A stretch of 64,000 nt of DNA from Hemileia vastatrix (Eukaryota > Basidiomycota > Pucciniomycetes > Pucciniales > Zaghouaniaceae). Location: assembly GCA_030280995.1 (NCBI GenBank), contig JASXTE010000016.1, positions 15,205,001-15,269,000 on the forward strand, in the 5' to 3' direction. Positions 1-64,000 of the stretch are shown here, piece by piece (within the stretch, counting starts at the first letter, position 1; every line of letters starts with the position of its first letter). Made by a program: the position numbers and the translations under genes. Under the pieces are notes generated by a model. The model saw only the letters and a list, made by a program, of their open reading frames with translations, had not been told where the DNA came from and ran no database searches.

Positions 1-127
1 CAGGCCTGGATTGTCTTCAATGTGCCAGTGCATGGACTGTTGTAGGAGAAGAAAAGAAGTGGGTGCCGCCTCTGGTTTTTTAGAGTGTGGCTCAGGCTCT
101 AGTGAAAGTCTGTCTTTTTTAGAGTAA
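1..127 (+). pseudogene. Tail of gag-protease ORF, copy A
   Basis: This is the last ~40 codons of family-1 ORF1, matching copy C 47,641-47,767. It includes the Cys-rich CQCMDCCRRRK stretch and ends in TAA at 125-127. In copy C the stop overlaps the pol start as TAATG; here the overlap reads TAATA, so the pol start codon is lost. Confidence 0.8.
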
Positions 128-1482
128 TAAGGGCTGATCATCCTAGTGCTACAACCTCTCCCCAAGATGAGGAAATCCCAGGTTTTAGTAGGTCACCTCC
201 CTTGGAGATATACCAAGTTGATTTTCAACTTTCTCTTTTTAATGTTTCTTTTCTCTGAAAGTATATTTTCTCTCTCAAGATTTTCAATTATTATTAATTC
301 AAGTTAAAAAATGAAGATTGATTATATATCTTTATTGAATGATATGCGGAAAAGTTTTGGAGCGGTGAGATTGGGGTCTAAAAGTAAGTCCTCACAATTG
401 TGCACCGCTAGGGTTTCTTCTACGCCTTTCAAAAACATTACCTTGGCCATGTCTGTGAGCATTGGGGAAACCCCTGGTTATTTTTGTAGGATGGAAGAAA
501 ACTCAAGAAAAGAAGATAAAAATTTCAAGATAACTGAGGAAAAGCAAGAAAAAAATATGAAGATAATTAAAAAACAAGAAAAGAATTATTTTTGTAAAGA
601 TCATCAAGATCAATTTTTGGGCCTCCAGCATGAGGTTAAACTGCACAAATTTTGAAGAAAAAGGATTGTCAAGATCAATTTTTGGGCCTCTGGAATGAGG
701 ATAAACTGCATAATTTCAGAAGATGAATCAAGATTTGAAGATTTGGAAGATGGAATTGCGGAAAAATTGTGGAGTGATGAGATTGGGGTCTAAAATTAAG
801 TCCTCCCAATTGTGCACCTCTAGGGGTTCTTCTAAACCTTTCAAAAACATTACCTAGGCCACACATGTGAGCAATGGGGAGAACCTTAGTTTTTGTTCCA
901 GGTCTGATGGTGAAGACATCCTGAAGATCCCTCAAGTTGATGGTGGAGCCCCAAAATATAAGAAGGTAGCACAGAAGATTAGGCCTTTCAATGAGCCTAT
1001 GCCTGTGGGTTTGAATCCTCCTTTGAAGAGCCCTTTTTTATCAAGAGATCTGCACTGTACTCCTCTGGTGAAGAATCATCCTGATTTTGTGGAAAACGCT
1101 TGGGTGACTGTGGAAAGGTTGAAAGTTGTTAATTTTGGTCCTGATGGGTGGTTGTCTGATGAGGGAAAGAAGTTGTTGTTGCACGTTATTGTGCTCAGGG
1201 AGAAAGTGGTGGCATTTGCTTAAGAGGAAAGGGGTGTGTTGAAACACTCTTATGGGGAACCTTAGTTGATTTCTGTGGTTTGTCATGAACCTTGGCAAAT
1301 CAAACCTATTCCAATCCCAGCTGGTATTAGGGACAATTTTGTGGAGATTGTTAGGGAAAGAGTCAGGACAGGATTGTATGAACAATCAACCTCCAGTTAC
1401 TCAAGTCCAGTTTTCTGTGTTAAGAAACAGAATGTGAAGTTGAGGGTGGTGCATGATCTTAGCGCCTTGAATAAAGTCACTA
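127..1482 (+). pseudogene. pol N-terminal extension and start of RT, copy A (broken)
   Basis: This matches copy C 47,767-49,180 but has lost its start codon and carries several frameshifts and stops. The only sizeable open pieces are 311-655, 867-1,223 and 1,266-1,482. The segments MRKSFGAVRLGSKSK and STPFKNITLA can be read, and the RT start (RERVRTGLYEQSTSSYSSP, FCVKKQ, LRVVHDL) is visible up to the deletion point at 1,482. It cannot make RT: the catalytic palm, RNase H and integrase are all removed. The two direct repeats of the N-terminal extension seen in copy C are also present here (about 345-490 and 765-905). Confidence 0.85.
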
Positions 1483-1488
1483 GTTGGG
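1478..1488 (+). other. Deletion scar joining RT to the 3' non-coding region
   Basis: The sequence ending GTCACTA matches copy C up to 49,180, and the following GTTGGGAAAGG matches copy C from 52,832. A 3,651-bp stretch of copy C is absent. No long direct repeat is visible at the two ends, so end-joining or template switching during reverse transcription is more likely than homologous recombination. Confidence 0.8.
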
Positions 1489-1604
1489 AAAGGCTCATCA
1501 ATTGGCAGGCAATGCTGTTTTCTTTCTTTCTCTTATTATTCTCTCAATTTTTAATTATTTCATCTTTATTTTTTATATCAATTCATTTAAAAATTATTGA
1601 ACAG

Positions 1605-1680
1605 TGTATCCACATCAAGGTGCACTTGGATGTGGGTAAGGTATCAGGGGATAAGCTCATCAATTGGCTGAGGGATACCA
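1605..1680 (+). other. Structured element: two hairpins (CCACATC/GATGTGG and GGTATC/GATACC)
   Basis: Hairpin I at 1,610-1,635 pairs CCACATC with GATGTGG around TGCA. Hairpin II at 1,640-1,679 pairs GGTATC with GATACC around the conserved CTCATCAATTGGC. Both match copy C 52,995-53,064. A remnant of the upstream paralogous unit lies at 1,483-1,516. The stretch 1,681-1,935 is AT-rich with no other feature. Confidence 0.6.
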
Positions 1681-1935
1681 TTAGTAACTAATATTTGTCT
1701 CATGTTATTATTATTATTCATTTTATTTTAATTTTTCAACTCTCATATTTTTGGTTAATTTTGTTATTTATTTTCAAGTTTTTTTTAGTATGTTAGTAGT
1801 TTAAAATAAAAAAAATAAAAAATAAATAAAAATAAATAAAAATAAAATAAAATAAAACAAATTTATATATATATATTTCTGTTAATTATTATTGTTCTCT
1901 CTATTTAGTGACTTATTAATTTCTTTCTTGTTTTT

Positions 1936-3509
1936 TTAATGTCTGGAAGAAGAAGCCTCCGACGGTTGGTCCGGATTATGGTGGTTTTTTTGCTTTTTGT
2001 TAAGATTAGAAGAAGAACTGCGTTCTTTGTGGTGTAGGCAGCTGGAAAGTGTATATGGATTGTAATGGTCAGGTACTGGAGTGGAAGGTAATTTTTGGGA
2101 AGAAGTGGAAGAAGCAGGGATTGAGTGTTGGAAGGTGTGCTTGATTATTCTAGACATCTTCCAGTGGTCATCAAGGAGCTTTTTCCTCAGATTCTTTTCA
2201 AAGTCATTCAACGGACCGTGGAGGGCAAAGTCCTTAAGCATGTTTGAACACATCATGCTTAGATTTTGTTTCATGTTGGCGTAATCCAGAGTTGAGGTAG
2301 TTTTTAGAGGTTGGAAAATCCCAATTGTAGTTTCAGGAGGCAGGGTTCCAACTACACAGAAGAATTAGATCAGTAATTGTTCTCTTTTAAAGAAATTGGA
2401 TTTATTAATTTGGTACTTACAGATTGGAAGCTCATCAAATTTGTAACCGGGCAGGATTTGAGCTGTTGAAGAAAGCTGAATGGATGTTGAAGGAGGATCA
2501 ACCAGATAGAGGTATGGATTCTCATGATCATTATCTGAATGGTGTTGAGAAGATGAAGAAGAAGAAGGGGGTTCCTGTGTCCTGGTTGGAGCAGCAGGGC
2601 TGCTGTTGTTATTGTGGATATTATTATTGCTTGGCCCAGTTGGGTTGGACACTGGTGGTGGAGAACCAGGGTTGTTGAGGGAAGGATCAGGAGAAGGTGA
2701 CCTGGAAGCTGATTGTTATTTGCTGGATGAAGATCTAGAAGAAAGGGAACCATCAGAGGAATAATTGATGGCCAGAGGAGAGGTGTAGTTAGTTCTTCAT
2801 AAAGTAAACAGAGATTTTTGTTTGGAAGCAGCGTTGCATGCTCTGGTGTTTTCGGAAGGTCCTCTGGCAGGTTTTCTAGAGATGTTGGAATTTTTGGGGT
2901 TTTCTGGGGAAGAAATTTGGTGTGTATGCATTGCTCTGGGAGCACTAGGAGGTGGTGGTGTAGAGTTGTTGGTGTTTAATGGTGTATTTTGACTGTTATC
3001 TGGCTGAATTTGGGAGTTTTGAGCCTAATGATTGCTTTCTGGCAAGGCAGGCCGGCCCCCCGATGTCAGGAGGGCTGCCTGGACGCAGTCTAGCAGCCTG
3101 GGAGCTGATTTTGAAGCTGATTTGGCCTAATTTTCTGAGATAAAAGAAGATTCTTGAGAATATAAAGCAGGTCTTTTAGGGATTGTTTTGAGAATAGAAC
3201 GGTGTTATCTTCTGGAAGGAGTGGAAGATAAAGAAGAGGAAGCAGGTCCAAGTTCTGGTGACCTGGTAGGAGATCTGGAAATATATTTGTGTGAAGGTGA
3301 AGGCGGAGGTATTGGATAGTTGGGGTCTCTGTCACACCTTTTATTTTAGAGTTGCAATAATCAAAGGCTCTGTTATAGAATTTGGCTTGAGGAGTAGGAA
3401 GAGTGAAGTTACAAGGTCTGCACATGTTAATGCACTGTTTACAAGCAAAGTCCTTTGTAGCAGTGAAACAGGAAAGGTCTGATGGGTCAAAGTCTGGGGA
3501 TTCAGCCAT
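1936..3509 (-). pseudogene. Antisense gene alpha (Cys-cluster protein), copy A, broken
   Basis: On the minus strand this starts with MAESPDFDPSDLSCF and the cysteine region CKQCINMCRPCNF, as in copies B and C. The first Cys of the second half is Phe here (RAFDYC), and a frameshift follows before the last Cys. More frame breaks occur in the Ser/Pro-rich middle. The intron is preserved: donor GTAAGT at 2,420 and acceptor TAG at 2,352, 69 nt, at the same codon as in the other copies. The last exon keeps the conserved helical domain (MCSNMLKDFALHGPLNDF, then HWKMSRIIKHTFQHS) and runs open to its stop at 1,936. The gene is dead by sequence, but its C-terminal exon is well conserved. Function unknown; a DNA-binding role is inferred from the Cys pattern of copy C. 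Confidence 0.75.
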
Positions 3510-3659
3510 GATCTGTGAAGGAAAAATAATGAAGAGAAAAGAGATGAATGAAAATTTTGTAAGTGATGTGTAGATAATGAAGAAAGAGTGGAAGTTCAGC
3601 AGGTTGGCTGTGGAGCACTGTGTATGAAGGTGGCTCCTCCCTTATATGCAAAATGTGGT

Positions 3660-4273
3660 TATTCCATCAAGACTTTAAACTGAACAATGTTAGTCCTCCA
3701 AGAATTTAAACTGGCTGATTACAATTTTATTTCAAGAATTTGAATCCTCTATGGGCTCTGTAGTCTGTCAAGACTTTAAACTGAACACTGGAAGTCCTCC
3801 AAGACTTAAAACTGGATGGTAATTTAAAGATTGCTTCAAGATTTTTATTTTTTTATTACTACTGGGGATCTGTAGTCCATCAAGACTTTAAACTGAACAC
3901 TTTGAATAGTCACCCAAGACTATAAACTGAGGATAGTTTTTGGTTGAGTCCTTCAGGACTATAAACTGATAATGTGGAGTTGGTGTGATTCTGGCAGAGG
4001 GCATCCAAGGGGGAGTCTCTGAATTTTGTTGAGGCAAGTGTGGGGGTAACTGATGAGCTGGATGCTCTGTAGAACAGTTACCCCAGAATTTTAGTTTGTT
4101 TCTTTGGTCTTTTAATGTTTTGATCTCTGGTTCTGTCCTTTGATTTAGGTTTTGAGTCCCCCAAGACTATAAACTGAGGGTTTTTGAGTCCCCAAGACTA
4201 TAAAATGAGGGCTGTTAGTCCCCCAAGACTTAAAACTGAGGATTAGTCCCCCAAGACTTTAAAATGAAGAGTT
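3660..4273 (+). repeat. Cluster of ~11 copies of a ~20-nt motif upstream of gene alpha, copy A
   Basis: The consensus on the plus strand is AGTCCCCCAAGACT followed by TTAAACTGA, with small variations. Copies start near 3,664, 3,692, 3,772, 3,797, 3,876, 3,908, 3,946, 4,153, 4,179, 4,209 and 4,235. Spacing is irregular, so this is not a simple tandem repeat. The cluster lies upstream of alpha (which starts at 3,509 on minus), as in copies B and C. Confidence 0.85.
4043..4084 (+). other. Conserved hairpin H1, copy A
   Basis: GGGGTAACTG pairs perfectly with CAGTTACCCC across a 22-nt interval, in which GAGC can pair with GCTC. It is one of seven copies of this structure in family 1. Confidence 0.7.
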
Positions 4274-4427
4274 TTTTTTATTTTTTATTTCTAAATAAAG
4301 CTTTTTGGGCAAGAAGTAATTACAGAAAAGAAACAAGAGATGTAACAAAATGTTCAGCATGGGCTTTGAACTGGTGGATGAGGTTCTTCCTTTTCTCAAG
4401 GTCCTGTGGGTTCCTGGAAGGAGTGTA

Positions 4428-4924
4428 TTAGAAGTAATCTAAGATGAGATGCTTCTGTTGAGAAAAGTGTTGTTGGAAGTTGTCTTTGATGGTGGGAAAT
4501 GGATTAGGTGGGGGTTCTTCAATAGTTCCAACATTGTCATCATCACTGTCTGGATTGGAATGAACTGGAAATTTGTCAGATTGAATTTCAGTCTGAAGAA
4601 GTATTGGACTTACCATTAGAAGGACCAGGGATGGAAGAGCTAGTTTTTGTAGCGGGGTTGGCACTCTTTTTTGAAGGGTGTAACTTGTTGACCAGTTTAG
4701 GGATCAAGATGGATGGTCTGGATCTTTTGGTGCTGGTGGAAGGTGGATCAGGTTGTGGAGGACAATGGACCAGGTCTGAAACAAGTCTTCTTCCTAGAGT
4801 GACAGGCATCACAGGAGGTTCTGTAGGGATGAGCTGGATGTGTTATGGTACAGATGAGATTGTTGTCAATGCAGTATTGGCAAGGACCCATGTCAGTAGC
4901 AGATTTGGAGAGGAAGCTGAACAT
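4428..4924 (-). pseudogene. Antisense gene beta (Zn2Cys6-like protein), copy A, broken in the linker
   Basis: The minus-strand start at 4,924 gives MFSFLSKSATDMGPCQYC. All six Cys of the cluster are kept with spacing C-x2-C-x6-C-x12-C-x2-C-x6-C, as in copy C. A small deletion and frameshift just after the cluster put a TGA in frame; the downstream reading frame (STSTKRSRPSILIPKL) resumes in another phase. The intron is intact, with donor GTAAGT at 4,613 and acceptor CAG ending at 4,565 (49 nt). Exon 2 contains the acidic run PDSDDDNVGTIEEPPP and a helical QQHFSQQKHL segment, ending earlier than in copy C. It sits directly before the 3' LTR, on the opposite strand to gag-pol. Confidence 0.75.
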
Positions 4925-4972
4925 GGTGGTTGTGATTAAGGAGAATATGGAAATTCTATATTAGAGGGAGGA

Positions 4973-6073
4973 TGTGATCTTCCAACATTGGCGGAGCCCT
5001 TTGTTGGTCTGTTTGGTGATGTTTTGATATGTCTTGAATGGCATTGTTTAATAATTGGGTGTTTTTCTGGAATTATTCAATGAATATTGAGACTGCGAGG
5101 ATGTGGGTATTTTCATTGGATAGCCCCAGTTTTTCTCTATATTTTATTTCTTGATGACATTTTTCATATTCTAAGTATTTGAGGGATTATTTCTCATTTT
5201 TCATTTTAATGGATAGCTGTTTAATTTTGTTTTTTGAGTTTTACAGGCTAACCTTAACTCCTCAGGTTAAGTGCTTAGTACCATTAAAATGCGCTAATTT
5301 TTCTCTACGTTTCATGTCCTAATGTTGTTGTAGCTTAATTATGTATTTTAAAGGTTTTAGTAGTCTTAGTTTATTTTTTTAAGTATTTTGGGTGTTTTTC
5401 AGTGTTTTTAGTGGTTTTCTGGCATCAGGGAAGTCCTGCCGCCTCAGGCCGGCCTCCTGATGTTGGGCCAACAGCCCACCTCAGTGCTAGAAGGCTGGGA
5501 AGTGTTTCTAGAGGGGTTTTATGCAATTTGGCGCTCAGAAACACCAAATTTGTTGGTGTGCATGGGCTCTTAGATAGTGGTCTGTGTGTATATAGTGAAT
5601 AAGAAAGTTTAGGGCAACCTTAATTATCATACAGCCATCTGGAAGTGATATCCTTGTTCCTCACTCAGTTTTCACTGTTTTCTGGCCACAATCAGCTGTG
5701 TTTGTTGCAAGGTTAGTTCTTCATTTAACTCAACTTTGGCAACTTTTTTCTCTGGTGTAGTCTTGCAAGCTATATCAAGTATTATTGCTGTCTCTGGTGT
5801 GGATTTGCAACCTACATCAAGTATCATTGCTTTCTCTGGTGTGGACATTGGTCTACATTTCAGTTCTGTGGTTTGGTAGTCTGTCTGGAGACTACTTTCT
5901 TGGCTGATCAGGCAGTCAAGTGTGTTGGAAAAGAGGCTTTAACAACAGGAACCAATTTACTGTAGCAGATAAATCTCACTTATATTTTTCTAAAGGGGCA
6001 GGGAATTTTCTCTCTTGTTTTTCTCCAACTCCCTTGGTCAAGTCCTATAGGTAGTACTATTGGATTGTCTACA
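4973..6073 (+). repeat. 3' LTR of family 1, copy A
   Basis: It begins TGTGATCTTCCAA after a purine-rich tract (TTAGAGGGAGGA) and ends GGATTGTCTACA, matching the copy C LTRs throughout but with many substitutions. About 1,101 bp. A GC-rich cassette lies near 5,436-5,490. The repeated TCTCTGGTGTGGA phrases near 5,750-5,850 match those of the copy C LTRs. Confidence 0.85.
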
Positions 6074-6088
6074 CTGTTATTTGGTGTA

Positions 6089-6724
6089 AGACTGATTTAG
6101 CAAGTCTAACCAAAACATCTCATCAATCAATGTATTTCAAGACAGTGCCTCAACAAGTGAAAGTAAAGAAAATAAAAAGGCTCTAAAAGTATAAACTTGT
6201 TTTTGTATTTGAATTACCATTGCTATATTTTTAATTTATAATTGTTTTTATTTTCCTGTTGTAGTTCAAATGGTACGCTCCTCCATGTTCCAAAAGTTTG
6301 GGCCATTTCAGTACACACCAATTAAGCATTCCATCAAGTGCGCAGAGATCAGTGAGGAATGAAGAAGGTAATCTTACTTTTGTGATGAGATTGCCACTCA
6401 ATCAAAGAGTTATACCCAGTCAAGAGCAGGAAGAACTTCAGCAATTGGAACTAGGTGTTCAGCCCCACATCTTTCACAACAAGGTCGATAATACGGAAAG
6501 TATACTTCACCTCAATTCTAAATCTAAGGAGTTTAAGCTCATGGTTTTCTTAGACTTGGATGATCTAGAATGGCCCTTGTCCAATGCAGGTATAATAAAT
6601 ACCTATTTTTATGATTATTCTTAACACAAATTACTGAGTATTGATGTACCTGTCCACAGCTCTTGAAGAATTTTTTGATAATCTCTTACCTGAACAAATT
6701 AATCCAAACAGCAAAGCCATGTAA
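6089..6724 (+). pseudogene. Spliced gene fragment of unknown function, cut at its 5' side by copy A
   Basis: Three exons join in one frame. Exon 1 is open from the TGA at 6,086-6,088 and ends at 6,188 (SASTSESKENKKALK). An intron runs 6,189-6,264 (GTATAA to TTGTAG). Exon 2 is 6,265-6,589, starting FKWYAPPCSKSLGHF and containing LMVFLDLDDLEWPL. An intron runs 6,590-6,660 with acceptor CACAG, and exon 3 ends at a TAA at 6,722-6,724 (LEEFFDNLLPEQINPNSKAM). I do not recognise the protein. Exon 1 begins only ~15 bp after the 3' LTR of copy A, so the retrotransposon probably inserted into this gene and removed or separated its 5' part. It may be a host gene or part of an older transposon. Confidence 0.5.
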
Positions 6725-7027
6725 AAAGGAAGATGATATTGCATACTTCCCAACTACAAAAAGTAAGACATCACAAATGCATCTTGACTCAATTGAAAAT
6801 CACCAAATAGGATTGCCAGATCATATAGGTTCTGAACTAATGGAGCCAATTGATCAAGATTAAACTTTCACTAACCCTGTAGTATCCCTGAAATAGTATT
6901 GTCACCCAAAACAATCCAGCTCTGGTCTTAGTCAATCAATGACTATTTATAAGTTAGTCTGTGAATCTCTAACTTCATCTTAATGTAGTGACAGCTCATC
7001 AAAAAACAATAGCCTTCCAAAAAATGA

Positions 7028-7144
7028 AATGCACAAGATTTTGATCAACAAAATGCTTTTCAAAAAGATACCAATCAGAAAGATTCCAATCAACAAGATG
7101 CTGATAAAAAAGATGCTGTTCAACAAGATTCTGGTGAAAAATAA
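7028..7144 (+). pseudogene. Low-complexity Asp/Gln/Lys exon-like segment
   Basis: An open stretch reads QKDTNQKDSNQQDADKKDAV, then QQDSGEK and a stop at 7,142-7,144. It is a degenerate 5-6-residue repeat with codon-level structure. It may be the last exon of the fragment at 6,089-6,724, but I could not find a clean splice joining the two. It stops 11 bp before the inverted-repeat element at 7,156. Confidence 0.3.
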
Positions 7145-7155
7145 ATGACTGATTT

Positions 7156-7194
7156 CACCACGGGAAATCTGGGGGTGAACTGCTAGCAGTTCCC
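7156..7194 (+). repeat. Left TIR with subterminal palindrome
   Basis: CACCACGGGAAATCT, then GGGGGT, then the perfect 16-bp palindrome GAACTGCTAGCAGTTC. It pairs with the right end at 18,452-18,490. Confidence 0.8.
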
Positions 7195-7551
7195 TCTTTT
7201 TGAAACTATTAGGAATTTGTCAGGAAACTGTTGGGAAACCATCCTGAAACTGTCAGAAAGATGTTTTTAAATCTGATGAAAAAACATTGAAAAAATAAAC
7301 TGTCACAGATTGAATCCAGAACAATCCCTCCTTGAGCAGAGCTTAAGAACCACATTGAACATCAGTTAATCTCAGGTTTGGCAAAAGGTTGAACAACATC
7401 ACTTAGCATACCTTAATATTCAAATATTAAACTTGAATATATGTTGCGTGTATGATATAGATGCATATGCATTTGAATTTGCATGGTGGATACTTATTGC
7501 ATGCTAAAAATTGATGTGAATTGCCTATCCAAAGTGTATGCATAATGACTA

Positions 7552-7835
7552 TGAAGAATAAATATGCATAAAAAATATGCATAAAAATATGCATAAAAAA
7601 TATGCATAGTGATTATGCATAAAAAATATGCATATTGAATATGCATTAAAAATATGCATATTGAATATGCAAAAAAAGGTGCATATACGTATATGAATAA
7701 AATATATTAATATGCATATAAATCTGTATAATGAATATGCATATGAATATGCATAAATATGCATAATGATTGAAAAATGCAAAAAAATGATGCTTAACGA
7801 GTATACTTTATGCATAAATAGAAATATGCAATATG
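7552..7835. repeat. ATATGCAT-rich degenerate microsatellite
   Basis: More than a dozen ATATGCAT or AATATGCATA units are separated by short A-runs or TTGAAT spacers. The unit is itself self-complementary. Open frames across it (Ile/His/Tyr/Cys-only protein) are artefacts of the repeat. The flanks 7,195-7,551 and 7,836-8,397 show no other feature. Confidence 0.8.
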
Positions 7836-8397
7836 AATTTATATTGCATACAGATAACACTGGCAAACCATTTTGACCAAAACTCATACTAAATTTTCAT
7901 TCTGGACTAAAGGTGTGAGGGAAGGAAGAAAAACAGTCCGATGTTAGAAAAATGCTACATGCACTCATTTTGTAGCAGAGCAAATGAGAAGTGCTGAATT
8001 ATGGTTGGTGCCCATAATTTAGTATGATATCATAATTTTATTTAATTGTTTTCAATATTGAAAAGACTTTAGGTTGGTTGGTATGGATCTAGCTGTGCCA
8101 GGGTCTAATCTAATTATTTTAACAATTTCTTAATAATTAACGGGCTTTAATACAAAAACAGGTTGTATTTTTTGTGGGATATTGGATATGATAAGGTCTT
8201 TTGTAAAAAAAACTTATATTGTTTAAAAATATTCCTGAATCAGATGTGGGATAATCACTACAAAAAATTGTAGTACTGTGGGCAATAAAATATATGCACA
8301 AGCAGTAAAGAAAGGACCAAGTGAACCCTTTTTGTGCAGTGGGAATCATTAGAGTGGAATTGTGGATGAAAAATATAATTCATTATTACCATTTTAT

Positions 8398-9284
8398 CAC
8401 CACGCAATATGGGGGGCGGACTTGCTAGCAAGTCCGCAACCTTGAACCCTAATTCATATCTTTTTGAGCACACATTGAGGAAGTGATGAAACCATCATGA
8501 AGAAGTATTGAATTTACTTTGAACACACCTTGAAGCTCATGTGAACACAAATGGGGCTACAAGGGCTGGAAAGGCTGGAGAGAGGGGTGAGGAAGGGTGT
8601 ATGGGGTAGCGAAAAGGTTGGGAAAGAGTTGGAAGGGAAGATTAAGGGTTCCGAGGCATTTTAAATGAAGAAAAGGGTCTGGGAGAGGTTGAGAGGGGTG
8701 AAATGGGGATCAAAAGAGGATGGCATACAATGGGGCTGGGAGGATAGCGAAAGGCATGGGAAGGGAAGACAAGCATGTGTTGATAGAATTGAAAGGGATG
8801 GAGATTGGTGCAAACAGAGTGTGAAAATAGGAGGATGAACTCTGTTCTTTGGGCGAAGAACAGAGTTCACTTCCATAAAATATTAGCTGAAACATAGTTT
8901 TCAATTCTGTAAAAACAGTTGTAAGTAATAGAAAAAGTCACTGATTTTTTTTATATGTAATCTGAAATTTTTTAATAAAATTATTGTATTTAAGAATTGC
9001 AATATTGTCAATCAATTTTTATTGATCAAATTAATTTAATAAAGTATTATTTTAATAAGCTGTTTCAAAAAATACTTTGCATTGAGTAGACTCATGGAAT
9101 GATTTTTTCTGGCTTCCATTCAGTTATCCTCACACTTTCACTATGTTTTCAATATAGATCCATTATTATTTGTGTGATACTTCAAGTGAAAGTCCAGTAT
9201 TACTTCAGTCTGAGTTCCATCTGATTTCCATCTGACTTCAAGTTGCGGACTTGCTAGCAAGTCCTCCCCCTATATTGCGTGGTG
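8398..9284. mobile_element. 0.9-kb CACTA-like non-autonomous element, nested
   Basis: The ends are CACCACGCAATAT and its complement ATATTGCGTGGTG. Each is followed inward by a G/C run and the perfect palindrome GGACTTGCTAGCAAGTCC. TAT flanks both sides (8,395-8,397 and 9,285-9,287). Near the right end are direct repeats of TTCCATCTGA, typical subterminal repeats. The 8,560-8,870 stretch is purine-rich on the plus strand with no believable coding. It lies inside the 11.3-kb element and shares its end design. Confidence 0.8.
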
Positions 9285-9309
9285 TATTTAATCAAAAAAT
9301 TTAAAATAT

Positions 9310-12300
9310 TAAAAAGAACTATTGATTAATTGGTATTTGACCTTTGTGCCTCACTCATATTTATCATTTGATTGATTTTTGTCACCATTATGTTATTAAT
9401 ATTATAAGTATAGCAAAAACTCGTGTGCCAAATGCATACCGGGTGATGTTACACCTTTTATAATATTATTAAATAAAGGTAAAAAAATATGAAAATGATT
9501 TGTTTTACAAAAAACAAATTGATATCCAAAAGCAATATGAGGGATAAAAAGGTAAAATTAAAGGGATCAAATATGAAATAAAAAATTAAAGTGAAATTCC
9601 TCCCATCAAGAGCAAGTAGACATGATGGGGTGAACGCCCACCAGTGGCACTAAACTTGGACTATAATTTCTTTTTTGTAAAAATAAAAAAAAATCCACTG
9701 GAGCTTTACCAAAACTTCAGGATGACAATTTTGCCATATCAAACAACTTCTAGTGCAATTATTGAAGAAATATTCATCTTCATTGCAATAGAGAGAATTG
9801 ATCACATCAGACTGCATGTGACCAAAAGTGTCCAGCACAAGTTTGGCCGAACTTGTGCTGGACACTTTTATGATGGAGGTTAGCTAGGGTGGAATTTTTC
9901 TTCAGTTCATCTGGTATTTCTTATAAACATGTCCACTGGTATTTGATCTTTGTGCCTCACTCATATTTATCATTTGATTGATTGTGTTTTTGTCACCATT
10001 ATGTTTTAATATTATAAGTATAGCAAAAACTCGTGTGCCAAATGCATACCGGGTGATGTTACACCTTTTATAATATTATTAAATAAAGGTAAAAAAATAT
10101 GAAAATGATTTGTTTTACAAAAAATAAATTGATATACAAAAGCAATATGAGGGATAAAAAGGTAAAATTAAAGGAATCAAATATGGAATAAAAAATTAAA
10201 ATAAATATACTGCCATCAAGAGCAAGTGGACATGTTGGGGCAAATGTCCACCAGTGAGGCTAAACTTGGACTATAATTGCTTTTTTGAAAAACAAAAAAG
10301 TGCCAATCTGAGCTTTAAAAAAACTTCAGCATAACCATTTAGCCATATCAAACAACTTCTAGTTCAATGATTGAGAGAGAATTGATCACACCAGACTGCA
10401 TGTGACAAAAAGTGTCCAGCACAAGTTCGGCCGAGCTTGTGCTGGACACATTTATGACGGAGAGTAGCTAGGGTAGAATTTTTCTTCAGTTAATCTGGTA
10501 TTTCTTATAAACATGTCCATTGGTACTTGATCTTTGTGCCTCACTCATATATATCATTTGATTAATTTATTGTCACCATTATATTATTAATATTATAAGT
10601 ATAGCAAAAACTCGTGTGCCAAATGCATACCAGGTGATGTTAAACCTTTTATAATATTATTAAATAAAGGTAAAAAATATGAAAATGATTTGTTTTACAA
10701 AAAATAAATTGATATACAAAAGCAATATGAGGGATAAAAAGGTAAAATTAATCTCAAAGAGATCAATTATGAAAAACAAAATACTAGTAAAATTCTTGCT
10801 CTCAAGAGCCAGTAGAAGTGTTGAAAAAAATGGGAGCTATCAGGGCTAAATTGTAATAAGTGACCTTTTTTTTAAAGATAAAAAATTATACACCTGAGGT
10901 TGGGAAGAACAACAGGTGGATGATTCAGCTAAACAAAACTGCTTGTAGTGAAGTTTAATATAAAAATGTTTTTTTGTTGCCATATAGAGAATTGATCCCA
11001 TCTGACTGCACGTGACTAAAAGTGTCCAGCACAAGTTCGGCCGAACTTGTGCTGGACACTTTTATGATGGAGAGTAGCTTGGGTGGAAATTTTCTTCAGT
11101 TCATTCATCTTGTATTTCTCATAAACATGTCTACTGGTATTTGATCAGTCTGTATCTTTCATATTTATCATCCGATTAATATTTTATCACCATTATATTA
11201 TTAATGTTATTAGTATAGCAAAAACTTGTGTGCCAAATGCATACCATGTGAAGTTATACCTTCAATAATTTTTTAAAATAGATGTAAATAAATATGGAAA
11301 GGAATAGTTTTACAAAAATTAAATTGAAATTTAAAAGTAAAAAGAGGAATAAAAGAGTAAAATAAAAGTCAAAGAGTTAAAATATGAAAAAAATACTGGT
11401 AAAATTCCTGCTATCAAGAGCAAGTAGAAGTGTTAAAGCAAATGGGAGCCATCAGGGCTTAATTGTAATAAGTGACCTTTTCTTTAAAGATAAAAAATTA
11501 TACACCTGATATTGGGCAGAACAGCAGGTGGATGATTCAGCTAAACCAAACTACTTCTAGTGAAATTTGATAAAAAAAATTTTTTGTTGCCATACAGAGA
11601 ATTGATCCCATCTGACTGCACATGACCAAAAGTTTCCAGCACAAGTTCGGCCGAACTTGTGCCGGACACTTCTATGATGGAGAGCAGCTGGGGTAGAATT
11701 TTTCTTCAGTTCATCTGGTATTTCTTACAAACATGTCTACTGGTATTTTATCTTTGTGCATCACTCATACATATTGTTTGATTATTTTTTTGTCTTAATT
11801 ATATTATTAATTATATAAGTATAGCAAAAAATTGTGTGCAAAATGCATACTGAGTGATGCTACACATTTTATAATATTATTAAAAAAGTGTATAAAAATA
11901 TTAAAATAATTTATTTTAAAATTTAATAATTGATATCCAAGAGCAATATGAGGAATAAAAAATTAATTTAAAGTGATAAAATATGAAAAAAGAAATCCAA
12001 GTATTATTGCTAATATCAAAGGCCAGTAGAGATGTTGAAGCAAATGAGAGACGTCAGGGATAAATTGTACTTAATTGATTGTTTTTTAAAGATAAAAAAT
12101 TGTGTACCTGTGGTTTGTATGAACTCTAGGTGGATAATTCAGCTACATCAAACTACATCTAGTGAAGTTTCTTATCAAATAATTTTTTTCATTTCCATAG
12201 AGAGAATTGATCCCATCTGACTGCACCTGACCAAAAGTGTCCAGCACAAGTTCGGCCAAACTTGTGCTGGACACTTTTATGATGGAGAGTAGCTAGGGTG

Positions 12301-15300
12301 CAGGTCTTCTTCAGTGCAACTGCTATTTTTTTAAGACATGTCAAATGGTATTTTATCTTTCTGTGTTATTCATATTTTATTATCTGATTAATTTTATTAG
12401 TACAGAAAAAAATTGTGCGCCAAATGCATTCCATGTTATATTACACCTTTTATAATATTATTAACAAATGTTAAAAAAATATGAAAATGATTTCTTTTCC
12501 AAAATTATAAATTAATATCCAAATGTAACATGAGTGATAAAAAAGTAAAGTAAAAGAGATCAAATATGAAAAAGAAAAATTCAAGAAAAATTCCTGCCTT
12601 CAAGAGCCAGTAGAGGTGTTGAAACAAATGGGTGCCATCAGGGCTAAATTTGATAAAATTTAATTTTTTTTAAAGATAAAAAATTTTTCACCTGAGGTTT
12701 GGAAAAACTCAAGGTGGATAATTCAGCCATACCAAACTACTTCTAATGTAATTATTTAGCATTTTTTTAATTTAATTTCCACAGAGAGAATTGATCCCAT
12801 CTGACAGCACCTGAACAAAAGTGTCCAGCACAAGTTCGGCCGAACTTGTGCTGGACACTTTTATGATGGAGAGTAGCTAGGGTGGAAGTGTTTCTCAGTA
12901 CATCAGTTTTTTGTTTTTCACATTTCTATTGAGTTTTTAACTTTTTTTTATCTTTAATATTTATCTTATAATTAATTTTTTGTCACCATATATATTATTA
13001 ATGTTTCTAGTATAGCAAAAACCTGCATGCCAAATGCAAAATTGGTGATGTTACAACTTTAATAATATTATTATATAGAGTTAAAAAAATATGAATATGT
13101 TTAGTTTTTAAAAAAATAAATTGATATTTAAAATTAAAAAGAGTAATAGAAAAGTAAAATTAAAATAAATGGGATCAAATACGAAATAAAAAATACAAGT
13201 AATATTTTTACTATCAAGAGCCAGAAGTGGCGTTGGGACAGTTGGGGACCCCTAGGTCAAGACTTGGTCTAAACTTACTTTTATGTATAGCTAACAAATT
13301 TTGAACTGAGGTTTGGACAGACATCCAAGGGACAATTTTACAATATTAAACATTCTTTACTTCAATAATTGAGTGAAATATCATTTTTTATTGCCATAGA
13401 GAGAATTTATCTCATATGACTTCATGCAACCAAAAGTGTCCAGCACAAGTTCGGCCGAACTTGTGCTGGACACTTTTATAATTGAGAGTAGGCATACAGC
13501 AAATCTTCTTAAACTCAAAAGGGATTTCTTATAAACATTTCCACTGGAATTCGATCTTTCTGTGTCATTTAAATTTACCATTTGATTAATTTTTTGTCAT
13601 CATTATATTGTTAACGCTATTACTATAGTAATAACTTGTGTGAAAAATGCATACCAGGTGGTGTTCCACCTTTAATCATATATTATTAAATAAAGGTATA
13701 AGAGTATGAAAATCATTTATTTTAAAAATTAAAAATTGATATCCAAAGCAATATGAGCAATAAAAAAGTAAAATAAAAGGGATAAAATAAGAAAAATAAA
13801 TCTAAGGAAAATTCCCACTATCAATAACAAGTAGAGGTGTTAGATCAAATGTGCACCACCAGGGCTAAACTTGGACTATATTTTCTTTTTTGTTAAACCA
13901 AAGAAAGTATCCTGATGAGTTTTGAAAAATCATCAGGAGGACATTTTGGCAATATCAAACTACTTATTTTTCAATGATTGAGAAAAATGTCATTTTCATT
14001 TCCATAGAGTAAATTTATCCCATCTGACTGCATGCAACCAAAAGTGTCCAGCACAAGTTGGGCTGAACTTATGCTGGACACTTTTATGATGGTGAGTATC
14101 TAGGGTGCAGGTCTTCTTCAGTTCATCAGGTATTCCTTATAAACAAATCCACTTGTATATGATCTTTCTGTGTCATTCATATTTATCATTTGATTCATTG
14201 TTTTTCACCATTATAATATTAATGTTATTAGTATTGAAAAAATTTGTAAGCCAAATGCATACTGGGAGATGCTACATCTTTCATAATCTTATTAAATAAA
14301 AGTAAAAAAAATATGAAAATTATTAGTTTTACAATAAATAAATTGATATTTGAAAGTAAAAACAGGAATAAAAAAGTAAAATAAAAGTGATTAAATATGA
14401 AATTAAACATTCAAATAAAATTTCTTCCATCAAAGATAATTTGAGTTTTCAGACCAAATTTGCACCACCAGTTCTAGATTTGGAATATTTTTTCTTTTTT
14501 TTAAAATTAATAAAAGTGTCCACCTGATGTTTTCCAAAAAATCAGGAGGATAGTATAGCAGTATAAAGCTACTTCTTGTGCAATGATTGAGCAAAAATTC
14601 ATTTTAACTTCCATTGAGTAAATTTATCCCATCTGACTGCATGCAACCAAAAGTGTCCAGCACAAGCTCAGCTGAAATTGTGCTGGACACTTTTATGATG
14701 GAGAGTAGCTAGGGTGCAAGTCTTCTTCAGTTAATCTTATATTCATTTTAAAAATGTCTATGGGTATTTAATCTTTCTGTGTCATCCATATTTATTATTT
14801 GATTATTTTTTAGTCACCATTATATTATTAATGTTTTTAGTATAGCAAAAAAATGTGTAATGAATGTACACTGGATGATTTTACAACTTTAATAATATAA
14901 TATAATAAATATAAAAAAATGTGAAAGTTATCAGTTTTACCAAAATAAAATTGATATTTAAAAGCTTAAGGATAAATAAAAGGGTAAGATTAAAATTAAA
15001 GAGATCAAACATGAAATAAAGATATTAAGTATAATTTCTGCTATCATGAGCCAGTAGAGGCATCAGAAAAAATGGGCACCATCATAGATTAACATGGATC
15101 AAATTTACTTTTTACCAAAGGAAGAAATTGTCTACCTTAGGTTTGGACAAACTTCCAGGGGACAATTTGTCTATGTAAAACTACTTTCAGTGCAATGATG
15201 GAGTGATAATTCAGTCTCATTTCCATAAAAAGAATTGATTGCGTTTGACGGCATGCAACCAAAATTGTCCATCACAAGTTTAACCAAACTTGTGCTGGAC

Positions 15301-17910
15301 ACTTTTATCATGAAGAGTATCCAGGGTGCAAGTCATTTTTAATCATCTGAAATTTCTTATAAACATTTCCACTGTTATTAAATCTTTGTGCCTCACTCAT
15401 ATTTTTCAATTGATTAATTTTTTGTCACCATTATATTATTAATATTATCAGTATAGCAAAAATTGTGTGCCAAATGAATACTGGGTGATGTTACACCTTT
15501 TATAATATTATTAAATAAAGGTAAAAAAATATGAAAATGATTTATTTTACAAAAAATAAACTTCTATCCAAAAGCAATATGAGAAGAATAAAGTAAAATA
15601 AAAGAAATCAAAGATGAAAATTAAAATCCAAGTTAAATTCCTGCCATAAACAGAAAAAAGAGATGTTGAATTAAATTAGAACAATCAGGGCTAGACTTGC
15701 ACTAAATTTTCTTTTTTGTAAAAATAAAAAAAAATCCACTTGAGCTTTACCAAAACTTCAGCATGAAAATTTTGCCATATCAAACTACTTCTAGTGTAAT
15801 TTTATATCAAAAATTTATCTTCATTTCCATAGAGAGAATTGCTCCCATCTGACTGCACCTGACCATAAGTGTCCAGCACAAGTTCGGCCGAACTTGTGCT
15901 GGACACTTTTTTAATGTAGAGTAGCTAGGGTAGAATTTTTCTTCAGTTCATCTAGTATTTCTTACAAACATGTCTATTGGTATTTTATATTTTTTCCTCA
16001 CTCATTAATATCATTTGATTAATTTTTATTAATTTTATAAGTATAGAAAAAACTCATGTGCCGAATGCATACCAGGTGATTTTATGCCATTTATAATATT
16101 ACTAAATAAATGTATAAAAATATGAAAATAATTTATTATAAAAATTATTAATTGATATCCAAAAGCAATATTAGGAATAAAAAATTAAGTTAAAGGGATC
16201 AAATATGAAAAAAGAAATCCAATTAAGATTCCTACTATCAAAGGCCAGTAGAGGTGTTGAAGCGAATGAGAGCCATCAGGGATAAATTGTACTAAATTGA
16301 CTTTTTTTCAATAATAAAAAATTGTGCACCTGTGTTTTGGATGAAATCTAGGTAGAAAATTTGGCTATGTAAAACTACTTCTAGTGAAGTTTTTTATCCA
16401 AAAAATTTTTTTCATTGCCATAGCGAGAATTGATCTCATATGACTGCAACTGACCAAAAGTGTCCAGCACAAGTTTGGCCGAACTTGTGCTGGACACTTT
16501 TTTGATGGTGAGTATCTAGGGTGCAGCTCTTCTTCAGTGCAACTGGTATTTTTTTAAAACATATCCACTGGTATTTGATCTTTCTGTTTTATTAATATTT
16601 TATCATTTGATCAATTTTTTGTTACCAGTATATTATTATTTTTATTAGTATAGCAAAAAAACATGTGCCAAATGCTTACAGTGTGATGTTAAACCTTTAA
16701 TAATTCTATTAAATACAGGTAAAAAATTATGAAAATGATTTTTCTTACATAAAATTAATTGATATCTAAAAGAAAAAAAGGGATAAAAAGAAATAGGTTG
16801 AATAATAGGGATTTTATATGAAATTCAAAATTCAAGCTAAATGCCTACTTTCAAGGCTCAGAAGAGGTGTTGGATAAAATGGGCATCATCAGGAATAAAA
16901 TTTTACTTAATTTGATTTTTTGAAAAACTAAATGAAGTTTTCAACTGATTTTTTTCCAATATTTAGTTGGACACTTTATCTATATCAAATTACTTCTAGT
17001 ACCATTATTGACCAAATTACATCCTCATTTCCATATGCAGAATTGATCCCATATGGCTGGACCAGGCCAAAGGTGTCAACCACAAGTTTGAGAATTCTTC
17101 TGGTGGACACTTTTATGATGGACAGTAGTAGGGTGCAAGTCTTCTTTAGTTAATCTAGTATTCCTCATAAACATTTCCAACTTATTTTTGGCCGAAAATC
17201 AGGTGGAAAGTTTTTCCATATAAAATTACTTATAATGCCATGATTGACTAAAAATTGATTCTCATTGCCATATAGAGAGTTGATCCCATATGACTGGATC
17301 TGGCAAAAGTGTCACCACAATTTTTGATAAACTTAAGTTTGAAAATTTTATGATGGAAAGTAATTGCAAGTCTTCTTCATTTCATCAAGTAATCCTCATA
17401 AAAATTTCCACCTGTATTTTGGCCAAACTTCAGGTGGACACTTTGGCCATATTAAATTAATTCTAGTTCCATGTTGATAAAAAACTGATACTTATTGCCA
17501 TATATAGATATTAAACCCATCAGACTGTGCCTTTCCAAAAGTGTCTACCTGAATTATGGCTAAACCTCAGTTGGACACTTTTATGATGCAGAGTAGCTAG
17601 GGCAAAAGTATTATTCAGTTAATTTTGTATTCATAATAAATTTATCCTCCTGAAGTTTATCCTAACTTGAGGTGGACAATTTAGGAAAGCACCAGTTAGT
17701 CACTATCCATCAAAAAAGTGTTCACCAAAATTTTGGCTAAACTTGTGGTGGACCCCTTTGATCAGCCACAGTCAGATGAGATCAACTCTTTAGATGGGAA
17801 TGAGGATGATGTTTTGGTCAATCATGGAAATAGAAGTAGTGTGATGTGGCCAAATTACCCCCCTGAAGGTCAGACAAACCTCAGAAGGACACTTTTTAGC
17901 AGGTAGTAAC
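9310..17910 (+). repeat. Satellite array of ~16 units, each centred on a GTGTCCAGC palindrome
   Basis: Palindrome centres lie in 9,828-9,865, 10,412-10,449, 11,022-11,059, 11,632-11,669, 12,237-12,274, 12,821-12,858, 13,436-13,473, 14,044-14,081, 14,653-14,690, 15,265-15,302, 15,869-15,906 and 16,460-16,497. The period is 584-615 bp. Decayed copies follow near 17,073, 17,300, 17,540 and 17,718, the last ones at only 180-240 bp spacing. The best half-site is GTGTCCAGCACAAGTTCGG followed directly by its own reverse complement (38 bp). The rest of each unit is AT-rich and more variable; it includes a conserved GTGTGCCAAATGCATAC block and is followed by TATGATGGAGAGTAGCTAGG. No genes are present. 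Confidence 0.9.
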
Positions 17911-18451
17911 TGAGAAAAATCCATTTATCAGAAGGAAAATCTTTTATTGGATAGATGCCAAGGTTTCATACTTGTGTATTATGGTCAGTATTAATTTTGA
18001 AAGAGTCTGTCCAAGCAATTTCATTGCCCATCATGACTCATTTTGTTTTAAATGTTTCAAACTGCGTGATACAGTATTAAGGTGTCACATAGTATAATTA
18101 AGTTCTATTACGTGCCCTCCTATGATGCCTAAATTTATAATTTAATATCTTACATAACAATTTTTTTTATATAAATTCATCAATATTTTTTTTATTATCA
18201 AATTTAATAGAGCAAGTATCCTGAATTATTATATATGCATAAGCTTAGGTTAGATCAATTTGTGCTCAATTTGTTCTCATCAGAGGACCAAAATCAAGTT
18301 CTGGAGGATCAACTTGTGCATAATTTGGAATCAGTTGATATTCTGTCTATAATCAATCTGAGAATAAATGTAAATCTAACTCTAATTTACTTATGTTTAT
18401 AAAGTATTCATAAACCTGGCATAATTAAGGGACACTCTAAATTTCAAGAGA

Positions 18452-18490
18452 GGGGATTGCTAGCAATTCACCCCTAGATTTCCCGTGGTG
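18452..18490 (-). repeat. Right TIR with subterminal palindrome
   Basis: The reverse complement reads CACCACGGGAAATCT, AGGGGT, then a palindrome with core ATTGCTAGCAAT. The flanking TTT repeats that at 7,153-7,155. Confidence 0.8.
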
Positions 18491-20056
18491 TTTGGTATTT
18501 GAAGATCTTCTTAATCAAGTTACCACATTGGCTTTACCAGCTTCCCCCAAAAAAATCAAAAGAACAATTCATTCAGTCATTCAGGTGTTTTAGGTAATGG
18601 AAAAAGAAATATTAATGAGGTAATTCTCCTGGACAAGAAAAGTATTGGAATTAAAGAAGAGTGTTGCTCAAAATGTCAAAAATATCTTGGTGACTTTTTT
18701 CTTAGGCTTTAAAAGTTGAAAAAATGTTGATGTTGAAACATCATGCCATCAACCACTTGTAAAAGAATGAAGGTCAAATATGTCCTCCATTTACCCTTCA
18801 ACAGACTCGAACAGTGTTTCCCAGTCCATCCGCACATAATACATCTAATACAACTGAAAAAAGCCTGCCACTACATTCTCCACATTAAATAAGACCCAAG
18901 CTCTCAAATCACATTACCCCTCTCTTTCATCCCACCTCTAGGATTAATTAATACTTTTGGATGGATTGGTCTTTACAGGAGCAGCAGCCTTGATATCTTG
19001 ATTAAGTTCTTGATTATTTTTTTCAAATTTAAATAGCTCCATATTATTTCTTTTTCTTTAGCTAAAAAACACATAAGTTTGAAGAGGACATATAAATTTG
19101 ATACTTTAAGGGTTATATATATATATTTATGAATAGAAATACATTATACGGATTTTATAGATGAAAAAAAGAGAGATTTTTTAATGAAAATGATTACTTC
19201 TAAGTTTTAAAAAAATTTTTTTATCCAAATAATTCTCCCAACTTATTGAGCTGAGAGAAATTTTCATGTTAGTTTCCTTCTCTAGAAAAAAATGATGGTA
19301 GGGTCACACATTCCTAAAGCTATTTCCACTAGTTATAATTTCAAAATTAAAATATGGGGAAAACAAGATTGGTTCCTCTATTCTAACTTAAAATACCTAT
19401 TCTTTTCTCTCTTTTTCACTCGTCATCATTTTTCAGGTCTTCATTCTTTATCAAAACCCTCTGCCTGAGTCTCTTTCCTCAAATTGAATTGTGGGCAGCA
19501 ATGCTGAAGATCATCAGAAATATAATCAAATAATAAAATATTCTCAGTTTTTTATTTTGAGCTTTGGATTTCAGGATGGAAAAGCTTACTTTGCTATCTT
19601 TGATATTCATTTTTGGTAAACATGCAATGGAATTGTGTGGAGAATGATTTCAAAAAGTATACTCCCCTGATACATTCTTGAAATTAAAAATTGATTACAA
19701 CCAAAAAATATTTATTAGTAGAATTTAAACTAATACAAAATTTAATACTAAGATAAGAATAAAATAAAATTAAAAAAACTTTCAGGAGGAAAAAAAAAGG
19801 TACAACAAAAATCTTGTAAAGTATGCTGAAAAATATAAAGACTAAAATTTGATTCCCCCATTTCCATCCAACATAGACTGACTCCTAATGGTAAAAATTA
19901 CTGATGTAGGTGGAGAAGACTAGGTTCATGACAAAAAGGGATTAAAGATAGACTGAGAAGCTTATTACCTATCATCCCGGTGGATGGGAACCTGAAAAAA
20001 TTCTTGTCACTAAGTATTTAGAGAATGACATCAAATTTAAACAGCTTGAACATAAA
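18491..20056. other. No clear gene
   Basis: AT-rich sequence without a convincing feature. A short open stretch at 18,569-18,718 reads GNGKRNINEVILLDKKSIG and then EECCSKCQKYLGDFF; it could be an exon of the gene interrupted at 7,156, but no splice or homology supports that. The remainder contains only scattered stops and A/T runs. Confidence 0.4.
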
Positions 20057-20385
20057 CTAGACCAAAAGATATCTGCAAAAAGTGGAGAAGTTATTCATAA
20101 TGAAAGCTTCCTTTCTTCCATCTGCTGTTGTTATCAATCCAGTCTCAATAACTGGCACAGTAGTCTGCATCTTGTCCAGCCATGTTGTAATCTGCGGGAG
20201 CCAGTTCCCAGAAGTAATTTTTTTTTCTGCACACCTGTATATAGTTGGAATAAGTGCATCTTTGTTCTCCTGAGAATTGGATATATTAATTTCTTTGTAA
20301 TCCATACTCTCTGAGCATCCCAGAATCAGCTCATGCAGCATTGGAAGTTTGGAAAAGCAAAAAGATGGTTGTGGTAAGGGGTCTA
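20057..20385 (-). CDS. Candidate exon of an unknown protein
   Basis: An open minus-strand stretch reads MLHELILGCSESMDYKEI and continues through SGNWLPQITTWLDKMQTTV to a stop at 20,057. The frame stays open upstream of that Met (DPLPQPSFCFSKL) as far as a good acceptor-like site (pyrimidine-rich, CAG) at 20,386, so it may be the last exon of a spliced gene. Composition is non-repetitive, unlike its surroundings. I recognise no domain, and no upstream exon could be placed with confidence in 20,386-21,000. It could equally be a chance open frame or an old transposon piece. Confidence 0.35.
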
Positions 20386-21038
20386 CTGCAGCAACAAGAT
20401 TTCAGTGGTGGGTTTCTGCAAGTAGAGTGGGAAGAACTTTTCAGCTTTTTTCTCTACTCAGGGTGAAAATTTGTAGAATTGGATGAAAAACATACTTAGA
20501 AAGATTGACCAACAGCATCAGATATATAATTTTAGATGCTAGAGAGAGCATGAGATCCAAGAAGAATCCAGCACAAACAGATGGGGGTGTTTTGTGGTGA
20601 AGTTGTGAATGTGGAGTACAGAAATTTTCCTGGAAGTAGAGAAAAAGAGGAAATGATCATAATAATAAAAGAAAGTAATTGTGATAAGTGTACAAAAAAA
20701 TGGACTTACAATGAAAAGGTGGACAGGATAAAAAGTCTTCATTTGTGTTAGAAAAAGGTGAATTTTATATGAGTGATAAAGATGGAGAAAGCATTTTTAG
20801 CAGGAAAAAATGACCTAAGCCCCTACCTAATCTTAAGTGCAAAAAAAAATTGTTTCTTAATCATTGCGTAATTATTGCATATTTTTTGCACCATTGTTAC
20901 ACCACATGGTAAAACAAACATGTTTCTAAGTGTGATTCTCTTCTTCAACTTGACTCTTGACTAAAATTTTGACTTAGAAATGAAAATTCTTGACCACCCT
21001 CCAGACTTCCTGAAAGTAAAAAAATCAAAAAAAATTCC

Positions 21039-21465
21039 TCAGTTTACAGTCTTGGGTGACTCATCCTCATTTTTAAGTCTTGGGGGACTAACAGCCCACA
21101 TTTTATAGTCTTGAGGGGCTTAAAACCCTCATTTTATAGTCTTGGGGGACTCAAAACCTAAATCATAAAGACAGAACCAGAAATCAAACCATTAAAGACC
21201 AAAAAAAAATAACTAAAATTCTTGGGTAACTGTTCTACAGAGCATCCATCTCATCAGTTACACCCACACTTGCCTTAACTAAATTTTAGAGACTCCCCCT
21301 TTGGATGCCCTCTTCCAGAATTACACCAACACCACATTATCAGTTTATAGTCCTGAAGGGCTCAGCCATCAAACCATCTTCAGTTTATAGTCTTGGGGGA
21401 CTATACCATTATTCAGTTTACAGTCTTGATGGAATGGCCACAGTGTTCAGTTTGAAGTCTTGAAG
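21039..21465 (-). repeat. Motif cluster upstream of gene alpha, copy B
   Basis: About eight copies of the family-1 motif, read here as TCAGTTTATAGTCTTGGGGG and variants, starting near 21,039, 21,075, 21,103, 21,133, 21,341, 21,380, 21,416 and 21,450. They lie upstream of the alpha start at 21,624, as in copies A and C. Confidence 0.85.
21224..21265 (-). other. Hairpin H1, copy B (first)
   Basis: Arms GGGTAACTG and CAGTTACACCC with the usual ~22-nt interval; one arm carries an extra base. Confidence 0.55.
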
Positions 21466-21623
21466 GAATTTTCACACTTTTCATAAAAAGACAGAGCCAA
21501 TTCCATGAACAATACCCCAAAACCAGCCTACTGAACTTCCTCTTTCTATTCATCATCTACCCATCACAGATAAAAAATTTTCTTCTTATCTCTTTTCTCT
21601 TCATTTTTCTCTCATCACAGATC

Positions 21624-23172
21624 ATGGCTGGATCCTCAGATTCTGACCCATCAGACCTTCCTTGCTTCACTTCCCCCAAAGACTATGCTTGCAAACAGTG
21701 CATCCACATGTGCAGACCTTGCACTTTCACTCTTCCAACCCATGAGGCCAAACTCTACAACAGGGCCTGTGATTTATGCAACTCCAAAAAGAAAAAAATG
21801 TGACAGAGACCCCAATTATCCTACACCTTAACCTTCACCTTCACATAAATACATCAACAGATCCCCTACTAGATCCCCAGAACTTGGTCCTGCTTCTTCC
21901 TCTTTATCTTCAGCTCCATCCAGAAGATCCTGGCAATCAGTTCCCAGAACACTCTCCAAAAGGCCTGCTTTATCCTCTCAAGAAACAGCTTTTATCTCTG
22001 AAAATTAAGCTCCAACAGTTTCAAAATCAGCTTCCATGCTGCTAGACCGCCTCCAGGCGGCCCGCCTGTCTCACTACAAAACAAAAATCAGGCTCAAAAC
22101 CTTCAAATTCAGCCAGGAAAAAGCCAAATTCTTCCAACAAACAACAATAAATCCACACAAAACCTCCTAGTGCTCCCAGAACAATGCAATAAAAGTTTAT
22201 TACGTAAAAAATTCCAAACATTCCAAAACTTCTAGAAGACCTGCCAGAGGGCCCCAAGAAGACACTGGAGCACCAAATAATGCTCCAAGGCAAAAATCTC
22301 CCTCTCAATCAAGAAGAAGCAATTACACCTCACCTCGTCCAGCCAATTATTCATCTGACAGTTCAATTTCTTCAAGAGCTTCATCCAGAGGAGACCAACA
22401 AGTTTCCAGGTCACCTTCTCCTGCTCCATCTTACATCAACCCTGGTACTCTACCACCAGCACCCAATCAAACTGAACCAAGTGAAAATATCAAAAATAAA
22501 AACAAAAGCCCTTCTGCTCCAACTAAGCCACAGGAACTTTTTCATCCTAGTCTGTATTCTCAACACTATTTAGAGGATTACAAAGAGAATCCATATCTCC
22601 ACCTTATTGATCCTCCTACTACCTCCATTCAAAACCCTTCAGCAGTCCAAATTCCGGCAGCTTACAAATTTTATGAAATTCCAATTTGTAAGCACCAAAT
22701 TAATTATTCCAATTTCTTCAACAGAAAACAGTTGCTGATCCAATTCTTTTATTTAGTTGGCACCTTCCCTCCTGAAACTACTATTGGGATTGGCTAGCCT
22801 CTGGAAGCCACATTGGCACTGGATTGTGCAGATATGAAGCAAAACCTAAGTATGATGTGTTCCAAAATGCTTAAGGCCTTTGCTCTTAATGGGCCACTGA
22901 ATGAATTTGAGAAGAGCCTGAGAGAGAAACTTCTTGAAGACCACTGAAAGATATCCAGGATAATTAAACACACCTTCCAACACTCCATACCAGCCTCTTC
23001 TACTTCCACCCAAAAATAACGTTCAAATCCAATACCTGACCATTAAAATACCTACAATCTCTCGAGCAGACGTAACAACAAGGAACAAAGTGCTTCATCC
23101 AATCACATCAAGAACCAAAAAAGCCAACATAATCTGGACCAACCTCCAGGAGCTTCATCTTCCAGTGATTAA
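21624..23172 (+). pseudogene. Antisense gene alpha, copy B, broken
   Basis: Starts MAGSSDSDPSDLPCF and keeps all Cys positions to CDLCNSKKKK. An extra A in the A-run there causes a frameshift before the last Cys. A TAA interrupts the Ser/Pro-rich part (near 22,006), and a TGA replaces Trp in the conserved C-terminal domain. The intron is at the conserved position: donor GTAAGC at 22,688, acceptor TTTAG ending at 22,756 (69 nt). The C-terminal exon keeps MCSKMLKAFALNGPLNEF and SRIIKHTFQHSIPASS. The same change of reading frame around the GC-rich cassette (22,030-22,075) is seen as in copy C. Not functional as read. Confidence 0.75.
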
Positions 23173-23460
23173 ATATAGAGAACAGAAAAAAAATAAAAAT
23201 TAATAAATGGAAAAAAAATAATAATTAGCAAATATGTATAAATTTTTTTATATTTTTATTGTATTTATTTTTTATTAAATTTTTATTTAATTTCTTTTTA
23301 TTTTATTTTTATTTTTTACACAGATTACTACTTAAAACTACTAACATAATAAAAAAAACTTGAAAAGAATTAAACAAAATTTCCCAAAAAATATGAGGGC
23401 TGAGAAAAAAAAAAAGAAATGAATAATAATAAATAATAAACAAATAATAATTAAAAATGG

Positions 23461-23735
23461 TATCCCCCAGCCGATTGATGAGCTGATCCCTGTATACCTT
23501 ACCCACATCCAAGTGCACCTTGATGTGGACACACCTTTTAATAATTTTCAAATAATTTGAGATAAAAATAAATTAAGAATAATAACTTGAATAAAGATAA
23601 AATGAAATAAATAGAAATTATAATTAATAATAAAAAAAGATATAAAGATAAAAAAAATAGAATTACCCGGACAATTGATGAGCCTTTCCCCACCAATGCT
23701 TGCCCACATCCAGGTGACCCTTATGTGGTGACACC
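23461..23735 (-). other. Paired H2 hairpin units, copy B
   Basis: Reverse complement of copy C 52,795-53,064. The unit at 23,461-23,535 has the GGTATC-type outer stem and the CCACATC stem; the unit at 23,668-23,735 is the second paralogue. Between and around them (23,173-23,460, 23,536-23,667) is A/T-rich sequence with no other feature. Confidence 0.6.
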
Positions 23736-24108
23736 ATAAATTATTAATTATTGTAATTTTTCCACCTCTTTACATCCTATAAATTTCTATAAATAAATTA
23801 AAAATAAAAAAAAGAAAATAATCTAAAACTTCTATCTAACAAAACCTTAGCCACAAAAATTAAAGAAAGAAAAAGAAAAAGTCCAGCTCCATTGAAGGCC
23901 CAGTCCAAGGAAATGATCACTGGGTGGGCTCCATCCAATAAGTAAAAATGATGGGAGACCACCAGTGATCCACCACCAATCAAAATAGACCAAAGATAAA
24001 GAAGCAAGTCTTGATCCAGTTTATAGTCATAGTGGAATTAAAACCTGAATAACAAAAACAAGAATTAGGATTCAACTAGGACAAAAAAATACTTGAAAAA
24101 GACATTAT

Positions 24109-24407
24109 GGGGTAACTGTTATAAAGAGAAGCTAGCTCATCAGTTACCCCAACACTTTCCAAAGTAAAATCTAGATGCCCCCATAGGTATCTTTTAACAA
24201 AAAACACAACATCCACACAATAAACCAAACCAATAAGCTTGAAGAGTCCAGCACTTGAAGACCAAAAGAATTTATAGTTAAAAGTCATAGAGGACTAAAA
24301 CCTGTGAAGAGAAACCAATACTAGGGTTAAACAAAATTAAGAGAAGGGGTTGGAAACAGACAATCTGGGGTAACTTTTGATAGAGCAGCCTGATCATCAG
24401 TTACCCC
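24109..24407 (-). other. Two H1 hairpins, copy B
   Basis: At 24,109-24,150 the arms GGGGTAACTG and CAGTTACCCC are perfect. At 24,367-24,407 the arms GGGGTAACTT and CAGTTACCCC hold one mismatch. They correspond to the two copies at 52,125 and 52,385 of copy C. Confidence 0.65.
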
Positions 24408-24545
24408 TACACTTTCCAAGATCAAATCTAGAAGCCCCACCCATGGGTAACTTCTAACAAACAAGTTTCAAAGAAAACAGATTCACAGCATCACCAAAAT
24501 CTAAGTTCTAAAGAATGATACATAGTTTATCATGAATTTTTCATC

Positions 24546-24662
24546 TTTGTCATTTACTTTTCTATTGGCACCTTGTCGTCAATGATCCCTTGGTTTCTGG
24601 CTTCAAGATATTGATGCGCTTTTGACTATTTGGAAAGGGCCTCAATTATCGAGGATCTTTTA
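24546..24662 (-). other. Primer-binding-side remnant of a family F element
   Basis: On the minus strand, the LTR of family F (24,663 upward) is followed by ATTGAGGCCCTTTCCAAA. Element D has the closely similar ATTGGGGGCCTTTCCAAA next to its 5' LTR. The rest of the F element is gone where copy B begins. Confidence 0.45.
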
Positions 24663-25010
24663 AGTCTAGAAGGTTTTTACGGCAGTCCAACAGCGGTAAT
24701 AGCAAAAGTTTAGGGGCTCAAAGTTTTTAGAGTACATTTATTTATCCTTTTAATTATTTTACGCAAATTTAAGAGGTAAGAAATTTTAATTATTATTATA
24801 AACTAATGAGGTAGTACTATGTAATTGGAATTTACTAAAACCAATAATAAATAGTAATAAGTAATTAAGTGGAATAAGTGTTTGATAATGTAAGTAAATA
24901 ATGAATTTTCAAATACAACCAGAAAGGAAGGCCTTATATAGGCAAAGAAGAGACAAAGCACGGTGTTAAAATCTTAAATACAGTAGTATAAGTGAAGAAA
25001 AGAATATTCC
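24663..25010 (-). repeat. Family F LTR copy 1, left part (split by element D)
   Basis: Continues at 34,241-34,676 on the other side of element D; together ~785 bp. Matches the F LTR at 43,397-44,198 (GGAATATTC, a TATAAGGCC promoter-like box, CTTTCTGGTTG). Confidence 0.7.
25006..25010. repeat. Target-site duplication ATTCC of element D (left)
   Basis: ATTCC here and at 34,236-34,240 flank element D exactly, inside a family F LTR. Confidence 0.8.
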
Positions 25011-26209
25011 TATTGGCTGGTCCTCTAAAAGAAGGAGGAGGAGAAGAGGGAAAAGGAACAGGAGGAGAGGAAACTATAAGATATTATAAATATGAGTAAT
25101 AATATTAAAATATTTGTAGTTTGAGAAGAGAGGACAACAAGGGAATTTGGAGAGTTGACCAAATTGTAAAGAATTATCTAAATTGTAATATATTATAATT
25201 AATAGTTATATTCAATGCGCGACAGTCAATGATAGTTATTATTAGACTTAAAGCAACCTATAGTTATTTATATAGTATTTAAATTAGATATATAGAACTA
25301 ATAAAAATAGTAAATAAAAGTAGTATATTTAAAATATGTTTAAGTGAGTGTATAATAAGTAATATGTTACCAGAGAAATTTCCAAACGCCTTTTATAGGC
25401 AAGAGGACCTTCTGGAGCGTTCCAATAGTAATTAAAAAAAGGTAAAATTATGTGAAATAAATAAAAAGATTTTAATTAAAAAAAATAAACCTGTTATTAA
25501 TCAACTATTTTTTTCTGTCAGAAATTTCTAAAAAGGAATAAAATTAATATAGCAAATAACTACGTGAGTATGGAAAATGAGAACTATGAGAAAGAAATCT
25601 AGAGAAGGAATACAAATAGCTAAAAAGGTATGATTAAAATAAAAGAAATTATTTTTACGCTTTTAAATAATCTTAATTCAGTATAAGAAATGGTAATTTA
25701 ATTATATTAATTATTTCAAGTAATTTAATTATTAAATTAATTCAAACAACTAATTAATTTAATAAAGAAACTTATTCAACATGAGAAATTAAATTTAATC
25801 ATATTAAATAAATTTTTTTAATTAATTTAGTAATATTAGTGACACAATTTAGGGTCAAGGAAGAGCCCAATATTTATGGATAGTCCTATATGATAAGTTG
25901 TATTTAGTTTATATAAATGTCATTATTAAAATTGTAATTACAGTGTAAGTTAATTTTACACTTATAATATAATTTTAAATAATTTATTTATACATACAAA
26001 GTGCGCCATGATATTATAATATATAATATTAGTTTATGTAATAAAATTTATTTAATAATAAAATTAAGTATATTAATTATTTTATTTATTCATAAAATAT
26101 TTATAATTTTATTTTAATAATATTTTGTAATTACATAATGTTATTCCTTTATATGATTGCAGTAATTTATTTTATAAATTACTGGACTCCTGAGATAGCC
26201 TGGCTGACA
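25011..26209 (-). repeat. 3' LTR of element D
   Basis: On minus it starts TGTCAGCCAGGC and ends GACCAGCCAATA, then GGAAT (target duplication). Nearly identical to 33,038-34,235; A+T-rich, non-coding. Confidence 0.85.
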
Positions 26210-26222
26210 CTCCCTCACTCTA
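26210..26222 (-). promoter_or_regulatory. Polypurine tract of element D
   Basis: TTAGAGTGAGGGAG on minus, immediately before the TGTCAG start of the 3' LTR; the same GAGGGAG precedes LTRs at 39,418 and 43,397. Confidence 0.65.
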
Positions 26223-26242
26223 AAAAAACAATAAAAAAAATG

Positions 26243-27205
26243 TTAAGATTTTTTCTTTTTATACTTTTTTAACAGAGTAGAGAGATTTGAAATTTCTTTT
26301 CCAGGTATACATGCATCATGTTCAGATGACTTGTTCTTATATCTCAATAAATATTCAATACCTCTTTCAGAAGTGATAATTCTATCATTAAGAATTTTAT
26401 CGATTTCTGCTGTTTCTGTGACTTCCTGAGGGTTTTTCTTAGGTCTTCCCCTTCTTTTGGGAAATAAGTCACTGTTGGAAGTAAAAGGTTTAAGCAAATA
26501 AATTGGAAAAACAGGATGTTTCCTATTGTATGGAGAATACAATACAACTTCTACTGCATTATCACCAACCATTCCTTTAACAACAAATAGTCCTACAAAA
26601 GGATCTTTTAATTTGTTGTTACCTTGTAAATTGAAATGGACAGTAGATATCAACACTTCATCACCCTTGTTAAATTTGTATTCCTTATGGGATTTATCCA
26701 ATCTTTTCTTTTCATATTCAAATGCTTTATCAATACAGCTTTCAGCATGTTTTCTGCATAGCTGTTGCATTTGCATAAAAGATTTTACACCAGGATGTAG
26801 TTCCAACTGAGGTAATTTATTATTTAGAATCTGAGAAGGAGTGTTTGGGGCATAACCTAACCAAAGCTCAAAAGGCTTTTTCTCAGTGACAGAATGAACA
26901 GTGCTATTATATGCAAATTCAAGACCAGGAAATAGAGTGACCCAGTCATGAGTAAATCTGTCATTGTCTTTATATTCTAAACCCAAGGCACAATACCTTC
27001 TAATCATATCTTCCAGAGTTTGAATCATTATTTCAGCTAGACTATCAGTCTGAGGATGATGAGCTGTAGATAACTTTAACTCACAACCACAAATATCCAT
27101 TAAAGAGGTCCAAAACTCAGAAGTAAATTTTGGATCCCTATCAGAGATAATGGATTTTGAAAAACCAATAATATTAAACATGTAAGACCACCATAAGAAT
27201 GCTAA
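26243..27205 (-). pseudogene. Integrase C-terminal part with AT-hook and chromodomain, element D
   Basis: In frame with the upstream pol but separated from it by TAA at 27,206-27,208. It holds the second Asp (SDRDPKFTSEFW) and the Glu region (HHPQTDSLAEIMIQTLE) of the integrase D,D-E core, then a GPF/GPY-like stretch (KDPFVGLFVVKG). The C-terminus has a basic PKRRGRPKKNP, an AT-hook core, and a chromodomain-like ILNDRIITSERGIEYLLRYK ending at the stop at 26,243. Chromodomains in this position define chromoviruses and are known to steer integration to marked chromatin. Copies in E and E2 carry the same tail. Confidence 0.85.
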
Positions 27206-29923
27206 TTATTTTGTGGATACATCTTTGTGGGTAGGAATAAATTTGCACATTTTTGTGAATCTATCTACTATTACCCAAGAAGAGTTATAACTGTCTTTAC
27301 CTGCTACAGGAAGACCAGTGACAAAATCCATGTTAATTATTTGCCAAGGAGCATTAGGTGCTTCAATATGTTGTAGTAAACCTGCTCTCTTACCTTTCAA
27401 ACCTTTAGATTTCTGGCAGGAATCACAAGATTCAACATATAATTTTGTATCTTCAGACATATTAGCCCACCAAACAGTGTTTTTGATTCTAATCAATGTT
27501 TTCTCTAGATCAAAATGACCAGCTAATATGTCATCATGACAAAGTTTGAGGATAGTTTCTTTCATAGAAGGGGGAATTACAATTACATTAGTAAGCTTTC
27601 TTCTATAATAAATATAACCATCTTCAATAGAAAACTTTCCTTTCATCAAAGCACTTTGATATTTTTCAGGAAGAGTTTTAATCAATGCTTGAATTGAAGC
27701 ATTCTTAGGATCATTTAAGATAGTAACTAATTTATTTAAATCAGAATCCTTATCATATGAATCCAGTATTAATTGTAATAACTCTTCTTCAATATCAACT
27801 ATAAATATACCATGGATATGAACAGTATCATCTTCAAGTACATAAGCAGGTTTGGAGTCATTATTTGGCAGAGGCAGTCTGGACAGCATATCAACATTGT
27901 AGTGAACATTTCCAGCCCTATGGATAATTGTCATCCATCCTCTGTACTCTTGAAAAGCAAGTTGCCACCTGAACATATGTCTTTTAAGTATTTTCATGTT
28001 TAAGAGGGACTTTACAGCACTACAGTCAGTTACCAATTCAAAATTTTGGTCATCTAGATAGTAATGAAGTTTCTCAAGAGTTTAAACAACTGCTAAGCAC
28101 TCTAATTGAGTGGCACCATATTTCAATTCACTATTTCTCAAGGTTCTTGAAATATAACAAATTACAACTTCTGAGGATTTATCATTAATAATTTGTTTCT
28201 GGTGTAGGGCAGCACCCAGACCAACAAAGCTAGAATCTGTATACAGGACAAATGGTTTGTTAAAATCTGGAAGAGCTAAGATAGGGGCTGTAATTAAGCA
28301 ATTTTTTAAGGTATCAAAAGCTTTTTGACAGTCACTATTCCAGATGATTGTAACATCTTTCGTAGTGAGTTTGGTAAGAGGTAAGGCTATGACCTGATAA
28401 TTTTTAATATATTGACTGTAATAGCCACAAATATCCAAAAAACTTTGGATTTCTCTTACAGAAGTTGGTGCTTTCACATTTTGAATTGCAGAAACTTTGT
28501 TTTGGTCTACACAAATTTGTAGGCCTGACACAACATGGCCATGGACTTTCAAAGATTGAAAACCAAATTTACACTTTTTCAAGGACAAGGTCATATTGAT
28601 TTCATCCATTTTTTGAAAAACTCTATTCAAGTGAACCATATGTTCATCAAAAGTTTTAGAAAAAACTATGATATCATCAATATACACCATGAGCCATCCT
28701 TCAATTATTTCCTGATGGAAAGTGTTATCCATGACTTTCTGGAAAACTGAAGGGGAATTTTTGGGACCAAATGGCATTCTAACATACTTATATATTCCCA
28801 TATGAGTAGCAATAAGCAAAATATTCTGAGAATTTTTCTCAACTGGAACTTGATGATACCCTTTGTTACCATCCAGACAACTAATAAATTTTGCACCTTG
28901 CAAGGTAGCATGAATTGAATTAATTCCGGGTAAAGGATAAATATCATCAACAGTATAAGTGTTTAATGTTCTGTAATCTCCACATAATCTAGCCTTATCT
29001 TTTTCATAAGAAATCAAGACTGGAGAGATGACACAATATTGGGGGGTGACATCCACTTTCTCAATGATGTTCATTTTTAATAATGTGGAAATATTATCTT
29101 CAATATCCTTTCTTTTTGTTGGAGAAGCAGGATATGGTTTTTTCCTAAGACTAGGAAAAATATCATTCAAGTTACAGGATAAGGTAACTTTCATTTCTTC
29201 CTGAACACTTCCCAAGACATGAGAGCCATGAGCAAAAGCCATAGGGAAAGAAGTAATTGAGGCAATAAAAGAATCCTTTTGTTCACTAGTTAAATGATCA
29301 CCAAAAGAAGCAGTATGTATTTCATTTAATAAATCATCCATTTCAATTGTTGGTCTGCCTTTACACTGGATCAGTGAGTTACAAGACTTTAACAGATGCC
29401 CAGAAGGTTTTCTAGGGGAGGAAATTTTGAATTTTCTTTTGCCATTCAGTCCCAAGGTGAAGCAATTATTTGCTGGGTCCAATTTCACAGCAAATATGGT
29501 CAAAATATCATTACCCATAATAAAAAAATTTCTTAAATTATCATTTTTCATGACAACAAACTCACAAATAGCTCTGACAAAACCACCATTATATTTGAAG
29601 AATTCAGAGGTTTTTTATTTGCCAATAGTAATTAAGGTAGAACCATACCCTCTCCATTTTTCAGAAGTTATAGGTAATAATTTACTCAAATAATCCTTAT
29701 CTACTGAAGCTAAAGCTTTTTCAGACACTACACTTCCTTCAGCACCAGAATCAAGAACTACATCAACATTTTTACCATTAATGATAACAGGTGCCTTCAA
29801 AGGGGATATGGCTATAGGATTGTTAGTAATATCTTTAATTATCTCAGCATTTTCTACTGAAGATAATTCCAATAAACATTCTTCAGATATATTATCTAAA
29901 TAATGGACATCCTGTTCCAACAT
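27206..29923 (-). pseudogene. pol of element D: protease, RT, RNase H, integrase N-terminus
   Basis: A single reading frame from 29,923 with three in-frame stops (TAA 29,615-29,617, 28,082-28,084, 27,206-27,208) and no frameshift. The protease has DSGAEGSVVS, and RT has the catalytic VYIDDIIVFS. RNase H begins at VLYTDSSFVGLGAAL and continues with LVTDCSAVKSLL after the second stop. The integrase zinc finger is CHDDILAGHFDLEKT...CDSCQKSKG, and the first catalytic Asp is in NMDFVTGLP. The last two stops are shared with element E. Gag and pol are in the same frame, so a single polyprotein is likely ancestral. It cannot make full pol unless stops are read through. Confidence 0.85.
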
Positions 29924-29932
29924 TAAAACATC

Positions 29933-31191
29933 TTAACCGGATTCATTGTCATAGGAGATATTACTTTCACAGTCACTAGAAGAATTATTGACCTCCATTT
30001 CAGCCTCATCAGTGTCCTCATTGTGTTCAACAAGATTAATTTTCTTGTCACAAACATGACCCTTTTGCCATGGTTTGTTACATTTATAACAAGTATTTGT
30101 TGCATATTTTTTAGGTGCAACTGGGGAAGAGGGTCTACCAGATTTTTCTGGGAGCTTTGTAGAGGGTTTATTCTGATCATTATAGGGTTTACTAAGGTAA
30201 TTCTTAGGTTCATATCTATGGTTGAGTAGTACCTCATTACAAATATTAATGAAAGAAGAATGTTCCCTCACATGCTCAGTTCTAGCTACAATTAAATCTC
30301 TAAGAGAATTTGGCAATTTATACAAGATTTTATCCCTCCAAATATCATAATCCATCTTTGGATCAACTGCTCTTAGGATTTTTGTTACTCTCATAAGAAA
30401 AACAATGGGTTTTTCAACAGAGGAGGATACATATCTAGTATTCTCATACAGTCTTTGCTGAGCCAACCTGAATTTTGAACCACCAAACTGATTCTCAATC
30501 AAGGATTTCCACTCATTCATGTATAATGGTTATTATCTAATAGAACAGATTCATACCACAACAAGGCTACATTGAAAAATAAAGAAAATAGCTTAGAAAC
30601 AATTTCCTCATCAGGTAGTTTATAAGATCTCTTTAAATTATCAATCCTTTGTATAAAGTGTTGCCAATCAGATGAAGAATCACCATCAAAGGTAGGATAT
30701 TGATCAAACTTAGGCCAATTTTTCTGGCTACTGGGATGTTCCATTCTATGGTTTGAATTATTCAAGGTTATCAGTTCTTGAAGCCTTGAAAGGTGTTCAG
30801 ATATTTCATTATTCACAGAGGCAGCTGGCTCATGGTGAGAATTAAATTTCTTTCTGTTTGATGCAATAGATTTTTCAGAATGAAGTTCGGCTGGTAAAAT
30901 TGGTACATTACAAGGGAGAGAAGAACTACTCTGTTTGGGCTGTTTATTATTATGATTAACAGCAGTATGAGCAATATTTTTTAATTCATGATAATGAGTA
31001 GCCTGGACAGCTTGTAATGCAGAAAATAATTTCTCAAGGTCAGATAATTTATTTCTCAAATCAGGAATATAAGATAGTTGATCATCAATCCTAGAAATTG
31101 ATAAAACATTTCTGTCCTCATCTACAGAGAGTTTATTACTTAAATTCTGAGAATCAATTTTCAATTTTCTTAATTGACTGTGCAAAAGCAT
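29933..31191 (-). pseudogene. gag core and zinc knuckle, element D
   Basis: 31,191-30,517 encodes the capsid-like region (WPKFDQYPTFDGDSSSDW, ALLWYESVLLDNNHYT). It continues in another phase from 30,520 (NEWKSLIENQFGGSKF). Comparison with element E shows a one-base loss in the Trp codon at the junction. The zinc knuckle is CYKCNKPWQKGHVC, the C-x2-C-x7-H-x-C variant of some Gypsy gags. Ends in TAA at 29,933-29,935, where element E stays open into the protease. Gag builds the virus-like particle in which reverse transcription happens. Confidence 0.8.
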
Positions 31192-31223
31192 ATTGTCATT
31201 CTTTAAAGCAGTATTTTCATCTT

Positions 31224-32370
31224 TTAGATTATCAACAATTTTGTGTAGGTGACTATATTTATCTGAAAGTGATCTGTGGTCAGCTTTAATAGACTTTTGT
31301 TGAGCCGAACATTATTTAATGTGTCTTTCAATTTGAAATAAGCAGTGTCTTGAACAGAAGAACTCACTTTGCAATGTAAATGCAAATTATTTAATCTATC
31401 ACTCTCATGTATTAACAAATCTCTCAAATGTTTATCTTTCACAACATTAAAATCAAGGGTATCTTTCAATATTTCTTCAGAAGTTTTCTCAAGTAAAGTG
31501 TAAATTTCAGGGAAACAGAATCATTCTTGATTGCAAGAGAAGGGTTAATTAAAGAATTAGAAGTCAAATGTAAAGGTTCATCAAATGATAATTTTCTAAT
31601 TACATCAATGGGGCTACTTATTAAAGGAAGTTGTTTCATCAAGGGTTTAACTGTTCTTTCAGGGTCCACATTATTACCTGAAGAAGATTTGTGATTATAT
31701 ATACCAACGTGCTTATCAAACAAATTACTTACCATGGCAAGGGAGGAAACTTCCCCTGTGCTTTCATTCTTCTGCCCCCTGATAAGGATGGTGCTGAAGA
31801 GATGGATTGTAGTTTGGTGTCCTGGATGGGCCAGGGTGTTGAGCTGGTTGTTGTACATTCTGTTGGTAGTGGGTCATCAAGTAATCCCATTTCCATTGCT
31901 CCACTTGCAGAATGCCTTGATTGTGGTTGAGGGAGCTGGGTTCTTGATTGGGCTGAGGTTGAGGCGGAGGCTGGGAAGCTGGAAAATGAGTAGGTTGACC
32001 CTGTTTGGGATTTAAAAGCTCCTGCATCTGCTGCCAGAGTGTGTCTACCTTTGCCTTGTACTTCATGCTTTCTGCTCTCAGCTCCTTTATATGGCTTGAA
32101 AGATTGTTTACCTGCTGTGTTAGAGGAATATTTTTTATTTTTATACCTCTGAGTGGATTTTCCTGATGTACTTGAGGTTTTACTTCCTTCAGAGTTTTTA
32201 GGTGAGAGGGGTTTTCCACTTCTCCTTACATTTCCACGTCCTGAAGGTTTTTTATCAGCTGAATAATTTTTGTAAGTTACTTTAGAAGAACCTACAGATT
32301 CAGTGTCAACATCCACTTCAGTCTCATCCACATGTAAGTTATCCATGCTTTTAGCCAAACTACTGGACAT
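31224..32370 (-). pseudogene. gag N-terminal region, element D (frameshifted)
   Basis: Starts MSSSLAKSMDNLHVDETE at 32,370. The Ser/Lys-rich frame gives way near 32,110 to another frame with a coiled-coil-like stretch (LSSHIKELRAESMKYKAK) and a Pro/Gln-rich tail, then to further frames at 31,858-31,466 and 31,469-31,224 (HLRDLLIHESDRLNNLHL). The change of frame with continued biased, non-random composition indicates several frameshifts in one long gag. Function inferred only from position. Confidence 0.6.
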
Positions 32371-33037
32371 TTAAACTGTAAAAAAAAGAGAATCAAAATT
32401 AAACAATGATTCAATTTGTTATTTCAAAATAAAATATAATCAATTGTATTTTTAAAAAACACTTTAAATTTTTTATTAGGAAAAAAATCAATGAATTAAA
32501 AAATGTAATACAAATAAATGTAATTACAATGTTTATTAAGAATTAACAATAAAAAAAATGGGACCAACCAATAAAGGTTTAAGAAGTCAACCAAAATTAA
32601 TATAATGGTAAAATTGGGACTAAGTACTGAGTACTATTATGGTCAACCAATATACAAAAAAAAATAATAAAACTAATTTAATAATTTATTAAACATTAAT
32701 TGTCTTCTAGGACTAAGAGTTTTACTCTATTATGGTCAACTAGGAAAAAAAATTTAATATAATGAAAACTTACACTCAGTGAGTCAGCAATTAAGCCACA
32801 AACACTGTTATTGCAGTAAAAATATAATACTATGAGTGAGAGGTGCAAAGGTGAACTTACTATAGTGATCGTAAAAGCACTTCAAAATAATATATAATTT
32901 GATTTAATATAAACCTAAAATATCGAACCCAAGTTCGAAACACTGTCACGGCAAAAAGTTTACTTTGGCTTGGGTGATCCGTGCGCTTTGTCGTTCGTTG
33001 CAAGTTTTTGTCGTCGTTGTTTGGAAAGGCCCCCAAT
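32371..33037 (-). other. 5' leader of element D
   Basis: Non-coding leader between the 5' LTR and gag. A primer-binding candidate (TGGGGGCCTTTCC) lies at its LTR side, ~33,020-33,036 on minus. The rest is A/T-rich; the short self-complementary TTCGAACTTGGGTTCGA lies near 32,930. Confidence 0.5.
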
Positions 33038-34235
33038 TATTGGCTGGTCATCTAAAAGAAGGAGGAGGAGAAGAGGGAAAAGGGACAGGAAGAGTGGAAA
33101 CTATAAAATATTATAAATATGAGTAATAATAATATAATATTTGTAGTTTGAGAAGAGAGGACGACAAGGGAATTTGGAGAGTTGACAAAATTGTAAAGAA
33201 TTATCTAAATTGTAATATATTATAATTAATAGTTATATTCAATGCGCAACAGTCAATGATAGTAATTATTAGACTTAAAGAAACCTATAGTTATTTATAT
33301 AGTACTTAAATTAGATATATAGAACTAATAAAAAAAGGAAATAAAAGTAGTATATTTAAAATATGTTTAAGCAAGTGTATAATAAGTAATGTGTTACCAG
33401 AGAAATTTCCAAACCCCTTTTATAGGAAAGAGGACCTTCTGGAGCGTTCCAATAGTAATTACAAAAAGGTAAAATTATGTGAAAGAAATAAAAAGAATTT
33501 AATTAAAAAAAATAAACCTGTTATTAATCAACTATTTTTTTCAGTCAGAAATTTCTAAAAAGGAATAAAATTAATATAAAAAATAACTACGCAAGTATGG
33601 AAAATGAGAACTATGAGAAAGAAATCTAAAGAAGGAATACAAATAGCTAAAAAGGTATAATTAAAATAAAAGGAATTATTTTTACGCTTTTAAATAATCT
33701 TAATTCAGTATAAGCAATGGTAATTTAATTATATTAATTATTTCAAGTAATTTAATTATTAAATTAATTCAAACAACTAATTAATTTAATAAAGGAACTT
33801 ATTTAACATGAGAAATTAAATTTAATCATATTAAATAATTTTTTTTAGTTAATTTAGTAATATTAGTGACACAATTAAGGGTCAAGGAAGCGCCCAATAT
33901 TTATAGATAGTCCTATATGATAAGTTGTATTTAGTTTATATAAATTCATTATTAAAATTGTAATTACAGTGTAAGTTAATTTTACACTAATAATATAATT
34001 TTAAATAATTTATTTATACATACAAAGTGCGCCATGATATTATAATATATAATATTTGTTTATGTAATAAAATTTATTTAATAATAAAATTAAGGATAGT
34101 AATTATTTTATATATTCATAAAATGTTTATCATTTTATTTTAATAATATTTTGTAATTACATAATGTTATTCCTTTATATGATTGCAGTAATTTAATGTA
34201 TAAATTACTGGACTTCTGAGATAGCCTGGCTGACA
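33038..34235 (-). repeat. 5' LTR of element D
   Basis: Matches 25,011-26,209 with few differences by eye. Ends at TGTCAGCC (plus: GGCTGACA) at 34,235, next to the ATTCC duplication. Confidence 0.85.
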
Positions 34236-34676
34236 ATTCCAGAAAATATTTCCAATCAATAAGGTTGTTCCAAAAAGAAGGTGTCAGAAAAGTGTATTCA
34301 CTGTATATGACAGAAATAAATTAATTTATTTAAAATTTTGTGTAAATGTCAGTTTTATATAATTAATTTGAATTTTTTGTAGATAGTTAATTTTTTTTGC
34401 ATATTATATTTTTATTTTAATTTAAAATTTATTTTAATATTAATTTCTATTTCTTTTAACCTTTCATTGAGCACAGTGTTAGAAAAAAAATATAAGAGAC
34501 ATTTTAATATTAATATTAATTATTCAATAACTTTACCCTTTTCAAATTAGTTAATTCATTATAGGTAAATTTAATGTAAATAAATTAAAATTAATAAAAT
34601 TAAAATAATAAGGCATGGCTTCATCCCAGTAAATTATTAATTATTTTACTCAGTAAGTCTAGCAGCCTGGCTGACA
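34236..34676 (-). repeat. Family F LTR copy 1, right part
   Basis: Begins with the ATTCC duplication and ends GCCTGGCTGACA (LTR start on minus). It continues the part at 24,663-25,010. Confidence 0.7.
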
Positions 34677-34769
34677 TTGCCTCTTTTTTAAATAACTCAA
34701 TTCTTTTACCATCTGTAAACCCTCTTCTTTATATTTTTCTTTTCCTCATCTTTGCTACTAGTAAAGAAT

Positions 34770-35692
34770 CTTGTGATTATCATGCACCAGCTGTTTCTGT
34801 AAATAATGAAATTTCTGAACATCTGGCTAAACTTCAGGAATTATTAATGTTGAATGAGTCAAACCAAAAAGTGGACCATCCCAGTAGTCAGAAAAATTGG
34901 CCTAAGTTGGACCAATATCCTACCTTTGATGGTGATTCTTCTTCTGATTGGCAACACTTTATCTAAAGAATTGATAATTTAAAGAGATCTTATAAACTAC
35001 CTGATGAGGAAATTGTTTCTAAGCTAATTTCTTTATTTTCCAATGTAGCCTTGATGTGGTATGAATCTGTTCTTTTAGATAACAATCATTATACATGGAA
35101 TGATTGGAAATCCTTGATTGAGAATCAGTTTGGTGGTTCAAAATTCAGGTTAGCTCAGCAAATACTGTATGAGAATACTAGATATGTATCCTTCTCTTTT
35201 GAAAAGCCCATTGTTTTTCTTATAAAAGTAACAAAAAACCTAAGAGAAATTGATCCAAAGATGGATTATGATATTTGGAGAGATAAAATCTTGTATAAAT
35301 TACCAAATTTTCTTAGAGATTTGATTGTGGCTAGAACTGAGCATGTAAGGTAAAATTCTTCTTTCATTAATATCTGTAATGAGGTACTACTTAACCATAG
35401 ATATGAACCTAAAAATCACCTTGGTAAATCTTATAATGATCAGAAGAGACCTTCTACAAAGCTTCCAGAAAAATCTGGTAAACCCTCTGCCCCAATTGCA
35501 CCTAAAAAATATGCAACAAATACTTGTTATAAATGTAGCAAACCGTGGAAGAAGGGTTATGTTTGTGACAAGAAAATTCATCTTGTTGAACAAAATGAAG
35601 ACAGTGATGAAGTTGAACTTGATTTCAATAATTCTTCTAGTGACTGTGAAAGTAATATCTCCTATGACAATGAATCTGTTAAAGATGTTTTA
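34770..35692 (+). pseudogene. gag core, element E (broken)
   Basis: Homologous to D 30,860-29,933: ISEHLAKLQELLMLNES-like start, capsid-like WHEFQYPTFDGD region with a stop (TAA, 34,963-34,965), then ALMWYESVLLDNNHYTWNDW open to 35,353, where a TAA follows ARTEHVR. The zinc-knuckle region is readable (CYKCSKPWKKGYVC), with Tyr replacing the knuckle His, so zinc binding is probably lost. The frame then runs on without a stop into protease at 35,693. Confidence 0.7.
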
Positions 35693-38410
35693 ATGTTGGA
35701 GCAGAATGTCCATTATTTAGATAATATTTCTGAAGAATGTGTATTGGATTTATCTTCAGTAGAAAATGCTGAGATAATTAAAGATATTACTAACAATTAT
35801 ATACCCATATCCCCTTTGAAGGCACCTGTTATCATTAATGGTAAAAATGTTGATGTAGTTCTTGATTCTGGTGCTGAAGGAAGTGTAGTGTCTGAAAAAG
35901 CTTTAGCTTCAGTAGATAGGGATTATTTGAGAAAATTATTGCCTATGACTTCTGAAAAATGGAAAGGGTATGGTTCTACCTTAATTCCTATTGGCAAATA
36001 CAAAACCTCTGTATTCTTCAAATATAATGGTGGTTTTGTCAGAGCTATTTGTGAATTTGTTGTCATGAAAAATGATAATTTAAGCAATTGGTTTATTATG
36101 GGAAATGATATTTTAACCATGTTTGGTGTGAAATTGGACCCAGCAAATAATTGCTTTACCTTAGAAATGAATGGCAAAAGGAAATTCAAAATTTCCTCTT
36201 CTAGAAAACCTTCTGGGCATCTGTTAAAGTCTTGTAACTCACTAATCCAGTGTAAAAGTAGAACAACAACTGAAATGGATGATTTATTAAATAAAATAAA
36301 TACTGCTTCTTTTGGTGATCAGTTAACTAGTGACCAAAAGGATTCTATTATTGCCTCTTTTACATATTTTCCTATGGCTTTTGCTCATGGTTCTCATGAC
36401 TTGGGAATTGTTCAGGAAGAGATGAAAATTACCTTATCCTGTAACTTAAGTGATATTCCTCCTAGCCTTAAGAAAAAACCATATCCTGATTCTCCAACAA
36501 AAAGAAAGGATATTGAGTATAATATTGCAACATTATTAAAAATGAATATCATTGAGAAAGTGGATGTCACCCCCAAATATTGTGTCATCTCCCCAGTCTT
36601 AATTTCTTATGAAAAAGATAAGGCTAGATTATGTGGAGATTACAGAGCTTTAAACACTTATACTGTTGATGATATTTATCCTTTACCCAGAATTAATTCA
36701 ATACATGCTGCCTTGCAAGGTGCTAAATTTATTAGCTGTCTGGATGGTAATAAAGGATATCATCAAGTTCCAGTGGAGAAAAATTCTCAAAACTTTTTGC
36801 TTATTTCTACTCATATGGGAATATATAAGTATGTTAGGATGCCATTTGGCCCTAAAAATGCTCCTTCAGTTTTTCAAAAGGTCATGGATAACACTTTCCA
36901 TCAGGAAATCATTGAAGGATGGCTCATGTTTTACATTGATGACATTATAGTTTTTTCTAAAACTTTTGATGAACATGTGGTGTATTTAAATAGGGTTTTT
37001 GAAAAATGGATGAAATCAATATGACCTTGTCCTTGAAAAAGTGTAAATTTGGTTTTCAATCTTTGAAAGTACTTGGCCATGTTGTGTCAGGCTTACAAAT
37101 TTGTGTAGACCATAACAAAGTTTCTGCCATTCAAGATGTGAAAGCACAAACTTCTGTAAGAGAAATACAAAGTTTTTTGGGTATGTGTGGCTATTATAGA
37201 CAATATATTAAAAACTATCAGGTCATAGCCTTGCCTCTTACAAAACTGACTAGGAAAGATGTTGCCTTTCTCTGGAATAAGGACTGTCAAAAAGCTTTTG
37301 ATTAATTAAAAAGTTGCTTAATGACAGCCCCTATATTGGCTCTTCCAGATTTCAACAAACATTTTTGTCCTATATACAGATGCTAGCTTTGCTGGTATGG
37401 GTGCTGCCCTTCACCAGAAACAAATTATTAATGATAAATCCTCAAAGGTTGTAATTTGTTATATTTCAAGAACCTTGAGAAATAGTGAATTGAAATATGG
37501 TGCCACTCAATTAGAGTGCTTAGCAGTTGTTTAAACTCTTGAGAAACTTCATAACTATCTAGATGACCAAAATTTTGAATTGGTAACTGACTGTAGTGCT
37601 GTAAAGTCCCTCTTAAACCTGAAAATACCTAATAGACATATGTTCAGGTGGCAACTTGCTGTTCAAGAGTACAGAGGATGGATGACAATTATCCATAGGG
37701 CTTGAAATTTTCACTCCAATGTTGATATGCTGTCCAGACTGCCTCTGCCAAATAATGACTCCAAACCTGCTTATGTACTTGAAGATGATACTGTTCATAT
37801 CCATGGTATATTTATAGTTGATATGGAAGAAGAGTTATTACAATTAATACTGGATTCATATGATAAGGATTCTGATTTAAATAAATTAGTTACTATCTTA
37901 AATGATCCTAAGAATGCTTCAATTCAAGCATTGATTAAAACTCTTCCTGAAAAATATCAAAGTGCTTTGATGAAAGGAAAGTTTTCTATTGAAGATGGTT
38001 ATATTTATTATAGAAGAAAGCTTACTAATGTAATTTTAATTCCCCCTTCTATGAAAGAAACTATCCTCAAACTTTGTCATGATGACATATTAGCTGGTCA
38101 TTTTGATCTAGAGAAAACATTGATTAGAATCAAAAACACTGTTTGGTGGGCTAATATGTCTGAAGATACAAAATTATATGTTGAATCTTGTGATTCCTGC
38201 CAGAAATCTAAAGGTTTAACAGGTAAGAGAGCAGGTTTACTACAACATATTGAAGCACCTAATGCTCCTTGGCAAATAATTAACATGGATTTTGTCACTG
38301 GTCTTCCTGTAGCAGGTAAAGACAGTTATAACTCTTCTTGGGTAATAGTAGATAGATTCACAAAAATGTGCAAATTTATTCCTACCCACAAAGATGTATC
38401 CACAAAATAA
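35693..38410 (+). pseudogene. pol of element E: protease, RT, RNase H, integrase N-terminus
   Basis: Open 35,693-37,024 with protease DSGAEGSVVS and RT YIDDIIVFS (FYIDD here). A one-base loss in an A-run near 37,003 shifts the frame, and the tether region continues at 37,006-37,305 (LGHVVSGLQICVDHNKVSA). Further breaks hit RNase H (YTDASFAGMGAAL). From 37,535 the frame resumes, and 37,727-38,410 carries the integrase zinc finger and first Asp (NMDFVTGLP). Stops TAA 37,532-37,534 and 38,408-38,410 are at exactly the positions seen in element D. Confidence 0.8.
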
Positions 38411-39373
38411 TTAGCATTCTTATGGTGGTCTTACATGTTTAATATTATTGGTTTTCTAAAAGCCATTATCTCTGATAGGGATCCAAAATTTACTTCTGAT
38501 TTTTGGACCTCTTTGATGGATATTTGTGGCTGTGAGTTAAAATTGTCTACAGCTCACCATCCTCAGACTGATGGTCTAGCTGAGAGAATGATTCAAACTC
38601 TGGAAGATATGATTAGAAGATATTTTGCCTTGGGTTTAGAATATAAAGACAATGACAGATTTACTCATGATTGGGTCACTCCATTTCCTGGTCTTGAATT
38701 TGCATATAATAGCACTGTTCATTCTGTCACTGAGAAAAAGCCTTTTGAGCTTTGGTTAGGTTATGTCCCACATACTCCTGCTCAAATTCTCAATAATAAA
38801 TTACATAAGTTGGAACTACACCCTGGTGTAAAATCTTTCATGCAAATGCAACAGCTATGCAGAAAACATGCTCATAGCTGTATTGATAAAGCATTTGAAT
38901 ATGAAAAGAAAAGATGGGATAAATCCCATAAAGAATACACATTTAAAAAGGGTGATGAAGTGTTGATCTCTACTGTCCATTTCAATTTACAAGATAACAA
39001 CAAATTAAAAGATCCTTTTGCAGGACCATTTGTTGTTAAAAGAATGGTTGGTGATAATGCAGTAGAAGTTGTATTGTATTCTCCTTATGATAGGAAACAT
39101 CCTGTCTTTCCCATTTCTTTGCTTAAGACTTATACTTTCAACAGTGACTTATTTCCCAAAAGAAGAGGAAGACCTAAGAAAAACCCTCAGGAAGTCACAG
39201 AAACAGCAGAAATCAATAAAATTCTTAATGATAGAATTATCACTTCTGAAAGGGGTACTGAATATTTATTGAGATATAAGAACAAATCATCTGAACATGA
39301 TGCATGGATACCTGGAAAGGAGATTTCAAATCTTCCTACTCTATTGAAAAATTACATAAAGAAAATATCTTAG
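38411..39373 (+). pseudogene. Integrase C-terminal part with AT-hook and chromodomain, element E
   Basis: Open after the shared TAA: SDRDPKFTSDFW, HHPQTDGLAERMIQTLE (complete D and E motif residues), KDPFAGPFVVKRM, then PKRRGRPKKNP (AT-hook core) and the chromodomain-like ILNDRIITSERGTEYLLRYK with a following HDAWIPGKEI. This copy preserves the domain better than D (Trp in HDAWIPG, Cys in D). Confidence 0.85.
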
Positions 39374-39410
39374 CATTTTTTTTATTGTTTTTTTTAGAGT
39401 GAGGGAGTGT

Positions 39411-40545
39411 CAGCCAGGCTATTCAAGGAGCCCAGTAAATGACATGTTAACTTATAGGACCTGAAAGAGGGCATAAATTATTGCATTTGATGTATATAAA
39501 GTAATATTTTATTGCATAATAAAATTATATAAGTATCTTATTAAATATAAGTGTTATATTAATTTTGTTGTTATATAGATTATTTATACATTAAAATTAA
39601 GCATAATATATTTTATATTCTACCAATAATGGCGCATTTTTTATGTATTTAATAATTATAAATTAATATTTAATTAATTAACAACATATATTATAATTAT
39701 AAGTGTAAAATTGACGTATAATATAATTAAATTAATTATTTAAATTTATATATTAAATAAACACCTTTCATATAGTCTTAAACAATAATTAATGGCGCTT
39801 CTTTTGACCCTTAATTGGTTCAGGAAAAAAATTATTTAATCTATACTAAATTGAAATTAATTACATATTTTGTTGCATCAAAATATTATTTGTTTCACTT
39901 AAAAATCCTTAAATCAGACTGTACCATCTGTTTTGAATTATTTTTCTCATAGTTCCTATGTCCCAGGCTTGTTTAGTTATTCACTATTCTTACTTACTGA
40001 TTTGGGAATTAATTGTGGGAAAATTTGATTCTTAATTGGGGTTTTTAATTATTTGTTTCATATTTTTCTCTACATTGTTATGTTTCACTTATTCTTTTAT
40101 ATTCTTGTTTCATCCTATTATAATTCTTGTATTTACAAATATAGTGGTGCTTCAGAGGACCCATTGCCTATAAAAGGGCCTTGGATAATCCCCTGTAGCC
40201 TCATCACTTACTATACACTCAACAAACTTGAAAATATTTTCTATTACGTTTATATTATTTTTTATTAGTATTAAAATTATAATTAAAATTCTATATAACT
40301 AACCAGAGGTTGTCTTAAGTCTGATATTACTCATAGTGTTTGCCATGCAGAAACCCTTACACCAAAATAATATTATTTAAAAAACTTCACCTTTGTCATC
40401 TCTCAAGTTACTCGTCGTTGCCTTCCTTTAAATAAATTAAATAATCTTTTATATTTTATTTCTTTTATTTTCTCAAAACCCTTTCTCATTGTCCTCCTCC
40501 ATTTCTCCCCCTTTTCCTTACATTCTTCTAGACGACTGACCGACA
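39411..40545 (+). repeat. Polypurine tract and 3' LTR of element E
   Basis: GAGGGAG (39,411-39,417), then LTR 39,418-40,545 from TGTCAGCCAGGCTATT to GACTGACCGACA. A TATA-like CTATAAAAGGGCC lies at 40,168-40,180. The LTR at 62,943 is homologous. E and D coding are close, but their LTRs are much more diverged, apart from the TGTCAGCCAGGCTAT end. Confidence 0.8.
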
Positions 40546-41863
40546 AAAGAGATCATCTTGAAGTTTTGTCATGATGACATACTGGCTGTACATTTTGATC
40601 TTGAGAAATCAATGATCAGTATTAAGAACACTGATTGGTGTGTTAATATGTCTGAAGACACAAAACTATATGTTGAATCCTGCGATTCTTTCAAAAAATC
40701 AAAAAGATTAACTGGTAAAAGTGCTAGATTAATTCAACATTTTGAAACTCCTGATACACCATGGTAAATAATAAACATGGACCTTGGAACAGGATTATTC
40801 ATTTCTGGGAAAGTCAGTTATAACTCTTGTTGGGTTATTGTGGACAGATTCACAAAAATGTGTAAATTTATCCTCACCCACAAGGATGTTTCCACTAAAG
40901 AATTGGCTTTCTTGTGGTGGTTTTATGTGTTTAATACTGCTGGTTTTCCTAAAGTCATAATCTCTGACAGAGACCCTAAATTTTCTTTTGAATTCTGGAT
41001 GTCTCTGATGGATGTTTGTGGCTGTTATCTGAAACTTTCTAATGCCAATCACCCCCAAATTAATAGATTAGCTGAAAGAATGATTCAGACTTTGAAGGAA
41101 ATGATAAGAAGGTATTGTGAATTTGGCCTTGAGTATAAAGACAATGACAGATTCACTCATGATTGGGTTACCCTAATTTCTGGGTTGGAATTCGGTTATA
41201 ATAGCAAAGTTCTTTCTGTTACTCAGAAAAAGCCTTTTGAGCTCTGGCTTGGATATTTTCAAATACTCCTGCTGAAACTCTCAATAATAAAATACCTAAA
41301 TTGGATTTACATCCTGGTTTGAAATCTTTTCTTCAAATGCAACAACTTTGCAGAAGTAATGCTCAAAAATGTATTGAAAAATCTTTTGATTATGAGAAGA
41401 AGAGATGGGAAAAATCCCATAAAGAATACACTTTTAAAAAGGGTGATGAAGTACTGATTTCTACAGTCCACTTCAATTTACAAGGTAATAACAAATTAAA
41501 AGACCCATTTGTGTGTCCATTTGTAGTCAGAAGAATGTTTTGTGATAATGCAGTTGAAGTCATCTTGTATTCTAAATAAGACAGAAAACATCCTGTTTTT
41601 CCAATATCTCTTTTGAAACCTTACACATACAATAGTGATTTATTTTCCAAAAGGAGGGGAAGACCAAAGAAAACCCCTAATGAAATAACTGAGACAGCAA
41701 AAATTGATAAGATTCTAAATGACAGAATAGCTACTTCTGAAAAAGGTACTGAATACTCTTTGAGATTCAAGAAGAAATCTTCTGAATATTATTCTTTGAT
41801 ACCTGGGAAAGAGATATCTAATCTTCCTACTCTGCCAAAGAAATATAAAAAGAAAAAATCATA
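40546..41863 (+). pseudogene. Fragment E2: truncated integrase of family 2
   Basis: Starts inside the integrase zinc finger (CHDDILAVHFDLEKS) and continues through SDRDPKFSFEFW, HPQINRLAERMIQTLK and the KRRGRPKKTP AT-hook to the chromodomain (ILNDRIATSEKGTEY). Breaks: TAA 40,765-40,767 (at a Gln position), a frameshift near 41,270 and TAA 41,577-41,579. The conserved Gln-Thr-Asp becomes Gln-Ile-Asn. At the position of the stop shared by D and E, this copy has an intact Glu codon (STKELAFLWW), which shows the ancestral residue. Confidence 0.85.
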
Positions 41864-41895
41864 ACATTTTTTTATTGTTTTTTATAGAGTGGGGG

Positions 41896-43389
41896 TGTCA
41901 GGCTGAAGTCAAGTACAAAGACGTGAACTAGCTTGAATGGTCAGTTTTTTAGAATATTTTAATGGTCCTATATGAATACTGTAGTACAAATCCAATAAGT
42001 ATTAAAATAAAACTCAATATAAGGGTCTCAGTAATTCTAATCTCACTAATTATATATGGCTTACAATCTTTATAGTTGGTAGAAAAATAGATTTAAAAAA
42101 TTCAGATACTATTTAAAGACTTTATAGGTACTATTGATATGTATTATAATTGTATTGGTTATATGTTTAATTTTAATGATAAAGAATTAAGAAAATAAGA
42201 CCAAAAACCTCCTCGTTATATACACAATAAGTTCCCCAATGAATCCCTTGATTTACTAATCCTATACACAGTTAATGACGCCTCCATCCAGATAATAGAA
42301 ATTTCTATAAACATCCCAAGTGACCCATAACATAATTAGAAGAATATCACCTGCCAAAATCCTGTAATAATAGGGAAAATCCATCAAAATTAAAGAATAA
42401 GTAAAAAAGAGAGTATATGCGTATTATACATTAATATAAAAGGCCAAAAAGAGAAAATTAAGACTAATTAATACTTAATAATAAGGGTAATTAACTTTAA
42501 AAATGATGGGGATAATCATGACATTATACTTTGTGAAATCCCCATTCAAAAATAACCGAAATTGACTGAGAAACCACCAAAAAACCCGAAAAAGGGTGTG
42601 AGATGTGGAGTAACTACATTCAATCCTTGACAGGCACTTGCATGGGCAAATCCTTGACTAATCTAGGCAAGTTTAAGCGTGGTAGTGAATTTAAGCGCCA
42701 AGAATGAGGTTATTAATGAAATTAGTACATATAAAGAGTGTCAATGCATCTATAATTAAGCTAGGACACTAAATAAGCGCCTGTCACCTATTTTAGTGTG
42801 TTTCCCCACAGTGGGCATAGAATGTAGGGTAATTATAGTGTGAAAAAGCTAACTTTTCTAAAAATGAAGCTATTCAGACATAAAAAATGCAGGCAGTATG
42901 TGGCCAGTACACAGAAGCCATTTCTGGCATAAAAAACACCAAATTTGAAAAGTGTTACTTTTATTCATTTTAGTAGCCAAAGCAATAGTCCTAAATGAAA
43001 AAAATTGATCTGTCAAAGTGCATTTTTAATCTTATTAAATTTATGGTGCATATAATCAACTTTTAAGTGATTTAAAGTGCATTTCTTGTTTTTTACATAA
43101 ACAAATGAAAATAACAGCTTTAAGTGTACTTAAAAATTATGTAGCATAATATTTAAGGTTCTTAAGATTACTCTAACATATACCAACTTAATATTAAGTA
43201 CATAAGACTTATAAAAGGCGGATATATGCGTGTATATAAGGTGTTATAATGGCATATTTTGTATATTAACATAATTTTACTTATGTATACTATTTTTGTA
43301 CTCTAATTCATTGCTCCCATGTATAGTCCATGTGTTTAACATAACTTATAAGTAATTTTTACTCAGTCCTGGGAATATCCAGGCTGACA
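41896..43389 (+). repeat. 1.5-kb LTR following E2
   Basis: Starts TGTCAGGCTGAAG after a GAGTGGGGG purine tract and ends GGCTGACA. A homologous stand-alone copy is at 60,527-62,025. A promoter-like GTATATAAGGTG lies near 43,231-43,242. No coding. Confidence 0.8.
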
Positions 43390-44198
43390 GAGGGAGTGTC
43401 AGCCAGGCTGCTAGACTTACCCAGTAAATAAATAAATTATTTACTGGGATGAAGCCACACCTTTTTATTTCTTATAAATTATTATTAATTATAATATATT
43501 TACGTTAAATTTACTTGTAATAAATTAATAGTTACAAAACAGTAAAGTTAGTAAATAATTAAAATTAATACTAAAGGTCCCTTATATTTTTTTATTTCCT
43601 AACACCATTCTCAATGACAAATTAATAGAAATAAATATTAATATTAATATAAAGTTTAACATTGAAATAAAATATTAAAATAAAATAAAAATATATACAA
43701 GAAATTCAAATTAAATATTTAAAAATAATACTTACAGTAATTTTTAAATAAACCAATTTATTTCTGACATATACAGTAAATACACATTTTTAACACTTTC
43801 TTTTTAGAACAACCTTATTTTTTGAAAATATTTTTCTGGAATATTCCTTTTCTTCTCTCATACTCCTGTATATAGGGTTTTAACTCTGTGTTTTGTCTCT
43901 CTTTTGCCTTTATAAGGCCTCCCCTTTCTGCTTGTTTTGATCATTCAATTACTTATTATTTTATTCAAATCATTATTCCAATCAAATATTTATTACTATT
44001 ACTTATTTTTTTTAGTATTTACTAACAAGTAACTCTAAATCATCAATTATAATAATATTTATAAATTTTTTACCTCTATAAACTGAGTAAATTAAATAAG
44101 AGATAAATTATACTTACTTTGACTTTGAAACCCCAAAAATCCACCAATCACCGACATTGTACCTCCTTAAAAATATTCTGGACTATCAGGACCCTTAG
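43390..44198 (+). repeat. Polypurine tract and family F LTR copy 2
   Basis: GAGGGAG (43,390-43,396), then an LTR from TGTCAGCCAGGCTGCTAG at 43,397. A perfect 12-bp stem (CCCAGTAAATAA with TTATTTACTGGG) is at 43,420-43,448, and a TATAAGGCC promoter-like box lies near 43,912. The right end is at or near the insertion point of copy C (44,199), so its exact boundary is unsure. Confidence 0.7.
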
Positions 44199-44202
44199 AC
44201 GG
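44199..44202. repeat. Target-site duplication ACGG of copy C (left)
   Basis: ACGG is repeated at 57,304-57,307, directly after the 3' LTR. A 4-bp duplication is on the short side for Gypsy but the borders are exact. Confidence 0.7.
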
Positions 44203-45295
44203 TGTGGTCTTCCAACATTGGCAGGGGCCTTTGTTGTGTGATTTGGCGCTGTTTGTGCATGTCTTAATTGACATCTGTTAAGGAATTTGGTATTTTTCTG
44301 GTTTTATTCCGTGGATATTGGGTCTGCGGGTATGTGGGTACTATTATTGGATAGCCCTGCTTTTTCTCTATATTTTATGTCTTGTGGACATTTTTCATAT
44401 TCTGAGTTTTAAGGGGTCATTTCCTCATTTTTCATTTATAAAAGATTGCTGTTTAATTTTGTTTTTCGTGTTTTACGGGCTAACCTTAAGTCTTAGGGTT
44501 AAGTGCTTAGTACCATTGGATAGAGCTAATTTTTCTCTATATTTCATGTCTCAATGATGTTATAGTGAAATTCCGTGTTTTAAAGTTTTTAGTAGTTGTA
44601 GCTAATTTTTCTAAGTAGATTAGTGGTTTTTATTGGTTTTCTGGCTTCAGGGAGGCCGGGCCGCTTCAGGTGGCATCTCCGACGTCGGGCGGCCCGCCCG
44701 CCTCTGTTTTAGGAGGTTGGGGAGCGCTCCAGGAGGGGTTTTTATGCAATCTGGCAGGTACAGGCGCCAGATTGGTGGGTGCGCATGGGCTCTTAGTTAG
44801 TGGTCTGTGTGTACATAGTGAAGAAGACAGTTTGGGGCAACCTTAATCATCATACAACCATCCGGAGGTGATCTCATTGTTCCTCACTCAGTTTTCACTG
44901 TTTTCTGGCCACAATTGGCTGTTTTTGTTGCAAGTGAGTTCCTCATTTAACTTAACTTTGGCAACTGTTTTCTCTGTTATAGTCTTGCAAGCTATAGCAA
45001 GTATTATTGCTGTCTCTGGTGTGGATTTGCAGCCTACATCAAGTATCTTTGCTGTCTCTGGTGTGGACTTTATTCTACATTTCAGTTCTTTGGTCTGGTA
45101 GTCTATCTGGGGACTACTTTCTTAGCTCATCAAGCAGTCAAGTGTGTTAAATAGGAGCTTTAGCAAAACAGGAACCAACTTACTTTAGCAAGTAAATCTC
45201 ACTCTATTTTTCTAAAGGGACAGGGGATTTGCTCTATGGTTTTTCTCCAACTCCCTTGGTCAAGGCCTATAGCTAGTACTATAGGATTGTCTACA
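44203..45295 (+). repeat. 5' LTR of copy C
   Basis: From TGTGGTCTTCCAA to GGATTGTCTACA, 1,093 bp. Contains a GC-rich cassette (44,650-44,705) with the palindrome CCGACGTCGG, standing out from the A/T-rich surroundings, and twin TGTCTCTGGTGTGGA phrases near 45,020 and 45,055. Confidence 0.92.
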
Positions 45296-45299
45296 TTTC

Positions 45300-45316
45300 T
45301 GGCGCCCAACGTGGGG
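45300..45316 (+). promoter_or_regulatory. Primer-binding site, tRNA-Lys type
   Basis: TGGCGCCCAACGTGGGG starts four bases after the LTR. This is the complement of the 3' end of the tRNA-Lys (CUU-type) known from animals, as used by several retroviruses; that the fungus's own tRNA-Lys ends this way is inferred. Confidence 0.75.
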
Positions 45317-45385
45317 TAGAACTTGCTTGTTCTTTGGAATATCTGTTACTTTGGTTGGCTCTTTTCGGTGTTTTGGACTGGAGAA

Positions 45386-47767
45386 ATGGCTTCTGGTTCT
45401 GCTATTCATGTGGTGACTGTCAGTGGGGGGGATGGTCCTCCTTCTGTGATGGTTAGGGAGTGTGTGAGGATTAAAACTTGGGATGGTACCAAGTTTAATG
45501 GGGAGGATGTCAAGTGGTTTCTATAGAAGTATGAAACTGCTGCTGGAGTGGATGGTGCTTCCTACCTGGAAATGGTGAAGCAGATTATCTTCTTCATTGG
45601 TGATAGGTCAGTGGAGAAGGAGGTTGTGGCCATGTCTGGCTACAAGAAGAGGGATTGAAAATTGCTGTGTAGGGAGATGGTGGAGAGATGGGGTGTCAGG
45701 TTCACTATGGTGGATCTGAACAAGGTTGTCAGTGAATGGCAATCTTATGGTGGTGTTGGTAACTTACATAGTTACAGGAAGTTTCTGCTACAGTTTGATC
45801 CTGTGGTGGAATATTTGGTGGAAGTGGAGGAGCTGGCACATGAAAATGCTGCCAAAGATGTTTTTTGGTCTGCCCTGGCTAGAGATGTCAGGATGGATGT
45901 TTTGAAGGAGTTGTCAAGAAAGGAATTGATGAAGACTCTTTCTAATGTGGATCAGAAGTTGCCTGCCTTGGATAAGGTGAAGGAGGCCTTTGAGGCCCAT
46001 TTGAAGTTATTGGCTGTGGACACCTATCAGGAGGGGTGTGCCAAGTATGTCAGCAAAGTCAGTGAGGCTTTGGCTGAAGAGGAAGTTAGGGAGAAGAAGG
46101 AGGAGAAGAATTTGGTGCAGGTTCCCAAACAGGAGAGGGACCCAATGGTGGAGCAGCTGGCTGATCTGACAAAACAGCTGCACATTTTTGTCCAGGAGGC
46201 CAAGAAGGTTAATAAGGCACCTTCTCAGCCAAGAGATTTTGAAAGGAGGGCTGGTAGAAGTGATCCTTGGGTTTGCTCTTATTGCAGTAGGAGGGGGCAC
46301 AGGTCCAATGATTGTTGGGCACTGAACAGAGATGTGTCTGAAGGAAAAGTGGAGTTTGATGGCAGGGTTTTTAAGTTCCCTGACGGTTCTTTTGTGAAGC
46401 CCAGTGAGGGGCATGCTCCTGTTGATTTGGTCAGGAGAAGAGGTGGTCTCAATCAAAGGAGGCCAAGATTTGAGGAGATTCCTGATCAGGGGAAGTCTTC
46501 TGTTAAGGTAGATGAGCACGTCAAGGGAAAGGGGAAGGAGGTCAATAAGGTCTCTTTTTCTACTTCTTTTGGTGGTTTGGAGTTGTATTCTTGTGGTGGA
46601 CAGTCAAGTGTTAAATGCTTGGCTGGTGTTTATGATGTTGAAGCAGGAAAGGTGGGAAGGCCTAAGAGCAGTTCTCAGGCCCAACCAAAGCAAAATGCTT
46701 CAAAGGGTGATCCTAAGCTGAGTGCAGCTAGGAAAAGGTACAGCAAAGAGGAGCTGTACAAGATGCAGAAGGGTATGGCTGACATGATCCCCCCTAGTTT
46801 TGGTGCATTGGACCTGAATGGTGAGCCAATGCCAATGGAGGTGGATTCTGACTCCGAGGAGGATGTCCCTTTGGCTTCATTGCCAAAGCCTGTTGGAGTC
46901 AGAGTTTCTGGTGAGGGATCTGGTTTGGTTCCTGTTAATGGTAAATCTGTTGGTGGTGCTGGTCCTCAAGAATCTTCTAGGACGAAGGTGGTGAAGCAAA
47001 GAGCTTACTTTGAGAGGCCAGTAGTGTCTGGTCAAGTTAATTTTATGGACTCTGTCCTGGAAAGGATGAATCAGGGTCAGGTTTCCCTATCTTATGGGGA
47101 ATTGTATGCTATCATTCCAGGGTTGGCTGATAGGCAGAAGAAGTTGTTGACCAGGAGAAGGGTTTCTTCTGGTGAGGTAGAATACATTTGTGATTCTGCT
47201 GAAAAGTCTGGTGAAGGGTTGGAAACTCATTTTTCTGCTCCTCTGGGATATGTCAATGTCACTCTGAATGGCAGGGAAGCAAGGGCATTGGTGGATTCAG
47301 GTTCTCAGATAAACCTGATTTCTTTGTTTGAGGCAACTCATATGGGCCTCCCCATCAAAACTGGTATTGGTGGGAATTTGAGAGGGATCAGTGGCCATGT
47401 CACTGGATTGGTTGAAACTTCAGAGTTTGTGAAGTTAGATGTTGGAGGAGCCTCAGGGAAGGTTCATTTTTACTTTTCTAAAGGTAATGTAAAAGCAGTT
47501 TTGGGTGGGCCATTCATGATGGATTTTCAGGCAAGAATAGGTTATCAATTTGATTTGGGAATCAGTTTGGAGTTGACTGGTGAAGACGAAAGGAGGCTTC
47601 ACATGAGGTTGTCATCCCCTGGAGAGGATGGTTGGGAGACTAGGCCTGGTTTATCTTCAATGTGCCAGTGCATGGACTGCTGCAGGAGAAGGAAGGAAGT
47701 GGGTGCTGCCTCTGGTTTTTTGGAGTGCGGCTCAGGCTCTATTGAGAGTCTGTCTTTTTTAGAGTAA
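45386..47767 (+). pseudogene. ORF1 gag-protease, copy C, two in-frame stops
   Basis: Starts MASGSAIHVVTVSGGDGPPS at the first ATG after the primer site. TAG at 45,524-45,526 and TGA at 45,656-45,658 interrupt it; each fits one C-to-T or G-to-A change (Gln and Trp codons). The rest is open to TAA at 47,765-47,767. A gag-like helical region is followed by a CCHC zinc knuckle (CSYCSRRGHRSNDC, near residue 300), a long basic and Ser-rich linker, and an aspartic protease with ALVDSGSQINLIS. Gag forms the particle and binds RNA; the protease cuts the polyprotein. Protease in the gag ORF rather than in pol is a notable layout. It cannot make full-length product unless stops are read through. Confidence 0.88.
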
Positions 47768-47769
47768 TG
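47765..47769 (+). promoter_or_regulatory. TAATG stop-start overlap between ORF1 and ORF2
   Basis: The ORF1 stop TAA shares its last A with the ORF2 start ATG. Such overlaps allow termination-coupled reinitiation in several retroelements; here that is inferred. Copy A has TAATA instead. Confidence 0.65.
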
Positions 47770-50700
47770 AGGGCTGATCACCCTAGTGCTACAACCTCTC
47801 CCCGAGATGAGGAAATCCCAGGTTGTAGTAGGTCAGCTCCCTTGGAGATATACCAAGTGGATTTTCAACTTTCTCTTTTTAATGTTTCTCTTCTCTGCAA
47901 GTATTCATCAAGTTTTTTATCAAGTCTCTGTTCTCTCTCAAGATTCTTAATTATTTTTAATTCAAGTTCAAAGAAGAAGATTGGTTATATATCTTTATTG
48001 AAAGATATGCGGAAAAGTTTTGGGGCGATGAGATTGGGGTCTAAAAGTAAGTCCTCCCAATTGTGCACCTCTAGGGTTTCTTCTACACCTTTCAAAAACA
48101 TTACCTGGGCCACACCTGTGAGCATTGGGGAAACCCCTAGTTATTTTTGTAGGTCAGAAGAAAACTCAAGAAAAGAAGATAAAAATTTCAAGATAATTCA
48201 TGAAAATCAAGAAAAAAATCTGAAGATAATGAATAAAGAAGACACGAAATATTTTTGTGAAGATCATCAAGATCTATTTTTGGGCCTCCAGCATGAGGTT
48301 AAACTGCAGAGAATTTTGAAGAAAGAAGATCATCAAGATCAATTTTTGGACCTCCAGCATGAGGATAAACTGCACAATTTTAGAAGATGTGATTCAGAGG
48401 ATGAATCAAGATTTGAAGATTTGGAAGTTGGAAGTGAGGATGAAGATGTGGAATTGCAGAAAAGCTTTGGAGTGGTGAGATTGGGGTGTAAAAGTAAGTC
48501 CTCCCAATTGTGCACCGCTAGGGTTTCTTCTACACCTTTCAAAAACATTACCTTGGCCACACATGTGAGCAATGGGGAAACCCTTGGTTTTTGTTCCAGG
48601 TCTGGTGGTGAAGATTTCCTGAAGATCCCTCAAGTTGAAGGTGGAGCGGCAAAGTATAAGAAGGTAGCGCAGAAGATTAGCCCTGTCAATGAGCCTATGC
48701 CTGCGGGTTTGAATCCGCCTTTGAAGAGACCTCCTTTGTCAAGAGATCCGTACTGTACTCCTTTGGTGAAGAATCCTCCAGAATTTGTAGAGACGGCGAG
48801 GGTGACCGTGGAAAGATTGAAAGTTGTTAATTTTGGTCCTGATGGGTGGTTGTCTGAGGAAGAAAAGAAGTTGTTGTTACACATTATTGTGCTAAGGGAA
48901 AAAGCGGTGGCATTTGTTGAGGAGGAAAGGGGTGTATTGAAGCACTCTTATGGGGAACCTTACTTGATTCCTGTAGTTTGTCATGAACCTTGGCAAATCA
49001 AACCTATTCCGATTCCAGCCGCTATCCGAGAGGATTTTGTAGAGATTGTTAGGGAAAGAGTCAGGACTGGGTTATACGAACAATCAACATCCAGTTACTC
49101 AAGTCCGGTGTTCTGTGTAAAGAAGCAGGATGGAAAGTTGAGGGTGGTTCATGATCTTAGAGCCTTGAATAGAGTCACTATCAAGGACGCTGGTATGCCG
49201 CCAAGTGCAGAGGATTTTGTTGAAGATTTTGCTGGAAGGGTGTGTTATGGTTTGGGTGATATTATGGGTGGTTATGATGAGAGGGAACTCCATATGGATT
49301 CAAGGCCTCTCACAACTTTTGAGACTCCTTTGGGAAGATTTCAGCTCACTAGGTTGCCTCAAGGAGCAACTAATTCAGTGGCAGTTTATCAAGCACAGAT
49401 GGCTTGGATTTTTCAGGATGAGGTTCCTACTCATGCTGGTATTTTTATTGATGATGGTGGAATTAAAGGACCATCCACTGATTATGGTAATGAGGTGTTA
49501 GCGGAGAACACTGGAATAAGGAGGTTTGTGTGGGAATATGCAATAACTCTAGAGAGAGTGTTGTTCAGGATTGAAGAGGCTGGTTTGACCATTTCAGGGT
49601 CAAAATTCTGTTGTTGTGTTCCCGCTTTGGAAATTTTGGGTCATGTGGTATGTAAAGGGGGAAGGATTATGGCGAAGAAGAAGATTAATAAAATTCAGGC
49701 ATAGCCAAGGCCTAAAAATACTACTGAAGTCAGAGGATTTTTGGGTGTATGTGTATATGTCAGGATTTTCATTAAGGATTTTTCTTTGTTGGCTTCACCT
49801 TTAAGAAGGTTGAACAGAAAAGATGCAGATTGGGAATGGACGGAAGAGTGTGAAGAGGCTTTTCAGAAGCTGAAAAAGGTTGTTGGTGAAGATATAATTC
49901 TTCACAAGTTGGATTATGGTGTTGGTGCTGGAAAGATTTATCTGGCAGTGGACTCAAGTTATATTGCTTCTGGTGCTGTTTTGTCTCAGGAGGATAAGAC
50001 TGGGAGGGTCAGGCCAGTAAGGTATGAGTCTGTGGTGTTTAATGAGGTGGAATCTAGGTATTCTCAACCTAAGTTGGAATTGTGTGGCGTAGCTAAAATT
50101 TTAAAGAAGCTGCAGACGGTTTTGTGGGGGCAGCATTTTGAGCTGCAGGTGGATGTAAAATCTTTGGTTCAGATGATCAATACACCTAGTCTTCCAAATG
50201 CTCCAATGACTAGGTGGGTGGCATTTATTCAACATTTTTCTTTTGACCTGGTACACAAACCAGGTAAAACTTTTACTATGCCTGATGGGTTATCAAGGAG
50301 GCCACCTACAGATGAGGATTCTGATTCTTAAGAGTTTGAGGAAGATGTTTTAGTGATTAGGGCCAGCACAAAGGGTGCTGAGGATTTTTCTTTCCTCCCC
50401 CATGAGGCTAAACTGGATGATTGTTCTAACCTCCCCCAAGAGACTAAACTAGCTGGATCTGATCTTGATTCTGGTGATCAGGATGTTTTTGTTGATGAAG
50501 ATGGAGTTGTTGTTTGGGACAGCTCAAAATTGGAAAAGGGTGTTTTTGTTAGTGAACTGGATTCTCACAAGGTTCAGTGGAAAGAGGACGATGTGCCAAA
50601 ATACAAAGATTGGTGTCCTGTTTGGGCTGCTCAATTGGCTCATGTTCACACTGGTGATTTTGATGACAGAGTTGTACCCTTGGATGTGGTTTTGTAGGAT

Positions 50701-51987
50701 TTTGAAGATGAGACCTGGGGTCAATCTGGGTTTTATTTTATTTTGGTGGAATATCTGTTGACCTTGGAGTGGCCAGATATTTGTGATGATGATACTTGGT
50801 TGGCAATCAAGAAGAAGAGTCCTGGATTTTATGTGTCAGGAAGGCGCTTGATGAGAAGGAGACATCCTAATCCTCAAGTGGTGGTGACTCAGAAGAACGG
50901 TCAAGAATTGGTTTTGAAGTCTTTGCATGAAGACCTTGGTCATAGAGGCTTTAGGGAGACTTATAGAAGAGTAGCAGACAGATTTTGGTGGCCAGGTATG
51001 AAGTTGGCTGTGCAGGGTTGGGTTCAATCTTGTGAAGATTGTCAAAGAAGAAGTCACTTAAAACCTAAGGAGGTCGGCCGTGCTACTGGCAAATCAACTG
51101 TTTTTGGAAGGGTCAGTCTGGATGCTGTCCATATTAAAGAGGACAGGTATAAATACTTGATTGTTGCTAGGGATTATTTGTCTGGTTGGGTTGAGGCAGT
51201 GCCTCTGGTTAATTTGACTGCCAAGAATGTGGCAGAGTTTTTGAAGAAGAAGTGGATTTATAGGTATGGGTTGATGAAGTTGGTGACTGTTGATGGTGGG
51301 CCAGAGTTTGGTGCCAAATTTAAAGAAGCTGTGGCTAGTGTTGGTTCTAGGGTTAGAGTGGCTACACCGTAATATCCTGAAGCTGAAGGCATGGTTGAAA
51401 GAGGCCATCAAGTTATCAAGAATGCTTTGGTGAAGATGTGTGGAGATAGTGCCGAAAAGTGGAGTCATTATTTACCCTTGGTTTTATTTGCGGATAGGGT
51501 CACTGTGAAGAGGACAACTGGCTATTCTCCTTATTAGTTAATTTTTGGTCAGAAAGCTGTTCTACCAGTGGACTTGGAAGCTGTCACTTATCTTGGAATT
51601 GATTGGGATGACGTGCACTCAATAGAAGATTTGCTCTGTGCCAGGATGCAACAGTTGGAATGTAGAGAGGAATGTCAAGAGAAGGCGTACTCTAGAATGA
51701 TGAAGATTAGGAATCAATCAGTCAGGTACTGGGACAAGAAGTTGGCTCATAGACTCAGGAATCCCTTGAAACCTGGTTGTTTGGTTTTGGTGTATAATAG
51801 AAGTTTGGAGAGTCAGTGGGGGAAAATTTTTGCTGACAGATGGAATGGACCTTACAGAGTCAGATCTCAGGCGTCTGGAGGTTCTTATGTTTTGGAAGAG
51901 TTGGATGGTGCAGTCTTGAAAAAGAGGGTGGCTGCAGACCAAGTGAAGAGGTTTTATCCCAGAGGCACTAGGCATGAAGAAGATTGA
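47767..51987 (+). pseudogene. ORF2 pol (RT, RNase H, integrase), copy C, five in-frame stops
   Basis: One frame from ATG 47,767 to TGA 51,985-51,987, ~1,406 codons. Internal stops are TAG 49,702, TAA 50,329, TAG 50,695, TAA 51,370 and TAG 51,535; all are reachable by C-to-T or G-to-A changes. The ~380-residue N-terminal extension contains an internal duplication. RT has LRVVHDLRALNRV, RLPQGATNS and the active site GIFIDDGGIKGP (FIDD in place of YxDD, as in a basidiomycete Gypsy clade). RNase H begins LAVDSSYIASGAVL. Integrase has the zinc finger HEDLGHRGF...CEDCQRRSH and D,D,E at SLDAVHI, TVDGGPEFG and EAEGMVERGHQ. No chromodomain is seen. Product would copy and insert the element, but this copy is dead without readthrough. 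Confidence 0.88.
48005..48605 (+). repeat. Direct duplication inside the pol N-terminal extension
   Basis: 48,008-48,155 and 48,459-48,603 are ~85% alike by eye. Both encode KSFG, then RLGxKSKSSQLC and RVSSTPFKNIT, with the same frame. Each copy ends in a pyrimidine-rich stretch and TTTGTAGGT or TTCCAGGT, resembling a 3' splice site. The same pair exists in copy A. Confidence 0.8.
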
Positions 51988-52124
51988 CTCCGCAATGAGG
52001 ATAAGCTACAGACCATTCTTTAATTTTGGTTTTTTTTATGGTGATGCTATGCATCTGTTTGTTGGAAACTTTTGTTAGAGGGTACCCATGGGTGGGGCTT
52101 CTAGATTTGATCTTGGCAAGTGTA

Positions 52125-52426
52125 GGGGTGACTGATGGGCTGGCTGCTCTATCAACAGTTACCCCAGATTGTCTGTTTCCAACCCTTTCTCTTAATTTGG
52201 TTGAACCCTAGTATTGGTTTATTTTAACAGGTTTTAGTACTCTATGACTTTAAACTGGAATTTACTTTGGTTTTCAAGTGCCGGACTCTTCACTCTTATT
52301 GGTTTTGGTTTTTTTGTGTTGAATGTTGTGTTTTTGTTAGAAGGTACCCAGGGGGGGCTTCTAGATTTTATTTTGACAAGTGTGGGGGTAACTGATGAGC
52401 TGGCTGCTCTGTAGAACAGTTACCCC
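52125..52426 (+). other. Two H1 hairpins, copy C
   Basis: 52,125-52,165 has arms GGGGTGACTG and CAGTTACCCC (one G-U pair). 52,385-52,426 has perfect arms GGGGTAACTG and CAGTTACCCC. Each is preceded by GGTACCCA...GGGGCTTCTAGATTT, so the pair is a ~260-bp direct duplication. Single motif copies follow at ~52,230 and 52,497. Stretches 51,988-52,124 and 52,530-52,790 hold nothing else I recognise. Confidence 0.7.
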
Positions 52427-52797
52427 AGAATGTCTGTCTCAAGACTTTTGTTTTTCCTAGTTGAATTCTAGTTCTGTTGTTTATTATTCAGGTTTTAAGT
52501 CCTCTATGACTTTAAACTGGTTTGGGACTGGCTTCTTTATCTTTGGTTCTTTAAGATTGGTGGTGGATCACTGGTGGTCTCCCATCATTTTTACTTATTG
52601 GAGGGAGCCCACCCAGTGATCATTTCTATGGACCGGAATTTCCCTTATTGGACCATCTATGGAGCTGGACTGTCTTTGATTTTGCAGTTATGATTTATCT
52701 GGATAGAAGTTTTAGATTATTTTCTTTTTTCTCTTTTTTTCTTTTAATTTTTTTATGGGGGTTGTTTAAAATTATAAAATCAAAAGATAGGGTGTTA

Positions 52798-53064
52798 CCA
52801 CATCAGGGTCACCTGGATGTGGGCAAGCATTGTTGGGGAAAGGCTCATCAATTGGCCGGGCAATGCTATTTTCTTATTTTTAATTATTATTTATTTCATG
52901 TGTTTTTGTGTTACATTATTTTTTATTATTTTCTGAATTTCTAAATTTTTGAATTTCGTTTTCTGTTAACCATTTAAAAGAATTAATTGTGTATCCACAT
53001 CAAGGTGCACTTGGATGTGGGTAAGGTATCAGGGGATCAGCTCATCAATTGGCTGGGGGATACC
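52798..53064 (+). other. Paired H2 hairpin units, copy C
   Basis: Unit 1: CCACATC with GATGTGG (52,798-52,822), then GCATTG with CAATGC (52,827-52,866). Unit 2: CCACATC with GATGTGG (52,995-53,020), then GGTATC with GATACC (53,025-53,064). Both second hairpins enclose CTCATCAATTGGC with an inner GGC/GCC or CAGC/GCTG stem. The outer stems differ in sequence but both pair. 53,065-53,228 is A/T-rich without other features. Confidence 0.7.
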
Positions 53065-53228
53065 ATTTGTATTATTTTTTAAATTTTATTTTATTTCATT
53101 TATTTTATTTCATTTCATTTTAGTTATTAATTTTTAATTTTAGTATATTAGTAGATACAAAACAAAAAAAAACAAAAAAAAAATTCTGAAATTATTTTTA
53201 TTAATTGTTTTATATTATTATTATGTTT

Positions 53229-54780
53229 CTAATCTTTTTTCAGGAGCTCATTGTCTGGATGATGAAGCTTCTGGAGGCTGGTCCGGATTGTGATGACGTT
53301 TTTGTTTTTTGTTGGGATTGTGGGAAGCACTGTGTTCTTTGAGGTGCATCCTGCTGGAGAGATTATAGGGATTGGATTAGAGGGAAGTTCAGAGGAGGAA
53401 GAAGAAGAGGCAGGAATGGAGTGCTGGAGGGTGTGTTTAATGATCCTAGACATTTTCCAGTGGTCGTCCAGTAGGCGCTTTCTCAAGGATTTTTCAAAGT
53501 CATTCAAGGGTCCATGGAGGGAAAAGGCTTTTAACATATTGGAACACATGGTGCTTAGGTGTTTCTTCATGTCTCCATAATCCAGGGTCAAAGAATTTTC
53601 AAGAGTTTGGCCAACTCCAATAATAGATTCAGGAGGAGGGGTGCCAACTAGACAAGAAGAATTGGATCAGTAATTATTTTTGTTGAAGAAATGGAATAAT
53701 TAATTTGGTACTTACAGATTGGAAGCTCATCAAATCTGTAAGCAGCTGGGACTTGGATCTCTGTCGATTTTGTTATGGTCATAGTGGGTGGATCAACTAG
53801 GGAAAGATATGGATTCTCATGGTTTTCCTCTGAAGGATCCTGAGAAGGTGAACTAGGATGCTGATGTTCCTGGGGCCTAGTTGGAGCAGTGAGATTGTTT
53901 TTGTTGTTGTGGTTGTTATTTCTGTTGGATTCAGCTGGAGGAGGTGCTGGTGATGGAGTACCAGGGTTGTTAAAGGATGGAGCAGGAGAGGGGGATTTTG
54001 AAGCAGACTGCTCTCTTCTGGATGGAGAATTTGAAGAGATGGAACTGTCAGAAGAGTAGTTGGCTGACAGAGGAGAGGTGTAGTTTCTTTGTCTTAGTTG
54101 GGGACGAAGTTGTTGTGGAGCAGTGTGTGGTGTTCTGGTTTCTTCTTGGGGTTCTCTGGCAGTTCTCTTAGAAATCTGGGAAATTTTGGTGTTTTTGGAT
54201 TTTGGAAGGGTGGATTGCATTGCTCTGGGAGCAGTAGGAGGTAGTTGGGTTGAGTTGTTATTGTTGTCTGGATGAATTTGGCTATTTTCTGGCCGTTTTT
54301 GGAGGTTTTGGCCCTGATTTTTACTGTTTGGTGAGGCGGGTGGGCCGCCTGGAAGCGGTCTAGGAGCCTAGGGGTTGATTTTGAAGCTTTTGGAGCTAAT
54401 TTAGCAGTGATAAAAGCAGTTTCTTGAGAAGCTAAGGCTGGTCTTTTGGGAAGAGTGCGGGAAGCTGAGCTTCTGGATCTTCTGGAAGGAGCTGAAGATA
54501 GAGAGGAAGAGGATGGCCCAAGTTCTGGAGACCTGGTAGGGGATCTGGAGATGTACTTGTGAGAAGGAGAAGGCGGAGGAATAGGATAGTGGGCATCTCT
54601 GTCACATTTCTTTTTTTTGGAATAGCAAGAGTCACAAGCCCTGTTGTAGAATTTGGCTTCTGGATTTGGAAGAGTGAATGTGCAAGGTCTGCACATGTGG
54701 ATGCACTGTTTGCAGGCATAGTCCCTTGGAGCAGTGAAGCAAGGAAGAGTAGAGGAGTCAACAGCAGGGGATCCAGACAT
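53229..54780 (-). CDS. Antisense gene alpha: Cys-cluster protein, spliced, best copy
   Basis: Start ATG at 54,780: MSGSPAVDSSTLPCF, then seven Cys spaced C-x2-C-x3-C-x2-C-x15-C-x2-C-x6-C; the last part (CDSCYSKKKKCDRD) looks like half of a GAL4-type zinc cluster. A long Ser/Pro/Asn-rich middle follows. Reading changes frame between ~54,375 and 54,345 at a GC-rich cassette, then stays open to a clean intron: donor GTAAGT at 53,715, acceptor CTAG ending at 53,648 (68 nt). The final exon (53,647-53,229) contains the most conserved part, MCSNMLKAFSLHGPLNDF and WKMSRIIKHTLQHS. The intron signals work only on the minus strand, so this is a real gene opposite to gag-pol. Role unknown; nucleic-acid binding and regulation of the element are inferred. 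Possibly broken at the frame change. Confidence 0.7.
54335..54375 (-). other. GC-rich cassette at the alpha frame change
   Basis: On minus it reads CTAGACCGCTTCCAGG then CGGCCCACCCGCC. CCGC can pair with GCGG. Related cassettes lie in copy A alpha (~3,040-3,100), copy B alpha (~22,040-22,075) and in all family-1 LTRs. Confidence 0.55.
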
Positions 54781-54929
54781 GATTTGTGGTGTGAAAGGTG
54801 AGGAAAAGGATAAGAGAAGATTTTGTCAGTGATGAGTAGAAGATGAAGTGAAGGCGGACGCTCCGTGGGTCTAGCTGTGTGTGTATTGCATGAAATTGGC
54901 TGGGTCAGATTCATTCAAGATTCTGGCAG

Positions 54930-55465
54930 TCCTCTATGACTCTAAACTGGAAATTTTATCAGTCCATCAAGACTCTAAACTGAAAAAGCTATGGTATCAA
55001 GTCAGTCCATCAAGACTTTAAACTGAAATCTGGTTTCTGTTAGTCCTCCAAGACTTTAAACTTTCTGGTTTCAAGATTTTGTCAAGAAGTAGTCCGTCAA
55101 GACTTTAAACTGAACACTGTGTTAGTCCCCCAAGACTTTAAACTGAGGGTTGTAAGTCCCCCAAGACTATAAACTGAAGAAAAAGGCTTTTGTTGTAGGA
55201 GTTGATTTTGAAAGATTGGTGGAGGGTATCCACAGGGGGAGCCTCCGAATTCAGCAAAGGCAAGTTTGGGGGTAATTGATGGGCTGGATGCTCTATTCAC
55301 AATTACCCCAGAATTTTAGTTTTTTCTCTGTGTCTTAATGTGGTTGATCTCTGGTTCTGGGTTTATGATTTAGGTTTTTGAGTCCCCCAAGACTTTAAAC
55401 TGAGGGTTTTTGAGTCCCCCAAGACTATAAAATGAGGATGGTCCCCCAAGACTTAAAACTGAGGG
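54930..55465 (+). repeat. Cluster of ~10 copies of the ~20-nt motif between alpha and beta, copy C
   Basis: Copies start near 54,932, 54,961, 54,999, 55,040, 55,091, 55,123, 55,155, 55,380, 55,411 and 55,440, with consensus AGTCCCCCAAGACT then TTAAACTGA. The first seven are upstream of the alpha start (54,780, minus). Two more copies are at ~52,230 and 52,497. Confidence 0.88.
55269..55309 (+). other. Hairpin H1 with a compensatory base-pair change, copy C
   Basis: Arms GGGGTAATTG and CAATTACCCC. Compared with the other copies a C-G pair has become T-A on both sides, so pairing is kept. The inner GGGC/GCTC stem is also kept through a G-U pair. Confidence 0.75.
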
Positions 55466-55522
55466 TTGTTTGTGGTTACATCCTATAGAGGGTGTGGTCA
55501 ATTTTTCTTTTCTGAATCAAAC

Positions 55523-56163
55523 TCAAGTACTAGTGGAATTACAGAGGGAATCAAGAGATGAAATGAAGTGTTCAGAATTAGCCTTGAACTGGTGAATGAG
55601 GTGTCTTCTGTTCTCAATGTCCTGTGGATCTCTAGCAGGAGTGGATTGGAAATAGTGAAGCAGAAGTTGTTTCTGTTGAGATGTGTGTTGTTGGAACTTG
55701 GCCTTGATAGTGGGCAAGTGCGTTGGTGTTGGTGGTGCAATGGATCCTACATTGTTATCATCACTATCAGAAGAGGAAGGAACTGAGAAGCTATCAGTTT
55801 TAAAGTTGAAGGAAGGAATGAATGTTCTTTACCATCAGATGGACCAGGGATGGGGGAACTAGTTGTTTTATGGGTTGTGGCACTCTTCTGCGAAGGGTGG
55901 AGCTTTTTGATTAATCTGGGTATCAGGATGGATGGCCTAGATCTTTTGGTGCTGGCAGAAGAAGGACCAGGTTGAGGCGGAGGTGAATCTGTTGTGGAAG
56001 AAAGTGGACCAGGTCTGTGGCAGGTTTTCTTTCTGGAGTGGCAGACATCGCAGGACGTTCTGTATGGATGAACAGGTGGTGTTATGGCGCAGATTAAATT
56101 ATTGTTGATGCAGTATTGGCAGGGACCCATTTCAGAGGCAGATTTGGGAAGGAGGTTAAACAT
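55523..56163 (-). CDS. Antisense gene beta: Zn2Cys6-type zinc-cluster protein, spliced, apparently intact
   Basis: Start chosen at 56,163 (MFNLLPKSASEMGPCQYC), conserved in copy A; the frame is open further upstream but that would run into the LTR. Cys spacing is C-x2-C-x6-C-x12-C-x2-C-x6-C, matching fungal binuclear zinc clusters that bind DNA, with basic residues in CHSRKKTC. A Ser/Pro linker holds a basic STKRSRPSILIPRL. The intron has donor GTAAAG at 55,832 and acceptor CTCAG ending at 55,783 (50 nt). Exon 2 encodes an acidic SSSDSDDNNVG and two helical stretches, ending at the stop at 55,523. The total is 196 residues, in frame with no defects. The acidic stretch could be an activation region. 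The gene sits beside the 3' LTR, opposite to gag-pol. Confidence 0.8.
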
Positions 56164-56198
56164 GGTGGTTGGATGAAGAAAGAATGCGGACATTCTCA

Positions 56199-56211
56199 AT
56201 TGGAAGGAGGA
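56199..56211 (+). promoter_or_regulatory. Polypurine tract of copy C
   Basis: TTGGAAGGAGGA directly before the 3' LTR start; copy A has AGAGGGAGGA at the same place. It would prime plus-strand synthesis. Confidence 0.65.
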
Positions 56212-57303
56212 TGTGGTCTTCCAAAATTGGCAGGGGCCTTTGTTGTGTGATTTGGCGCTGTTTGTGCATGTCTTAATTGACATCTGTTAAGGAATTGGGT
56301 ATTTTCTGGTTTTATTCCGTGGATATTGGGTCTGCGGGTATGTGGGTACTATCATTGGATAGCCCTGGTTTTTCTCTATATTTTATGTCTTGTAGACATT
56401 TTTCATATTCTAAGTTTTAAGGGGTCATTTCCTTATTTTTCATTTATAAAAGATTGCTGTTTAATTTTGTTTTTTGTGTTTTACGGGCTAACCTTAAGCC
56501 TTAGGGTTAAGTGCTTAGTACCATTGGATAGAGCTAATTTTTCTCTATATTTCATTTCACAATGTTGTTATAGTGAAATTCCGTGTTTTAAAGTTTTTAG
56601 TAGTTGTAGCTAATTTTTCTAAGTAGATTAGTGGTTTTTATTGGTTTTCTGGCTTCAGGGAGGCCGGGCCGCTTCAGGCAGCATCTCCGACGTCGGGCGG
56701 CCCGCCTGCCTCTGTTTTAGGAGGTTGGGGAGCGCTCCAGGAGGGTTTGTTATGCAATCTGGCAGGTACAGGCGCCAGATTGGTGGGTGCGCATGGGCTC
56801 TTAGTTAGTGATCTGTGTGTACATAGTGAAGAAGACAGTTTGGGGCAACCTTAATCATCATACAACCATCCGGAGGTGATCTCATTGTTCCTCACTCAGT
56901 TTTCACTGTTTTCTGGCCACAATTGGCTGTGTTTGTTGCAAGTGAGTTCTTCATTTAACTTAACTTTGGCAACTGTTTTCTCTGTTATAGTCTTGCAAGC
57001 TATAGCAAGTATTATTGCTGTCTCTGGTGTGGATTTGCAGCCTACATCAAGTATCTTTGCTGTCTCTGGTGTGGACTTTATTCTACATTTCAGTTCTTTG
57101 GTCTGGTAGTCTATCTGGGGACTACTTTCTTAGCTCATCAAGCAGTCAAGTGTGTTAAATAGGAGCTTTAGAAAAACAGGAACCAACTTACTTTAGCAAG
57201 TAAATCTCACTCTATTTTTCTAAAGGGAAAGGGGATTTGCTCTCTGGTTTTTCTCCAACTCCCTTGGTCAAGGCCTATAGCTAGTACTATAGGATTGTCT
57301 ACA
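56212..57303 (+). repeat. 3' LTR of copy C
   Basis: 1,092 bp, matching 44,203-45,295 with roughly 27 differences by eye. Followed by ACGG, repeating the left flank. Confidence 0.92.
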
Positions 57304-57567
57304 ACGGAAACCGTTGAAAAACCATATTTAATGAAATTATTAATAGAAATCCAGAATTAATTTTAGTCATGTAGATATAGAGAAAAACATTACTTATAGT
57401 TTAAATACAAAACATTTAATCAAATAAAATACTAAAAAATAGAAAAAGTAGAAGCATGTAATGTATATAAGAGAGATTAAAAGCATTGTTCTATAATCAA
57501 AACATTAATTTCCATCTCTGATCTGGAAGAGGTTTTCAAGAGGGGTTAATGTGGCACCATTTCAATT

Positions 57568-57819
57568 CTAACTAAAATGACAAAGTGCATCACATATTTG
57601 AATAGCCGGATCTCTTTGTGGAAAACAAGAATCATTTCTGAAAATTGAGTGATCTTTTATTAATTCAAGTAAACTGAGAAATCCAGGAAATGTTGTGCAA
57701 AATTTCTGTTTAAAGCTAAATTAAGGAATTTTGTAAAAACCCTCAAGCTTAAATTGTGGTTGGTGTTGTATGGAAGGTGATCTGGAAAATAAGTAGGGAT
57801 TCTCTGGAATCTCACACAT
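57568..57819 (-). pseudogene. N-terminal fragment of a PIF/Harbinger-like DDE transposase
   Basis: The minus-strand frame reads MCEIPENPYLFSRSP, a TAA, then FPGFLSLLELIKDHSIF, RND and CFPQRDPAIQICDAL before a stop at 57,568. The pattern (helix, L-I-x-D-H-x-x-F, then P-Q-R-D-P-A-I-Q) resembles the N-terminal region of Harbinger-type transposases (DDE_Tnp_4) of basidiomycetes as I remember it. No catalytic domain follows. The assignment rests on memory of the family, so moderate to low certainty. 57,308-57,567 holds nothing recognisable. Confidence 0.4.
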
Positions 57820-58102
57820 TTAATCCAAGTTAAGTTCAGCATTGGAGTCAGTATCAGAGTTAACCATTAGATCAAAGGCTAGAGCAGTAGCAGTGATCTC
57901 CAGATGACAACAGACTGAGAGTGGAATATTAGTGAATGGTGATGAAGACTAAGTGTGAGTGTATGATGAAGGGGCTGCTTAAGTGGTAGGAAGTCATGTT
58001 TTTAAGATGTTGAATAATAAGCCCTTAAAAATTAGATGAAAAAAAATCTAAGGAGATGGTTTGTCTGTACCTAGTGCTTGCTAATCAATATGAAGGAGAG
58101 AA

Positions 58103-58178
58103 GTGTTTTGATGGCTTTTTTTGCTGAAAAGAAGGTGTGTTTGAGGTCAAACACACCATCAAAATACACCTTTTCAGC
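58103..58178. repeat. Nested inverted repeat
   Basis: GGTGTGTTTG and CAAACACACC form a perfect 10-bp stem with a 4-nt loop (58,134-58,157). Outside it GCTGAAAAG pairs with CTTTTCAGC, and GTGTTTTGATGG (58,103) nearly matches CCATCAAAATAC (58,156). Alternative pairings are possible. The flanks 57,820-58,102 and 58,179-58,462 hold no clear gene. Confidence 0.55.
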
Positions 58179-58462
58179 ACAAGGGTATTTTATTTTCTGA
58201 TGGCATGTTTGGTCCTTTTTTGTGGTGTGTTAATGTGGCATATTTGATCAAGTTTGGAACCCCTAATGTACTAAATTCCATCTCATTTTCATAGAAAATA
58301 TCTATTGTTCTCGGACTCTCCTTATCATAAATGGCCAATTTTATTTTTGAGCCATTAATCCCTTAATCAATCCTCTACCACTCATAATTATTAAAATATC
58401 AAAGAATATGCATTTTATATTTCCACTAATCATTTTTTCAATATTTCAAATTTCAGATAACA

Positions 58463-59186
58463 ATACAAGCAAGAGGAAGCCTGGATGGTAGTAATTTGAT
58501 AATGCATAAAAGAATAACCCAAGCCACAGGAAGTGGCTCAGGTATGAATAAATATATAATTTTTTACATCCCACTACGCAATATAGGGGGTGGACTTGCT
58601 AGCAAGTCCTCAACCTGAACTCAGATGGAACTCAGATGGAACTCAGACTGAACCCATACTGAATTCTACTTGAGCACCCACCTAAAAATATTCTTCTGAG
58701 TGGTGTTCATCCCTGATTGAATGGTTCCTTTATCAATAGCTCAATGTGTGTTCAATCTGTGGTGAGAATGGGTCCAAGTTTGCAGACTCGCTAGCAAGTC
58801 TTCCCCCCATATTGTGAGGTGTCCAGCTTTAAGCTGACTACTTTTAATAAAAAATAAAAAAAATTACCAAAGCCACTTTTAGTGGCTTTAATCAATTTAA
58901 TAATACATCTTACAGGCAGTTTAAAACTACCTGAAGAAATATTATCTTTAAAAGAAAGCAAAGTTGCATGCAGAAACTTTGCTTGCTTTTTTTTATATTA
59001 TTGACTTGCAGCCAGTTATAAAATGGCTGCAAGTCATTCAATAAAGCAACCAAAGTTTCTTGTAGCAACTTTGGCTCTGAGCTCATACTTTCATCTTCCA
59101 GCCAGATTACACTGGATGAGAGGTTGTAGGTTAGGTTTAAGAAGCCAATTTTCTTAAGGAAAATATTGCTGCCTAAAACATAAACT
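58463..59186. repeat. Multi-hairpin tandem monomer 1 (interrupted by a small element)
   Basis: About 475 bp once the insertion 58,573-58,821 is removed. It holds a chain of stem-loops, e.g. AAAGCCACT with AGTGGCTTT (58,869-58,889) and GACTTGCAGCCA with TGGCTGCAAGTC (~59,012-59,038). It is followed directly by a second copy of the same monomer. Confidence 0.75.
58573..58821. mobile_element. 249-bp CACTA-like MITE
   Basis: Starts CACTACGCAATAT and ends with the complement ATATTGTGAGGTG. The subterminal palindrome GGACTTGCTAGCAAGTCC is perfect at the left and decayed at the right. TCC flanks both sides (58,570-58,572 and 58,822-58,824). It has tandem CTCAGATGGAA repeats inside the left end. Same family as the elements at 8,398 and 60,111. 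Confidence 0.85.
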
Positions 59187-59658
59187 ACCAGCCAGGGGGA
59201 GCCTGGCTGGTAGTAATTTAAAATTACATAAAAATAAAAACCCAAGTCACAGGGAGTGGCTTGGATTTGAAAATAAAAAATATATTTTGCTTCCAAATTT
59301 AAGCTGGCAGCATTTAATTAAAAATATAAAACAAATTGATCAAAGCCACTTTTAGTGGCTTTGGTCAATTTAATAAAACATCTTGCAGGCAGTTTAAAAC
59401 TGCATGCAAGATGTTGTGTTTAAAAGCAAGAAAAGTTGCACACAGAAACTTTACTTCATTTTTTTATATTATTGGCTTTCAGCCAATTTATAACTGGCTG
59501 AAAGTCATTTAATAAAGCAAAAAAAGTTGCTTGTAGAAACTTTGGTTGTGAGCTCATTTTCTTATCTCCCAGCCAGATAACACTGGCTAGGAGGCTGTAG
59601 ATCAGGTTTAAGCAACTAATTCTCTTAAAGAAAAATTGGCTGCTTAAAACATAAACTA
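59187..59658. repeat. Multi-hairpin tandem monomer 2
   Basis: Begins with ACCAGCCAG and CTGGCTGGT (59,187-59,211, perfect 9-bp stem). It continues with AAAGCCACT/AGTGGCTTT (59,342-59,362), a near-perfect CTTGCAGGCAGTTT arm pair (~59,382-59,410), CTTTCAGCCA/TGGCTGAAAG (~59,476-59,504) and CCAGCCAGA...ACTGGCTAGG. Monomer 3 continues at 62,203 after an inserted LTR. Confidence 0.75.
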
Positions 59659-60110
59659 TTTCAAGGGTTCCTAATGGTCTAGAAGATTTTACAGTGGTCA
59701 AAATTGCAGAGAAGGTGGATAACTCAAGGATTTCAAAGCATGTACATAGATTTCATCTTTGTGTTTAATTACTCAAATAAAAGGTATAGGAATAGAATTA
59801 TTATTACTGAAAAGGATTTGAATTACGCAAAATGTAATGAGGAAACTAGTTATAGCAGTAATAGAATTGCTATTGGCTGTATATGATTAAAATGTAAGTA
59901 GTATTTAATGAATCAAAACAGCACAAAGTGGAAGGCCTTTTATAGGCAAAAATGAGAGAGAGCACATGGAGTTATTAAGACTACATAAAAGGGTGTGAGA
60001 GAAAAGAGACTCCCAAAATAAGAAATTCCAAATAACAGAGGTTACTAAAAAGATGAATCAATAACATATTTTAATATATTTATTAATTTATTTGATATAT
60101 TTTTAAAGTT

Positions 60111-60348
60111 CACTTTGCATTATAGGGGGTGGACTTGCTAGCAAGTCCTCAACATGTACTCAGATGGAACTCAGATTGAACTCAGACTGAACTCTACTTG
60201 AAAAACCACCTAAAACTGTTCTGCTGAGTGGTGTTCATCCCTGATTGTATGGTTCCTTTATCAATTGTCAATGTGTGTTCAATCTGAGGTGAGTTTGGGT
60301 CCAAGGTTGCGGACTCACTAGCAAGTCCATCCCCTATATTGTGTGGTG
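60111..60348. mobile_element. 238-bp CACTA-like MITE
   Basis: Ends CACTTTGCATTATAG and its approximate complement CTATATTGTGTGGTG, with GTT on both sides (60,108-60,110 and 60,349-60,351). The GGACTTGCTAGCAAGTCC palindrome is perfect at the left; at the right one base differs (ACTCACTAGCAAGTCC). Close relative of 58,573-58,821. Confidence 0.85.
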
Positions 60349-60526
60349 GTTCATTTTAAATGTCACACTTAGTACAAATCAATTTTATATTTCAAATTTT
60401 TAGAATTTTGATATAATTTTAGTATTTTAAATAAACTAATTTGAATTTAAATCAATTTTATTATTAGTATATTTTTATATCTTTTAACCTGTAATTTAGC
60501 ACGGTGTTAGGGAATAAAAATATAAT

Positions 60527-62025
60527 TGTCAGGCTGAGGTCAAGTACAAAGATATGAACTAGCTTGAATGGTCAGTTGTCTAGAAGATTTTAATTGTCCT
60601 ATATGAATACTGTAGTACTAATCCAATAAGTAGTAAAATATAATCAAAATTAAAGATCTCAGTAATATAATTCTCACTATTTTTATATATGGCTTACAAT
60701 CTTTGTAGTCGGTAGAAAATATATTTTATAATTCAGATACTATTCAAAAGTCTTATAAAATTACTAATTGATATGTATTGTAATTTATTTTGTTATATTG
60801 GTAAATTGTAAATGATAAAGAATGAAGAAATACAACCAAAAACCCTCCTCCTTTTATACACAATGAGTTCCCCAATGATTCCCTTGATGTACCACCAAAT
60901 ACACAGTTAATAACACCTCTAAACAACTAATAGACATGTCCATCAATATTCCCAGTAATCCCTGACATAATTAGAAGATTAATAACTGCCAAAATCCTGT
61001 ATTAATAAGGAAAATCTATCAAAATTATAAAATAAGATAAAAAGAGAATATATGCGTAGTAAACAATAATATAAAAGCATAAAGGGAAATTTTTAATGTT
61101 AATAATAGCTTAATAATTAGGGTGATTCACTGTAGAAATAATGGGGCTAATCCTGACATTATACTACGTGAAATTCCCAATCAAAAATAACCAATATTGA
61201 CTGAGAAACCACCCAAAAACTCAAAAAAAAGCATGGGATGTGGGGTAACTACATACTGTCCTTTGAAGGCGCTTGCACGGGTAAATCCTTGACTAATTTT
61301 AGGCAAATTTAAGCGTGGTAGTGAAATAAGGCGCCAAGAGTAAGGTTATTAATGAAATTAGTGCATATAAACAAGGTCAATGCATTATTAATTAAGCTAG
61401 GACACTAAATAAGCGCCTGTCGCCTATTTTAGTGTGTTTCCCCACAGTGGGCATAGAATGTGGGGTAATTATAGTGTGAAAAAGCTTACTTTGCTAAAAA
61501 TGAAGCTATTCACATGGGAAAAAAGCAGGCAGTATGTGGCCAGTACACAGAAGCCATTTCTGGCATAAAAAACACCAAATTTGAAAGGTGTTATTTTTAT
61601 GAATTTAAATAGCCAAATCAATAGTCCTAAATGAGACAAATTGATCTGTCAAAGCACATTTTTGATATTCTCAAATTTATGGTGCATATAGTCAACTTTT
61701 AAGTGAAATAAAGCGCATTTCTTGTTTTTTCCATAAAACAGTGAAAATAACAGCTTTAAGTGTACTTAAAAATTATGTAGCCTTATATTTAAGGTTCTTA
61801 AGCTTACCCTTACATATTCCAAACTAATATTAAGTACCTAAGACTTATAAAAGGTGGATATATGCATGTATATAAGGTGTTATAATGGCATATTTTGTAT
61901 ATTATCATAAATTTACTTATGTATACTATTTGTGTACTCTTAATTATTATTCCCATGTATAGTTCATGTGTTTAAAATAACTTATAAGTAGTTTTTACTC
62001 AGTCCTGGGGATATACAGGCTGACA
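60527..62025 (+). repeat. Solo 1.5-kb LTR, same family as 41,896-43,389
   Basis: Starts TGTCAGGCTGAGG, ends CAGGCTGACA, flanked by ATAAT at 60,522-60,526 and 62,026-62,030. The structure of a single LTR with an intact 5-bp duplication indicates LTR-LTR recombination. A TATATAAGGTG box lies near 61,872. Confidence 0.88.
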
Positions 62026-62202
62026 ATAATGGACATTAATTTGATTATTTAATTAAATTTTCTTATTGTGATTATTTAATTTATTACAAAAAATTTTAAG
62101 ATAAATATAATATTATTAATAAGAAAATAAGAAAAAAGGTGTGGCTTCATCCCAGTAAATAATTAATTATCTTTCTGGGTAAGTCTAGAAGCCTGGCTGA
62201 TA

Positions 62203-62700
62203 AACTACCAGAGAGGGGGAGACTGGCTGGTAGTAATTTAAAATTACATAAAAAAACACCCCTGTGCCACTTCATGTGGCTTAGGTTTGAAAATACAAAA
62301 TATATTTTGCTGCCAGATTTAATCTGGCTGCATTTAATAATAAATAAAAGAATGACCAAAGCCACTTTTAGTGGCTTTGGTCACTTTAATTATACATCTT
62401 GCAGGCAGTTTAAAACTTCCTGCAAGATTTTGTGTTTAAAAACAAGAAAAGTTGCATAAAGCAACTCCACTTGCTTTTTTTATTTAAATGACTTTCATCC
62501 AGTTTAAAGCTGGCTGTAAGTCTTTTTTTAAAGCAAGAAAAGTGGCTACAAGTGACTTTGGTTGCAATATATTTGTTTTTCATCTCCAAGCCAGATAACA
62601 TTGTCTGGGAGGTTTCAAGGTGAGATTTGACCAGCCAATGTTGCTTTAAGAAAAATTGGCTACTATAAAAAATAAATCACCAGCTAGGTTCTTGGGCCTG
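62203..62700. repeat. Multi-hairpin tandem monomer 3
   Basis: Starts AACTACCAGAGAGG and aligns with monomers 1 and 2, including AAAGCCACT/AGTGGCTTT at 62,358-62,378 and CCAGATAACATTGTCTGG. A degenerate start of a fourth monomer (CACCAGCTAGG) follows near 62,677. Confidence 0.7.
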
Positions 62701-62942
62701 GTTTGAATTAATAAGAAATAGTATGAGAGTTGAGATATTTAAATTTTTCCTACTCTTTTACATTTCATTTGGCATGAATTTTTTGACAGTGTGAAATGTA
62801 TATTTGCATAGTTAAAAATCAAAGCCAAAAAAAGTGGTATTGGATATTTTTAAATGCCAAAACTTATATACCCAGTTTTAACATAATTGAAATATCAGCA
62901 TACTAATTTTTTGTTCAGATTGTTTTTCAGAAATATGCACTT
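62701..62942. other. No clear feature
   Basis: A/T-rich sequence between the multi-hairpin array and the terminal LTR; nothing supported. Confidence 0.4.
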
Positions 62943-64000
62943 TGTCAGCCAGGCTATGCCAGGAGCCCAGTAGATTGTATTTTAATCTATTGGAGCTTAA
63001 TGAGGGTAAAAAATTATGCATTTTATGTATATAAATTAATATTATATTGCATAATAAAATTATATAACAATTGTATTATAATATAACTAAAATAAGGGTT
63101 ATATTAAATTTATTATTAAATAAATTATAGATAAAATTAAAAGTCATAAAATACTTTATATTCTAAAAAATTTTGGCGCATTTTTCAAGTATTTCATACT
63201 TATAAATTATTAAGTAATATATTAAATATATTATAGTTAAAAAATCAAAATATTAACTTATAATACAATTAAATAAATAAATTAAATTAAAGTATTAAAA
63301 TAAAACTTTTATATCATATGAATTATGAATATTGAGCACTTTTTTGACTCATAATTATGTCATTAAGGTATTAAATTAGTTAAAACATTTTATTTAATTA
63401 ATTACTAATGTTGTATTCTAAAATTTAGTAATAATATTAAATTAATAAATTGTTTTAACCTAATTTAATTATTACACTAATAAAATAGGTTATATTAATT
63501 AATATCTTATGTTCCAGACTTAATTAATTAATTACACTAATTATTTTATTAAAATAGTTTAATTTTTATGTTTCACATAAAATGGGCTATTATTAAATGT
63601 GTTATAAATTGAATTAGTTAATACTTCAAGTGTTTCAATCTTATTTAATTACTCACTTTTTTTAAAGATTTGTTTGGGGTTAAATTGGTGGATTTTTTGG
63701 GCTCTTACTTATTTTTTAATTAATTGTTTTATATTTTTCCCTTACATATTTGGTACACTTAATTTTAACTATTAATTATTTTTTATCTTATCTTTTATAG
63801 AATATAATTTCTTGTGGCGCTTCAGAGGGCCCATTTCTTATATAAGGGCCTTGGAAAACCACCTGTAGCTCTATCACTTACTATACACTCAATTCAAATA
63901 TAATTTTAAATATATTACGTTTATTTAATTTTTTATTAGCATTATAATTCTATATTTAAAAGTAAATAAATTATCTAAGGCTGCTATAAGTCTATTAATA
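62943..64000 (+). repeat. LTR related to that of element E, running off the window
   Basis: Starts TGTCAGCCAGGCTATGCC and matches 39,418 onward, including the GGCGC, CTTCAGAGG and TATAAGGGCCTTGG (~63,840) and CACTTACTATACACTCAA blocks. About 70 bp of LTR should remain beyond the window, so it is unclear whether it is solo or belongs to a full element. Confidence 0.8.

Follow-up and report, generated by a model that had tools for sequence, protein, structure and literature searches.

Between pol and the 3′ LTR of a Ty3/Gypsy-type retrotransposon of Hemileia vastatrix, two reading frames, here termed alpha and beta, run opposite to gag-pol, and the locus raises the question of whether they are genuine genes and, if so, what they could do for the element that carries them. 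The 13.1-kb element (copy C, 44203–57303) lies in a stretch of 64,000 nt with a GC content of 33.9%, the whole of which is referred to as the window and which holds two more copies, A and B (Table 1). The LTRs of copy C, 97.8% identical to each other over 1093 columns, have TG...CA ends and are bordered by a target-site duplication, and a primer-binding-like TGGCGCCC after the 5′ LTR and a polypurine tract GGAAGGAGGA before the 3′ LTR were recognized by eye, as is characteristic of Ty3/Gypsy elements. The region between the LTRs encodes, in Ty3/Gypsy order, protease, reverse transcriptase (RT), RNase H, and integrase, with pol being split into several ORFs and its homology stopping near 51981 (tblastn). 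Copy A extends from the window start to about 6073 and is without integrase, its LTRs being 82.5% identical to those of C; copy B, which is inverted and located at about 21.0–24.5 kb, is without LTR. Alpha is present in all three copies and beta in two of the three, none being found in B by tblastn. All of the copy comparisons described below are among these three copies in the one window.

Table 1. Positions of the features in the window (dN/dS values are given in the order C–A, C–B, A–B unless stated otherwise)
Feature	Position	Strand	Evidence
Target-site duplication ACGG, 4 bp	44199..44202 (left), 57304-57307 (right)	.	flanks of element C
5′ LTR of element C (TG...ACA)	44203..45295	+	alignment to 3′ LTR, end read by eye
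gag-protease ORF	45659..47767	+	Pfam Asp_protease_2, E 3.3e-07
Reverse transcriptase ORF	47746..49704	+	Pfam RVT_1, E 9.5e-11
RNase H ORF	49705..50331	+	Pfam RT_RNaseH, E 6.9e-23
Integrase; ORF at 50698-51372, homology continuing to about 51981	50698..51981	+	Integrase_H2C2 4.7e-19, rve 5e-07; tblastn
Two weaker motif copies (52236, 52498) in duplicated block	52236..52520	.	downstream of alpha, C
Alpha conserved C-terminal tail, other frame in C	53249..53375	-	dN/dS 0.12/0.34/0.20
Alpha exon 2, predicted helical hairpin	53400..53647	-	dN/dS 0.07/0.22/0.05; model from copy A peptide
Alpha intron, possibly facultative	53648..53715	-	unusually conserved; length 68 nt (C) or 69 nt (A and B, in frame)
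Alpha second coding part (1b)	53716..54090	-	dN/dS 0.34/0.40/0.58
Alpha part of ambiguous frame, in which the frame changes; includes a GC-rich box	54091..54390	-	copy alignment
Alpha first coding part (1a), six-cysteine cluster at 54714-54604	54391..54780	-	dN/dS 0.17/0.19/0.19
Motif array, 10 copies, AGTC-N6-GACT core; candidate operator	54928..55462	.	between alpha and beta, C
Beta exon 2	55523..55782	-	spliced ORF; dN/dS 0.27 (C–A)
Beta intron, 50 nt, GT-AG	55783..55832	-	22/49 aligned sites differ (C–A)
Beta exon 1, six-cysteine cluster at 56121-56020	55833..56163	-	spliced ORF; dN/dS 0.17 (C–A)
3′ LTR of element C, where beta may have its antisense promoter	56212..57303	+	alignment to 5′ LTR
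GC-rich LTR box with most of the LTR's CGG/CCG triplets; weak candidate site	56647..56741	.	triplet count
Broken alpha of copy A, with exon 2 staying open throughout	2086..3509	-	alignment
Motif array of copy A, 11 copies	3661..4267	.	consensus likeness
Beta of copy A, broken	4326..4924	-	alignment to C
Motif array of copy B, 8 copies	21039..21469	.	consensus likeness
Alpha of copy B, broken; inverted element	21624..23016	+	alignment

The preliminary description of this DNA had placed beta on the minus strand at 56163–55523, which proved exact, as the removal of a single GT–AG intron (55832–55783) from the gene in copy C leaves one clean, stop-free ORF of 196 aa. The intron it had proposed for copy A (4613–4565) is 49 nt long and matches the position of that of C, within a gene starting at 4924 that is disrupted by stops and by an exon 1 shorter by 20 nt; the distance from the beta ATG to the 3′ LTR is 48 nt in C and in A alike. 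Between these two copies, codon positions 1, 2, and 3 differ at 19, 11, and 37 of 105, 103, and 103 sites in exon 1 and at 26, 16, and 37 of 86, 87, and 87 sites in exon 2. The beta exons are constrained at the protein level and the intron is free except at its ends, a combination which constitutes the cleanest evidence for a real beta intron. The further claim, that the introns are valid only on the minus strand, holds for beta but is less certain for alpha, where the stretch in question is 69 nt long in A and B, i.e. a multiple of three.

Alpha is a real gene which is intact in none of the three copies. The conserved coding region and the ATG at 54780 stand as initially described, but the single continuous reading from there to 53229 does not. 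The conserved frame runs from 54780 to about 54391, changes within 54390–54091, resumes at 54090–53716, continues past the intron at 53647–53400, and then shifts again near 53.39 kb, where the alpha of C is 16 nt shorter than in A and B; the previously given end, 53229, is thus a by-product, the conserved frame of C stopping near 53249. In A and B the frame is broken at an A-rich run in the zinc cluster, whose length there is unlike that in C, and both carry further stops. A second intron at the frame change was considered and rejected, as no conserved GT donor is visible by eye in the copy alignment.

The coordinates given earlier for the alpha intron were correct in each copy (C, 53715–53648, 68 nt; A, 2420–2352, and B, 22688–22756, 69 nt each). 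It starts with GTAAG, ends with TAG, and has a CTGAT branch-like site inside, and in each of the three copies its removal leaves the junction in frame. Its divergence amounts to 13%, 9%, and 18% (C–A, C–B, and A–B) compared to 28%, 25%, and 24% in its surroundings, with only 0.3% of 337 windows being as conserved for C–A and C–B, and 9.5% for A–B. The 69-nt form is in frame in both A and B, being open in B and having one stop in A; the 68-nt form of C shows three small length changes, which speak against a purely coding stretch, yet the alpha of C is broken anyway. The simplest reading is that of a true intron that may be retained facultatively.

Purifying selection, which the preliminary description had set as a test of its proposal, was found on both genes. 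The dN/dS ratios were obtained by the Nei–Gojobori method in the minus-strand frames for the three pairs of copies (C–A only for beta, which B lacks), with codons containing gaps or stops being skipped and the frame-ambiguous alpha stretches 54390–54091 and 53399–53376 being left out of the segments. All 14 segment comparisons gave values of 0.05–0.58, with intervals reaching 1.00 for alpha 1b between A and B and 1.02 for the alpha tail between C and B, as opposed to 0.76–3.30 for the 28 values from shifted frames, from which it follows that both genes were under purifying selection. This selection is as strong as that on the RT of those copies, for which dN/dS is 0.35 (C vs A). An excess of differences at codon position 3 was significant (p<0.05) in 13 of the 14 comparisons, alpha 1b between A and B being the exception (p=0.17), and it remained so in 13 of 14, with the same exception, upon removal of CpG-type changes; CpG decay was therefore rejected as the source of the codon signal.

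A six-frame scan, in which no more than two stop-bearing codon pairs per window were allowed and dN/dS had to lie below 0.35, retained 14 of 34 windows for alpha between C and A, 5 of 26 for alpha between A and B, and 4 of 11 for beta between C and A, compared to none of four in the LTR control; two satellite comparisons yielded zero windows past the stop filter and thus provide no effective control. Chance ORFs are ruled out by the dN/dS values, the codon-position excess, and the LTR control. Coding on the sense strand was likewise rejected: one plus frame per segment has a dN/dS of 0.20–0.49 but contains 1–9 stop-bearing codon pairs (five segments, C–A). The plus-frame value lies above that of the minus strand in four of the five segments and is about equal to it in alpha 1b (0.33 vs 0.34), and such low values are a shadow of the shared third positions.

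With regard to the encoded proteins, the zinc-cluster spacing previously claimed for beta was borne out by a six-frame motif search, and alpha shares the six-cysteine pattern, which goes beyond that claim. Both proteins begin with C-X2-C-X6-C-X12/15-C-X2-C-X6-C (X12 in beta, X15 in alpha). The spacing of the Zn2Cys6 family PF00172 is C-X2-C-X6-C-X5-12-C-X2-C-X6-8-C, so beta falls within its range and alpha is slightly longer. Stop-free double motifs of the CX2CX6C type, a pattern written post hoc, occur three times in the six frames of the window and in none of 100 local shuffles, their only sites being the N-termini of beta (A and C) and of alpha (C). The N-termini of alpha and beta are homologous to each other (tblastn E 0.002–0.011), and no homology was found between the C-terminal parts of the two.

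The profile check suggested for beta did not reach its threshold, the Zn_clus scores being 13.4–19.0 bits, under the Pfam gathering score of 21, with three of six pieces going unmatched. In these matches below the cut-off, the first half of beta corresponds to profile positions 16–35 of PF00172 and the second half of alpha to positions 1–16, and, with the halves in swapped order, the zinc cluster looks permuted, the basic half coming second. All 18 Foldseek matches of the beta model are zinc-cluster proteins, with weak E-values, and two short helices are predicted at the clusters. Alpha and beta resemble the fungal Zn2Cys6 factors (PF00172; Gal4, Ppr1, Leu3, Put3, Pho7) in cysteine spacing, predicted helices, and, for the beta model, the weak Foldseek matches and differ from them in their scores below the Pfam cut-off, in the apparent order of the halves, and in C-terminal parts for which Pfam gave no match. 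No bZIP was detected in the Pfam scans of beta and alpha parts. In the protein database, where only relatives sharing 5-residue words are detectable, 107 candidates for beta and 540 for alpha were retrieved, none of which scored, and no informative match was obtained for alpha in phage records, for beta among PDB sequences, or for beta, RNase H, and RT in viral contigs.

The spacer between alpha and beta contains, in each of the three copies, an array of 8–11 repeats of a 23-nt motif. Across the 29 repeats, which were chosen by consensus likeness at no more than 7 mismatches of 23, so that conserved positions are favored, positions 9, 11, 12, 14, 17–19, and 21 are invariant and positions 6, 7, and 15 vary freely. 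At no more than three mismatches the motif occurs 22 times in the window, always within alpha–beta spacers, and not once in 100 shuffles. The repeats share one orientation, and the motif is present in the sense RNA, too. A scan of C and A for exact AGTC-N6-GACT dyads gave 10 in the internal region of C (9 of them in the array), 8 in A, and none in the LTRs of C. The two weaker repeats downstream of alpha are found in B as well, and the block of C in that place resembles the alpha–beta spacer (75%, E 1e-17), as though one duplication had included both the gene and its spacer. A box related to the GC-rich box of the LTR is present inside alpha; enrichment of CGG/CCG across the whole LTR was rejected (14 vs a shuffled mean of 18.2).

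The idea that these are accessory genes of the element, as initially put forward, is supported, and so is their conservation across copies. The most likely role of their products, by analogy with HBZ of HTLV-1, would be self-regulation, and there is about an even chance that alpha and beta are element-encoded accessory proteins which are produced from transcripts opposite to gag-pol and control the element's own activity. Self-regulation is favored by the selection on both genes, the freely varying beta intron, the cluster spacing, the Pfam and Foldseek matches, the homology of the two genes, the array in three of three copies, the constant ATG–LTR spacing, and the precedent of HBZ. According to this model, the beta transcript would originate at an antisense promoter within the 3′ LTR and the alpha transcript in the motif array; each protein would bind DNA via its zinc binuclear cluster and may pair through its C-terminal helices. 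By binding to the dyad array, and perhaps to the CGG/CCG-rich LTR box too, the proteins would determine how sense and antisense transcription are balanced and thereby the activity or copy number of the element. Being antisense, the introns would not be spliced from the genomic RNA and would hence survive reverse transcription. That selection kept both genes suggests an element which carries a control system of its own.

In HTLV-1, HBZ is encoded by a spliced antisense transcript with its start in the 3′ LTR, and the protein damps Tax-driven transcription (PMC3185765). The layout of alpha and beta, as read from their sequence, is similar to that of HBZ and of APH-2 of HTLV-2 in being antisense, intron-bearing, and placed beside the 3′ LTR and in encoding a product that looks like a DNA-binding regulator, whereas the viral proteins, in place of a zinc cluster, have a bZIP domain or lack one and are products of a single gene in a mammalian retrovirus; the likeness is one of convergence, not descent. 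A more elaborate version of the model, which is possible rather than probable, is that of a two-protein antisense circuit, with duplicated intron-bearing genes, permuted zinc clusters, an operator array between them, and two alpha isoforms arising via the in-frame intron, which would make it the fungal equivalent, reached by convergence, of the Tax/HBZ balance in HTLV-1.

It is unlikely that the proteins serve integration or nuclear import by riding with the pre-integration complex and tethering it to host chromatin, with the array being incidental, even though they are basic, of nuclear type, and encoded between pol and the LTR, and nuclear roles have been proposed for antisense proteins of plant elements (PMC7264820). 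A separate antisense transcript would be an odd route to a particle protein, and the conserved dyad array beside the genes is left unexplained. Since basic cysteine clusters can bind RNA, the proteins might instead act on the genomic RNA, in export or packaging, with the array, present in the sense RNA in a single orientation, as a target in which the dyad could make a short stem; a 4-bp stem is weak, however, and the Zn2Cys6 spacing of the six cysteines and the fold matches point to DNA-binding proteins, rendering this improbable. An antisense transcript acting mainly as RNA, e.g. by supplying small RNAs that silence the element, and leaving the proteins a secondary part, would have a parallel in powdery mildew transposons whose spliced antisense transcripts were judged noncoding (PMC10648671), but the selection at the amino-acid level requires a protein function of both genes, so the dN/dS result contradicts an RNA role as the sole function and makes its predominance quite improbable. 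That host genes are the main targets of alpha and beta, which would then be selfish regulators or ones captured from the host, is very doubtful: HBZ does act on host genes as well (PMC3185765), but no host target of alpha or beta is known, and the protein database, in the search limited to shared 5-residue words, contained no homolog outside the element. Functionless passengers, i.e. a nested insertion or captured genes, would fit the broken state of alpha in all copies and of beta in copy A but are highly improbable given the place and order kept in the diverged A and C and the purifying selection between them.

The self-regulation model has to be viewed against the antisense genes already described in LTR retrotransposons, the function of which had not yet been determined according to a 2020 review (PMC7264820). 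As in the class termed aORF-3R, alpha and beta are located between pol and the 3′ LTR and are conserved at the protein level among copies (alpha in three, beta in two of three). In plant Gypsy elements this location is occupied by Grande gene23 and by the genes of RIRE2, Retand (ORF4), and PvRetro13 (ORF2), which are similarly conserved among copies and for which nuclear roles were proposed (PMC7264820); in its accessible text the review reports no clear similarity of the antisense proteins to others, apart from one protein with an SMC domain and another with a transposase-28 domain, and names no zinc cluster. Alpha and beta differ from the plant genes in being a homologous pair with introns, six-cysteine clusters, and a motif array. 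In fungi, the Gypsy element Boty of Botrytis cinerea carries an antisense extra gene, brtn (PMC7264820; PMC8365987 citing Zhao et al. 2011), which can be likened to alpha and beta by description. The preliminary description had known of no fungal antisense gene encoding a zinc-cluster protein; with brtn already reported, an antisense gene as such is not new for fungi, and the zinc-cluster content is, within the literature searched. Among the matches listed from the open-licence literature, no title or beginning of an abstract mentioned a zinc-cluster antisense gene in fungal, basidiomycete, or rust retrotransposons. As far as searched, what is new among antisense accessory genes is the zinc-cluster-like products, the homologous gene pair, the antisense introns, and the operator-like array.

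Since each protein has a recognizable cluster of DNA-binding type and a homolog within the element, and a candidate target is repeated there as well, the function of an antisense gene becomes directly testable in vitro. Retrotransposition assays use antisense-intron markers, of which the introns of alpha and beta represent a natural version. Self-control of the element, if true, bears on how Gypsy elements inflated the genomes of rust fungi. A host in this group is also the most likely one judging from the RT ORF: among 35 proteins found with it, the named fungal ones are all from rust fungi (Puccinia striiformis, Puccinia coronata, Austropuccinia psidii, and Cronartium quercuum; 55–74% identity). 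The GC content reported for A. psidii, 33.8% (PMC8063080), is close to that of the window. Genome contigs queried with RT gave no informative match. The RT relatives also include many metagenome proteins, one protein filed under a bacterial assembly, and one from a fish.

Synonymous divergence between C and A is far higher in alpha and beta (0.83–2.20) than in RT (0.32), as though the accessory module differed in its history or changed at a higher rate.

Between copy C, the 13.1-kb Ty3/Gypsy element of the window, and its relative copy A, synonymous divergence is 0.32 in the reverse transcriptase (RT, 47746-49704) versus 0.83-2.20 in alpha and beta (53249-56163), the two antisense zinc-cluster-like genes lying between pol and the 3' LTR. 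Because of this difference, it is proposed from the sequences that the alpha/beta module may have been swapped between subfamilies, or may be evolving faster. At the 5' end of alpha, a splice-acceptor-like CACAG is found 3 nt upstream of the ATG in copies A (3513-3517) and B (the inverted relative; 21616-21620), and the matching site of copy C reads CACAA. Judged from its sequence, the CACAG could reflect an intron in the 5' UTR or the splicing of a beta leader into alpha.

The window also contains a second Gypsy element and other repeats, as listed in the table below.

Other repetitive features of the window
Feature	Position	Description
AT-rich satellite, unit about 600 bp	9393-17024	about a dozen diverged copies, head-to-tail
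Second Gypsy element	25011-34240	RT, RNase H and chromodomain-like match on minus strand
Second Gypsy element, partial inverted copies	35-39 kb and 41 kb	
Dispersed short repeat, about 120-140 nt	34559-34684, 43380-43520, 62084-62200	likeness 82-84%

The chromodomain-like match of the second Gypsy element is to Chromo, under the Pfam cut-off. A zinc cluster was found in none of its four Pfam-scanned ORFs, nor in one ORF of an inverted copy, and the six-frame scan for the double CX2CX6C-type motif returned no match within this element. The satellite was not reported by Tandem Repeats Finder, which was run with periods of up to 500. The short dispersed repeat, whose copies start near CAGCCAGGCTGCTAGACTTAC, is possibly a small non-autonomous element. 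Only four 60-nt spots in the window reach a GC content of at least 65% (at 3031, 5421, 44636, and 56641), all of them GC-rich boxes belonging to the LTRs of copies A and C and to the alpha gene of copy A.
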